Notes under the pieces: generated by a model | What the model saw: the letters and a program-made list of their open reading frames with translations, nothing else | The model's database searches: none | What the model was told of the DNA's origin: nothing | Shown here: positions 1 through 64,000 of the stretch, piece by piece | Position numbering within the stretch: position 1 is the stretch's first letter | Layout: each line of letters begins with the position of its first letter | Position numbers and translations under genes: made by a program | Source of the DNA: Patiria pectinifera | Lineage: Eukaryota; Echinodermata; Asteroidea; Valvatida; Asterinidae | Assembly: GCA_029964075.1 (NCBI GenBank) | Contig: CM057135.1 | Location: 31,919,366-31,983,365 of the forward strand | Length of the DNA stretch: 64,000 nucleotides | Reading direction: 5' to 3'

Positions 1-831
1 ATTTCAGACATCAGCTTCATCCTCAGGCAACAATCAAGGGTTGGTAAATGGCCTAGCTTTATTAAAATATTCCACGCTAATTTCATTCTTTGTGAAAATT
101 TGCAGGCATGTTGGCTCATTTGAAAATGAATTTTCCAAAAGTTGGTCTGTATTCTGTCATTATATCAAAGGCATCACACGTCCTCTCTCCCAATTCAGGA
201 AAACTTTTAATTAACATTAGTTATGGCGGCGAGCTTGTCTTTTCCTTTAACACTTGAGACAGTTTTGAAGAAACTGAACTTTAGTTGGGACTAAAAAAAA
301 TCAGTGTACATTTTATGGTGTCTTTAACGGGTAGCCTTTGTGCAAAAACATGCTTTTACCCTCATTCCTTTATTTGTGTAACTAACTCGTCATTCCTCGT
401 TGGATTAGTTTCATAGTTCTTTTGTATAAGCAGCTGAAACTTGTGATGGGTCATACTTTAATCTGTGTATTCAGTCCTCCCAATTGCACATCCAAAAGTG
501 AAGAATACCCTACAAGTTTGATGAAAAACAAAATGAAAAACCCAAAGGTTGGAAATTAATTTAAATAATATAAAAATCACAATACATCCTTGGTGCATTT
601 GGCTGAGTGAGGTTAATCTATTTTACCATGTAACAACTTTTGTATGTTTGAACAAGTGTGATTATTAATCTAGGTTTTATGTGATTTTCACTGTAATCAA
701 ATAACTTTTGAAGTACCTCAGATAAAATGTAGCGATAGCATTATTGTTTATTTCATATATATTTCACTTACGGTATACTGAGTTGGTTCAGGAATGGTGT
801 GTGCTGGAGCAGAGGTGGATCTTCAAGGGGG
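1..831. other. AT-rich stretch without a recognised gene
   Basis: No reading frame with recognisable protein content or convincing exon borders was seen. It could be the 3' UTR or flank of a gene lying to the left, but nothing in the sequence proves this. Confidence 0.4.
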
Positions 832-1050
832 TATCGAGTCAGCTTTGTGTAGAACTTTTTACTGATTTTTGTCATGCAAAAATGTAATTAATTTTGTTAC
901 AAAGGACAGCGATGTAAATACTCGGGGGGGGGGGGGAGTCCCATCAGTGTGTGTTGAGTCACCTTTGTTTAGAAATGTTTAATGAATTGTTTTTATGCAC
1001 AAATGTCGTTTGTTACAAAGGACAGTGGTGTAACTACTCAGGGAGGGGGG
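832..1050. repeat. Two-copy direct duplication ending in G-runs
   Basis: A unit of about 115 bases occurs twice in tandem. Each copy opens with a GAGTCA(G/C)CTTTGT-type start, passes through a shared TTTGTTACAAAGGACAG segment, and ends in a run of G residues near 925-938 and 1042-1050. The G-runs may form quadruplexes. The copies differ by several substitutions, so the duplication is not very recent. Confidence 0.6.
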
Positions 1051-1974
1051 ACGTTCCACCACCCCCAGGTGAACCCCGCCCCCCCATCAGTAATTGAACC
1101 AAATAAATGAACAGTTTTTCAGGCAAAGTTAAGTTGATATGGATGTTTTGTGCACGATGATGATAATAGATAATTCTTTTGGTGTTTTGTTGCTAATTAA
1201 GGAAACACTGAAAATGTTTGCAGAAATGCGTGATTGTAAATATTTTAATTTGTTTATCTGAAGTTTGTTTAAATAAATTCATGTCTGCCCATGTACTGCA
1301 TCAAGTTTCTTTCGTGCATGTTTAAAGTGTCATTTCTTTAACAGTATTCAAGTAAAGACTAAATAAAATGGGTTATGAGCAAAATATCCCATTCTTGGGG
1401 GGGGGGGGAGGCAGTGATCACTATTACTTTTTAAAGAGAGAAAATAATGTTGGGGTCCGGATTCCTTGGAAAGCCATGCAAATTACTCAAACATGTATCT
1501 GTCAACACATCTTCAGCTTTTATTTTACTTTTCTTAATTTCCGACTTTTTTTTCTTTTTCTTATTATCGAAAAAAAAAATTCCCACCCCTAAATTCCAGT
1601 CTAAATCCATAATATTTGTGTGTGAGTGTATACTGAGGCCTAGTGCTATTAACGTCCCTGGATCTCGTGCGCAATCTGACTCCCCTAGCCCTGCGAATTG
1701 GACCCTAATTACGCCATCTTATCTCGGCTTAGTTTCACAAAACTCAAATTAATTTGATTGGATTTTTGACATTGCAAAAATCGTATGCAGCTTTCCTTCC
1801 ATTTTCATTGCTTCATCCAATACGTACCGTCCTTTGCATTTTTTCTGGATAATTCTGCGACTAGTCAAGTCTATGGAACCGGTTGGAACCGGTTTCGAGT
1901 AAAATATCCCCGCCCGCCGCGATCCCCGCCCGATTCAGTGAACCGTTTTTTACTTGTTTTCGTCTGCTGAGTTT
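1051..1974. other. No gene seen; AT-rich with poly-G tract
   Basis: The stretch contains several AATAAA-like hexamers (near 1097, 1272 and 1358) and a G-run near 1398-1408. The short open frames here show no domain or composition signal. A 3' end for an off-window plus-strand transcript is possible but unproven. Confidence 0.35.
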
Positions 1975-2062
1975 TAACCAATCAAATTGATCAGAATAAG
2001 AAGCCGCGGTCAATCTTCACACTTCTGGCCAATCGCAATTGCCCGTTAGCATTACGTCACCG
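1975..2062 (+). promoter_or_regulatory. Candidate promoter with CCAAT boxes and CRE-like site
   Basis: Two CCAAT motifs (ACCAATCA at 1977-1984 and GGCCAATCG at 2027-2035) and a CRE-like TTACGTCA at 2052-2059 lie within 90 bases. This is the kind of cluster seen upstream of animal transcription starts. GC content rises locally, and two good splice donors follow downstream (2553 and 2856). No TATA box is evident. Only motif spacing supports this call. Confidence 0.3.
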
Positions 2063-2855
2063 GCCTTCCATTGTCTGACTCTGATTCCGAAAAAAATAGA
2101 GCCTAAAGTTTGGTAAAATAAATGTTATTCATTATAAATTTTACGATTTTTCTTATTTTCTAATCGACGGCATTCATAACTTAATTTATTTAAATATTTC
2201 ATTTAAAAATGTACTTTAAAGACAAAATAATTGTAAAAACTGCATACGCGGAGTAATACACTCTGGACTGTTAGCCCTATAGGTACGTGTGCAAAACAAA
2301 ACTGCCCGTCTTGTCACTTTTATCTCACTCCGCAGATGAATTTCAACGGGACAGGACCTCAGAAAGTTTGCTCCTCGTTTCGGGCGCGACTTTTTCGCTT
2401 CATTCAAATTGTGCACACAAATCCGTAAATTCATCCTGGCATCCTCCATTGTCTTTTCTTAACTTGGCTGGCTGGTTTTCTCTTCAAAAAGCATCGTACA
2501 AGCCGCCGTATCAACACAGTTTTCTCCCGGCGGAGAATCCCGCCCGGGCCTGGTGAGTCGGCACGTTTACAAGCTCAGAGCAGAGTCCGGAGATAGACCA
2601 CCAAGTTTTCCATTCTTTGAGATTTTACCGAGCATCACAAATTGCGTAAAATTGAACTTGAATTGAACTTTGATGAACGTGAAACAAAGTAGGCCTACTA
2701 AAGATGTTGACCTTGAACGTATACCATGTGTATACCCACTGAACCGACGAATGGAAATATACTAGTCTGTGGATCTTTTTGTCACGATTGTGGAGGATGA
2801 TCCAGCTTCACGCATGAATATGACCGCCAGGGATTAGTCTGTAAACAGACTCGAG
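2063..2855 (+). other. Candidate first exon(s) with two splice donors
   Basis: A GC-richer segment ends at a strong donor (CCTG|GTGAGT, exon end 2552). A second strong donor (CGAG|GTGAGT, exon end 2855) lies 300 bases further on. These could be alternative non-coding first exons of a plus-strand transcript, possibly the module locus starting near 9.8 kb. A short open frame at 2287-2556 and an antisense one at 2216-2449 have no recognisable content. Confidence 0.3.
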
Positions 2856-2934
2856 GTGAGTGAAACCTAATTTTTTGTTGTCTGCGAAATAGGGTCATGC
2901 GTTGAATTTTTCTTATGAACACGTTTTGTGCAAC

Positions 2935-3400
2935 TTTCTAAATTCTACTCCTCTTAGCCCAGGCCTATGAACATGATGAAAACTATTTGACATCCCCTTT
3001 TTGTTAATTTTATTGAAAAGTGCAGTTCTTTAAACGTTAAAAAAAGTCCATACTTTTCCGGACGCGGTCACTTTTGCTGTGATGTCATTTCAGGAAGACG
3101 TGTTCAGTTTAGAGATTTCTGTTCAAATTTTCCCAATGAAACCATTTGTGAGAAAGTTTTGCTCATTGGCGTATGGCCATGTACTTACACAACAACAAAT
3201 CACCAAAGAACAGACAATTTATGACGGCAAAATATCCAAAACCTTTTGTGCTAAATAGCTGTAACATTGTAGGTTTCTGCCCAAAATTGCATCACAGTTT
3301 TGCTCATGAATATGGAAATTAGAATTAGCATAAAAAACAAAAAGGCACTAAAACCCCCTTCAAAATGGTAAAACGAAAATTGAAACAAAGTTGAATGAGA
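2935..3400 (+). repeat. Dispersed repeat, copy 1 (inverted partner at 8660-9125)
   Basis: This approximately 460-base segment aligns with the reverse complement of 8660-9125. Shared landmarks in order are a CATCCC(C)TTTTT stretch, CATACTTTTCC, a TCATTTCAGGAAGAC block, ATTTCTGTTCAAATT, an ACAACAACRAA block, a GACGG(C/T)AAAATATCC block, and a final CATGAATATGGAAATT with GCATAAAAA. No coding capacity or clear terminal motif was found, so the element class is unknown. Confidence 0.65.
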
Positions 3401-3413
3401 CAAAAAAAAATTC

Positions 3414-6400
3414 CATTTTCAAGGATAGCATTTAAAATTACATTGCATGCCCCTTTAAACTTAGGCAACAGTTTTACTTACATTCCCCTTATTTTGTGTT
3501 ATAGTGTTAGACTGCTACTACTTTTACTAGCTAGTGCCAAAATTGAAGTCAAGGGCCATGGGCCTACATTTGCTGTTAGCTTTCATTTGCATTGCCAGGC
3601 ATTAATTGCACAATACAAATTCCATCCTTGTAAACTAAGTTTCATCCCATTGAGTATCTAAAGCCAGCTCTTGGGCCTTCCTCAAATTAAGTTGTAAAGG
3701 AAAGAAAAGTTATTTTAAAATATATGGATTTTTTCTTATGTAAACATGTAAAAACACCCCTAATTTTGTGCCTGTGTTACACTGTTTCCATCCATGGGCC
3801 TCCATTTTTAAAACTGTCATTTGCATTGCAAAGCATTAACAATACAGATTCCTCTCAGTGATTTTATGGAACTCTTTAGGCCTTTGCACTGTGTAGAGTA
3901 TCAAAAGCAACTCTGTAGCCCTCTTCAAGTAATTTGCATATGAATAAGTCTGGCGCGTGCGATGACTGTAATTGTGTTGGCACGTGCGAACAAACTAGTA
4001 GGCGTGGCTACATGCGCATTAATCCCAGAAAGTTTTTGAAGTTATGCCAAGACTTTGGAGTGTGGCCACAGGTGGCCATGTGATGTTTATATGCTGGCCT
4101 AGGAAATATGTTTTTCCTGGGTGGAAAGTAATTGACATAAAACAAAACCTCCAACATGTTGTGAAAATAATCAGTTGGTCAACAAATACAGGGAACTACT
4201 CAACATTTATTGTGATGTCTATAAATTTATTATTAGTGTGTACATTTATACTGTTTGGCTATTAATTAACAGTTCTAAAAAGGTTAAATCAACTGTTACT
4301 TTGGGTCGATTCTATACTTTAAATTCTCTACAGTACTTAGAATAGCAACAGGTAGAGAATTCCTGTGGAAATTATAATTTTATGTAGGATTTTCGATTGC
4401 TGCCTTTGAAATTATAGCTTGTAAAAATGACATCTGATGGCATCAGTACTTTTACAGCAGTTACTTCAAATAACTAACAGACATATATAAATTAATCCTA
4501 GGTACTTGTAGATAATGGCATTAAGATTCCGATACAGATAATTAGCGGTAGGATAGGCAGGACAGTCAGCGAAACTCGGGAAACTAAGAAAAAATGTTGT
4601 GAAATAACTGAAAGCAAAGTGACAATGTCTTCTGCATAGTCACTTCACTTCTTGCTTAAAAGTTCTTGGTAGTCAGTGGACTTGTGAGGCCCATGTTTTT
4701 TTAGTACACTATTTGAAACTCTTAGGATCAATTATGAATACCTCAACAAGTTCAATATCACTTGATACCATTTTTTTCTGACCATTGTTATGAGCAGGGA
4801 CATGTGAAAGTACCCTTTAGTTTGCGTTCGTGTTACACTGCTTCCATCCATGGGCCTCCATTTTGTTTGTCAAAAGTTGTCATTTGCCTTGCTAAGCATT
4901 CCTCAGTGATTGTATTGAACTGTAAACCAGTTTAGGCCTTTGTACTTTCTACTGATGGCATCAGTACTTTTACAGCAGTTACTTCAGATTACTAACCAAA
5001 ACACAGAAACTAATCCTAGATGTATAAATTGTCATTAAAATTCAAATTAGCGGTATGACATTAGGCAGGACAGTCAGGGAAACTCGAGGAACCAAGAAAA
5101 AAAAATGTTGTGAAATTAGTGGACAATACTGAAAGCAAAAATCGGTGACAATGACTCCTGCATTGTCACTTCACTTCGTGCTTAAAAGATTCTTCTTGGT
5201 AGTCAGTGGACTTGTGAGTCCCATGTTTTTTAGAACAATATTTGAAACTCTTAGGATAATTAATGGATACCTCAAAAAGTTCAATATCACTTTATACCAT
5301 TTTTTCCTGACCTTTGTTATGAGCAGGGACATGTTAACATTAAAAAGTGGGGGGCCTTCGCCCGCAAAACTGATTAAAAAAACCACTTATTTTTGTATTT
5401 GGACAGCTTACCCAAATGCTACATCATGTATAAATATTTCTAGAATTGTGCCTCTGTTGGAGGTGGGGCAACATTTTATATAAGTGGGGGAGGGCAAATG
5501 ATGTTAAACAAAAAAATTCTAGCAGTAACAGGCAATCTTGAAAATGCGTTTTCAAGGATAGCATTACAAAAATTACATTGCATAACCCTTTCAACTTAGG
5601 CAGCAGTTTTACTTATATTTCCCTTATTTTGGGTTAGTGTTAGACTGCTACATGTACTACTTTTACTAGCTAGTGCTGAGATTGAAGTCAATTGTGCCAT
5701 TAGTCTAGTATTAGCTGACATTTGCATTGCCAGGCATTAATTGCACAATACAAATTATACCATTGAGTATCTAAAGCCGTCCTCAAATTAAGTTGTAAAG
5801 GAAAAGAAAAATTATTTTATATAAAAAAAAATCTTATCTAAACATGTGAAAACACCCCTTATTTTGTGTTTGTGTTACACTGTTTCCATCCATGGGCCTC
5901 CATTTTTTTGTCAAAAGTTGTCATTTGCCTTGCTAAGCATTCACAAATTCCTCAGTGATTTTATTGAAGTGTAAACCAGTTTAGGCCTTTTGACTGCATG
6001 TGTAGAGTAGCAAAAGCAACTCTGGTGCCCTCTTCAAGTTAATTTGCATATGAATAAGTCTGGCGCGTGCGATGACTGTAATTGTGTTGGCACGTGCGAA
6101 CATACTTGTAGGCGTGGCTTCAGGCACATATTAATCCCAGAAAGTTTTTGAAGTTATGCCAAGACTTTGGAATGTGGCCACAGGTGGCCAGGTGATGTAT
6201 GTATGCTGGCCTAGGAAATTAATTTGTCCAGGGTGAAAAAATAATTGACATAAAACCAAACCCCAAGCATGTTGTGAAATAATCAGTTGATCAACGAAGA
6301 CAGAGAACTACTTAACATTTATTGTGATGTTTATACATTTATTATGAATTAGTATGTACATTATTTTGTTTGGCTATTAATTTACAGTTCTAAAATTTTA

Positions 6401-7110
6401 AAGCAACTGTTACTTTGGGTTGATTCTATACTTTCAATTTGTCACAGTACTTAGAAAAGCAAAAGGTAGAGAATTACTGTAGAAATTGTAATTTTATGTA
6501 AGATTTCCGATTGCTGCCTTTGAAATTATAGATTATGAAACCAAAATACAGAAATTATAGGTGTAGAAAATGGCATTAAAATTCAAATACATGTACATGT
6601 ACAGATAATTAGCGGTATGACATTAGGCAGGACAGTCAGGGAAACTAAGAAAAAATGTTGTGAAATTAGTGGACAATACTGAAAGCAAAAATCGGTGACA
6701 ATGACTCCTGCATTGTCACTTCACTTCGTGCTTAAAAGAACCTTCTTGGTAGTCAGTGGACTTGTGAGGCCCATGTTTTTTAGTACAATATTTGAAACCC
6801 TTAGGATCACTAATGGATACCTCAAAAAGTTCAATTTCACTTTATACCATATTTTCTGATCCTGTTATGGGCAGGGACATGCCGATATTAAAAGTGTGTG
6901 TGTGGGGGCTTCGACTGCAAAAAAACCCCCTGATTCCAATAATTTACTTTTTTTTTTATTTGTTCAGCTTAGCCAAGTGCTACATCACGAATATTTCCAG
7001 AATTGTGCCTCTGTTGGGGGTGGGGCCACATTTTATATAATTTTATATAAGTGGGAGGGCAATGATATTAACAGAAAATCTAGCAGTAACAGGCAATGTT
7101 GGTGCTTTTT
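3414..7110 (+). repeat. Nested tandem duplication of about 1.6-2.1 kb
   Basis: The order of landmarks starting at about 3414 repeats from about 5545: AAGGATAGCATT, the CATCCATGGGCCTCC block, AATAAGTCTGGCGCGTGCG, the GGCCACAGGTGGCCA block, ACTGTTACTTTGGGT, GGACAGTCAG and TTGGTAGTCAGTGGACTTG. Inside the first unit, 4560-4960 is partly repeated again at 5040-5340. Copies differ by substitutions and small indels. No long open frame is shared, so this is a non-coding duplication of unknown origin. Confidence 0.7.
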
Positions 7111-8132
7111 TTTCAATGCCTGCAGTATAGTGAACGGGGCCTGTGGGCAGAATGTTTATCCTACATGTGTCAAAAATAAAAAAATAAAAAATTCGGGGGG
7201 GGGGTCACAATTGTTCATAAAAAGGGGGTATATACACATTGCATATGAACAAATAAAACAACGACATAACCCACATTTTTATTTTTAAGACATTAAACAG
7301 GCAAACCTATAAAACTTGTTAATGTTTCCATGAAATTGTAGCTAGTATATATTTGTTTGTTAATGTAAAACTAATATGTGCAATGAATTAAAATAAGCGG
7401 GTCACTAACACATGTATCAGTCTTTCCTCATGTTAATGTGCTCCACGTGTGTGATTTATGAACGGAGGTCAGTCTCCGTTCAGACAAAATGTATCGATTT
7501 GTATTTTGCACGATAAATCCCAAACATTATTGAAATGTAGACAGGGGCTGGAATTTAAGATTGAACAGTTAAGGGGTCCTCTAAACAACTTTCAGGAGTT
7601 GTCTTGTAGCATCAACCCTCAGGTCTGTAAATTCATTGTAAAATTAAAGTCTATAATGACTGAAGTGATGCGTAAAAATGTTGGAATATAAGTTCTGCTC
7701 AAGATGATCAAGTTTACCGACTTTTCTTATTTTTGTTTGTGGAAAATTACAAACCACTGGAATGCCGCCCTCTGTTGACGAAGTAGGTCAAAGGCATAAT
7801 TTCAAGTGCACTCGTTGAACAAGAAAAGTTATGATTGTATTATTGTATTAATGATTGAAAAATGATACAGCCTAATGCGACTTGAATAACAATTCTTAAA
7901 AGTACCCCCCCCCCCCCGCTCAATTCATATGCCAATCTTTACTCGTGTTAATGTGCTCCAGGTGGTGATTATGAAAGGAGGTCAGTCTCCGTTCAGACAA
8001 AAGATATTGATTTTCTGTCACTCTGTGGGAGGAAACCTATACGAAATGTAGTCAATGGCTGGAATTTAAAGTCACTTTTTTAAAAAGTGAAGAGTTAAAG
8101 GGCATGCAATATCATTTTGTAATTTAAAATGC

Positions 8133-8647
8133 TTAAAGGGAATGTACAACATTTGCAAACATCGAAAAATAAAACTACCAAGTTTTTACGAAATACCTTA
8201 CTAGGATGTTGGTAAATGACAGTCTAAAGCATCCTGTAAAATTATGGCACCTGGTGTCAAGTCATTTTCAAGAAAATGGTATATTTGTATACATTTCCAA
8301 CGGTGGTCGACCGACCACCGTTGGAAAAACTATTTTTCAACTACTGCTCCAAATTTACAATTATTTTCAGTCCAAATTGTGTTTGCTATTGGTTACACGT
8401 TCATGAACGGGTGCAGGCCAGCTAGACTGGTTCCCTTACCTTATAATTTTCCGACATCTATAAATTGATCCATTTTATCTTTAGTGGAGTCAGGGAACCA
8501 GACTACTTAAACAATTTTGTTTTTTTTGGTTTTTCAAGCATTTTCGAACACGAAACTTCAAACATGTCAGTTAAACAATATTTGATTATACTAACCCCTC
8601 AATTTCTGAAAATTACAGCAAAAGCCAATGATGTACATTCCCTTTAA
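8133..8647. mobile_element. piggyBac-type MITE with TTAA target duplication
   Basis: A 507-base element (8137-8643) is bounded by TTAA on both sides (8133-8136 and 8644-8647). Its ends are inverted repeats beginning AGGGAATGTACA, then CATTTGC at the left end and CATTGGC at the right. TTAA duplication with short terminal inverted repeats is the hallmark of piggyBac elements. No transposase frame is present, so this is a non-autonomous element. A central perfect hairpin (15-base arms 8294-8308 and 8313-8327, 4-base loop) is an unusual addition. Confidence 0.75.
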
Positions 8648-8659
8648 CAGTGCAACTGT

Positions 8660-9125
8660 ACGTTCCATTTAACCTTATTTTCGTTTTGCATATTCAAGGT
8701 TATTTGGTGCCTTTACGTTTTTATGCTCATGCGAATTTCCATATTCATGAAAAAAGTATATGATGTCATTTTAGGTAGAAACCTCGCAGCTTTTTCAGCT
8801 CCAAAAGTTGCCAGGATTTCGGATATTTTACCGTCGTAAATTTTCTTTTCTTTGACAGTTCGTTGTTGTGTCACTGTAAGCCAAATGAGCAGATTTTCAA
8901 ACAAAATGTTTTGAAATTGAGCACATTTTTGGGTTCACAATTTGAACAGAAATCCCCTAAACATAACAGTGTCTTCCTGAAATGATATCACAGTAACAGC
9001 GCCGTCAGGTTTCTGGAAAAGTATGGATTTGTTTTATAGGTTTGAAAAAGTGACATTTTCCAATAAAATTCACCAAAAAAAGGGATGTCAAGTCATACAT
9101 TTAAGAGGAGAAGAATGTTGCAAGA
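8660..9125 (-). repeat. Dispersed repeat, copy 2 (inverted)
   Basis: This is the reverse-complement partner of 2935-3400, with the same landmark order read on the minus strand. It lies just right of the TTAA-flanked MITE and, together with it, interrupts the second copy of the 7.4-9.5 kb duplication. The two copies are about 5.3 kb apart and could be two insertions or the ends of a larger rearranged unit. Confidence 0.6.
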
Positions 9126-9798
9126 GATGTGTTCCTCAGGAAAAGTAATCTCATGGAACCTGAAGGGATCCTCTCAATGTAGGAGTCGTCTTGTAGTATT
9201 CACCCTCAATTATCAAAAATATGTAAATTCATTGTAAATCAAATTATATAATGACTAATTTGTGACAACGCCGTCATCATTGTCAACTGTCCTTTTCTAA
9301 AATAAGTATACAGGTGTAAGAACTGCATGGTGCCTTTTTTGTTTAAGCTCATTAAATGTACTGACTCTTCTTCGTTTTTGGTTGAAAATTACAAACCACA
9401 AGACTGCTGCCCTCTGTTGACGAAGTAGAACGTAAGGTGAATTTCAAGTGCGTTCAACAAGAACAAGACAAGTTCTGATTATTAAAGCTATCCATACTTG
9501 AAATAAGTGGTACAGCCTAAGCTGGCTTGAATAACAAGATATTAAGAGATAGATCTATGTGGAAGGGATCCACTTTAAACTAAACTACAACAGTGTCTGG
9601 CACACTGTTGCATGCATGGAGAGAAAAACCCAACTAATAACACAAGAATCATCCATTATAATTGTATAAAATGATGTCATAATAAGACTATAGTTTTCAC
9701 TCTTCTGGTCAGGTTTCCTCTTGCAGAATGAAGTGCGTCTCTTGTCAATCCTGATTCTGAACTGTTTTCTTCTCTCTATATTTGTGACATTATTATAG

Positions 9799-10035
9799 AA
9801 AACTGAGCCTGTCATACCTGGGCGAGAGTGGTCAGATGAAGAGGCTTCTGGTTGAGGCCATTGCTGCTAGGAGGAGGACGCCGGGAGGAGCAGGGAGGAG
9901 AACCTACGGAGCTAGGAACTGTGGACTCTGCTTGCTGAGCTTGCCAGGAATTCCTACAAACTTCGGACACGATTCTTTATGGAGAGAAACCCCCGCTGAA
10001 TAATTGGGCAAGAAACTTCATTATTATTAATTAAA
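9799..10035 (+). other. Exon-like module M1 (terminal type)
   Basis: A 3' splice-like site (TATTATAG, ending 9798) precedes a module related to M4 and M11. It has AAAACTGAGCC at the start and GGAGGAG-rich middle. It has no donor; instead it continues through CCAGGAATTCCTACAAACTT like M11. The AATAAA seen in M11 is altered here to AATTAAA. All frames contain stops. Best read as a 3'-terminal, probably non-coding exon. Confidence 0.4.
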
Positions 10036-10191
10036 AAGTTATTTTAAGAAATGAAATGAACTATAGTGGCATGCGTCTGGATCAAGGTCAGACGCCTTGA
10101 GCATTGCCAGAGAAAAGGCTTTATGCCTTATATAATTTACTATCGAACTGTCAGTGATACTCGAACGGCAACGAACGAACTGCAACGAACA

Positions 10192-10645
10192 GACGAACTG
10201 CAACGAACATTAGTCACACTACTTGGAATATCATCCAGCAGCCTTACAATAACGTTTATCATAAGTCAATAATTAACAAAACGTAAAATGACTTATTCCA
10301 TGAGGAATGCAAAGAAGAACTGAGAGATCACAGCGTCTTAATTCAGTGAAGACGAACTGCAATGAACATTATACTACTTGGAATATGATCCAACAGCCTT
10401 ATAATAAGGTTGATCATAAGTCAATAGTTAACAAAACAGGACTACTTATATGACTTATTCCATGAGGAATGCAAAGAAGAACTGAGATATCACAGCGTCT
10501 CAATTCAGTGAAGACGAACTGCAGTGAACATTAGTCACACTACTTGGACTATTATACAAAAGCCTTATAATTAGAAAACGACTACATGTGTGACTTATTA
10601 TTCCACGAGGAATACAAAGAAGAACTGAGATGTCACAGCGTCTGG
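10192..10645 (+). repeat. Three tandem copies of a ~160-base unit
   Basis: Units start at GACGAACTGCA near 10192, 10351 and 10513. Each contains ACTACTTGGA, AGCCTTA(C/T)AAT, CATAAGTCAAT (first two), ATTCCA(T/C)GAGGAAT and AAGAAGAACTGAGA. Block B holds only one diverged counterpart (about 17060-17225), so the unit was amplified after the A/B duplication or reduced in B. Confidence 0.75.
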
Positions 10646-10949
10646 GGCGCTGTCCTTATACACATTTAAAGATATAATATATATTATATAACCTTCCAAA
10701 GCAAACAAGAGTAAAAACTATGAGTCATTAATACGGGCATTGGCTGATATTTTGTTTCTATAAATATAAAGAAAGAAACAGATACCATCCTGCCCGATAA
10801 TCAACATGAAGTTCATTAGAGAGTCCAACTATAATTTGTGACCTGAAGAAAAAGAGGTTGCTCTTTGAAAAGGTGATGATTGGAAGTAAGGAAGAAAAAA
10901 ACCAATCATCACTTTATAGCCCAGAGTAATGACTTTGTTTCTGAATTGC

Positions 10950-11145
10950 TCCCTGTGTATGATGTGATTTTCCCTGTGTACGGTGTGATTATTTCTTGTG
11001 TACGGTGTGATTATTTCTTGTGTTCGGTGTGATTATTCCTTGTGTGCCGTGTGATTATTTATTGTCTGAGTGTGATTATTTCTGCGTATGGTGTGATTAT
11101 TTCTGTGTACGGTGTGATTATTTCTTGTGTCGTGTGTTTTCTTCT
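10950..11145 (+). repeat. Minisatellite, ~22-base TGTGATTATTTCTTGTG unit
   Basis: Eight or so degenerate copies of a 20-24 base unit with core GTGTGATTATTTCTTGTGT. The same minisatellite, shorter, occurs in block B at about 17540-17640. Confidence 0.75.
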
Positions 11146-11224
11146 AGTGATTTTTTGATATAGGCCTACCCCAACGAAAATAGCGCAAAATCAAAACTGT
11201 AGAGAAAGAAATAATACTCTCAAA

Positions 11225-12200
11225 GGTACAATACGCGAGGGTACGATACGATACGGTACGATACGACGCGATACCGGTGGTGAGAAATATAATATAAGTA
11301 TTATTTTTCTTACCCATAAAAAAAAATGTGGAGAACAAAATAATTGGCCCTACTTGAAAATCAGTGTTATTTATTTCTCAAAGGTACAATACGCGAGGGT
11401 ACGATACGACACAATATGATACGATACGATACGATACGATACGATACGATACGATACGATACGACGCGATACCGGTGGTGAGAAACATAATAAAAAATGT
11501 TGAGAATCAAAAATACTTGAAAATATTTTTCTCACCCAAAAAAAAAATGTGGAGAACGACGAACGCGAGGGTACGATACGATACGGTACGATACGACGCG
11601 ATACCGGTGGTAAGAAACATATAAGTATTATTTTTCTTACCCATAAAAAATTGTGGAGAACGAAATAATAGGCCCTACTTGAAAATCAGTGTTATTTATT
11701 TCTCAAAGGTACAATACGCGAGGGTACGATACGACACGATATGATACGACACGATACGATACGATACGATACGATACGATACGATACGATACGACGCGAT
11801 ACCGGTGGTGAGAAACATAATAAAAAATGTTGAGAATCAAAAATACTTGAAAATCAGTGTTATTTATTTCTCAAAGGTACAATACGCGAGGGTACGATAC
11901 GACGCGATACGATACGATGCGGTACGATACGACACGATACGATACGATGCGGTACGATACGACACGATACGATACGATACGATACGACACGATACCGGTG
12001 GTGAGAAACATATATATTTGGAAAAAGTGTTATTTTTCTCACCCACACAAAAAAATGTAGCGAAAGAAATAATACTTGAAAATCGGTGTTATTTATTTCT
12101 CAAAGGTGAGAGATGACACGCCACGCCACGATACGACACGTTGCGAAATGACACGATACGACACGATGCGATACGACACGATAGCGGTGATGAAAAACAA
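11225..12200 (+). repeat. Higher-order CGATA pentanucleotide array
   Basis: Runs of the pentamer CGATA (read TACGATACGATAC) are embedded in a larger repeating frame. Each large unit begins with TATTTCTCAAAGGTACAATACGC-like sequence, runs through a pentamer block of variable length, and closes with GATACCGGTGGTGAGAAAC before a spacer of AT-rich sequence. About six large units occur here. The long open frames on both strands are by-products of a stop-poor pentamer and are not called as genes. Confidence 0.85.
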
Positions 12201-12749
12201 AATATTTGCAAAAAGCGTTATTTTTTCACCCACTAAAAGTAACAAAATACTAAATGAAAAAAAATACATGAAGAAACGACTTTAAATGATTTACGATATG
12301 AAACGAAATGATACGATACAAGAAAATTTCGAATTTTTCTTTCCTCGAACTCGGCCAAAAAAAAATCGGCCTGAAAAAAATCCTTCTCTGTACCTTCTCG
12401 CAAAAATAATGGCCACGAAAATAACCGATTGCAGCTTGCAACTCAAGAGAAAAAACAGAAATTTTCAATCAGTAAGATTTTTACTGCACAAATTGTAAAA
12501 CGAAAAAGAAAAAAGTAAAGACGAAAAAGAAAATCGGCTACGAATTTATTTTATTGGGAAAAAGCGGTAGTGACAAGAAAAACCAATGCCATGCCACAGG
12601 TTTATCGTCAAGCCATCTCTCCTCGCGAATTGTTTCTTCGTCGAAATGTTCAACTTGCTTCCTCCATTCTTGATCTGCATCTAAAGACATGTCATGTGTC
12701 GACTTTACAACATTTAATTCAGCTGTGTCTTGTAATTTTTAATTGAATA

Positions 12750-13115
12750 GTAAGTCCGATCTATAAATGCATCGGCAGGGATTCATGTGGCTTATCGTCA
12801 CCTTCTTAAGTTTTTTTTCCAACCGTGTCTTGATTTTTTTCCAGTAAGTCCGACGTTCAACGATCGGCAGTAACACTTCTGATATTTGTCTCCTTCCAAA
12901 TGTTTAATTTTGTTGATAGGTACTGTGGCACTGTGCCGCCTCCAAAAGTAACTTTCAGCCCCATTTTGAATGAGAAAAACATTGTAAGTCCGATCTTCAA
13001 CGATCGGCAGGGAAATACTTGTGGCATTATATCGCCTTAATTGTCTTCGTTTGAGAGTAAGTCCAGTCTGCGACGATTGGCAAAACGATTTAGACATATT
13101 GTCTTCAGTATTCAT
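12750..13115 (+). repeat. GTAAGT-hairpin repeat units, block A
   Basis: Four irregularly spaced units begin at 12750, 12844, 12984 and 13057. The first three carry GTAAGTCCGA, then a short inverted repeat (for example CCGATC-TTCAAC-GATCGG), then GGCAG. Two are followed by a (C)TTGTGGCATTAT or CATGTGGCTTAT stretch. Each unit therefore couples a 5' splice-site consensus to a hairpin. Read on the minus strand the same units give a repeated peptide resembling SLPIVEDRTY. Which strand, if either, matters is unknown. Confidence 0.6.
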
Positions 13116-13329
13116 ACATGACTATGTACATGTATTGAGAGCATTAATGGATTTATCAAAGTGAGCACCATCGATTTGCAGCTTTTTTTCCCTGTCTTTT
13201 TCCCCCTCATAATAACTATGACTATTTTGTTGGCCGGGTTTAAAATAAGTACTGGGAGTCTTTTCTAACCATCTGTGGAGATACGGTGTGACCTAGCTAG
13301 GCTGGGTCGAGTTTTCTTTCTTTCTGTAG

Positions 13330-13497
13330 CTCATTCAGCCGAGAATATGAACATCTACAAGCCTAACACTGACTGGATGAGGAGAGGCTGCTTTTTCAGG
13401 ATGGAAACGAATCCCCCCAGGATCCGGAAGCAGGGAGGAGGACCGACGGATGAACGGATGACTCTGCTTGCAGGGCTACCCATTTCTGATTTCTAAG
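13330..13497 (+). other. Exon-like module M2
   Basis: The acceptor is CTTTCTGTAG (ends 13329) and the donor TTCTAAG|GTAAGT. One frame is open across the module and stops (TAA) just before the donor. Its second half (RKQGGGPTDERM) matches the same frame of M4 (RKQEGGPTDERM). The matching lead-in in block B precedes M12. Confidence 0.45.
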
Positions 13498-13595
13498 GTA
13501 AGTTTAAAAAGAACTTCCTCTCATTAATGAGTGCATCTGTCATCAATTCTTTTTCTTAAGCCTTCTTTCCCTTTTGTTTTTGATTTTCTTAATAG

Positions 13596-13769
13596 AGGAT
13601 GGAAACTAGAATACCTGGATGAAAATGGATAGATGAAGAAGCTTCTGGTTGAGGATGACCTTCCCTCCCCACCCCACTTCAGCTGGAACTCAGGAGCCGG
13701 AAGCAGGGAGGAGGACCAACAGATGAACGGATGACCTGCTTGTCGGGCTTCCCATTACTTATTTTAAAA
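13596..13769 (+). other. Exon-like module M3
   Basis: Borders are TTCTTAATAG| and TTTAAAA|GTAAGT. Nucleotide sequence is very close to M4, including GAAGAAGCTTCTGGTTGAGGATGACC-type core and CCGGAAGCAGGGAGGAGGACC. However, a TAG replaces a TGG codon of M4 and one base is missing in the central C-rich stretch, so no frame stays open. Confidence 0.45.
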
Positions 13770-13921
13770 GTAAGTTTCAAACAGGAAAACAGACGAATGG
13801 TAATCTGTCATAAAAAGACGATTTTTTACTAGTCTGGTGAAGTTACCGCTCACAGGATGAATTACATATCCCGTCAATCCTGATTCTGAAATGTTTTCCT
13901 TTCTCTTTGGTTTGATCTTAG

Positions 13922-14095
13922 AAAATGGAGCCTGGCATACATGGATGAGAGTGGCTGGATGAAGAAGCTTCTGGTTGAGGATGACCTTGCCCTTCCCACC
14001 CCACTTAAGCTGGAACTAAGGAGCCGGAAGCAGGAAGGAGGACCAACAGATGAACGGATGACCTGCTTGTCGGGCTTCCCATTTCTGAGTTTGAA
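13922..14095 (+). other. Exon-like module M4, fully open frame
   Basis: The acceptor is TTTGATCTTAG| and the donor GTTTGAA|GTAAGT. The module is 174 bases, exactly 58 codons. One frame (entering with one leftover base and leaving with two) is open throughout, so it could be inserted or skipped without changing frame. The encoded peptide contains YMDESGWMKKLLVEDD and RKQEGGPTDERM and resembles no family known to me. It may be the least decayed copy of an ancestral coding exon, or open by chance. Confidence 0.45.
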
Positions 14096-14256
14096 GTAAG
14101 TTTAAAAAAAGGAAAGCAAATGAACGATCATAATAACTGTCATAAAAAGACTAGTTTTCACTCGTCTGGTCAAGTTCCCCCTCAGAAGGAATTGACATGT
14201 CTCGTCAATCCTGATCCTGAAATGTTTTCTTTTCCCTGTTTTTGATCTTTAAATAG

Positions 14257-14422
14257 AAAATGGAGCCTGGATGATAGTGGCTAGATGAAGATGCTTTTGG
14301 TTGAGGATGTCCTTTCCCTCCTCATCCCACTTCAGCTGGATCTAAGGAGCCGGAAGCAGGGAGGAGGACCAATAGATGACTGTTGACTCTGCTTATTGAA
14401 CTTGCCGTTTGAGATTTGTGAG
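14257..14422 (+). other. Exon-like module M5
   Basis: Borders are CTTTAAATAG| and TTGTGAG|GTAGAT. It is similar to M4 but shortened near its start (GAGCCTGGATGATAGTGG) and has stops in all frames. The weaker donor suggests decay. Confidence 0.4.
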
Positions 14423-14685
14423 GTAGATTTACTAAACCAAAATTAGAGGTCACACATTGATGTAAAAAGGAGAGCAATGCCTGGAGCATTACCTTCACAG
14501 CTACAATCCTGCATGAAACAAAGTGCAAGAGTTTTTAAAGGACTCTTCTAATGGATAAGGAAGCACAACTTACACAAGAAAATATCAAAATAAATGAAAG
14601 TCTCTTTTACTTTGTTGCCAGCCAAATAGGAATTGTTAGTAATGTGACCTAGTTTGCCTAGGCCGAGAAGTTTTTTATTTTACAG

Positions 14686-14808
14686 GATGGAGATTGTCAT
14701 AGGAAACATCTCAAGCCATTACTTCAGGAGAATGAAAGATGTCTGGCAACCGGAAGCAGGGATGACTGATGAGCCTACTTGCTCAACATGACATCTTTGA
14801 CACATGAG
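14686..14808 (+). other. Exon-like module M6
   Basis: Borders are TTTATTTTACAG| and CACATGAG|GTAAGT. It keeps only the ACCGGAAGCAGGGA core of the family. The upstream intron contains GTGACCTAG(C/T)TTGCCTAGG-like sequence related to the lead-in of M2 and M12. Confidence 0.4.
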
Positions 14809-14939
14809 GTAAGTGTAAACCCCCCCCCCCCAACAAAAAATGAAGGTTGAATTTTGAATCTTGAACAGTTCGACAGTGTGACAAACATGTTAAAATTGTT
14901 AATTTAATACTGTGCTTTTGGTCTTTATACTTTTTGCAG

Positions 14940-15060
14940 ATTCGCCAAGATGTTAGCCATCAACGACATAGGAAGATGGATTGCTGGCTACCGCTGCCAC
15001 GCCCCCACTTACTAGAACAAGAAATTAATTAAAACCACCAACCCACCCCTTACCAGAACA
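14940..15060 (+). other. Exon-like module M7, no donor seen
   Basis: A good acceptor (polypyrimidine ACTTTTTGCAG, ending 14939) opens a segment with CCAAGATGTTAGCC and CACGCCCCCACTTACTAG. No donor follows, so it may be an alternative terminal exon. The right end given is arbitrary. Confidence 0.3.
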
Positions 15061-15690
15061 AATAATTGATAGAAATTCACTGCAACAAATGAAATTAGAA
15101 TATAATCTCTGACTTTGGACTAAGTAAAATGTTGTAAGGCTATGGGACACCCCCGTCATGCGTAGTTATATCAGCCTGCCTCATGCACTAACAAAACGGT
15201 GCTCACTTTAAAATTCAAACCTTTGAGAATTTTTTTCAGTCAGAAATCATCAAGACATGGAAATTACACTGTGCTTATGTTGTTGCTTTTGTTTGTTCGC
15301 ATGATTTCACTGTTCCATTTTGGCATGTGTTGTTCCTGCACGTTTTATCATATCGCACCTTTTTGTTTTTTAGAAGCAAAAGGATAACCACAGTGTATGG
15401 CCAAAGTCTGACAATTATTACATTAAAAAGCTCTAACATATTCAGCTAAATTTGAAACTAATCATTTAAAATTTTAAATGAAATGAACAGCATTTCATTG
15501 CATAGTGTATTTTTTTATTTATCTATTTTGTTTAATATTTTTTTTGGGGGGGGGGTCGTCCCCTAGCCTTTGCCTTCCTTTCGAACCTAATTCTTTGATG
15601 TCACCAAAAACATCGATGTAAAAAAATCTGCCAAAAACAGAACCCTGTTGGTCTATCATTTTCCTTAACTTTCTATTGTCCATCCTAAAT
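15061..15690. other. Spacer between modules M7 and M8
   Basis: AT-rich sequence with a TTTTTTTTGGGGGGGGGG tract near 15537-15555. Nothing gene-like was recognised; a 62-codon open frame at 15199-15387 has no support. Confidence 0.4.
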
Positions 15691-15836
15691 CAAACGAGGA
15701 TGACAACGGATACCTCTGAGGAAGAGGCCATTGGTTGAGGACCTTGCACTCCCCGTCCCAGGAGCCAGAAGCAGGAAGGAGGACCAACAGATGAACTGAT
15801 GATTCTGCGATGAGCTAGCCATTTCTAATTCTCAAG
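15691..15836 (+). other. Exon-like module M8 (left border unclear)
   Basis: It carries GAAGAGGCCATTGGTTGAGGACC, then GCAGGAAGGAGGACCAACAG, then a donor CTCAAG|GTAAGT. The acceptor region has lost its family-typical TTTAATAG. Probably a decayed copy. Confidence 0.35.
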
Positions 15837-15997
15837 GTAAGTTCCCTCTATAAGAAGAGAAAAGAAAAAGAAGATGATGCCACAAATGAAAAGGCTAGTT
15901 TGTTATCTCCTTTGCATCTTAATTGCCTTGCAAGAAGTGCAAATTATCTTGAAATTAAACAAAACTTTGTTTTTCTATTTTTTTCTATCATGTTTAG

Positions 15998-16154
15998 AAC
16001 CGTGGATGGGTCTTGGATTGATGGAGACATGGAGATGCCGAACTTGAAGACACACCAAACCACCATCACAGATGTACCTTAAGAACCGGAAGAAGGAAGG
16101 AGGACCGATGGATGAACTGAAGACTTGCTGAGCTAGCCATTTCTGATTTTCAAG
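15998..16154 (+). other. Exon-like module M9
   Basis: Borders are ATCATGTTTAG| and TTTTCAAG|GTGAGT. The first half is open and ends TITDVP-stop; the second half carries the family core ACCGGAAGAAGGAAGGAGGACC. M10 has the same arrangement (IITDD-stop), so M9 and M10 form a subfamily. Confidence 0.4.
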
Positions 16155-16344
16155 GTGAGTTTCCTCCAAAAGGAAATGAAAGAAAAAGAAAATGGTACCA
16201 TAAAGTAAAAACAACAAGTAACTCATCTTGTGGCATTTTGCTGCTTTATTGCCTTGCAAGATAATGTCCCGAGTGCAGATTTTCTTTGGGTATTATATCA
16301 AACTGTCTTGGTCTTTTGTTCTCCAAATAATTTATTCTGTTTAG

Positions 16345-16502
16345 AAACCTGGCTGAGTATTGATGAAGATCTGGCAAGTCTGTTTGTTGACTTGACGCCT
16401 GAAACCATCATCACGGATGACTGAGGAACCGGAAGCAGGGAGGAAGAACGACAGAAGAGCGGAAGACCCTGCTTGCTGGGCTCTCCATTTCCGATTTTTA
16501 AA
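16345..16502 (+). other. Exon-like module M10
   Basis: Borders are TTCTGTTTAG| and TTTTTAAA|GTGAGT. The open first half (ending TIITDD-stop) is followed by the family core GGAACCGGAAGCAGGGAGG. Its position relative to the core matches M9. Confidence 0.4.
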
Positions 16503-16666
16503 GTGAGTTGAAAAAGCGCTACAAATAGATAATAGAATAATGTCATAATTATCAAGACTAATTTTTACTCTTCTGGTCAGGTTTCCTCTTGTAGAATGAA
16601 GTGCGTCTCTTGCAAATTCCGATTCTGAACTGTTTTCTTCTCTCTTTGTTTTTGACATTTTAATAG

Positions 16667-16940
16667 AAAATGGAGCCTGTCATACCTGGATGAGAGTGGT
16701 CAGATGAAGGGGCTTCTGTGTTTACGGCTGACTTTGCCCTCCTCACCCCACTTCTGCTGACACTAAGGAGGAGGAAACAGGGAGGAGAACCAACAGAATG
16801 ACTGTGGACTGTACTTGCTGAGCTTGCCAGGAATTCCTACAAACTTAGAATTGGGACAGTGTCTGACACACTTCATTATGGAGAGAAAACCCCATCGAAG
16901 AATTGGGCAGGAAACTTCATTATTACTTAATAAAACGATA
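16667..16940 (+). other. Exon-like module M11 (terminal type)
   Basis: The acceptor is ACATTTTAATAG| (ends 16666). The module starts AAAATGGAGCCTG like M4, lacks a donor, and runs to an intact AATAAA at 16929-16934. It looks like the 3'-terminal exon of the module transcript, with M1 as its block-A paralogue. Its longest frame is closed about two-fifths of the way in. Confidence 0.45.
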
Positions 16941-18369
16941 TTCTAAGAGATGAAATGAACCTCAGTGGCATGTGTCTAGAACAAAGTCAGACGACGCCTG
17001 GAACATTGTCAGGACGAAAAAGCTATGCCTTATATATTTACTATTGAACCGTCAGTGACATTCCAGCAATTCAAAAAAGACGAGCTGCATCGGTCACACT
17101 ACTCGGAATATTATCATGCATTAGGTTTATCATAATTATAAAGTAAATGAGACACAAAGCTACAGATAAAACTTGTAATTCCAGGAGGAAGACGAGGAAA
17201 AACTGAGATGTAACAGTGCCTGGTGCGCTGTAAATTGATATTTGTTTTCATAAAGTTTTCCAAAGCAAACACGATTTACAACAAAAACTGAGCAATCAAA
17301 ACGGACATTGTCTGATACCTTGTATGACCATTGAGGAAGTAACGGATTCCATCCTGTCCAATAAACTCGCCCCCCCCCCCAAAAAAATATACAATATCGG
17401 TTTCTTATAACTGTCTGTAAACCAAATAAAGTGAAGTTACTCTGTGAAAAAGTGGTGATTGAAAGTCAAAAGAAAACAAAAGAATCTTCAATCGTCACTT
17501 CCAATCATCATTTTACGCCCCGATTCGCATGCCCTCTGTACTGTGTACTGTGTGATTATTTCTTGTGTACAGTGTGATTATTGCATGTGTTCGGAGTGAT
17601 TATTTCTTGTGTACGGTGTGATTATTTGATGTGTTGTGTACTTTCTTCCAGTAATTTTTGAAAATTCGTGTTTCTGACTATTTTACAGATCTGCAATACT
17701 CTGACAAAACCAAACAAAGTCAAAGTTTTATTGAAAGAAATAAAGTCAGTGTTATTATGTATTTCTCAAAATTTAAGGTGCCATACGATACTATACGACA
17801 CGATACGATAGCGGTAGTGTGAGGGAAAAAGTATTTAAAAAAGCAATACTTTACTCACTCAAAAACGAATGAAATTAAATGATATACGATACAATACGAA
17901 GTGATACAAATAATTTCGATTCTTCCTTGAAAATTTCGGCCACAAAAATGATTAAATGACGCGTGTGAAATAAATAATACTTGAAATTTTATAATCGACA
18001 AAAGAAAGAAATATAAACGCAACAAAAATAAATATTGAGATTAAACAAAGCGGAGGTGAAAAAAAATTGAAAAACGGGTATTTTTTTCTCATCCCTCCAA
18101 AAGGGAGAGAAAGAAATTATACTTGAAAATCGGTGTTATTTATTTCTCATAGGTGCGATACGACACTTTACGATACTACAAAATACGATACATACAACAC
18201 GATGCGGTACGCCACTACACGATACGTTACGATACGTTACGATACGATAATAGCGGTGGTTAGAAAAATGCTATTAAAAAGTGTTATTTTTCTCAGCTCC
18301 CACTAAAATAGTTACGAAATGATAGTAAATAAAAAACGAAATGATTTACGATACGATTCGAAATGATAC

Positions 18370-18792
18370 GGGGAAGGGGGGAGGGGCGGGGGTAAATCCC
18401 CCCCAATATTTTGTAAAGACTGCCCTTTTCCATTCAAATACCCTTTTTTCAACGGGCTTACCCCCCCCCAATAATTTTTAAAGAGTGCCCTTTTTTAACG
18501 AAGTGCCCTTTTCAAAAAAGAAGTGGTGCCCTTTTTTGTGGCATCTGCCGTTTTGGGTGCCTTTTTCAGAATTTCGCACATGTATCGCCCTGAAAAGCAC
18601 CATATATTGGCCCTTTGTGTGCATAATTGTCGGTTTTGAACAGCGCCCCCATCGACAGATCCCCCCCCCCCCCTGCTTTTTGATTTTACGGAGGCCAAGT
18701 GTCCGGAGAAAATTTCTACGTTTCACAACGGATGTACAAGTGCCCTTTTCAAAAAAAATTGCCCCCCCCCAATAAAAATGACCGTGCTACGC
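18370..18792. mobile_element. Insertion-like segment in block B with C/G homopolymers
   Basis: Relative to block A, B carries about 420 extra bases between GAAATGATACG and GCAAGCCATCTC. The segment has repeated GTGCCCTTTT motifs, three long C-runs and a right end CGTGCTACGCCCCTG. The class is not known; absence from block A supports a later insertion. Confidence 0.4.
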
Positions 18793-18940
18793 CCCTGCAA
18801 GCCATCTCGATGCTCGCGATTTTTTTCTTCGTCGAAATGTTCAGCTTTCTTCTTCCAGTCTTGATCTGCATCTCGGGACATGTCACTGTCACCTTCACAA
18901 GATTTAATTTCAGCTGTGTCTTGTACTTTTTAATTGAATA

Positions 18941-19245
18941 GTAAGTCCGATCTATAAATGCATCGGCAGGGATTCATGTGGCTTAACGTCACCTTTATGT
19001 CACCTTTTTTCCAGCCGTGTCTTGATTTTTTTCCAGTAAGTCCGACGTTCAACAATCGGCAGTAACACTTCTGATATTTGTCTCCTTCAGAATGTTTAAT
19101 TTTGTTGATAGGTACTGTGGCACCATGCCGTCTCCAAAAGTAACTTTTAGCCCCATTTTGAATTAAAAAAAAAAACGATCGGCAGGGAAGCACTTGTGGC
19201 ATTATGTCGCCTTAGTTGTCTTCCGGATTTAGAGTGAGTCCAGTC
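18941..19245 (+). repeat. GTAAGT-hairpin repeat units, block B
   Basis: Counterparts of the block A units start at 18941, 19036 and 19234. The third A unit is represented only by its right half (CGATCGGCAGGGAAG) because a poly-A stretch replaces the GTAAGTCC part. In the last unit GTAAGT is GTGAGT, still a valid donor consensus. Confidence 0.55.
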
Positions 19246-19511
19246 TGCAACGAGTAGCAAGCCGCGTTCGACATTATTGCCTTCAAAAGTCATACATGTA
19301 TGTACATGTATTTGTAGCTTGATGGATTTATCAAAGTAGGCCTGATCGTTAGGCCTTAGCAGCTTTTTGACACAAGTGTTTCTTTCTTTTTTTCTCAAAA
19401 TAACTATTTGGTTGGCCGGGATTAAAATAAGTAGGCTGAGTCTTTTCTAACCATCTTTGGAGATACGGTGTGACCTAGCTAGGCTGGGTCGAGTGTTCTT
19501 TCTCCCCGTAG

Positions 19512-19670
19512 CTTACTCAGCCAAGAGAATATGAACTGACTGGATCCACTAGAGGCTACTTTGAAGGAAGGAAAAGAATCCCTCCGAGAAACCGAGGGCA
19601 GTGAGGACAGGCGGATGAACTGGCGACCGTTCTTGGCAGGCAAGCCATTTTTTACAGGTTGGTCAGAGGT
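19512..19670 (+). other. Exon-like module M12
   Basis: The acceptor CTCCCCGTAG| follows the same GGTGTGACCTAGCTAGG lead-in as M2. The module begins CTTACTCAGCC (M2: CTCATTCAGCC) and has a weak possible donor at ACAG|GTTGGT. The right border is uncertain. Confidence 0.35.
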
Positions 19671-19829
19671 GTGCAAAGGTCATTTGTATTTGGCTAGACG
19701 TGAAAAAGGGCCTTTCTCCTCCTCCATGCTCGCATCATTCGTGCTAAAGACTTTTTAAAAGAGTTTCAGATTACTAAAACAAACATGAACTGAGTATCTT
19801 GGGAGACCGCTTAGAGGGAAATGCGCCCT

Positions 19830-19926
19830 CTCGCATGCACGGAGCGCATCATCGCAACTCGAATTGTTGGCACTTGAGGGCGCTACCGCTTATGTACGAT
19901 ACCGTCGTCGGCTTGTTGTTTCTAAG
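19830..19926 (+). other. Candidate 5' UTR exon of DNAAF6
   Basis: A GC-richer stretch ends at TTTCTAAG|GTAATC (exon end 19926). The DNAAF6 start codon lies in an exon with an acceptor at 21335, so an upstream non-coding exon is required and this is the nearest plausible one. The left border is unknown. Confidence 0.35.
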
Positions 19927-20130
19927 GTAATCAAATCTTGCATTTAATATTTTTGCAATTTTGGATTCGTTTCTGAAACCTGTTCGGGTCCTTTATGATA
20001 TGAATGTGATAATGCGATGCGTTTACGAATTTCGGAGTGTGTGAAGTTTAGGACCTGTTCCATGTTCTATAGTTAGGGAGTGAAAACCACTTTTAACTTT
20101 TTGTCGGACTTGCGGCCTAGTGACATGAGT

Positions 20131-20629
20131 GACTAGCGCCATAAATGTGACCAATTTACTGGACTAGCCTAGGCATACCGCTGTAAATAAAGGCCACACT
20201 TGGAACATGTACCCGAAAATGTAGAACTTTGTCAAGCTTTTATTTTCACATTTAGACTTTGTTTGTAGTTTATTTACGCTTTAGAGGCACACTCCCCTCT
20301 TTAAACTTAAAGCGATAGAAAATTAGTGCCCCCTTTAATCAGATATCTATATTTTGCGTATTTTCCGGGTTCATTTGTGCACGTTTGCTTCTCTAAATTC
20401 CAACACAAAATTACACGATAACTAGATGTCTGAAAAAGGGGGGACTAAGTTTCTATTGCTATAAAGAGGGTGAGTATCCTTCTAACTAAAGCGTAAATAA
20501 ACTTCAAATAAATTCTAAATGTGAAAATCCAAATTTGACAAAGTTTACATATTCGGGTACATGGTCAAAGTGTGGCCTTTATTTACGGAGGTAGTCCAGT
20601 AAATTGGCCACATTTATGGGGCTAGCTCA
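20131..20629. mobile_element. Long foldback element (about 200-base arms)
   Basis: The left arm (from GACTAGCGCCATAAATGTG at 20131) is the approximate reverse complement of the right arm ending GGGGCTAGCTC. Shared inner landmarks are AATTTACTGGACTA, TAAATAAAGGCCACACTT, CATGTACCCGAA, TTTATTTACGCTTTAG and a CCCCC(T)TTT stretch. The arms flank a spacer of about 80 bases. No coding sequence is present. It lies in the presumed first intron of DNAAF6. Confidence 0.7.
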
Positions 20630-21355
20630 GCACCTACTGCCAACGCAGCACCTTGCCAACTTGGCACCTGCCAACTCGGAACCTGTACAAGAACCCTCCA
20701 TGAAGTCGGCAACAATCTGATTGTGCACCCCGCCAACTCGGATTCTCTGGTGTGGTATCAAGTATCACAGCGTTCTTCGGCAGTACAGTTAGGCCATGAG
20801 AATGAAAGTCTTAGCGTCCACCGCCCGCACCTTCCTGCGAGAACCACACGAACATTTCAATATTTTGCAAAACTTCCATTTTATTTCAAAAAATACTATT
20901 TTCAATTACAAGAGACACCCCAAAACATAATTTAGTCTAAAAATTCCTACTAAGGCATATTTCCATGTACATATACTATGGGTGTTTGGTGTGCATGTTT
21001 GATGCCATGCTAGAGACTTAGGCCAGCACACCCCAATTTCGTGATCCCGATCTGCATAGCGCAGTACAGTACACATCCTCTGTATGTACATGCTGTGTGC
21101 TGGTGTCATATTAAAAACGAACTCCTGTGAAAATCGGACACATTTTCCCTTTTATTGATTAATCCCTCACACGTGACCAGTCATTCTAATTGTGTGCCAC
21201 GTTAGCGGATGCTACTATTCTAGGATCCTATTTATTTAGACTAGTAAAACAAAAGCAGCCAGACAGCTTCAATAAAAGCCTATTGTTATTTTGTAATGGC
21301 CAAATGTTGCATGTTTTACTTTTTCCCCACAACAGTTCCCTGAATTGCCCTCAAG

Positions 21356-24300
21356 ATGGACCTGCCTGGTGGAGGAATCACAGCACTTGCACAACTCCTC
21401 AAACCTCCCGACCAAGAAAGTGGTGAAGAGGATGACAAGGTGGCTCAAGTATTATGGCTCAGAAGCCGTTTCACGGATACCGTCATTTTTAACTCATTTT
21501 TTCGGGGCATTACAATGAAAATACGTCCCATCATGCAACTGTAGCAGAGCATGATGGGACATCTTTTCATCGTAATTCCCCCACCCCAATTTTAAAGATG
21601 GTGCTATCCACGAAACGGCTTAATGCAAATATGTTCTCAGTTGGCTTATTCACCCATTTACACCTGCATTACACTGTACTGCATTGTATTACTTTGAATT
21701 GCACTGTGTTTATTTCCTGTGTATGTCTTTTGGAAAAAAATAGAACTGGGGCTGTTTAACCAGTTCGCGCCAGGATTATTTTTGCCAAAAATGTACAAGA
21801 TATATATAGCAGCCAACTTTTGATTACAGCCAAACACCACAAATGCTGATTTGCAAGAGTCATTTCAGCAGAATTTGTAAGATATTTCATACCGCAACCT
21901 CACATCTTTCAACACTCCGAGTTGTGCCCATGGAGCATGAATGCCATTACAAATGGAAAAATACTGTCAAATAAAGTCTGATGTGGTTTAGAATTTCCAT
22001 GTTGTTTTTAAAAATGCCAGTTGCATAGCATGACCACAATTGTGTGTGTGTACAAAACTAATAGGGGATTAGCATGTTAAGACATCATCCCGGAGATGGT
22101 GGCACTCTCGACGTTTTAACCCGTCTGACGTGAACTGGTTAAGACATTGGTTAGGGACCAATGGGTTAAGTTGAATGGGTGTGTATGTAACTTCAGATGG
22201 GTGTGTAGGTCACATTATTATTTTTAGAAGTGGAAGAATTAGACTGCCGGCTGCTTGTACCAATCGCCATCTTCACTCTTTTGTCCCAATGGGAGTTAAA
22301 TTCTTCAATGCCATTTTTAAAAGATGAATTTTGTTTTTGATGACTAGACAGTGGGTGACAGGTACAGGCTTCTCCTTTACATGCAGTGTTTTTATCTGGC
22401 ATCTGTAAAGTTTAACTAATGTATTTTGTATTCAGTGTTCTTCCCTTTTTATAAGCTTTGTGAGCATTGTAATTTCTTCATCTGGAGATTAATAAAGTTT
22501 TCTTATGTCTTCTGTCTTATGCTGTAGTTATGCCCGGATACGTTCCCAAAGTTGCCTGTATTTTTATGATAAACAGGTGCCACCTGATGAAGTCTGCCTT
22601 CATTTCCCATGATATGCTTAGGTTTGCTGACAGTTTTCTGTCTTTGCAACTTCCTTTTAGCCAGTGACTGGTTCAGCCAAACTCGGCCCAGGAGCAATAG
22701 GCCCATCTGCCAAGAGTCAAGCCGCACCAAAACGTAAGAAAACAAAAGAATTTATTTTAAGAATGGTGTTTCCAAAATTAATAAAATATGGATTTATTTA
22801 TTTGTTTTCTTTGAAGTATTGTAACGTTTCTGTTTTATATATTGTAGACCAAGACACTTCGAAAAAGGAGAGCAAAGACATCTGGGATGCTGAGGAGGTT
22901 CCCGAGGGAGCAGAGTTTGATGACACTGATGACCCAAGACCTCAACCAGAGTAAGTGAACACCCACTCCCTCACCCTATCTCCCTACCCACAACGTGCCT
23001 CCCACTGCCTTGTTTTTTTAATGGCCGATTAAGCCTGGAAATCAAGCATGACCTTCACAAGGACATTGGAATAATGAGGGTTTGCTGCTCAAAATGCATA
23101 TTTTAGTACTATGAAGGGGCGTGCCTCCTGTGAAATGCAGACACACAACTTTGACCGAGACAAAGTGTCTATGTTAATAAGGTTGAATTTACATTGGGGT
23201 GATGTAAATTCAATATTGGGTTTGCCCTTCACCGACGTATTTAAAAAAAACAACACTGTATACTCGGTGTTTTCTTGAGTGATTGTGAGAAAAAAATCAC
23301 TCGTGTGGGACTCAAACCCACGACCTCCTGCTTACTAGTGCCGACGTCTTAGCACTCGACCACCGAGCTTGCTGGGACCAGCTGGCTGGTTCAAATCTGA
23401 ATTATGAATAGTTTGGCTTTGGTAGCCGCTGCTATATCAGGTTCGAACCAGGCAATTGACCCTGGCAAGCGTGGTGGTCAAGTGGTAAGACGTCTGCAGT
23501 AGTAAGCAGGAGGTCATTGGTCTGAGACCAACCTGAGTGATTTTTTTCTCACCAACACTCAGGAAAACACTGAGTATATGGTGTTTATAAAAATGTTTTA
23601 AAAATACTATATTTTGATGTTGTCTTCCAGATATGATATTATCTTCAAGCAAGCAGTGACAACAGAAGACATGTTTCTGCAGATGAGCAACAAGACACCG
23701 AGCTCAGTCAGCTGTGAAGACATGGTGGTGAGTCTTGAATATATCCTGCTCCAGATTTGTAAACAAGTCACCACAAGCAGCAATGGATTCAAAGGGGGGA
23801 GCAACTTGCCCCCCTATTGTTCACTTTTTAAACTTTATTTTAATTTTGTTTTAGGAGGTACATGTTGTTTTTCCCCTTTTCTTATGCTGCCAACTGGCTA
23901 TTTAATCACTTAAAGACAGAAATTCACATGTGCAAATATATGCCTTGCTTGGTTGTTTGTGTTTTGCTTCCATTTATTTCCGTAAATGTTGGATCCGCAC
24001 TGAAGAGTCAATCAGAAGTCATGAGGATACATCACGTCATCCACAAGTGGTCACATGTCATTATGCCTAGGGAGTTCAGACTATCATAATTTCATTAAAA
24101 AAATTAAGTTGTTAATTCACGGAAGATTTTGTTTCATGAAACTTTGTTATTTGTCATTGGTTGCATCATACAGATAAAGATAAGTTTGCCAGACACAAAG
24201 ATGGCTGATGTCGACCTGGATCTCAAAGACAAGTTTCTCAGCTGCAGAACACCAAACTAGTGAGTCATTCAAACTTCAAAAGCTCCCAAACTGTTGAATT

Positions 24301-24603
24301 GTGAGAAAAACCTGAAAAACCATACTTCATTTTTTGGCCGGTTTGAAGATAAAACCATGTTATCCAATACAGTTGTTTAATCAAAAATTTACAACATTGC
24401 TTTGACAATCTTATTGAATTTACAAGTATTGCATTCACCAAAAGAGGTGCACTTCATTTTTTTTCTGTTCTTACAGCAAGCTTGGTCTTCACCTACCACA
24501 CCCCGTGGACAGCAAGAATGGCAAAGCCCAGTGGATCAGCGACAAGGAAACGCTGGTTGTAACATGCAGGATGGTGCGAGAGTACGACTTCCTGACTGCG
24601 TGA
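21356..24603 (+). CDS. DNAAF6: Dynein axonemal assembly factor 6 (PIH1D3), six coding exons
   Basis: Cytoplasmic co-chaperone of the PIH1 family that helps preassemble axonemal dynein arms. Exons by eye: 21356-21439, 22661-22733, 22848-22950, 23631-23727, 24174-24259, 24477-24603. Phases join without conflict and give 189 residues (human about 214). Recognisable blocks against the vertebrate protein are an N-terminal ITALAQLLKPP, GPGAIGP, DIWDAEEVPEGAEFDD, then the PIH1/CS-like region with YDIIFKQAVTTEDMFL, KISLPDTK and ETLVVTCRMVREYDFL at the C-terminus. The start follows an acceptor (21335) and has A at -3 of the ATG. The donor of exon 1 is weak (AAG|GTGGCT); an equally in-frame site lies nine bases further on. 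A foldback element sits directly downstream of it. The protein ends two residues after the conserved EYDFL, as expected for the family. Confidence 0.9.
21463..21621. mobile_element. 159-base foldback MITE beside DNAAF6 exon 1
   Basis: The ends AAGCCGTTTCACGGATA and TATCCACGAAACGGCTT are inverted repeats with two mismatches. A second inner pair (GTCCCATCATG and CATGATGGGAC) extends the fold. It begins within 25 bases of the exon 1 donor of DNAAF6. No coding capacity. Confidence 0.7.
23183..23213. repeat. Perfect 12-base-arm hairpin in DNAAF6 intron 3
   Basis: TTGAATTTACAT and ATGTAAATTCAA flank a 7-base loop. It lies just before the inverted SINE pair in the same intron. No factor-binding role is evident. 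Confidence 0.5.
23241..23372 (-). mobile_element. tRNA-derived SINE, minus orientation
   Basis: Read on the minus strand, the head resembles a Ser/Leu-type tRNA (GGTGGTCGAGTGCTAAGACGTC as A-box region, GGTTTGAGTCC as B box). It is followed by a tail starting GAGTGATTTTTTTCTCACAA with ACACCGAGTATACAGTGTT. A close relative lies 90 bases away in the opposite orientation. Confidence 0.6.
23464..23604 (+). mobile_element. tRNA-derived SINE, plus orientation
   Basis: Same family as 23241-23372: head GTGGTGGTCAAGTGGTAAGACGTC, AGTAAGCAGGAGGTC, B-box-like GGTCTGAGACC, and the same tail (GAGTGATTTTTTTCTCACCA, ACACTGAGTATATGGTG). It lies in DNAAF6 intron 3, ending 26 bases before exon 4. Confidence 0.6.
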
Positions 24604-25193
24604 CCAACAGATGGCGCTATTTAAGGCATTGGCAGTTAATTGTGTGAATGCTAAATTTGTGTAAAATGGTTCATTGACATTTTTTTGTAACAGAGTGTCA
24701 GAACATCTGCTTTGTTCACCGAAGAAACATTCCAAGTGAAACGGAACTTGACATAGCAAGTGTCCAGACAGCCTCTTTGTAGCTTTTGAATGTCCTTGTG
24801 TAAACAAAAGACAGCAGGACTGATAAAAAAAAAGTTTTCTCATTTGAGATTCGTTTTTTTTTTTTAAATTGGTTTTAAGAAATATGAGCTCAATGGAGGG
24901 TTTCTGTAAACCACAAATCTGACTTACCCTACTATTTTTCTATCATTTCATAAAAGGTGATGGATGTACAAACCATAAATAGTTCACAAAATGACTATCA
25001 CTTTAAAAAATGACAAGTGTAGAGGTGAACTTTATAAACGCCTTAGTTGACTTTTTTTTTTGTGTTTATTACAAACATGCAATTTAAAAGCCTAAAAATA
25101 ATGGCAATTCATTTAAATCCGTCCTTTTTTATGAAAATGGAAGCAGTTTTGTTTTTACAGTGGTTTTTGTACATGTATATATTTGAACATTGA

Positions 25194-25199
25194 AATAAA
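25194..25199 (+). promoter_or_regulatory. Candidate polyadenylation signal of DNAAF6
   Basis: An AATAAA about 590 bases after the stop codon, followed by A-rich sequence and a TTGAGTTGTC(T)TT stretch. Earlier hexamers are absent or weaker, so this is the best visible 3' end. Confidence 0.4.
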
Positions 25200-28100
25200 A
25201 AACAAAAATAAAAGCACAAAAAAGAAATTTGAGTTGTCTTTCATTTATTCAGAAAAACTGAGATTGGAAATGGTTGGTCAGCCATATTTTGGAAATTGAT
25301 TCTTATGCAGATGTCTCAAAGACAAGAAAGACAAGCTTTTCAACAGAACTTCAGGATTATTCCTAAAATATGATCATAACTTGAACCCCTTTAAAAAATC
25401 TTAGACAAGCCACACCCATAAGAATTGTTTGAACTAATATTAAAATTAGAAAAGGTCCTATCCTGATGTAAAAATAGTGATTTTGTTCGCCACTGACTGG
25501 CAAGAATAACAAATTGACCAAAACCCCCCAATATTTTAATATTTTTAATAAATAAACACGTACAATACGCTTTGGCCCTTTTTACGACCCGTCTCTGATT
25601 AAAATTCAAGAATGATTAAAGTAAACTTTAGACCAATCACCGCCGTCCTTAGAGAAGGACAAATCGGCCATCTTGGAATTCAGGCTCAAGGGTGCGGACC
25701 AGTAAATAGGCCCAAATTGCCCGCACCAGCCGAATCACGATTTGTATGCCCTCAATTGTTTTTGCTATTGGAGAACAGTATTTTGGGGGCCATCAACTTG
25801 AAAGTCTGTAAAAAAAAAAATAGAAGAGTGGAAGCTGCGCACTGGACTACAAGCTGATATTTCTGTGAAATTCGGATGAAATTGGGCCCGAAAATTGCTC
25901 TATTTTGCAAAATGGCGATGAGCCAAATGACTACTTTTAAGGGCGAGCATCTTTGGATGGAATGTTCTCCAAAAATTCATCGCTTAGCCCCCGAAAATTG
26001 AACAGAAAATGAAAAATGATGATATTAGCATCGATTGGTGTCTCAAAGACCATGGAGAGTTGTGAGTCTTTTAAATAATTTTGGAACTGCGCGTAATTAT
26101 CTGAGGTCTATTACGGCGGTCGATTTGCATTTTGCTTGCACCGCCCTCCCGTCCCCGCCTTTTCGATATTTTGCAGTATGCATCTTGGGCAGTTTCTCCA
26201 TCCAATTGAGGAGGAGGAATGTTCTTGCACAAACAGACAAACTAAACAAACGGACAGCGAGTGGGTAAATACTGCTGCTGTGTTGCTGTCCATATCACGA
26301 CCTACCACCGTGCCATTTATATTTAACGATGGGATTAATAAGTAGATATGAATGACATCGCATGAGGTGGTGTAAACATTGCAGTTCAAACAATAATCCC
26401 ATTCCGAGGTACCGGTGCTGCAAATATAAATGAAAGTATTTAAATCCTCCTGAAGAGTTTATCCACCTACTTCGGCATTTCATGCAGTGATTGCTGCCTT
26501 CCTATTTCGATGTATTCTTCTATTGTACAATCCATGAGAAACGATTTATAATTTCAACTAGAAAAGATTTTACATTTTACGCCAACATTTCTGTTTCGTA
26601 AAAAAAAAAAATCCCTTTTAAAGTATACCTCTTTTAACTCTGGCTATACCAGGTTGTTGTTTCCTATGATAATGTCTAGAGTTCTGCCTAATTAAATTGA
26701 TGAACTTGTGTATGTGCAAATGTTGATGAATTCGAGAAAGTTTATATAAAATCCAAATTTCTCTTTGAGGAATAAGTCGTATTTTGTTCCCACAGCGATT
26801 TAAACGTCTTTGTTGGGGTAGCTATAATAATATTATGAACCTAATCCCGGACGATGTTATCTTTCTAAGTCTTTGTTTTTCTTTGTGAAGACCTGTTTTT
26901 GATAAACCATTTTATGGTGCTAGACATGGCGTTTAGTGCCCTAATTTTGTTGTCATGATTATATCAGTGTGTCATTAGGCCTACTTTGTAAGTCGATCTA
27001 TCCGCAAAATCCGCCAACCCCTGACTAACACCTGTACATGTACATGAACACAGTGTACTTTGGTCACCTGGGATACTACCACCAGTCGCCTATGAATGTT
27101 GACATTTAATATGTTGACAATCTTTGCTTATCACCATCAGAAATCAGCTGCAAGTAGCGGAGCAACATGATAAGGCATGTTGCCTATCTCGGAAACGATC
27201 CGTCGTTAAATGACAGCTCAAGTTCGGGACTTTTGAATCGGTTTGGGCATCATTCTTTGACCTTTTCGCTTCAGGGAATAAGTGTGCAGCGTAGTCTTCC
27301 ATCCTCCCCCCCCACCCCCCAAAAAACCAAACCCACAACTGCATTGCTTATGCTTGGAAATTGAAGGAAAAAGGAAAACTCTGTATTGTCGCTATTCTAT
27401 CTTACAAAAGCATGTGGTTGGTATCTCGGCCTATTAGATTTTGCCCCAGAATAAAAAGTTTAGGAGAACTGCAGCAATTTCTGATTGAAACTAGTGGGTT
27501 TGCAAACCCAAATAATTGTACCCCTCGCTTTAAGTTATTACTTTATTTCAAGAACTATTTTGTGCAAATATCGCCAAGGATGCAGCACCTCAAACTGCCA
27601 CAAGGACTGTCGCCCTCGGTCCAAAAATAGACCCAAATCTTTTCAAATAAAATGTCTTAAACACTTAACAGAAGCATTTCACTGTCAGTCAATAGTTGTT
27701 GTGATTGAGAGACAAACACTTGTGACCGCGTTTATCGAGTGTGCATGCAGGATGGGGGGCGGGGGGGGGGGGTGCATGCCGGGGGACGAAATGGGCCACT
27801 AATCCGATAGCTGAGGGGTAACACCGTTACCTGGGGAGCAGGGTAGTTGTGTGACCGACGGCAGTTCTATGGAGCGTTTTTTTAAATACATTGTAAAATG
27901 TTTCATTTTCAAGACTGAATTATCCTGTACTTACACCAGTAAAATTATTTTTATTGACACTTAAAATGAGAACAATCTTGAAGGATTTTAAAGAAATGTA
28001 TTCCATGAGTACAATTTGTTTTGTATCAAGCGCCTGGTAACACAATCATACATCGGCCGTCGGAATTGGTGACCGCCGCAACCTCACAACCGACAAATTT

Positions 28101-28835
28101 GCCATCATTGCTATCATGACTTTATTAGCTGATCTATTACTGATGCATCTCGGCCGACCATGGTCGTTTTTCGTTTTGCTCTTCAAATAATGTTGCATGA
28201 AATACCGTAGTTCTTGGGATTTTGAGAATTCCAGAAGAATGTCAACTGTGTACGCTTTCATCATCAAATGATCTTATACAAAGTATTTGGCGGCATGGTG
28301 CTAAAGTTTTCTGCAATAGCCCCTCGGGCACATGTTGCGGAATGTATTCTATACTTGGCAACCTTACAAGTGTCATGGACCCGGTCTTTCAGCCAAGAGG
28401 GAGCAGTGGATAGAGAGACTAAATTATGCCTCATTTAGGGCAATCAAAAGGCGACATGTAGCTGACAAGGAACGCTGATACGAGACGATGCCATTGTTGA
28501 GCCGAGTCACACATCACCGAGGAGAGGGGAAATGGGAAGTTGGATCTAAGAATCGTCCTCAGACACAATAATTATTTCGCTGACAGCCAGAAAACTGATT
28601 ATTACGGAGAAAGCAATCTGCAGGTTGAAGTAAGACGGAAATGTTTTCAATTTCTACCCAATGCTGAGAAAGGTAACATTTGAAACCTCCTTTATATATC
28701 CATTTTCTTTCCGAACACGATTCCAATTTATGACGATGTCGTTAACCCGGACACGCCAGGTTTCGGTTAGATTTTTAAAAATCTTGGAAATTCGCCGCTC
28801 CGACTTGATTAACTAGCTCATTCATCTCTTTCTAG
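25200..28835. other. Gene-poor intergenic stretch
   Basis: No exon with recognisable protein content was found on either strand. Notable points are a G-run of more than ten near 27760-27771, a degenerate tRNA-like segment at 27799-27865, and a donor-like AGAAAG|GTAACA at 28673 paired with an acceptor at 28835 (TCTTTCTAG). The last pair may be the 5' UTR intron of the next gene. Confidence 0.4.
27799..27865 (+). repeat. Degenerate tRNA-like (SINE) fragment
   Basis: The A-box-like TAGCTGAGGGG and a B-box-like GTGTGACCGAC are at about tRNA spacing. No complete cloverleaf can be drawn, so this is at most a SINE head remnant. Confidence 0.25.
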
Positions 28836-29374
28836 GATGGATGGGGAGTGACTCTACTATGAAGGAGGGATATTGGATCGCCATGTCTTTCATTGAAACC
28901 GTTTAATCCGCACAACACTGGCTACAAGTTGGTTTTCAGTAAACTTGAATGCGCTTTTGTTGTGCAATAGCCTAGATATTTACCTGATAATAAGGTGTCG
29001 GTGTTGCTGATGTATACGCGGTCTGAAATTTTCTAAAGGGATTTGGCGGCATTTGTAATAGACCTTTTCCAAATCTTTTTGTCATCCAGTGTTGCACTTT
29101 TTACCAGACTTTGTATGTTGGTCCCACAGATCCTGTTTCAATCCCGAAAAGGATTCCGAACTTCACATGAAGTGACGCAAAAGTGAACACAGCCGCCCCA
29201 TGCACCCGGATTCAACATGATAATAGAGTGTTTTTTATCGAAGTGTCAAATAGCACGATATGACAATACCGGGTGAAAAATATCCGGTTTGGTTCCAATT
29301 TTGTGAACGACACAGGGTGTCTAGCCAATGACCTCTCGCTGAAGTATCCATTTCGGGGATTTCAAAGTCTCACC

Positions 29375-32300
29375 ATGAAGGAATCAGGCGCATTAGTTAC
29401 CGACAATCCAAACTTGAATCGGCGACTCAGTGCCAGTTTGTCCAATGCCAAGGAGAAGTCGGCAAGCAAAGCTCTGATGGGGCTGAAACACCTGAAGGCA
29501 GACGACATCGGTGTGTTAAGGTACACCCGATCGTCGGAGTTTGGCACGCAGGTGAAATGCAGCAATCACGCCCATGATGTCTCTTCTCGGAAACAGGTGA
29601 ATATGTGGCACCGAGATCAGCGGATTGCCGTGGACAAACTGGCTCGCGGGCAGCAGAAGATGTTCCGCAATCTGATCCGCGTCCAGAATGAGAAGAGACG
29701 CATACAGAGAAAGGCTCGCATCAGGAAACAACGAGAGATGCAGATTGAACTGAGGGAGAGAGCAGTGCGAGAGAGGGAGGAGGCACAGAAAAGACTGAGA
29801 GATATGATCATGACGGAGGTACACAGCAAAGAGGTTCCAGAAGATGATGAGAAAACATCACCTCGGCCGTTACCAGGGATCAGAGAGGAAATCGACACGG
29901 AGATGGGAGATGTAAGCAAAGGGGATGCAAACAACTCGGCCTTGACCGACAGGTCCATTAACTCAATCAGATCTTCTCTCTCTGGTGATAACTCACCAGT
30001 TAAAACCACGAGACAGAGCTCAACCACGCCCAAGCCGACATCAAGCCGGTCGCCATCTGCAACTCAAACTCGAGAAGTGTCACAGGTACTTGAGACAGTC
30101 AGCAAAGCCAACTTGTCTCTTTTCCAATCTGACAAAGAAAAGTCTGTCATTAAAGAAAGTGGTATGGGACTCGTTTCCAGGCCTCATTTCTCCAGAGAAG
30201 CCAAACAATCAATGGACTATAATTCAAACGTAGCTGGTGACACAAATGTTAGACATTCCGTCCTCGATTTCGAAAAAGATGACGAGGTGCTCGAATTAAA
30301 TTCAAACATAGTCCTACCCGGGATTGTCACCAAAATCCCCAAAGACCCTCCCAGCCAAACATTTGAGGATGGAGCGTCTTATGAAAGCAATGATTCGGTG
30401 TTTGAGGGAGATGTCCCAACAGCGGCATCCAGAGCCAAAGATCAGACAACAACTGAGAAAACAAAACGCAAACCGAGCGAACGAGCTGGACCGAAGAGCA
30501 AGTATCACATCGGTATCGCTAACCGGACCTTCCGCCTGCCTGAGTATCAGGCCCCAGTCGTGACGAGCGTGGTGCGGTATCAGCGCAACAGCGCGGGGAG
30601 TTTGGTACCGAGTGAAGTGGCAGTCAAGCCGGCATCGGAGGAGTACAAGTTACCGTCCCGGCGGGCTGAGTACATGGTGGAGAAAGCTTTGGAATGGGAG
30701 AGGAGGAGAGAAGATGTCCGAGAGAAGAAGCTACAGGGATTCTTGGACAGGATGAAGGAATTAGGTAAGATTAAGAAGAAGCCTTTGAATGAGTGGATCC
30801 AGGGGAAAAAGGAAGTGGCTAAAAAAGTCAACTTATACAGTCTATTCGGATGAGTACAGGAACAACAAATGATTTTTGGCACATCCCGGGTTCCATCCAA
30901 TGTGTTAAAGACATTCCTTTGTTAACCCCTTTAATTGCGTGTCTTGCAAAAAGTTTATGACTTTCACTCCATTGTGTTAGACTGCTGTTGTCAATAATTG
31001 TATAAATCCTGTTATAGTTAGTTCAGGGAAAACATCTTTTTTTTCAAAACGCGTTACTGAACAGTTCAATACGCAACTTCATCTCATCCGTATATCAACG
31101 TCTCGCTTTACAGTGGGGACCGCATGCACGAGGGAATCGCCGTATAATTTTTCACCAGACAACAGCGCTAAATTATGGAAATATTTACTGCCCGTCTGGT
31201 TTCAATCAACAAAAGAAAAGTGAGGATATTTTGGCTACAGTACGGTGAAACAGTCTGTGAGACGAGGTCGTCTCTCCGACCCACGCTTTGATAGCTTTGC
31301 GATCTTGTTTCAGACCTTGGGGATAATTGCTGTTGTCGCATCCGGGTTTGTTTTTACGAGTACCGAGAAAACGAAATCTTGGATTCAGTTCCAAGCTATG
31401 ATGTAAACAAATGTTTATAAATACATTTCTGCATGTCTGGCTGCATTAGTAAGCCAACCTTTATTGCATCTGCCATGGTTTAGGAGCCGGTGCACTTTCA
31501 AGAAATACTTTCGAAACTAAAAATTCCGAGTTTTTTGTGTCATACTTTCTAATTTAGCCACCCTCCCCGTCCCAAATACACTGTTACTATTGACCACTAT
31601 ATTATACATTATTTCATATTGCACATTATAGTTTTGGCTTGATTTGCAACCCCCTGTAATTATTCCTGCATAGTAAGTGTGGAGATATTCCGAATTCACA
31701 ATGCTTGCTCCTGTAGAGTCCATCCCTTCTTAATTAAATCCTACATTATCGATTTTTGAAAAGCAATTATTTCAAATGACCATGCAACCATCTGAACTAT
31801 ACAGCGGATTCTTAAAAGTCAATATTGTGAATTAACTCATCAAACTTTCACCGAGAATATCATCTCGAAGTAATTACAGAGTGTTTGCTGCAATCGATGC
31901 ACTGATTGGTACCTCATTTTTAATTAAACAAGAACTTGATGCCTCGTTTACGTGCTATCAAGCCTTTATGTTCTCCTCTTGCCATCAATTAACGCAACGA
32001 ATTTGCTTTCTGATTGAACCAGAGTTTGGACAAATTAACATGTCGGCGATGACAGTGATGCAACTGAGTTCATGGGTGGATCGGGACCGGGGGCAGGCTG
32101 ATCCAAAACACGTTTATTTGGTTTATTTGTATTTACCAAAAAAGGAAGTAAAAATTTAATAGAGACAGTTCTTTGATGCACATAATTAAGCCCATAGGCT
32201 ACACATTCAAAAATAAGGCCATGCAGTTTTAACACCTGCAAACCTATTTTACTCCTAGGGGGCGGATTTAGGAGACCCTGAACTTGTGGGGAGTCCAGAA

Positions 32301-32728
32301 TTCGGAATAAGATCTGAAGTACATTCTGATTCTGATTTTTTTCCTTATTTGCAGAGCGAAGAGAGAAGATGGAATCCCGGCTTGCTACGAGTCTAGACTA
32401 CGCAAGACACGATGCATTTCACCATCATCAAGCCCACCATACCGTGGATCGGGCCTCAAGCCCCCCGCATCCGCCGACGTACCGCACGCTCAACCGATCC
32501 GTAGGCGAGGCACTGGAGAAGTATCACCTTAAAGGAGATGTGCAGGACGTGAAGAATTGCCGGTATCTACGGCTGAACGACAAGGGGGAGGCATCGAGAG
32601 AAGACAGGGGAAAGATGGGTGGGGAGAGGGGTAGAAGGGGTCGGCGAATGTCCAGCTGGGGGGATGGCTTGTCAACGAGCAAACTGCCACCCAAGCGTGG
32701 AGGACAACATAAGGGTCTTGGATTTTGA
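29375..32728 (+). CDS. Basic coiled-coil protein, unknown family, alternative C-termini
   Basis: I do not recognise this protein. Exon 1 (29375-30764) and exon 2 (32355-32728) join in frame across a strong donor (TTAG|GTAAGA) and acceptor (TTATTTGCAG|), giving 587 residues. The join reads ...MKEL-ERREKMESR..., a smooth continuation of a charged helix. If the intron is retained, the frame continues to TGA at 30853 and gives a 492-residue form ending VNLYSLFG. The start has a good context (CACC before ATG). It follows an acceptor at 28835 and is the first in-frame ATG. Residues 78-153 form a very basic Arg/Glu/Gln-rich helix likely to coil; 154-400 is low-complexity, Ser/Thr/Pro-rich and probably disordered; 430-463 is a second charged helix. 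The spliced C-terminus is His-rich, then Gly/Arg/Lys-rich. Composition would suit a cytoskeletal or centrosomal protein, but that is inference. Confidence 0.7.
30854..32354. other. Intron (or alternative 3' UTR) of the coiled-coil gene
   Basis: If spliced, this is intron 1 (from 30765). If the first form is used, it would contain the 3' UTR of the 492-residue isoform. No clear AATAAA stands out near the stop. Open frames inside are short and unsupported. Confidence 0.4.
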
Positions 32729-35075
32729 ATACGACAGTATTATACTACTACATTTGTATCTAGACAGTATTTTTTGGCATGGGTGTGACCGTTCACGGAC
32801 TGAAACGGGGATCAATATGGAGTGGTGTTTTTAAAGAAAAGAATGAAATCTAACAAGTTATAAGGCTTAAACCATTATGTGCCCAACGACAATAATCATT
32901 TTAGTTCCTGACTTCATAGGCAGTGTGTGTGGGGGTGTGTGTGTGTGTGTGGGGGTATGTGGGGACAGAAATTCCACTTTTTAGGTTGGGGTGAGCTCAA
33001 TGATATCCCCCTACCCCAATTTGTACTGTTAGTGTATTAAAATTGAAAATCCGTCTGGTCATAATGACATTTACGTTCATTGTAACGAAAGAACAAATAA
33101 TGAACATCCTATCGGTCACTCAAATTCACATTTAACAGTGCAAATTATCAGTGCAGACTGCCTGGAATATATAGGTACAGTTCATGTAATGAACAGCGCC
33201 CCCAGCCTACCTTTGAAATTATCCCCCAGTCGACTAGTCTGCGACCTTGCATTCCCCTTTTAAAATCTGGAAATCATGAACTCCCTCTTCTACAAAAATA
33301 ATGCTGAAATTGCAACTCATGTGAGAGAACAATCATTAAACCTTGGACTGGAATAATTTTACTTGGGTTTTCACTACTTGTATTTAGCCCTTATTAATCA
33401 AATTATAGGTTTTGCCCTTCATTAAGTTCATTAAGCCCTTATTAACTTTAAAAAAAAGAAGTGAAGGTATTAAAATTTTGATCAGTCATGTTATCTACGC
33501 AATAAGAAAGTCTGACAGTACGCTTTTTCAATATTTGTTGTGTTTTTATTTCTATTTTCTACACTGTACATTATATTCAGTGATAATAGACTGTACAATT
33601 TTTATTTCAAATACTTGTCAATGTAATATGAAAATAAGCACAATTAATGCCAATTCCAAAGATGTAGGGCATACATGTATGTGTGGATGTGTTTGTATAT
33701 AGCAACAAACTTAAGTTAAAGGAAATACTAATAGTAATAATCAGTTTCAGATCTTCTTGGTCTATCCTTGCATTCTGCCTCAAAAATTGAAAACTCGATT
33801 TTGATCCCACTAAACAGCTGGTAAGAAGAAGTGTCTTCTTCATTTAAAAAAACCCAAACAATTACGTGTCAAATTCAAGGCAGCTGCAATTGTACACAAT
33901 AAAAGTGTAACAATTTAACAAGAAAAACGTTAACAATAATTCTGAAAGAAAAGACTTTAAAAAGAAATTCATCCACATTTTTGTCCAACCGGTAGATTGT
34001 GTGATTTCATTTTACACTTTCACTTATACATCTTTTTGCGACAATGGATTCGATTTTGTGCTCAGTTTAAATGTGTCATTGTTTTGCTTAATGACACCTG
34101 TTTTGACAGCTGTTAAGAAAATAATTATACATACATGTATTTTGCCAAATGAACATTAAATGTTTACACTAAACGAGGCAAATTCAAGATTTGATTTGTC
34201 AAATGGATATTTTTCACATGAATGCAACATGGTGTCAAATATAAACCCCACATTTATTACAGAAAACACTGCGACACAAGCTATGTTTAGAATGATGAAT
34301 GTGTATAAGCATAAAATAGTGACAAAATACATGTTCAGAATTCTAAAAAAGGTTGACCCACATATCAGATATGAATGGAACAAGGGAGGAAATTCTGGAG
34401 AAACCATTTAAAATGACTGATATTGCTAACCTAAAACTATCCCCCCAAAGTATCCTATGAAACTTTTATGTTTGTGGAAGGCTTGAAAGAGCATGTGCAT
34501 TATGCTGGCCGATTGTATGTCTGATCTTCACCACTAGAGGGCAGCATTCAAATTGTACAGTGGCAGGAAACACCAAATCCTAGCTTGCAGAAAAACAAGT
34601 TTAAGAAGGAATTTAACCACTGTTAAATCCATATCAACGTCAATTAATGGAAAACATAATTCATTATTTTAACAGTGAGTGAATAAAATGTTGTCCAATC
34701 AAATAATAGAAAACAAGCTGCAGTTCCCAACATGACAAAACATTGAATTTACTCAAAGTGAATGTGTGAAAATATTTCAAACTCATTGTAATTATTGCGA
34801 ACAGCGCAACCTCAAAACAAATTTTCTATTGAATGAAATAAACTTCAATCTGTTTACTACATTCCAATTTCATTTGATTTATATTGCCTGGAACTTATAC
34901 GAAAAATAATTCTCATTTTTCTGTCTTGCCTTTTTTCTCGGATTTTAATTTGGATACTGTCGTCAGTTCAGAAGAAATGTATAAATTCAATTTAAATGGA
35001 AAAGTTACATATATACAATTAATTACTATTAATATATAGTACAAAAAATAACTATGGTTGTAAAGGAAACCCTCG
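32729..35075. other. Convergent 3' flanks of the coiled-coil gene and ING
   Basis: AT-rich sequence with a GT microsatellite near 32924-32951 and an AATAAA at 33898-33903 that could end the plus-strand gene. Paired open frames on both strands at 34156-34411 are shadow frames without protein features. The 3' UTR of the minus-strand ING gene presumably occupies the right part. Confidence 0.4.
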
Positions 35076-36783
35076 CTACTTTTTCTTTGCGTCTTGCGCT
35101 GGTCGACATCTTGGGCAGTACCATTTTCCCTTGGGTTTGAGGGTGAGTCCAACACAACCGAAGTGAAACCATTCAAATGGACAGTCTTTGTTGTCACATC
35201 CAACCATTTCACCATAGGAGACTTGGTTGCACAGGCAATAGGTAGGTTCATTGGGATCAATTGGTGGATCAATGGGGGATGCTGCCCTCTCAGCCTTGTT
35301 GACTTTAGACCTCTTCTTCTTCTTGGCTGGCTTGACAACCTCGTTGGTAGACACTCCTATCTCTTTATCTTTACCATTATCATGGCTACGTTGTCTCCTG
35401 GGTCGCTTCATGGCTTTCTCCTGGTTCCCCTCCACAACTTTCTTGACTGCTTTGTTGTATGTCGCCTTCCCATAACCCGGTTTACCATAACCTGGTTTAC
35501 CATAACCAGGTTTATTGTAGCCCTGCTTAGTGTAACCTGGTTTAGTATAGGCAGGTTTGGTGTAACCAGGTTTAGTATAGGGAGACTTGATGCTGACTTT
35601 GCTTGCTTCTTGGGCGCGTTGTTCCGTTCGTTCCCGTATGACCAAGCTTTCTGAGTTGGTCTCCATCTGTCTGAGTCGGTTCTCAGTCAGCTCTACAATC
35701 TGCGATGCTAGATGAAGCTTCTCATCGCCGAGTTCTTGGCTGCGGACGAGGGCATGTTGCATCTGTAGCAGACATCGACGGCGAGCTGCTGCGTCTACTT
35801 CCTTGTTGCTCAGAGTCTCATAGTGTTGATGAATCTCTTTCAGAATGGCTGTGAAAAAAATTAAAATAACACATTTTATTTCTTCCGTCATAAGTTACTT
35901 AAGGAGAATCATTTAAAACCAATACCTCCTGTACCATTCTTTTCTTGATTGCATTCCTTTTTTACTTAGCCTGAGACTCATTTGGAAAGAATGTTGCAAC
36001 CTGACGCCACTTTTTTCTTCATGCATCACCTCAATAAAGGTCAGTGATTGCAAAAATGTTTAAGAGACCCAAATGTTGGGCTGAGAAACATTTCCAATTT
36101 TGTAAGGAAATACTTAACAAACGTTCTTGACTCTCCATAGACTTTCATGACTTTGTACGCAACTGCTGAAGCGGCGCGTCTGAATACTACATGTGTATTC
36201 TTTCCCTTTTTTATTTTATGACTATGCAAATAATTAATAAATAGCGATATCTTCTTTGCGACTTTGGTCTTCTTTCCTTTTCAAACATCACTAGACAGAC
36301 AAAACAGAAAAAAGTCCAACCCAAATAACCGATGCTCTATGATTATGTTTCAAAAATATGAGAAATCAACCACCATCATGACCATCGGCCCTGCCACCAT
36401 CTTAAAAATTATTGCACATGCAATGAAATTTATTGAAAATGAAGCGAATTCGCGAATGATTCAATGAACATCACAATCGTCGTATTCGAACGTCCAGAAA
36501 ATCTTGTTCTATCTGAATTGTATAGAAATAAACATTTGTTACTTAGCACCACCTACTTTGTCCATAGAAGAACGACTCTTTGACAAAAATTTAATTTCCA
36601 CACCCCTGTAAATAATTCAGACATTTTTGAACGTTTTACCGACTTACATTGATACAAACTGTCCACTTCCCGCATTTGTGAGACATTCCGCTGTAAATCG
36701 TTGGGCAGCGATTCTATGCAGTCCAAATAATCCTCAACGTACACCGTTGATTTGGCGGTATCCAGGGAGCCTTGACCAAACAT
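35076..36783 (-). CDS. ING1: Inhibitor of growth protein (ING1/ING2 type), PHD finger
   Basis: Nuclear reader of H3K4me3 and subunit of Sin3-HDAC-type complexes in known members. Two coding exons on the minus strand, 36783-36648 and 35848-35076, join in phase and give 302 residues. The N-terminal ING domain (about 15-110) has [20 protein letters not shown] and [15 protein letters not shown] novel Tyr/Lys/Pro repeat follows (136-178), then a basic stretch with PRRQR and KKKKRSK as likely nuclear signals. The C4HC3 PHD finger at about 248-293 includes [28 protein letters not shown] and KGKWYCPRC, the Tyr, Met and Trp positions used for methyl-lysine binding being kept. The protein stops nine residues after PRC, so the long polybasic tail of vertebrate ING1/2 is nearly absent. 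The start has G at -3; an upstream in-frame ATG (36888) lacks ING similarity. ING1 and ING2 may both be co-orthologues. Confidence 0.93.
35451..35579 (-). repeat. Nine-copy pentapeptide repeat in ING linker
   Basis: Residues 134-178 of the ING protein are nine tandem pentads of pattern x-x-Y-x-K, most reading PGYTK or PGYGK. The DNA repeats are 15 bases long and clearly related. This lies between the ING domain and the nuclear-signal region, where vertebrate ING1/2 have a non-repetitive linker. Confidence 0.85.
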
Positions 36784-37784
36784 GGCTTCTTCACTTCGTT
36801 GATAAAAGCTGAAAAAATAACTTCGAAATGGAAAGTGTTCTTTGGGCAGATTTTTGAGGCAGACAGCACACAAATTCGTAAACGACATTCACACAAACAG
36901 TACCGCTTCTGCTTGTTTAGCCTGGATTCCGACCCTCTTTGTTCGTACGCGCGACGTTAACTAGGGCACAATATGCACATGCAATTTCTGTGCGGAGGCG
37001 GGGATACGACGTACATAATTTTTTCCCCCAAATGTTATTTAACCGAGCATGCGCTGTGACCTTAAGATTATCCTCGTCGAGTTGGGCTGTACTATTATTT
37101 CATACAGAGGGATAATATTTAAAAAAATATTGTTGAACATGACAAGTACTATGACTATCTGCTCTAAAATTAATTAATTTAATATTTTTTGATTTATAAA
37201 TACAAAAAAGCTTATTTTCCTAAGTTTTTATGTCCTATTTTGTATTATGCTTTATAATAAATATACCTTTTTTTCGTAAACATCAGCTCAAAAAAATCGA
37301 TTCGTCAGGGTCATTCAGCTGGCTGATGACCTCAAGGTCAATTCATTTACCAGTAAAACCTATGCCGAAGACGTGACCGATGGGAATGGGCGGCTAAAAA
37401 TGTCAAACATTCCGACTGAAAACATCATTAATTCGCAACTAAATTAGACTTAAGCAGTGAGAGATGATACCCCGGGTACCTAAAGGTACAATTTGGACCG
37501 CTAGGCATGTTTGTAAGTTGCTAAACGTGGGGCAAACATCGGGTGGCGGACGACCATGGTGTTCCCCGTCAAGTTTCAGCAGACAAACCATTTCGTGCGT
37601 GCATGCAGCAGCATCCTGTTCGACGTGTTCGAGAAGTCAACTGGACGTCCATTTGGTTCAGAAGTTCACTCCCCAGCGGAAGGGGCTTACGAATCGTGAA
37701 CAAGGTCATGCGGGTGCTGTGTACATACATCGAAGACACCACAAACCTTACCCTATACGATGCAGTTTGGCAAGGAACTTGAAC
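36784..37784. promoter_or_regulatory. Shared divergent promoter region of ING1 and CARS2
   Basis: About 1 kb separates the two start codons, which point away from each other. A GCATGCGC core (37047-37054) resembles an NRF1 site, which would fit a nuclear gene for a mitochondrial enzyme. No TATA box is apparent. An open frame continues upstream of the CARS2 start to 37464 but has no synthetase similarity and is treated as 5' UTR. Confidence 0.5.
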
Positions 37785-40700
37785 ATGTTGAACCTGAAAA
37801 AAATAACGAATTGTGTTCGATATTTGAGCACCAGTAACCATGGAAATGTCAGACCGCTTTTGTCTCAGAAACAAAGTAGTGATGTTGTCAGTGTGAATGT
37901 TAAAACTCGCAAGCAGGGCGGAAACCTCAGCAGAGAACGGACACTCGAGCGTGAGAAACTAGCCGACTTGAAGAGGTCGTCTCCAGTCATTGCTGGGCCT
38001 AGTTTGGCAAGTGGAGATGTTGTCCTTGAACGAGATGGCCACAACACAGAGATTATGGTTGTGAACTCGCTAACAAAACAACTACTGAAAAAGGAGCCTT
38101 TGGTTTTACGGAATCAAAATGTGGCAACTTGGTAATCAAACATTATTTTTTTTAAAATAAAGATTTTCCTGAAGCGTGCCTTTTGAAAGGAAAACGCCCT
38201 TAAAAGGCTAGCTGGAGTTACCTCAGCCCTATATTTTATTTTTGATAAAACATAGGGCTGAGGTAATTCTAGCTACCTCAAAGCCAAGCAGGTGACAGTG
38301 TATCAGCATTCAATGTTGTTGCTAAAAATACTTGTGAATGATTTTAAAAATCCATGTACATGTTCCAGTCATTCCGGTGTCAAAAAGAATGCATTATCCC
38401 AACACACGAAACATGTATTTATAATGAAGGACATTCCTCAGAAATAAGTTGACAAAAACTTGAATTTTACACTGAGAAACGGCAATTTTTGGAGAGAAAA
38501 ACTCTTTTGGCAGTGTAACTTGGTCTCTGCAATTTAAAGATTTGTTGTAAAACTTGCAGCTCGGAAATCTCCAGCATTCTGCAATGATAAACATGAGAAC
38601 TTGGGTTTTCCAAACTGCACTGGCCAACACATACAGTCATACAGACATGATTTTAAAGAGGACACAGCTGGTTGACTACATTGAAGCTATGGTGTCTAAG
38701 TGTTATTATTAAAAAATATAAAGAAAAAGTTGCCATCCTCTTTCACAATTTTCATTAATTAGAATGTAAACAAACTTGTTATTTGTGGAGCGAAGGTGTT
38801 CGTAACACAGCCACCAGCCCTGGATGATATATGATACACATACATCTAGACATTAGTAATGGGATTTCCCAGCTGCTATTTCTCACACTGGCATTTCCCA
38901 GCCAACATTAAGCATATTTCAGTTTCCTGGAATCGCAACTTGTGCAAAAAAAAAGTATTAGGTTTTAGTATTTATGTGCTTCCAATAAAAATAACCTGAG
39001 ATCCCGCTGCAAAAAACAATACATGTACACGACAGTGGCTGGTTAGCTCAATAAATATCCGTTTTGCTTTTCCAGATTTGCTACAGGCTTGCAACCTGTA
39101 CATCCCATAACAGGAGATTGCTTGCTGTACAGATCCAGTTCCAGAACTCTGCCATATTGTGTGCTCATAAAAGAGTAAATGTGTATAACAGAGTCACATA
39201 ATCAGTAAATGAGTGTAAAATTTGCATTATGAAAAACCCAAGAAATTACATCCATTTTGTCTTGTTTGATGTTTTTAGGTATTCATGTGGTCCGACAGTC
39301 TACGATAGTCCTCATCTTGGTCATGGAAGGTAATTATTCTCTAAAAAAAAAAAATTAAAAAAAAGAGTAGTTGTAGAAGATTTATAAGTTTTATTGCCCT
39401 TTTATGTCCAATTTGGAGGTTTCCCAAAATTTGACTCTAGAAAAAAGAGTGAAATTATTATAATAAAAAAGCCTGCAGACAAAATGATGGTATACAATCA
39501 TTTTTTAGTTTTTTTTAATGCACTTAGAGTACATGTATTTGTGAGGATAAATGGGTATAGACAAATGTATGGTCAGTGAATGTCTGCTGTAAAGTTGTAA
39601 TGTCATTTTCAGAAAAAAAATGACATCTATGTGCTCATATTTACAAGTTTTAATTGATTGGTGCATTAATTAAACCGGTTATTTAACAGAATATTAACTG
39701 CCTCTCTTTCAGCTGTTATGTCCGCTTTGACATCCTTCGACGCATCCTCTCTGAGTTCTATGACATCAATGTGGTTCATGTCCTTGGCATCACAGACATT
39801 GACAGTAAGATCATCCAGAGAGCTCTTGAAGAAGGAACTGATTTCTACAAGCTGACAAAGAAATATGAGACCGAGTTCTTCCGTGATATGGAGAGGTTAC
39901 AGGTAAAATCACAAATTTAACTTAGGAATGACAACAAATTGCAGAAAATGTCGCACAGTTCAACAAATAAATAAGTAAATAAATTAACAATTAAATAAAC
40001 CACCCTCCCAAAACACCCTCACAACGTTTGATCTTGAACAACAACTGGTTGGCTCTTACAAAAGAGAACATTCGTAAAAAAGAAGACGTTTAGTTATTTA
40101 GATTTTTCTCCTTTGAAGGTTTTGCCTGCCACTGTGAACCCACGAGTGACGGATCATATTCCACAGATTATCAACTTTATTCAGAGGATAATAAAGAATG
40201 GCTATGCTTACCCAACTGAAAGTGGTAAGACACTTACGAAGTTTGTATTTAGTAAACTAGTCTAGATTTAGAATTGTAGTTGATTTGCTATTTATCTAAA
40301 GCATGAACAATCAAATAAGATACAAACTTACACTTTTGTCATGTTTGGACATTGTTTGATCTAATATGTACATTAAGCGTAGCTATTTTATGAAGTGTAT
40401 TGCATCATCCTTGTATGGTCCTACTTTGCATGTGGAAATCACATTAGTTCGTGTATGCATGGCTATGCACATTAATGTGTTCCAGGGTATGTACATGTAC
40501 ATGAACCTTGTGCTGGGCATGCTGGATTGGAGAACTGCCAGAGGAATTTAAAGTGGTGATATCAGTTGGAAGCGAGCCAATATTGCAATTCAGTAAACAT
40601 ACCTGTACATGTACAGTCGAGTCTCGTTAATACAAACTTGTTCGGACCTAGCCAAATTGTTTGTTATATGAGAATTTTGTATTAAGAGGAACGTCAGTCC

Positions 40701-43700
40701 CATTCATTGTGCACATAAATGCACAGTCGGGACCAAGGCCTTTTGTTTGTTATAACCAGAATTTTGTATTAACAGAGTTTGTACTAACGAGAGTCGACTG
40801 TACATAGGAATACAAGTCATAAGTTTGTGATTCCTCGCTGATAAGATATTGCCTAAAGAGCTTTGATTTGGGGAAGTCTAATGTTTATGATACCAGAGCA
40901 TAATCATTTTGTAAAAAAATGGACACCCTCCCGTTTGTTTGAACATAAAAGGGGGAGTGAGTTTTCATTCTTGAAGGTTATTTTAAGTGTTGTGAATGTA
41001 TCAGCCATAAAGGCCATGATTGAAATTAAAGCTATTACAAATTGTGTCCTTTTTACATGTACATCTACTTTTCATCAATTTGTACTTATCTATTGCTTGA
41101 CAGGCAATGTTTACTTTGACGTGCAGGCCTTTGGCACACATCGATACAAGAAACTAGCCACGCACTACATGGAACCAGGGACGCGGGATACCGAGAAGAA
41201 GTCGCCCGAGGATTTTGCGTTGTGGAAGGCTGCTAAGCCAGACGAACCCTGGTGGCACTCACCGTGGGGAAGTGGAAAGGGACGACCTGGCTGGCATATA
41301 GAGTGCTCTGCTATGTCAAGGTACAATGTGTTGCCATTAAAAGCACATCAATTTGCTTAAATTTAATTGCAATATTTAACTTACCAAGTGCTTTTTGCAA
41401 GCGAAAAAGTCATGAGTTATTTATTGTCTGACTGGTTCCAGACTCAATTTCGCTTGAGAAAATTGTTAAGCATTTTTCTGCATAAAAATATCTATGAATT
41501 TGGGCGGTTAAATTTAATTAGACTTTGTTTTTAAGTTTCAAGTCGTTCAATGAACTGTGTATCCCGAAGCAAGAAACTTTACTGCAACTTTTTTTTGTTA
41601 CACAAAACACCATGATTCACAGTCTGTAAATTTACCTTTGCTTTATTCTTTAGCGAAATATTTGGAGAGAATCTGGACATCCATACTGGAGGTCGCGACC
41701 TTGCCTTCCCCCATCACAACAATGAGATTGCCCAGTGTGAAGGCTGCTTCAATTCAAACTCTTGGGCGAGGTACTTCCTCCATTCAGGTAAATAGGGATG
41801 GGCCAAAATGGAAAACACCCTATGAGTGAATATCTCCAAACTTCTTGTCAGAATAGCTTTTTGCAAAGCTTTGATAAATTTGATAAATTTGTTTGCTAAA
41901 TGGTGTAAGAAGAGCTTTAAAATCCAAAATGATTCTTTCAGTAAATCCCCCAAAATAGACTGACAAAATAAATGACCAAAACCTTGGGGGAATAATACGG
42001 ATACAAATTAAATAATGAAATCATTTTGTTAGATCTCCCTTACACATTGCATTAGAAACATTATTAGAAACTTGTATAATTTGGGTTACAGCATTTGATT
42101 TTGAATGATGGTGTTAATGAAATTGTAAGAAATACATTAATTATCTTTTCAGGTCATTTGTTCCGTAAGAGTGACCCTAACAAGATGTCCAAATCTTTGA
42201 AGAACTTCGTGACAATTGAAGATTTCTTGCAGTCCTACTCGGCCAACCACTTCAGAGTTCTCTGTCTCATGTCCAAGTATAGTAATGGTGAGTTGTACTT
42301 TGTATTCATTGTGACAGAGTTCTACTATATCTGTTAGATCCAACAAAAACTATAAGAGCTAGAAAAAAATATAACAGATTGCAAATTGTTTGATTCCAGT
42401 TGAGTTCAGTGGAATTAGCCTGGATGTCACCTCATGTTCTTGCATTGTATAACATGAGCAAGTGAATTATTTGTTGTAATACCCTGGTTGAGATTTTGAT
42501 CTCTAGTGCATTTTTATCTTAATTCAAACTGGAATCACTGTATCAAAACTAATGCTGGATTCTAATGTTACTAATTTTGAATGTATCAAGAATATTCAGA
42601 TTCCACAGGGCTAATCTTGACTGTGTGAACAGTTCTCTTGTTTGCATTATTTTGTTTTGTGATTTGAGTGCTTTGAATTGTCCCTAGATATTGAGTATTC
42701 TGAAGAAACTGTCCGTCATGCCGTCAAGATATGCAGGCAGCTATCTTCCTTTCTCAATGATGCCGATGCTTATGTCAAAGGTCAACTCATGGCACGGGAG
42801 ATCAGCGAGGCCGCCCTCATGCAGAAGTGAGTCAAAATTATGTCTAAAGTTCAACTCAAAATCTTTCTTTCATTTGAAGAGTTTATTTCCCAAATGCGCT
42901 ATATCCATTTGAAAAAGTGACAAATTTGCACGGTTATCAAAGTTTAAAGAATAAAAACAACTTAACAGCTGTTTCTAAACTTCATTTTTTGCTTTATTGC
43001 CTTCTGATTATGTGTTTAAGACCTGGGCAGCCAGGAGAGAGCGGAAATCAACTGTTCATTGGATACTACATGTATAAGAAAGTGATTGAAAACTGCACTT
43101 ATTAAAGTTGTGGAAGGACCTGACTAAGTCAGGGATCACAATAAAACATCACTTTTGGAAAGCTGCCCGCTATTCTGTTCTGTCCGAAATGCTGTTTTAC
43201 ATTTGCGACAGCCTTGGAGTTTCCAGGGGAACATTTTTCTATTTGTCTTTAATCTTCCCAATTTTGAACGAGTTTGGAACCCTGTACAATGTTCCAAAAG
43301 AGAGTATTCCTGAACCAACAGGCATGTTCTTAATGATGTTTTCATATCTTTCTCTTTTGCAACTCTTTCTGTGAAGACTTGCTGATACCCAGACCCAATT
43401 CATGAAAGCAGTAGCTGATGATTTTGACACCAAGCGGGGACTGGATGCGATCATGGAGCTGGTCCGAGCAGCAAACATGGCGATAGGTGGTAAACAACAT
43501 CAGGTAAACAAGAGAGCATAGGTTTCGGTTCTTCCCAAATTAACATGGTTCATCTTTTGTACTCTGTGAACACAGAAATCTGTCCTGACATGTTAATCCA
43601 CCATCCACAAACAGGGCTGAAATTCTGAGTTTTGCATTTTAAGATTTTATCTGGGACGGTCAGATATGAGCACTTTGTAATAATTGTGTGCCATTGTGTC

Positions 43701-45324
43701 GCTGATGAAAGCTGAAAACTCATAAAGTACTCCTTTTTGCCCTGGCCCGGTTCAGGGATAGTGGGTCACTCTTATAAAAGTGGCAAAAATTTAAACTTGG
43801 CATAAACCAAGGCCTTAGAGTACTTTTATTTTGTTTAAGAATTAGAAGGGCCTGGTGCATTGCTGTTTTGAATGTACATGTACATGCATGATGCAAGTTT
43901 TACCGTTTTTGTTCTTTCTTTTTCTAGCAACACATGAATGTGCCTAGATGTGCTGGTGCTATTGCTGGAGTTGCATCTTACATCGATCGGATCCTTCAGG
44001 CGCTGGGAGTCAAGTTCCAGAGCAGAAAGGTGCAAATATTCAGATCTTTAAAATCCTTTACAATCCCCAAGAATTTTTGGAGATTTTTGAAGAAAAAAGT
44101 GATGACATTAGTTTACCCCTTAGTATCTGCCCTACAATGTTTTAACATTGTATTCATTTCTTGACGTGTTCAAAATACAATAATGCATTGCCCATGTGAT
44201 TAAAGGCACGGCCATTCTTTACAATTTTATCTTTCTCTTTTTCTAAAAATTTGTAAACTAGTGCAAAAGTAGTGAATTGCATGCAGAGCATAGATTCATA
44301 GTCAGTCAGTAGACTTCAAGCCTGAGTAAGACAATTGGGCATTTTTCTGCCTGTTCACTTTCCAGGATGTGGCAGCCAGCAGATCAACCAAAGCACTGTC
44401 TTCCACCATGGATACCTTGATCAACTTGAGGAGTGAGGTCAGAAAGTGGGCATTGGACACGCCCCTTGAAGATGACCTCAAAGGGTCAGAGGTCACACAA
44501 TCAGGGACAGGTTAGCACAAGAGAAATCTGCATTTACTGTGCAAGTTGCCTTTTTTGCAGTGGTGGCCTTTTTGTAAAATATTTGAATGTTGATTTTGAC
44601 AAAGAGTGATCGTAAAATAATTTACATTAAAATTTAAGTTTTCAACATTGGGCTGGGTAGCTCAGTTGGTAGAGCACCGGTATGGTGATCTATAAGTTGT
44701 AAGTTCAAACCCCGCTCCAGTCAATTTCTTTGTCTACCTTGGAACTGTAATATATGAACCCAGTCATTTTATTCGATTAAAAAAAGTCTGATTTTATAGC
44801 CACTTTTCTCTTTGTGATTTCACTCTTCCGATGAGGAGAAGTACATTTCTTTGCTTTTCTGTCTGCAGCGGACAAACCTAAACCCAAGAAGCTGATGTAC
44901 AAGGCTCTGCATCGTCGTGCCGAGCTGCTACAGAAATGTGACAATGTCCGTCAAGATTTGCTCCAAGCTGGAGTCCAGATAAAGGTGAGTGTTACTGTGG
45001 CATATCTCTGACACCATGACTTGTGTCCATCTGTGGCTTCACCTGCAGGTCCAGAACTGTTTCAAGGCTTGTTTTCCCACCTTTGGTTTAAACTGGTATA
45101 ATTTGATATTCCTGAAAATAAAAAAATCATCCCATACCGAGACAAAATCTCCAAAAATTATTGCGGCAGTTGTACTATGTATTGAGATCTTTGTTTTGTT
45201 AACTCTAGTACTTTCCATGAAGAAATTTACTAAAAAAAACCTTCTTGCTTTGATGCCGTCACAGGACCGAGGAACCTCTGCAACGTGGGAGTATGTGGAA
45301 AAGAAAGCAGGAGACCAGCCTTAA
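37785..45324 (+). CDS. CARS2: Mitochondrial cysteinyl-tRNA synthetase, 13 coding exons
   Basis: Charges mitochondrial tRNA-Cys with cysteine. Exons: 37785-38131, 39279-39329, 39713-39902, 40119-40224, 41104-41320, 41654-41787, 42153-42287, 42688-42826, 43377-43503, 43928-44029, 44366-44510, 44869-44984, 45265-45324; all phases agree, giving 622 residues. The N-terminus ([18 protein letters not shown]) is basic and Ser/Thr-rich, as for a mitochondrial presequence. Class I motifs are [14 protein letters not shown] with the HIGH-equivalent at 128-131 and KMSKS at 359-363. The four zinc ligands known from the bacterial enzyme are kept: C119, C299 (HIECSAMS), H324 and E328 ([10 protein letters not shown]). 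The region after exon 9 holds the helical C-terminal part. At about 60 residues longer than human CARS2, most extra length lies between presequence and catalytic core. The start has A at -3. The gene is head to head with ING1. Confidence 0.95.
38208..38274. repeat. Compact hairpin in CARS2 intron 1
   Basis: The arms CTAGCTGGAGTTACCTCAG... and ...CTGAGGTAATTCTAGCTA pair over about 30 bases with few mismatches. They include a perfect TACCTCAGCCCTAT/ATAGGGCTGAGGTA stretch and a tiny loop. Size and shape fit either a hairpin MITE or a small-RNA precursor. Confidence 0.6.
40614..40800. mobile_element. pogo/Tigger-type MITE in CARS2 intron 4
   Basis: A 187-base element with inverted ends CAGTCGAGTCTCGTTAATAC and CAGTCGACTCTCGTTAGTAC (right end read on the minus strand). 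It is flanked by TA on both sides (40612-40613 and 40801-40802). TA duplication with a CAGTCGA(C/G)TCTCGTTA end is typical of Tc1/mariner-pogo elements. No transposase frame is present. Confidence 0.8.
44651..44722 (+). mobile_element. tRNA-like sequence (SINE head or tRNA pseudogene) in CARS2 intron 11
   Basis: A 72-base segment with a 7-bp acceptor stem (GGCTGGG with TCCAGTC, wobble pairs included), a perfect D arm (GCTC/GAGC) and a consensus A box TAGCTCAGTTGG. A near-consensus B box AAGTTCAAACC is present. The anticodon stem cannot be formed and the T stem has mismatches, so a working tRNA is unlikely. Confidence 0.5.
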
Positions 45325-47775
45325 GCAGAGTACCAGGATGCAATCAGAACTTGACATCTGTCTTCAGTGATTGTTACAGGACAAGGTATATGCAGACGTT
45401 AGGCGCGACCGACTCTGAATATTGTTGGCACAAAGCCTAATCCTCCCATGTCTTTTATAATCCATAAGGAGGATTTGGAGGACTGTGCAGGTTTGAAGAA
45501 GGTAGAGGCAAGGCACTTTTATTTTACATGAGGCTTGATTTGATGCCCTTTAAAAGTACTGGAAGTTCGAGGTTTGAGAAGGTTTGTAGCAAAAATAATT
45601 AACAACAGCTAATCATTGCTCCTGATTAATTGCCATGTTGGCATGATAGGACTCTGTGCACAAGTATCGCCTCTATGGTCACAAAGCGAGACCATTGGGA
45701 GGGAACTGAATTGCATTGCTGAAGGCGCCTGATGCTCACGCGAAGACCCCATGGGTTTGTGTAAACGCAGAATAAAATCAGCTGTGCATACTTAACGCTA
45801 TAGGCACAGGATCTGGTAATGTGTCTCCCCCACAAGTTTCTAAAAGTTTCTAAAGTGCTGTCTACTGTCCAGGCACTGAGACCGTAGCTGGGGATCCATG
45901 ATTGCAATTGATATTTTCCAGACACCAGACTCGTGATATATTTTCGGACAAAACATGTTGTGGGTACAGGCGTATGTCTCATTGGCACATTAACAATACC
46001 CACCTAAACTAAATTTGGATGCCTGAAATTTCAGTCCGTAGGAATTGTATATTTATCGTGCTCTTTATTCTTATTATTCATTTCGGGATGTTTGAGAATT
46101 TTTTTTAAAAATGAGTAAAGACAACCTTAAAACATGTTTCTTGTATTGCTGTACATAGTTCCTTCTATGGGAGAAAATATAATAATGGTTTATAGAAAAA
46201 AGAATTTTTTTCCGAGTCAGAAGCAGCAAAAGGAAATTGTGTTTGAAATGTAATTTTGAAGCCTTCCACCTTAGAGGTTTGGTCGTTCAAATCCTGCATT
46301 AGACATTCATCAGGTTTTGGCCCTTCATTGCAAAGACGTCCTGTTTGTCCAAGGGAGGTACAAGTTGTGGTTGTCCTAGTGATGAGTTACGAATAATACC
46401 CACTTCAAAGAGCTGATAATCATTAGATTTCCTCAAAGGACGGTAATTGGTGGACAATGTTCACGGTATCAAATTATTCTTGTATATTGACAATGTTAAT
46501 AAAGTGTAGTAATTTTCTTATGATTAAATCAATTTTAAAGGTTGAATCTTGCCTTCTGCCAAGTTTCTATTTGCCTGGTGAATTAGACATTAACAATACA
46601 TCCATGTAGATTACACGCCAGTATTTTCATGGTATCTCAAAAATTAGAGATATGCAGGACAGCCTGTTCTTGGAACTATAAAACACTGTAAATATTGCGG
46701 GTTTTGAGTCGCGATGTTCTTATTTCACCATGCTGTATTCTTTTTTTTTTACTGAATACTCTACATGTGTGCAGTGCAAACCATTCTGATTTATACTTCG
46801 TCAGATTTGATGTCACGTAAACATTGTCTGCTAAGACTTAAAAGAAACGTTCTATTACTGACCATTTCATAAACCTGGGTTCATCAGCAGTTTCGGCTTG
46901 ACATTGCACCTGACTCAATAGGGATCGGTTTCCTACCTCAAGAGCATGCCAAAGTCTAGAATCGTTCTCAACATTACCATACAGACTGACAAATCAATGG
47001 GCAAAGATTTTATTTCAGTAATGGTCATAGCTTTAAAGATCCCAGCCAACTTTTTATTTAAACAAAAATACAATGTCGACACAGTTTGCAAGAAAACAAT
47101 TGTACAGTTGAAATAAAGTATCCAATGAACTAGAACACCTGACACCGGGTTATTTTGTAGTTCTTTGTGTTAATATGAGGTGTTTTTTTTTTTTTTGCAT
47201 TTTTAAAAATCGGTTATTACCCCTGGGAAAATTGTAACATTTGAAACATCGGTATAGAGTCACAGGGATATGATTGAGGATTATAATGGGTGGCTTGAGT
47301 TTACTATATCCCAGTAGCAACACTCCCACTCCACCGGTCCACATCCATTATCCCCCATCTCCGAAACAGGAAGCTTAGATTACCGCAGGAGCTAACAACA
47401 ATTTACTACTGACCATGTAAAAAACGAAGGGGAATACCCACATACTAAAAGTCCGATGACCTTTTGTGCATTCGAAAGACGCCTTTCGCACTATATTCAT
47501 CCTCCATTATATAACAGATCTATTCCAAGTGGATTATTCTGATTTTACCATGAAGAGAGCACAGCCGTGATATGAATGTAACTTCCATTATTCCTTTCAC
47601 AATGTTGAATTGTACATAATGTTAGGATAGCTTTCCAGAAGTAATTTTCTTTTCATGCGGAGTGATATGTTAACAGTGATTGTCGGTGATGTGTTAATAG
47701 CTTGATCTTTACGCCAAATTAATATTGTGGGATTTTATAATCGACAACTACAAGCAGATTTAACTCCATTTTCAG
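45325..47775. other. CARS2 3' UTR and intergenic stretch
   Basis: An AATAAA at 46498-46503 is a plausible CARS2 polyadenylation signal, giving a UTR of about 1.2 kb. Beyond it the sequence is AT-rich, with an AAAAAAAAAA/TTTTTTTTTT-type tract near 47183-47199 and no recognised exon before 47776. A 125-codon antisense frame at 45626-46003 has no protein features. Confidence 0.45.
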
Positions 47776-47794
47776 GTGTTTTGGGGTGATTCTA

Positions 47795-50700
47795 ATGAAG
47801 GATATAATGATACCAACTGCTGATTGGGAAGACTACCAGCCTGCCAGGATATGCGGTGAGTCTCTTTAGTTTTCAAAATTATGTTTTAAGGCTAATTGTT
47901 GTGTGTGTGATAGCCTTTAGTCAAGTCCCACGCGCCTAATCGCACACGTGACGCACCCTGGATGCTGGCACGTAAAGAGACTAGCACGAGCGGCAAAGCC
48001 GTTGTCTGGCGCCAGACAGCACGCGCGCCATTAAAAAGGATTCATTGTTCACTTCAAAGTAAAATTAGAAAATAACGCCAAAATTGTCTCTGTAAAGCGT
48101 AGGTATGTACAAACAGGAATGTTTAGAGCTTGAATAAAATTTGCATTATACTGCGAAATTGTTAGGAATATTTTTTTTGCTCTAGTAAGGCACTGAAGGC
48201 GAAAAAAATCAAATTGCACCACGTTTAGGGGCCATTAGGGGACATTACATGCATTTAGGACTTGGGGACATCAACGAATCGAAAGTCTAATTCTAATTGT
48301 ATTATATTAATCTTCAATTCGTATGGACAACGTAGGCTAATTAGTTGTTCACCCTTTTCAAGCTGCAAATTTATTTGCAGTTTATTTCAGTTTATTCTTT
48401 CGATACATTTATAAAATATGAATCTCTGCACCGAATTTGGCAAATTTAGGGTGCCGGTGTGTGAGCGAAATCATCAAAACAACCAAAAGTGTACATTGTT
48501 ACCACTTCATCAGTTAACAGTTGTATGAGGGCGCCCTTTCTCTTCATTTATTCCTGTGCTGTGCTTTATGCGAACGACGTTGTCATACGAAAATCTGACT
48601 CCTATGAAAATCGGCCCCCTTTTCCCTATTATTGATTAATCCCTCGCACGTGACAGGTCACTCTCCCGTATGTGATCCTAGAAATAGCATATTCTCGTAC
48701 TTAACGCATGCGCAGTACTACCAATGAGTCCACATTTCATGGAGTCGGATATTCACGTTACACCGGCAATAAATGAAATCTAATACAGCCATACGCCAAA
48801 GAACCTTGTAACAAATTGCAAGAGGCAACATTGCCATGTTGTAAAACCTTCCACCCCCCCCCTATTTTTGAGTAAAACCTGCCAAGGAAAACACCACAGA
48901 CGTTTCAACAGAAGACACCTAAGGTACAATAATATCACTGAAAAAAATTGACTCTAAAATAGCTCAGTGACCAAAAACAAAACGTTTATTTCCATTTTGT
49001 TGAATCCTGCTTTTTACTAACTACTACTGTGTTATTTGATAGCCTCATTTATGCCATTATTTATCTTATTTTATTTGTAAAGTCGCCTTTAGCAAGTACT
49101 ATCTTCTCATTTATAATTTCGTAACAAGTACTGATTACAAAGAGTTGTCATATCTTCATAAATTTCCACTTAATAAGGTACATGTATGCTTTACAACAAT
49201 ACAAGAGTACAAAAACCTCAACCCATATAACACCATAACACTTATACAAACCGAAACCACTGTTGAATATTTCAGCAGGTGATAAACAAAATGCATCCTT
49301 TGCTGCTCTTTCTTTCAGTATAAACTGAAAGAAAATTATATGATTATGTTACAGTAACACATACTGTTAAAACGTTGGGGAAAAAATAAGAAAAAGTTAC
49401 AAATCATAAACCTTCAGCCGTACAGTTATTCCAGTGAATGCATATCAATCAAACAAATCTAGATTTATGGCACATGTGAACTTGTTATTCCTTCATATTA
49501 ATTGCTCTTAATCTTCGACCTTTAAATAGTCAAATAATAGCATAATCGACTCCTGGTTGTTTGCAGATGCTTCTATTTTAGCCACAGGAATCATTCAAAG
49601 TTCAACTCTCAACAGTTAAGTGTTTCACATGAAAAAGCATGGCCAGTGTGTTTTGTTGATTATCGAAATGAGGATGAACGTTTTTAAACAAATCTCTGCT
49701 TGTAGAAGGAAAACACTTTATAAGCCTTTCATACCAAAAATTAAACATTGTATTCCAGTATTTACCATTAGGCTACGTCTACAGTTTATGCGTTCTTTTT
49801 GAAACGACTCTATGGCATGATATTTCATTGTCTTTGCTTCCCATAAATTATATTTCTTTCTCTCAAGATGTATTTACATGTACATGACATACGTACATGT
49901 ATATTATTTGTTACTAACATCAATCATCGTCAACGTTCGCTTAACTTTTACGGCTTTAGTTTCATTAATTTCTTAGCATCAATTTGTAATCGAGACCAAA
50001 TTTACAATACACAATTTTTTTCTGCATGTCCTTTATGCGATATACAAGGATAATCATGAGAATATATGGCTCTACTACAACAGTAAATGAAAAAAGCTAA
50101 AACAGTCCTTGAAACTACAAACATCGTATACGTGCATGTATGGTTAATGACTGTCAAACATGACAATCGATCTTAACTAAATGCAAATAAATGATATCCA
50201 GATTAATCAGATGCAAGACACTTCCCTAGATTTACGAGGCAATTTCCTTGAGGTTTACTCAAATTAATGCATATAATAAAGTCGAACTACGTTATAGCAA
50301 AATACCAAACACATTTTGCTTCCATTTTTTCCCCAACAAACAACTGAAGTACGATCTGTACATTATTTCCAAACACAACTTATAAGTTATATGTGTTATT
50401 GATAGCCTCATTTTATGCCATTATTTATCTTATTTTATTTGTAATGTCGCCTTTAGCAAGTACTATCCTCTCATTAATAATTTCGTTACAAGTGTATACT
50501 GATTACAAAGAGTTGTCATATCTTCATCAATTTCCACTTTACGAGGTACATGTATGCTTTACAACAATACAAGAGTACAAAAACCTCAACCCATATAACA
50601 CCATAACACTTATTCAAACCGAAACCACTGTTGAATATTTCAGCAGGTGATAAACAAAATGCATCCTGTGCTGCTCTTTCTTTCCGTGTAAACTGAAAGA

Positions 50701-53700
50701 AATCTATATGATTATGTTACTACAGTTACATACTGTTAAAATGTTGGGTAAAAAAATTTAAAAAAAATTGAAAATCATAAACCTTCAGCCGCACAGTTAT
50801 TCCAGTGAATTCATATCAATAAAACAAATCTAGATTTATGGCACATGTGAACTTTTTATTCCTTCATATTAAGTGTTCTTATTCTTCGACCTTTAAATAT
50901 CCAAATAATATCGTAATCGACTCCTGGTTGTTTGCAGATGCTGCTACAGAAAAAAATCAAAGTTCAAATCTCAACTGTTAAGTGTTTCACATGTAAAATT
51001 GAACAGTGCGTTTTGATGATTATCGAAATAAACATTTTTAACCAAATCTCTGCGTGTGGAAGAAAAACACTTTATACGCCGTTTATACCATAAATTAACA
51101 TTGTTCATGTTTACAAACTGTACAGTTTATGCTTCTTTTTTTTTTAAAAACAACTGTATCGTATGATATTTCCTTGCCATATATTTCTTTCTCTCAAGAT
51201 ATATATTTCTTTACTAACATCAATCATCAACGTTCGCTTAATTTGTACGGTTTTAGTTCAATTAATTTCTAAACATTTCCAATGCAAAACTTTTCTCTGC
51301 ACGGCTTGTGCGCGATATACAAAGTATTAATCATGAAAATACATGGCTCTACTACAACAGTTTATAAAAAAAAAAGCTAAAAGCAATTCATAAAACTAGA
51401 AACGTCGCATAGTCACGTATGCTTAATGATTTTTAAACATGACTGATCAGTCTTAATTGATATCTAAATTAAACAGATGTAAGACAATTCCCTGGATTTT
51501 CGAGGCAATTTCTTCGGGGGTATACTCCCATTAATGCATATAATAAAATCGAACTACGGAAGAGCAAAATTAATACCAAACACATTTTCCTTCCAACTGA
51601 ACTACGATCTGTAAATAAGCCTACATTATTTCCAAACATGTATAAAGTGTGTGGCCGAGTATAAACATGAATTTCTCAAGATCCTTTTAAAATGATTAAA
51701 ACCTACGTAACTGTCATATTTTGACAAGCAAAAAAGTTGGCCATTATGCTTATGTACATTTTATCACACGAATGTTTGGTACCGCCACAATTTTAAACAC
51801 GAAAGTATATAAGACTCGACAAAATCTCAAACTAAAGATACTGAAAACAAACTCTTCTTTAGAGTATCTCAAGTAAGCTCGATAATTTTATTAAAACCAA
51901 AATCCGCTGCTGCTATCTACTCAAAACAATGATCAGCAGACTAAATATTGGCTTCCCTTTGAAATTATTATTGTATCAAATTCACGAATTGTTCTTTCAA
52001 GTGCGTGTAATTAATTCACACAACAAATTTTGAAGTTCTGTACTTGAGTCGAGCATATGTATGATATGTATTTTATGGCCATGTTAAGCATAGGATTTGT
52101 TTCCCTTCTTTTACATATAGTACTTTTAATACTTTTATAACACGTGGACCTTTCACGCTCTCTTAATTAGTGCTCTATACATTAATTGATAAAATTACAA
52201 AGCAAATAATTATATAAATCCTTACGCTTGATTGTTTTTTGACAATTTCTTTATCGAGTACAATATATAGCATTTCTTTAATCCTGCCTCTTGTCCATGT
52301 AACTTAAAAAAAAACCTTACTGTCTACAGTTAACAAGCTGGAGCCTCTCTTTAAACATATCATCTACTACTTCGCTACGAACAGGCACAAGACAGACTCA
52401 GGCATAGTAATCTTCGAAAAGGTTTTGACAGTGTCAACATTTATTTCAAAGTAGCATCCGNNNNNNNNNNNNNNNNNNNNNNNNNNNNNNNNNNNNNNNN
52501 NNNNNNNNNNNNNNNNNNNNNNNNNNNNNNNNNNNNNNNNNNNNNNNNNNNNNNNNNNNNNNNNNNNNNNNNNNNNNNNNNNNNNNNNNNNNNNNNNNNN
52601 NNNNNNNNNNNNNNNNNNNNNNNNNNNNNNNNNNNNNNNNNNNNNNNNNNNNNNNNNNNNNNNNNNNNNNNNNNNNNNNNNNNNNNNNNNNNNNNNNNNN
52701 NNNNNNNNNNNNNNNNNNNNNNNNNNNNNNNNNNNNNNNNNNNNNNNNNNNNNNNNNNNNNNNNNNNNNNNNNNNNNNNNNNNNNNNNNNNNNNNNNNNN
52801 NNNNNNNNNNNNNNNNNNNNNNNNNNNNNNNNNNNNNNNNNNNNNNNNNNNNNNNNNNNNNNNNNNNNNNNNNNNNNNNNNNNNNNNNNNNNNNNNNNNN
52901 NNNNNNNNNNNNNNNNNNNNNNNNNNNNNNNNNNNNNNNNNNNNNNNNNNNNNNNNNNNNTTCAGCTGTGAGTTTATAAGACATCACTTTTCTCATGCTG
53001 TGTGTGGCTTTAAGCTTTAAGCAACTTTAGACTGATGGCAAAACTATTTGATCTCTAGCTTGCTCATGAGCATGTATGCATGTTCCTTTTATAATATGTT
53101 TGACCCTGTAGTTTACAGTCTGTTTAAATAAAGCGTCACCCTCACTTCAAATACATTGTTATGTTTCCTTTGGAATTAAAACAACAGTTTCTTCCCAGGG
53201 TGCCTTAGGATTGCAAGAAGTTCATGTGAGCACTACATGTATGACAGTCTCATTCACTTGTGACCGTACTTGTGAATGACTTGTGATTCGTCTTGTGATG
53301 AGACTTGTGATGGTCTTCCACTTCAGACTCTAGGCATGTGATTGGCATATCGTTGGGAGGTCTCAAACCAATCAAATGCAATCTTTGATCATCCATGATG
53401 ACTGGACACAAAGCGCAGACTTTTATGTTGTGCTCTTGTCCTTTGGTCGACGTCTTTTCATTCACTTGTGACTTGGAAGCACAGACCCTGTAAATCAGTC
53501 TTGCATTTCTTCCCTTCCCCACCCCGCCCCCCTCCTCCCTCGGACTCCTTGATATGACAGGTGGTTGACCCCTCATCACTGACATACTCACCTCATGCCC
53601 TCTCCTTCAAGTCTGTAAGTATGTTATGAAAACAAGTTTGGAACAATGTTGTATTGAGAACAAACCTAACATGCGTATTGAGTTGATGATGTACACCAGT

Positions 53701-54547
53701 ACGTAACCACATAAAGTACATGTTGATTTGTAATTGTCTCGTATTCATTTTGAAACACTTAATATTGGATCTTGATGTTACTATAACTTCCATTTTTATG
53801 TTTTCATATTTTTTTTAATAATATAAAATTAATTTGTCTGTGCATTGCCTGACACTTATCACTGCATGGTAGAAGCAAGCGGCATACTATTCATCCTCTA
53901 TTGCATGGGGTCTGATAGGCATGGGTTTGCATAATCACTATGTTGCATGGATTCTAAAGCACATTTCATTAATATTCACAATGCTTTCTCTATGGTGAAA
54001 GTTTTGATTTGCATAAACTGTTGCAATTACAAATTTGCCTGTGCTAAAAGTACATGCGTACCTTGGAGGAAAAAGTCTATAAAGTATTTGCAGCAGTAGT
54101 GAAAGATGTTCAGCATTGATTTCAACTTTATTTGTTTAATTTCACATTCTTACCACAGTGTAGAATCCTGTTTATTTTAACTTCATTATCACAAGTTGAA
54201 TTTGAGTATTGTTAAGCAAAAATACACAGTTACAGATGTACCTTGCAAATGATACTTTAAATGTGTTTATGTTGAATAATAGGTTGATTAGTATTCTACT
54301 GATTGTTTCAGATGTGAGATCTGAAACTGAAAAAGATCACAATCAAATAGGGCATTTTATTTCAATAATGCATTTTATATATTGGCTTTGCAAAAGAATT
54401 GTAATTCATTAGATGTTCTTTGCTCTTGATGTTAAGGAACACGAGGGTGCATTTTCTCGTGCCTCACGCAACTTTCCTATGAGCAACATTACAAGCAAGA
54501 TGAGCTTCTGGAGGAAATCTCGAGCCCCTTCCACAGATGACGGTTAA
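47795..54547 (+). CDS. Partial gene of unknown identity spanning the assembly gap
   Basis: Not recognised, but the pieces fit one plus-strand gene. Exon A (47776-47855, ATG 47795) encodes MKDIMIPTADWEDYQPARIC and ends in phase 1. Exon B (52330-52421) enters in the matching phase and reads NKLEPLFKHIIYYFATNRHK then TDSGIVIFEK, clearly protein-like. The 500-N gap follows, and immediately after it TTCAGCT|GTGAGT looks like the end of another exon. Exon at 53561-53614, after a long pyrimidine tract, has a single open frame (VVDPSSLTYSPHALSFKS). The last exon (54438-54547) joins in phase 0 and ends RKSRAPSTDDG-stop. The donor of exon B (AAG|GTTTTG) is weak. The C-terminus is Ser-rich and basic. 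Linking the two sides of the gap is inference; they could be separate genes. Confidence 0.45.
48003..48018. repeat. 16-base perfect palindrome
   Basis: TGTCTGGCGCCAGACA lies in a locally GC-rich, CpG-rich stretch (47925-48035) within the first intron of the unknown gene. No known binding site is assigned. Confidence 0.5.
48585..48700. repeat. Dispersed repeat shared with 21113-21230
   Basis: The two places share CT(A/G)TGAAAATCGG, TTTTCCC, ATTGATTAATCCCTC(A/G)CACGTGAC and a GATCCTA segment. They are 27 kb apart in the same orientation, so this is an interspersed family of unknown class. Confidence 0.5.
49027..51640 (+). repeat. 1.37-kb tandem duplication in an intron
   Basis: Unit 1 (about 49027-50390) and unit 2 (about 50391-51640) share many long stretches: TTATTTGATAGCCTCATT-like starts, ACAAAGAGTTGTCATATCTTC, CTCAACCCATATAACACC, TCGACTCCTGGTTGTTTGCAG and ATGGCTCTACTACAACAG. 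Unit 2 has several deletions. Divergence is modest, so the duplication is fairly recent. No conserved frame is shared. Confidence 0.8.
52461..52960. other. Assembly gap (500 N)
   Basis: Exactly 500 unknown bases, probably a placeholder length. It interrupts the unknown gene between exon B and the following exon. The open frame across the N run is an artefact. Confidence 0.95.
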
Positions 54548-57500
54548 AGGAGCAGACCAACCCAAGCCTGATGACAGGTTTATCCTTTGCAGTGAGTGCC
54601 TCTTTAAATATGTAAATATGTAAATAATGTAATATAAGCTAATGCTACTGATATTTTATTACTTAAGACAAGGTGTACCAGTGGATCGTTCCTGGTCATG
54701 ATCTGTTTTACGGCCTGCTTGATTTCTGTTTATTCAGGATAGTTTTTGTAAGAATCATGATATTTGAAACTAAAGGGAAGCCCAGCGGTTATAGAGGCTG
54801 GAACTCACCCTGGCTTGCAGACATGAGCGTTTTATTCTTTGGAGTGACTGGTACCCATGTTTAGCTGTAAGACATGGATCTACTATGACGCAGACTATGC
54901 ATGTCCATATTAGTGTACTGCAGGTGCTTGAACACCTGGGCACCAGTTTACAGACAGGGCACCATGTACATGTCCGTGCGCAGGCAGAGTCAAGATACCA
55001 CTACAACTCATTACCTTAACTCATGTTCTGGTACAAGCTAATTATAAAGTACTCTCATTGGACAATAATCCTAGGCTTGGTCGGATCATAGCACTGTGAT
55101 TGGCTGTCAAGCTCAATGCAATGTAAATATGCAAGATCTTAATGCCACTCTGAACTTGTTACTGCTGTCAACTTGGATTACCTATAATCCTTTGTGTTTC
55201 ATCACGAGAGTCTGTGATAGGCCTTCAAGCCATCTTGACATATTGACTGATGGCAAGTCCATGCTAAGACCTCTGATGTAAGGTTTGCAATTTTTGCTCC
55301 AAGTTAAATTTATGCAAAACATATGTAAATAGTATTTCTGCTGCCTTGCATATTCAAAGCCAATCACTTTTCGGTTGTTTTTGTTTAGACATCAAGCTTG
55401 AAGTATATCAAGGTAAAAATTATTCTTAAAAAACAAAGGTTTTGTTTTATTTCGTTGATAATGCAAATTTGATCATTAAATTTTGCATATGAATACTTAA
55501 AATTATGATTTATAATTAGTTTCAAATAGTTTCAAAATGTAAACAAGGGTTGTAATGGTTTGTAATTCTAAAAGTTTAGTTTTAATGCAGTTCTTCTGAA
55601 ATCTGTAAATTCTGCCTGTGGACGTTTGTGGGTTTTATATTTGTAGAATGTATTTTTTCCCCTTATTCAACTCGGAAGATGGATCATACAACAGTAATGT
55701 ATGCAGACTTCCCGAAATGATGCAGATTTATACATACTTTTCCCTTTGTGTACATTGATATTTACATGAAGTGGTGTAGATATTTCCAGTTCCACTGATA
55801 TCTTGATAGACTTTACAGATGTATGGTACCTGAATGATTGATATTGGTAATATATTTTAATAACTTTATGAATATTCTTTAGGCAATTTTGGGAGCAGCA
55901 AGTTCTCATTTTTTCCTTTATCAGATGAACTTAAATCAGTTCGGTTTCATCAATCAAAAGTGTTTATTCATTTTAAGTAACCTGAAAAATGCAAGTATTT
56001 AGAGACGGTGGGCCAGATAATGTCTCAAAGTAGGTCACTGTTATGCAGTTGATAATGTGGGCTTTCAGGCACCAAAACTCTGATTTTATTAATGAAGGTA
56101 TAAAGAACCTTACTCTAACAGACAAGGATTCATTCAGAATACTTAATGCAGTGATTTCTTATGAGACTTTTTTTTTTCTTTTTTCTTAATTCTCAATTGA
56201 TATTGTTTGCAAGAAACTGAGTGACAACTTCCTTTTAGTACTTAATTTCTTGGTTTTGTAATTGATGATTGTTGACTCAAGAACCTTCGTCTGCATGGTT
56301 GCTTTACATACAAAACTACCCAGAACATAGCGTTTGGGTACTTAGCAAGAATAGAACATTAGGCTGTTAAACACTTCTTAGTAAGTGCAGTTTATATTAG
56401 TCAAGGTTGTTTTATTAATTGCAATCTCACGCTGAGAATAAATGCGCTTGCCATTACTTTTTTTCAAGTCGCTGACACTTCTGAAACGATATTAATCAAA
56501 CGTAAACTGAAAAAGTTCGCAGATTTTCCAATGGGGGTTAGTTTTTCTTTTTTCTTGTCATTTTGATATGCAAGGTTTTGATTTCAAGGAAACTGATTCT
56601 TTACTTAAGTATGACTTTGATCTTCATGACTATTATGTACCCTTTCGACAAGTAAGTTACATATATAGCCTTCTTTTGGAAAGAAGTTGGAATGATACTG
56701 TTGAGTTCTGTATGTTATTAATGATGCATATAATTTGTCGAGATGCCTTACATTTGTACGTCCAAATCTTTGTATCATTTTTAAGTCAAACATGTTTTTT
56801 TTTATCAACATGTATTTATGGCTACACAGAATATAGAATCCTAAATCCTGAGTTGCACAGTGACAGGTAACTATAGTCCTAGTACTGTTATTTGGTAAAA
56901 TATTTTATTCTTTATTGATGAGTCGAACAATAATGTTTTTTTGCGGGTTTTTTTTAGCAGTGATCAATATTTATTAATTTGTTGTCTTTGCTAGTGTATG
57001 TCATTTGTTATCTGGAAGGCAATGGTATGGATTACAAGGTACTCTGTAGGATTAATGAACAGGGAACGTTTGTAACTATAAGGGAGAGTTTGAAATCGTT
57101 TAATTTTTGTGTGGGAGGTAAGAAAATGGCATTTTTAAGTCGGGGACATGTTATTTAATGGGCCTCGTTGGTATGTAGACGTAATAAGATAGAGGAGTAA
57201 CATCTGATTAATATAATCTACACAATACAAAACGACATGCCTTACTATGCAAGATTTTTTTCTTCAAAATATAGGCTTTGATACTACAAGTCATTATTTT
57301 ACATTTAAACCCATAAGCATTGGAATTACTCTAACAATTTGCTAACATTAAGTATCATTATTATCTTACATATTACGAATCCATATATAATATGTTTAGT
57401 CTCTAGGGCATTCTGGTATCGGCACTACTTTTTTATCGACTTTTTGCTTAAATGTCGAATGAAATGAAAATTATTTATCGCCGAAAGGAATTTCTTTTAC

Positions 57501-58389
57501 ACAGAATTTCCCTTAAATACGTCATTATTTATACGCTTTCAGCCCACTGTTTTTTTTATTATATCGGGGAAAATGTACTTAATACAAGTTGATCTTGCAT
57601 TAAAAAAAAATGGGCGTAATAGGGCCTATAGCATTGTCAGTGAAAACGAATTATCTGTCTTACCAACATTCAATGATGGGATGACAGAGCATTGAATCAT
57701 CATTGGAACTAATACCAGCATCTTTACTCACAATGCGTTCATTTAGTTTAATGTCAGTTCAACTTTAAATCATTTTAAACGTGATTGTTGAAACAGAGGA
57801 AAAGTGCCTGCAGTTAATACAAAACGAAATGAGAATTTGGTGTTGACTGTTCAAGTAATTAGCCATGCTGTACCAAGTATCGGAGTCATCTCGAAAAACA
57901 AACTGAACAAAATTTCGTTAATTTAGAACAGTAAAGCCTATTTTAATACAGTTAATAACTACTACACGTGTCTTATGGCTCAATTGAATAAAAGAATGCA
58001 AAAGAATTGAAATAAATTTGAAAATCGGAAAAATATCTTTATTTGTTATGAGATTGGCAAACTGTATAACTCTACTTACGGTACATGTTGTATACTGTCT
58101 TTGGTTGGAAGCTTTTGCTACATACCTAATGATATTTACAAAATTTTAAGGTCATACATTTATTTATTTTGTACAGTATTTGGTGCCTTATTTTTTATAA
58201 GTGATGAGGAAATATGTATAACACATGTTGAAAATTGTTAAATGACGGCGAGCGGCTTTAGATGAATTTTTTTTTGGATTTTTCTATTTTCTGAAATGAA
58301 AACAATTAGTTGTAAATTCAGGAATGCTCATCGGTTCAGGAATGGATGCCAAAAATAACGAAGTCACATGTGAAGTTGAATTTTCACCT
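54548..58389. other. 3' flank region, AT-rich, no gene recognised
   Basis: This probably contains the 3' UTR of the unknown plus-strand gene on the left and that of the minus-strand ZIP gene on the right (a TTTATT at 58038, AATAAA on the minus strand, is a candidate signal). Poly-T tracts near 56169-56181 and 56936-56954 are present. No exon-like frame was seen. Confidence 0.4.
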
Positions 58390-59427
58390 TTACATGTCAT
58401 GTTCTATAGCATTGAGTGCCGAGATGGCGGCAAAACCAGCCACGATAAAGACAAATTTGAGCAAGCCGTCTTTCTTGGAGTTAAGTTCATGGGGTAGAAT
58501 CTCAATGAAAGTGACAAACATGAAAGTACCGGTAGCCAAAGCCTGTAGAATGGCATTGATCATGAGGCTTGATCCAGGCACAGCTTTCTGTTGGTTACGA
58601 GTGGACATGGCTATGGGTATTCCAATGGCTACGCCTAGTGGTGACATCAAGGCGAAGGCGACGCAGTAGACTGTCTTGGCCGTGTGGCTAGCGTAAGTCT
58701 GAGCAAAGCTGATTGAGATGGTAAATGCCTCTATGCCTTTGTGTAGAGCAATAGCGATGAAGATATCAATGACATCTTTACGAGTGAGTTGTAGCCCGAT
58801 GGCAAGGCCTTCGAAGATGGAGTGAAGAGAGAGGGATATGAGGAGAATGACAGCCCGGAGTGTGGTGAGGCGTACGGGGAGGTTCAGCGGATCATCCTCG
58901 GTGGAGCTAGCCGGGGTTAACGCCGTCTTGTCCCCCGCGTCATCGATGTCGGGCTCCGCTGCTACTGACTTAACGTCAGACTTCGATTTTGGAGATGTTT
59001 CATTGGTGTATGTTTTATCACTCGGACTGCGATCCTTGTCAGCGAAGGCAGCTTCTTCTGATGCTTCATCATTGTTACCTAGTCTTTCCTGACACAGGTA
59101 AACAATCTGCTCAACGAAGACGATCAAGAAGAACCCACATGCTGCAATCAACTCGGCCCAGTTGAAATGATACATCATGTTTTGCATCTTGAATGCATCT
59201 ATCAAGAGTCTACGAGACTCCGGAAGGAGGTGAATCAGCGCGATCCCCATGAAGACCCCACCGGCGAACGCGTTGAGCCAGCCCACGACGCGTCTCAGTC
59301 GTGCTCGGTGCTTGGGGTCTGTCATGGAGGACTTGGAGAACAGACATACTGGGGCAAGCCCAAAGAGCAAAGCTGCGCCCAGAAGGATGAAGATGGCTAC
59401 AACTTTGATTTCCGTGGCCTGCAACAT
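58390..59427 (-). CDS. ZIP family zinc transporter (ZIP1/2/3 subgroup), uninterrupted frame
   Basis: Membrane carrier of the SLC39 family that moves zinc into the cytosol. The 345-residue frame has no intron. Predicted membrane spans are 7-30, 47-68, 90-111, 190-213, 218-241, 251-273, 287-310 and 323-341, the eight expected. The loop between spans 3 and 4 (112-187) is long, acidic and Ser/Thr-rich but lacks the His-rich motif common in this loop. Span 4 carries HSIFEGLAIG with metal-site H202 and E206. Span 5 carries HKGIEAF with H229 and E233. Span 7 has GTFMFVTFIEILPHEL, a signature of the ZIP1-3 subgroup. Length is close to human ZIP1 (324) and ZIP3 (314). The start is the first in-frame ATG, TTGCC before it. 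Which of ZIP1, 2 or 3 is the direct orthologue cannot be told from the sequence alone. Confidence 0.92.
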   Translation of the reverse strand: MLQATEIKVVAIFILLGAALLFGLAPVCLFSKSSMTDPKHRARLRRVVGWLNAFAGGVFMGIALIHLLPESRRLLIDAFKMQNMMYHFNWAELIAACGFFLIVFVEQIVYLCQERLGNNDEASEEAAFADKDRSPSDKTYTNETSPKSKSDVKSVAAEPDIDDAGDKTALTPASSTEDDPLNLPVRLTTLRAVILLISLSLHSIFEGLAIGLQLTRKDVIDIFIAIALHKGIEAFTISISFAQTYASHTAKTVYCVAFALMSPLGVAIGIPIAMSTRNQQKAVPGSSLMINAILQALATGTFMFVTFIEILPHELNSKKDGLLKFVFIVAGFAAISALNAIEHDM

Positions 59428-60361
59428 GGCAAGCCAACCAGTCTCTCAATCTTAATGTTCAAATTGACACTGCTTTGGCAGGGAATCCGTTTGATCAGAT
59501 CGAAGAGTTCGCTGTATGATGAACATGTAATGATCGAAATTGCACCGACCAAAATTGCACGGCGCACCGATAGCCAATCAGTAGTGTCGTCTCGTCAATT
59601 ATTCAACAAAATACTGCAGAGTTTCTGAAAATATTGTGGAATCACCGTTCAATATTGTATCATCATTCATGGCCATAGGCGCAGCACCTGTTGCACTGAT
59701 GGTATTAATAGAAACAACAATAATTGCTTTGTGTGCTACACAAAAATTGGATCATTACTTTAGCGATGGTTATTATAAATTATTGTATTGTTGCTGGTAT
59801 TGCATTAACAGCATATGTCGCAAGTGCTTTGAATCTAAATTCGTACGTAGACATATTATAATGGCCTCCTCTATCTTCGTGTTTTTGTAATACAACCAAA
59901 GGTCATATAAAGCTCTTACATATTACATCCATATGTAAGAAAAAGATATGCAATGGAAAGTGTGAGAAAATGATGAAAATATGAATCAAAGTATGAATCG
60001 ATGTATGCAGTTACTTATTTTTGACTATTGGGTATGGAAAACACGAATGCTCTATCTGTTGAACCTGTGTGTATTTACATGTGCTAAATATTTACAGGAA
60101 AACTATCTTGGGTACTTTGTACGCATCACTGTATTGACTTCTTCGTCGCCATATGGTGTCTGATTGGTAAACAGTATCCGAGTACCTGCTTTAGCAAAAG
60201 AGTAAACGCGTTGATATAATTCACTGCTGTGAAAACTGCTCTCGTTAAATTTTACCTGCCAGTTTTTGGCAGAGTTCAAGAGAGGGCGCTTCATCCGGAA
60301 ATACTTTATTTTGAATGAAGTAAGGCCGGCGTTTCCCATCCTCTGTGTTTATAGAGGATCC
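59428..60361. other. Spacer between ZIP and ASIC-like genes
   Basis: It contains the ZIP 5' UTR or promoter on the left (near 59428-59600) and the 3' UTR of the ASIC-like gene on the right. A short plus-strand frame at 59636-59890 is unsupported. No conserved feature was recognised. Confidence 0.4.
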
Positions 60362-63300
60362 CTAATGTACATCCACCACTCCCCTCACTCGGTTTCTCTT
60401 CAGTCGTTTGACCTCTCGATTCTTCATTAGATAGGTTGCTGTGGTAACCAAGATGAAGTCCAAAAACTCGAACATTGTGATTAGACTGGCGCCTATGAGG
60501 AGGCCCATATAACCGCCAATGCTACCTGTAAAAGGAACCAGACATGTTTACAAGTAGGCCTATAAATTTTCTAGTTAGAAAGAAATCATACATTTCGGGA
60601 TGATAAATTAGTACAGATAAAAAAAAAGTCGTTCATGCACTCACTTTGTAAATTTGTGAATTCGTAGGAAGGGATTTCTTGTATCTTCTGGAAGCTGAGT
60701 TCTTCGAAGTAGATTCTAACATCCAGCACGTTTTTCCTGTGTTTCAAAAATGACCAGAGATGAACTTATTTTAACCAGTAGCACCTCCCCCCCCCCAAAA
60801 AAAAGTACCCACTTTTAGGGGGGGGTAGGTAAACGTTTCATATCATATATATAACATTACTCGCCAGTCTCAGAGTGGCTTGAACTTTGACAACAAAATA
60901 ACAAACTTTTTGTTAATGAATGAATTGTATCAACAACAGCAAAATTATATTATGAATGATGGTTTAAATGTTTTAATCTGCAACCGTGTCTGTATAGTGC
61001 AGACAGCAGAGGGCGCTATTAAATGCTGATTGCTACCTCATGAACTTGTCCTGTACGCGTCCTGTACTATACTGCGCGCGAAACGATTCGCAATGCCTGG
61101 ACGAAATTCACGTTCTGAAACGAGCGTTCTTTGGAGTATGCACAGTGGACAGCAACCATTTATAGTAGCTATGAAAATTTTACTTGGACATTTTAGCTAT
61201 GGAGACATTTTGGAGAATAAAATACATGTAGTTTCAACCGTGGCGCTTTCATGCATCTTCTGCGTCAGTCAAAAGACTGGCGTCTCGTTACCTAAATTGC
61301 GTTCACGTCGAAGAAAGCGTCAGGAAACCATTCTATTATTGTCTCACCTGATGTCACTCTCAGTGCGGTTGGTCATCTGTGTAAGTTCTTCTAAGTGATG
61401 TTGACCGGGATAATAGGCGAAGGATACACGAGTGTCATAGATGGTGAGATTGCAGGGAACTTGACAGTCATAAGACTTGTCTTTGGCGGCGAAGTTGGCT
61501 GCAAGAAGAAGGAATGATATGCTTGGTTTTATTGGGATGTAGTTGCCAAGGAGATCGCGTCGTCATCGCAGGTCTTCACACGCCATGGCCAGTACAAATC
61601 TGGTGAGTTATACTTGAATTGAATGAAAATGTTCATTTTATCTTAAAAGGTAAATGTAGTTTGTTGATTTCATCACAGATGCAAAGCCTACCGACGATTT
61701 GCCAGCAGAGGCGGGCACGGGGCAGCAAAATGAAATTACTACCAGAAAAAAAACACCCCATTCTCACCTCGCAAAGTCCACTTTCCACTTTATGCTCGCT
61801 AAATATAGATTCTAAACTTCATTTCACACAACTGAGAAAACCAATCCGGTGTTTATCAGAGTCGAACAGGAGAAATAAAACTATACCGATTCTTTTGGAC
61901 AGGCCTGCAATATACAAACCGTAAAACTTAAAAGGGCCCGACATTTAAATCCCGGCCGAATCTTCAGGCAAAATGACTTACGAAAGCACAAATTGATGAA
62001 AGTGATAAAAACATGTCATGTTTACCCTCAGCTGGCAGTAAACAGGTGTAATATTTAGACAAGGGACACTCGTCCTCGTCTTCATCTTCTGAAATAAGAA
62101 AATAAATTGTGAACGTTTATTAGATGAGACCTACTGTTTATGGTGAGACCTATATATACACTAGCCAATAACTTCCTATTATACAGTCTCCCAGGATGCG
62201 TGCAGAATTTATGGACATAAAAAGCAGACAATTTTAAACCACATTCTTGAGGTTTCTTTCTTCGTGCTTTACAACAGCCTATCGTTTCAATATCTTGATT
62301 GGTTAAATTGACAACTTTTTCTTTGTTTATCTCGATAAATTGTTCAGAATTGAACAAGCGTTAAACTTTCTTCCTCTACATCAGAATAACTGTACAGAGT
62401 TTTCTTCCGTACCTGGGTGTCTCATGTCTCTGCAGCCGCATCTTTCCTGGATGTTCTCAATCCTGTGTTCGTACTGACACATCGGAACTGTGTAATTGTT
62501 AGAAAACCTCAGATCACCATCAGTGCAGTTAGATTCGTAGGGTTCCTTCAAATTCAAAACCTAGAAACACAACATTAAAATTCCCAAAGTTCAATTCAAT
62601 CTGCAGCCTGACTTTCTTGTCTCAGTCTTGTCTAAGTCTTGTCTAAGAACCATCGGTTGTACTTGTTACATTCAATATGAAGCGTACTTGGTTGTGACTG
62701 TTTTAGAGTTCTCTTAAGTCATCGAAAGTGAAATAAAAACCTATTATAACACAAGAAAGTAATCAATGAGCTAAAATATAACTGAATCAAAGCTTTACCG
62801 TCTTTACGCGGATTTACACCAATGTTGAGATAAATTTATTCATTTCCACATGATATTAACATGATGATTTCCGGCAGTGTAGCACTTATCCTAATTTTTC
62901 ATTTTGTCAAAAGTAGAATGGAAAACGAACTTTTCATGCCGACGTACCTGTTTTATTTCAACTCCAACTAGTGTTTCATAGCCCGGCGAGACGGCGATTC
63001 CCAATTCTTTCACAAGAGGGCGCTGTCCTTGAGGGTGAACCAGTAACTACATTAAACATACACGGAACCTTAAAACATTAACATCATGACATAAAAAGAT
63101 GGGGTGTGCATTCTAGACTTTCTGGCATGTATTGCCTTAATTAAAAACATGCGCGTCACGTGCAGTAGATAATTATTAAGGACAATAGTTTATTTGAACA
63201 ACTGATTTACCCTAATTGTCGACCGGCATGTATTGCCTTAATTAAGAACATGCGTATCACGTGCGGTAATTATTACATACAGTAAAGGTAATGATAAATA

Positions 63301-64000
63301 ATATATATACCCTAATGGATTTACCCTAAATTTCGACCACATTTCCTGGTTTCTACCCATCAACAAATTATAAACTGTTGCCTTGTTAACTGTTGCCTGG
63401 TTACGCCATGGTTACGCCGCCAAAAAAAGTGTCAGGTCATTCATTATTAGGCCTTGATGAATTGCCAAGCGTTCTGCTGCGAGATTGTTCAAATGTTTGC
63501 AGTTCCTTTGATCGAGGGCTTTTAGCGTCAGTGTATATTGGTATAGTTTGAGTTGATTAAGTAATATATTTTCAATTAAGGTTCCGTTCTTATGGTTTAA
63601 TCCTACGCGAAACGTTTTTTTCTTTTTATAAGTTCATACAACGATAATCATGATGGGTTAGTCCACCGGTTTAACATTTCGAAAATTGTGCATTAATAGA
63701 CTTTCTGCGACTAAGTTAAAAGAATTTTTTAATATATTTTTTTTTTCTTTACCATACCAGGTCCATAAAGCCTGAGCATCTCAAATTGACATATCGGAAT
63801 CCTGCATTTTTTTTTAAGACTTATTTCTGCGGCACTGATTTTTTTTAAATTCTTGATAAGTTAACTCCTTTACCATTATTGGTTTTAAAAATTGCAACGA
63901 ATCCCTCATAATTCTATCCGTAAGGACCAATAAAAAAACAGCATTTATTTGTGTGTATACTGTACCTTAATTCCTGCAGCATTATTCTCTCCAAAGATAT
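60362..64000 (-). CDS. Acid-sensing-type DEG/ENaC channel, C-terminal part
   Basis: Trimeric amiloride-sensitive cation channel family. The gene runs off the right edge, so the first membrane span and N-terminal half are missing. Minus-strand exons: 64000-63966 (partial), 63046-62948, 62560-62413, 62088-62026, 61498-61348, 60736-60645, 60525-60362; all phases agree, giving the last 249 residues. Extracellular landmarks in order are NNAAGIK, ELGIAVSPGYETLVG, the Cys-rich stretch with ERCGCRDM, KYYTCLLPAE and CQVPCNLTIYD. The last span starts IGGYMGLLIGASLITMFE, containing the GAS selectivity-filter motif, followed by a short basic cytoplasmic tail (VKRLKRNRVRGVVDVH). The arrangement fits ASIC-like rather than epithelial ENaC subunits. 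ASIC-specific function (proton gating) cannot be judged without the missing part. An acidic insertion (EDEDEDEC) follows the RHP of the third exon listed. Confidence 0.9.
63124..63341. repeat. Two-copy ~101-base direct repeat in ASIC-like intron
   Basis: Units start at GGCATGTATTGCCTTAATTA (63124 and 63225). Each carries AACATGCG, a TCACGTGC E-box-like site and ends GATTTACCCTAA(T/A)T(G/T)TCGACC. The second unit has an AT-rich insertion. Confidence 0.75.

Follow-up and report, generated by a model that had tools for sequence, protein, structure and literature searches.

Most spliced noncoding RNAs come from single loci that change fast, and the parts of them that matter are thus hard to tell. 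Repeat noncoding RNAs of the mouse Y are reportedly spliced. In mammalian Firre, a local repeat termed RRD overlaps 7 of the 13 human and 11 of the 23 mouse exons, while the other local repeats are mostly intronic (PMC4820808). The SNORD116 host carries many noncoding exons in one long transcript (PMC2248623), a layout like the one proposed here for the sea-star locus. We analyzed this locus, which lies in a 64,000-nt stretch of sea-star DNA (hereafter the window) that is Patiria miniata-like, and regard it, judging from sequence, as probably belonging to a family of noncoding transcription units, multi-exon and spliced, that is dispersed over the genome.

Eleven related exon-sized modules were found at positions 9799-19657 of the window (Table 1). 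A profile search of the window recovered 11 modules, all on the plus strand and within 9809-19658, and the next matches were noise (E-values of 5.7 and 7.2); as the profile was made from these same modules, the search shows that the window contains no others but is not an independent discovery. Positions 9666-16531 and 16532-19650 are tandem copies (A and B), which the original prediction had overlooked. The window contains one complete unit (E1 to T2, 13330 to about 16950) and a partial copy on either side, one represented by its 3' end (T1) and the other by its 5' end (E1B); a single transcription unit over the span, as had been suggested, is thus not supported. The upstream block of the complete unit is mostly 80-98% identical to that of copy B (60% at 13160-13219) and is a candidate promoter or first-exon region. 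The identity between copies A and B falls from 0.90 to 0.52 where E1 begins, so that E1B looks unconstrained; E1B and E1 share 47-65% identity per 60-bp piece. X6 is possibly an alternative terminal exon.

Table 1. Features of the locus, in window positions.
Feature	Position	Strand	Remarks
T1, terminal-type module, upstream partial copy	9799-10050	+	ATTAAA at 10030; donor absent
Copy A spacer	10191-12315	.	162-bp and 22-bp tandem repeats; CpG-rich TACGA arrays
AAATCGGTGTTATT-like elements in copy A spacer	11358, 11683, 11851, 12080	.	
Upstream block, complete unit	12620-13329	+	CpG o/e 0.92 (12560-13329)
Four GTAAGTCC-hairpin-like units	12750-13083	+	starts 12750, 12844, 12984, 13057
E1, first module of complete unit	13330-13497	+	donor GTAAGT
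E2	13596-13769	+	donor GTAAGT
E3	13922-14095	+	donor GTAAGT; one open frame, 57 codons
E4	14257-14422	+	donor GTAGAT (weakest)
E5, shortened module	14686-14808	+	donor GTAAGT
X6, exon-like, module absent	14940-15050	+	after TTTTTGCAG; ATTAAA at 15028
E7	15699-15836	+	donor GTAAGT; weakest acceptor
E8	15998-16154	+	donor GTGAGT
E9	16345-16502	+	donor GTGAGT
T2, terminal module of complete unit	16667-16950	+	AATAAA at 16929; donor absent
Copy B spacer	16951-18370	.	CpG o/e 1.39, raised by CGATA arrays
AAATCGGTGTTATT-like elements in copy B spacer	17743, 18127	.	
Copy B upstream block	18798-19511	+	units at 18941, 19036, 19234 (third truncated)
E1B, diverged first module, downstream partial copy	19512-19657	+	weak donor GTTGGT

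The exons in the window are 123-174 nt long, and the best part in common is ~84 nt. The common end of each of the 8 internal modules is followed by GT, which extends to GTRAGT in 7 of them; GTRAGT occurred 56-71 nt 3' of the core in 7 of the 9 core matches in the window, the chance being 1.3% per 20-nt slot as estimated from the window's own density. The 12 exon starts (those of the 11 modules and X6) were placed by eye after an AG, and the presence of AG itself is therefore by choice; the sequences ahead of these AGs consist of 55-80% pyrimidines, the acceptor of E7 being the weakest. Both terminal modules lack a donor, and T2 carries AATAAA while T1 carries ATTAAA. The exon-sized modules with splice borders, the preceding pyrimidine tracts, and the two donor-less terminal modules, one with AATAAA, were thus confirmed as originally described. 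With 11 modules in 9.9 kb, the repeat recurs discontinuously inside one locus, and its size agrees with that of Firre-type repeats (~100-750 bp, discontinuous within one locus).

Short noncoding exons separated by introns of 98-263 nt (save the X6-E7 gap of ~640 nt) are the familiar layout of a small-RNA host gene, in which the exons are by-products and snoRNAs reside in the introns, the SNORD116 loci being an example. We regard this explanation as highly improbable. No Rfam match was found in the locus at the gathering score, the only hit at E-values up to 1 being a bacterial sRNA (0.13), and a simple box-and-stem scan of 10 introns yielded no C/D candidate (H/ACA was judged by box counts alone); intronic snoRNAs were rejected on these grounds. 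Furthermore, the introns evolve faster than the exons (see below), the opposite of the SNORD116 hosts (PMC2248623). A conserved RNA fold of the module was also rejected. Pairing of the helix AAGCAGG/CCTGCTT is possible, position by position, for 29-37 of the 39 thinned modules, but no convincing covariation was seen among them, and the single folds of 10 modules were not clearly below those of shuffled sequences (z of -1.97 to 1.49). The consensus folds were weak; one energy was reached by only 3 of 200 column shuffles, that fold comprising two pairs with a covariation term of -0.08 and being based on 39 of the 117 distinct modules.

The original prediction of no consistent frame was right, yet E3 and T1 are each open in one frame throughout. 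This openness would suit a family of repeat-protein genes that has decayed or evolves fast, each exon of which would once have coded for a ~57-residue repeat, but shuffled sequences reached the 57 codons of E3 and the 67 codons of T1 in 55 and 52 of 500 trials, respectively, which is within chance. We then consider the modules of the 20 examined 10-kb loci (see below), for which 138 profile matches were reduced to 109 with the core and to 88 with a donor-like site (no such site was present in the scanned range for 21 of the 109 cores). Of these 88 segments, 72 were open in one frame, whereas the other frames were open in 2 and 1, and in that frame the changes at the three codon positions numbered 37, 42, and 50, a slight third-position excess that also favors the protein origin; the codon count used only the 41 segments of the modal length (30 distinct). 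On the other hand, many third positions are invariant, and the synonymous fraction (0.36 versus 0.29 expected) exceeds expectation no more than in both other frames, where a like excess was observed. The module lengths leave remainders of 1, 0, and 2 on division by three in 43, 26, and 19 of the 88 segments. All of the 20 exons from three related loci contain stops in every frame, with lengths in all three phases, and single-base and other odd indels occur among nine dispersed copies. No homologous protein was found at E-values up to 1 among proteins up to ~218 aa. With no frame kept across exons, no codon signature, and no homologue within that size range, we rejected a repeat-protein gene as the present nature of the locus and consider the protein origin improbable; the decayed repeat-protein reading that had been offered earlier is weakened accordingly.

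The module core has 388 matches genome-wide with up to two mismatches, whereas the reversed-pattern control has none. The 100 exact core places among the matches listed correspond to 50 loci on 17 contigs. A search with the 94-nt module (401 first-look candidates, of which 40 were scored, with 41 matches listed) added 20 groups, of which 18 were new and two, one on contig C1 and one on C19, joined known loci. Altogether, at least 68 loci bear the module, counted from the matches listed. All of the 20 examined 10-kb loci, most of which were picked for several core matches, possess modules (138 in total, with 34 clusters of at least two). Two loci with one exact core match contain 4 (L001) and 3 (L006) modules. 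In 10 more one-match places, which contain the core by choice, GTNNNT was found at the module end in 9, the tenth having GAG|GTAATG, and the acceptor passed a pyrimidine-tract filter in 3 of the 10. For the four modules of L013, a simple border picker found no acceptor.

The core matches lie on many contigs in both orientations and form regional clusters of mixed orientation, and the related loci resemble each other at 86-97% across as much as ~10 kb, non-exonic DNA included. Together with the lack of a protein function, these features fit the main rival explanation, a repeat containing tandem modules that is either mobile but non-autonomous or segmentally duplicated, in which the splice-like borders would be inherited from a founder gene and out of use in most copies. 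We consider it unlikely. The shared ends vary between locus pairs, and inspection by eye of six loci, two longest frames per locus, showed no transposition protein. L013:2500-5400 has no inverted repeats that reach 14 nt; the ten in L014:3000-6300 are mainly A/T-rich, and none is common to L013. The family had been predicted to be a plain repeat if it were dispersed without exon behavior: the wide dispersal was found, but the absence of exon behavior was not.

The exon behavior was examined in nine dispersed copies, each on its own contig, 9 of 10 being used as L037 (another subfamily) was removed before the count. The identity, which excludes the 21-nt core used for choosing the copies, was 0.900 for the unselected module part and 0.810 for the 5' part of the exon, as opposed to 0.712 and 0.775 for the flanking introns. 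The module exceeded the introns in all of the 36 pairs, and AG was kept at 72 of 72 sites. Such conservation of module and AG above introns speaks against a mobile repeat. It also leaves very little room for a piRNA-producing cluster, in which the arrays would be transcribed and their value would lie in similarity to other copies, as piRNAs do not require kept splice sites. The multi-copy, noncoding nature of the family is in line with such a cluster, as is the reported link of mouse Y repeat noncoding RNAs to piRNAs (PMC8428117). Among the window modules, at z of 4 or more, the exon 3' halves were alike in 26 of 28 pairs and the 5' halves in 10, while the downstream and upstream introns were alike in 5 and 4 pairs, respectively. 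In three related loci, differences amounted to 23/1301 in the module, 90/2117 in the downstream flank, and 0/135 at splice positions; with CpG sites excluded, two of the five exon starts 1-2 bases off, and pairs sharing sequences, the comparison of the module with the intron gave p = 0.087 and that with the exon 5' part p = 0.21. Several pairs of recent copies in the window gave no exon-over-intron contrast (E3-E4, p = 0.58; T1-T2, 0.21; E3-T2, 0.14; E4-T2, 0.08; E8-E9, 0.52). E2-E3 and E2-E4 do contrast, but the upstream introns of these pairs scarcely align.

The CpG o/e ratio of the complete unit is 0.41, compared with 0.92, 1.39, and 0.89 around it. CpG is depleted in the arrays, and the spacers on either side are mostly richer in it: the medians were 0.49 for 34 arrays and 1.12 for 64 flanks (p = 7e-9 if taken as independent; the flank stretches can overlap neighboring arrays). 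Subfamily 3 (L013 and L014) showed little contrast, with 0.77 and 0.63 inside and 0.62-0.88 outside. The boundary at T1 is not sharp, since the ratios of the spacer without TACGA arrays (10240-10950), the stretch before T1, and T1 itself are 0.58, 0.57, and 0.52, respectively. TpG/CpA was not raised in the array (1.13 versus 1.13 and 1.08 in the upstream blocks). A published sea-star methylome puts methylation at 48-50% for introns, ~12% for intergenic DNA, and 5% for promoters (PMC12550476). The array depletion would thus be as expected if, in a sea star, the array were a gene body that is transcribed and methylated. A methylated repeat, in contrast, should be depleted throughout, and the depletion here sits in the array within CpG-richer duplicated units. 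Altogether, the splice borders, the exon-over-intron conservation between dispersed copies, and the CpG depletion support exon-like modules, tandem exon duplication, and, with the frame-breaking indels, a noncoding product; the original prediction is partly supported as a whole.

The exon-like segments arrayed in each unit measure roughly 120-210 nt and are preceded by acceptor-like sites; most of them carry a 75-85-nt 3' module (GGAACCGGAAGCAGGGAGGAGGACCGAC...GATGACCTGCTTG...) closing at a 5' splice-site sequence. In the multi-exon noncoding unit that we favor, the CpG-richer upstream block would act as a promoter, the array would be a gene body with both transcription and methylation, the modules would be spliced in tandem, and transcription would end at the terminal exon with AATAAA or ATTAAA. 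Purine-rich motifs can act as exonic splicing enhancers. In the mechanism that we consider most likely, the purine-rich module would act first as such an enhancer at a fixed distance before the donor, by which every duplicated copy would be recognized at once as an exon; like the RRD repeat of Firre, it would then serve the mature noncoding RNA as a domain that binds protein and recurs along the molecule. We tentatively suggest, as one possible outcome, that selection acts on a portable exon, an RNA module that brings along its own splicing enhancer and donor and multiplies both within loci as tandem exons and across chromosomes to give a repertoire of multi-domain noncoding RNAs. If true, the noncoding repertoire of the sea star would be comparable to a repeat-domain protein family. 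Hundreds of module copies with graded similarity in one genome offer the comparison missing for single lncRNAs, which could show the exonic bases that are kept, whether selection is on splicing itself, and whether amplification of the kind known for protein domains is open to an RNA domain. As P. miniata is a laboratory embryo model, the prediction is directly testable.

No such family appeared among the matches listed in the open-access literature on Patiria lncRNA, echinoderm lncRNA exons, Patiria genome repeats, and repeated or multicopy noncoding exons. The mouse Y repeat noncoding RNAs (PMC8428117) are multicopy and noncoding as in the sea star, but the sea-star copies are spread over many contigs. 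In the SNORD116 host, the intronic snoRNAs are conserved and the exons are not (PMC2248623), whereas in the sea-star locus the exons are better conserved and no snoRNA was found. Firre resembles the proposed family in being noncoding and multi-exon with one local repeat over many exons, an arrangement that the splice-site and conservation patterns of the sea-star modules fit. In contrast to Firre, a single locus to which its repeats are nearly confined, the sea-star module is present in the many loci and core matches counted above; thus, we liken the family to the Firre type in its working and do not class it as a member.

Exon borders in the window were placed by eye and by script, and a profile was then built from the eleven modules. 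The profile matched exactly these eleven source modules in the 64 kb, all on the plus strand (9809-19658), and the original prediction of about eleven exon-sized modules holds, albeit with a profile built from them. The 12 exon starts (the eleven modules plus X6, an exon-like segment without the module) were placed after an AG, which is present by choice, and the sequences ahead of them contain 55-80% pyrimidines. Each of the eight internal modules is followed by GT (GTAAGT in five, GTGAGT in two and GTAGAT in one). In seven of the nine matches to the 21-nt core of the module, GTRAGT lies 56-71 nt 3' of the core, the exceptions being E4 (GTAGAT) and the terminal module T2. As 25 of the 87 ungapped columns in the alignment of the eight donor modules are invariant, the two invariant GT columns are unremarkable alone (0.083); the weight of the donor evidence lies in donor position and quality, together with the dispersed copies.

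The locus consists of one complete unit with a partial unit on either side. Since blocks A and B are tandem copies, the order on the plus strand is T1 (a terminal module) and a spacer; an upstream block, E1-E5, X6, E7-E9 and T2; a spacer; and an upstream block followed by E1B, the diverged first module of copy B. The two copies share 80-98% identity through most of the upstream block as far as the E1 acceptor (60% in one 60-bp piece, 13160-13219) and 47-65% from there onward. Thus, the upstream block is constrained or else converted, and E1B appears, judging from its sequence, free to change. The GTAAGTCCGAYNTTCAACGATCGGCAG units sit within the best-conserved part of the duplication; they may be donors of first exons, an element acting in the RNA or a site bound by protein.

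Features of the locus and its surroundings in the window
Feature	Position	Strand	Remarks
CpG-rich stretch	1501-2860		o/e 1.16; exon-like end CTCGAG/GTGAGT at about 2855, then 4 kb of CpG-depleted DNA; probable promoter plus first exon of a separate transcript
CpG-depleted stretch	3001-7100		o/e 0.35
Direct repeats	3408-7101		about 2.1 kb apart, 78-80% alike; contain the ATTTGCAT octamer and GGCGCGTGCGATGAC
Block A	9666-16531	
Block B	16532-19650	
GTAAGTCCGAYNTTCAACGATCGGCAG units with second short hairpin, copy A	12750-13083		four, by eye
GTAAGTCCGAYNTTCAACGATCGGCAG units with second short hairpin, copy B	18941-19260		three recognisable, by eye
9-bp stem TGACCTAGC TAG GCTGGGTCG	13289-13309		a little 5' of E1 acceptor; identical in copy B; echoed ahead of E5 (by eye)
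Start of coding gene	19850-24000	+	exons at about 21357, 22661, 22849, 23631
Long imperfect palindromes	20133-20625, 21463-21621, 23252-23585		74-77% identity to own reverse complement; probably foldback elements
tRNA-like Rfam match	44651-44723		32.7 bits (gathering 29); no ARAGORN call; perhaps a tRNA-derived repeat
Direct repeat	49028-51595		about 1.3 kb, 79% alike
Run of N	52461-52960		500 N
ZIP transporter	58393-59445	-	99% identity to Patiria miniata protein, 81% to Acanthaster planci

The ZIP transporter identities place the window in a bat star or one of its very close relatives. Around the locus, the putative transcript from the CpG-rich stretch might run as far as T1. Some 250 bp (by eye) separate the end of copy B from the likely first exon of the downstream coding gene, which we take to resemble DNAAF6/PIH1D3; a hand-spliced piece of this gene found nothing in Pfam and PDB.

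Across the single 613.5-Mb assembly, in which the window occupies C7:31919366-31983365, the core matched 388 times with up to two mismatches, and the reversed core, used as a control, had no match. Among the matches listed, 100 exact core places formed 50 loci on 17 contigs (merging distance 10 kb), 24 of these loci having more than one core match; of the 50 spacings between neighbours inside loci, 42 were at most 1500 bp (median 396). A 94-nt module query gave 20 groups among its matches listed; leaving out two that joined loci already listed, it added at least 18 (eight on C21, two on C22 and eight on C19), bringing the module-bearing loci to at least 68. All 20 inspected loci of 10 kb contained modules (138 in total), most of these loci having been selected for several matches; to offset that selection, one-match loci were inspected, and L001 and L006 had four and three modules, respectively. 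In ten other one-match places, where the core is present by choice, the loose pattern GTNNNT stood at the module end in nine and GTAATG in the tenth. In the alignment, nine of the ten had, by eye, a common arrangement of the exon in which the acceptor resembles TCTGGCAG; only three of the ten passed a pyrimidine filter on acceptors. The locus is real and belongs to a family of noncoding exon arrays dispersed through the genome, a finding larger than originally described.

Three loci on the window's own contig (L015-L017) match the locus over most of its length, including spacers and upstream block. A second group (L009-L012, L022 and L025-L028; L018-L021 and L023-L024 are related) has arrays spaced about 400 bp, recognisable first and last modules and an extra terminal exon-like segment (by eye at L012:4936). 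In a third type, L013 and L014, the upstream architecture is common to contigs C3 and C6. The 88 donor-like sites of all loci comprise GTTAGT (48), GTAAGT (13), GTTTGT (9), GTGAGT (8) and others (10). Of the 20 loci, 18 contain a AAATCGGTGTTATT-like spacer element (up to two mismatches); it lies on the array strand throughout save one match in L011, and is present six times in the window, always inside the locus; it was absent from L013, L014 and four flank pieces (L029-L032) at that threshold. At L024:2108-2713, next to an exon array, lies a tandem repeat in which several long open frames with AGRSRRQVSQ-like repeats overlap, on either strand.

Sequence constraint bears on whether the family is a mobile or duplicated repeat carrying unused splice borders. 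When the modules of the window were compared in pairs, the 3'-terminal 84 nt of the exons were alike in 26 of the 28 pairs; for exon 5' halves this held in 10 pairs and for adjoining introns in 4-5. In recent pairs the exon-versus-intron contrast was mostly small. Nine dispersed subfamily-3 copies showed identities of 0.900 in the module part not used in selection, 0.810 in the exon 5' part, and 0.712 and 0.775 in the flanking introns, a contrast agreeing in 36 of 36 pairs. There, AG was kept in 72 of 72 cases, and donor hexamer identity was only 0.824 because the later bases vary. Three related loci differed per site by 0.018 (module), 0.025 (exon 5' part), 0.027 (intron), 0.032 (upstream) and 0.043 (downstream); their splice positions differed in 0 of 135 cases, and module versus intron gave p 0.087 with pairs that are not independent. 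We regard the unused-repeat explanation as rather unlikely.

A former protein family is a less likely origin still. Module segments are open in one frame in 72 of 88 cases (2 and 1 in the other frames), because they share a consensus. Substitutions by codon position were 37/42/50, and the synonymous fraction was 0.36 versus 0.29 expected (other frames, 0.32 versus 0.26 and 0.25 versus 0.20). The 20 printed exons of the related loci L010, L012 and L028 are each interrupted by stops whichever frame is read, and their lengths fall into all three phases; the borders came from a simple picker that probably misplaced some acceptors. Two protein searches, with proteins up to about 218 aa, gave no match with E up to 1. 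The main reading, that the arrays are noncoding genes of one family which are both transcribed and spliced, we consider reasonably probable.

CpG is depleted in 13330-16666 (55 observed, 133 expected) and T2 (3 versus 14), and near expectation in the upstream blocks (28 and 27 versus 30); the downstream spacer has 58 versus 41, raised partly by CGATA arrays. The contrast is weak at the T1 end (o/e 0.57 ahead of T1, 0.52 in T1 and 0.58 in 10240-10950). The array pattern recurs in three related loci, and 34 arrays had a median o/e of 0.49 versus 1.12 in 64 flanks, with weak contrast in L013 and L014. In a crown-of-thorns methylome, methylation is 48-50% in introns, 44-45% in exons, 11.5-12% in intergenic regions, about 5% in promoters and 11.8% in repeats between genes (PMC12550476). 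On that account of gene-body methylation, the depletion is the trace expected from a transcribed gene body. TpG/CpA was no higher in the array than in the upstream blocks, which weakens this reading without overturning it.

The best-conserved stretch of the module is the purine-rich GGAAGCAGGGAGGAGGAC, starting about 70-75 nt 5' of the donor in most copies. GGAGGA-type purine-rich motifs are known splicing enhancers. The stretch may act as such an enhancer, coupled to the donor in one module that would be spliced anywhere it lands 3' of a usable acceptor; this would account for tandem growth inside loci. The folds of the modules examined gave no support for an RNA fold, so sequence rather than shape seems conserved. 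The repeated exon may additionally serve as a protein-binding RNA domain, by analogy with the RRD of Firre, an exonic repeat that binds hnRNPU and retains the RNA in the nucleus (PMC4820808).
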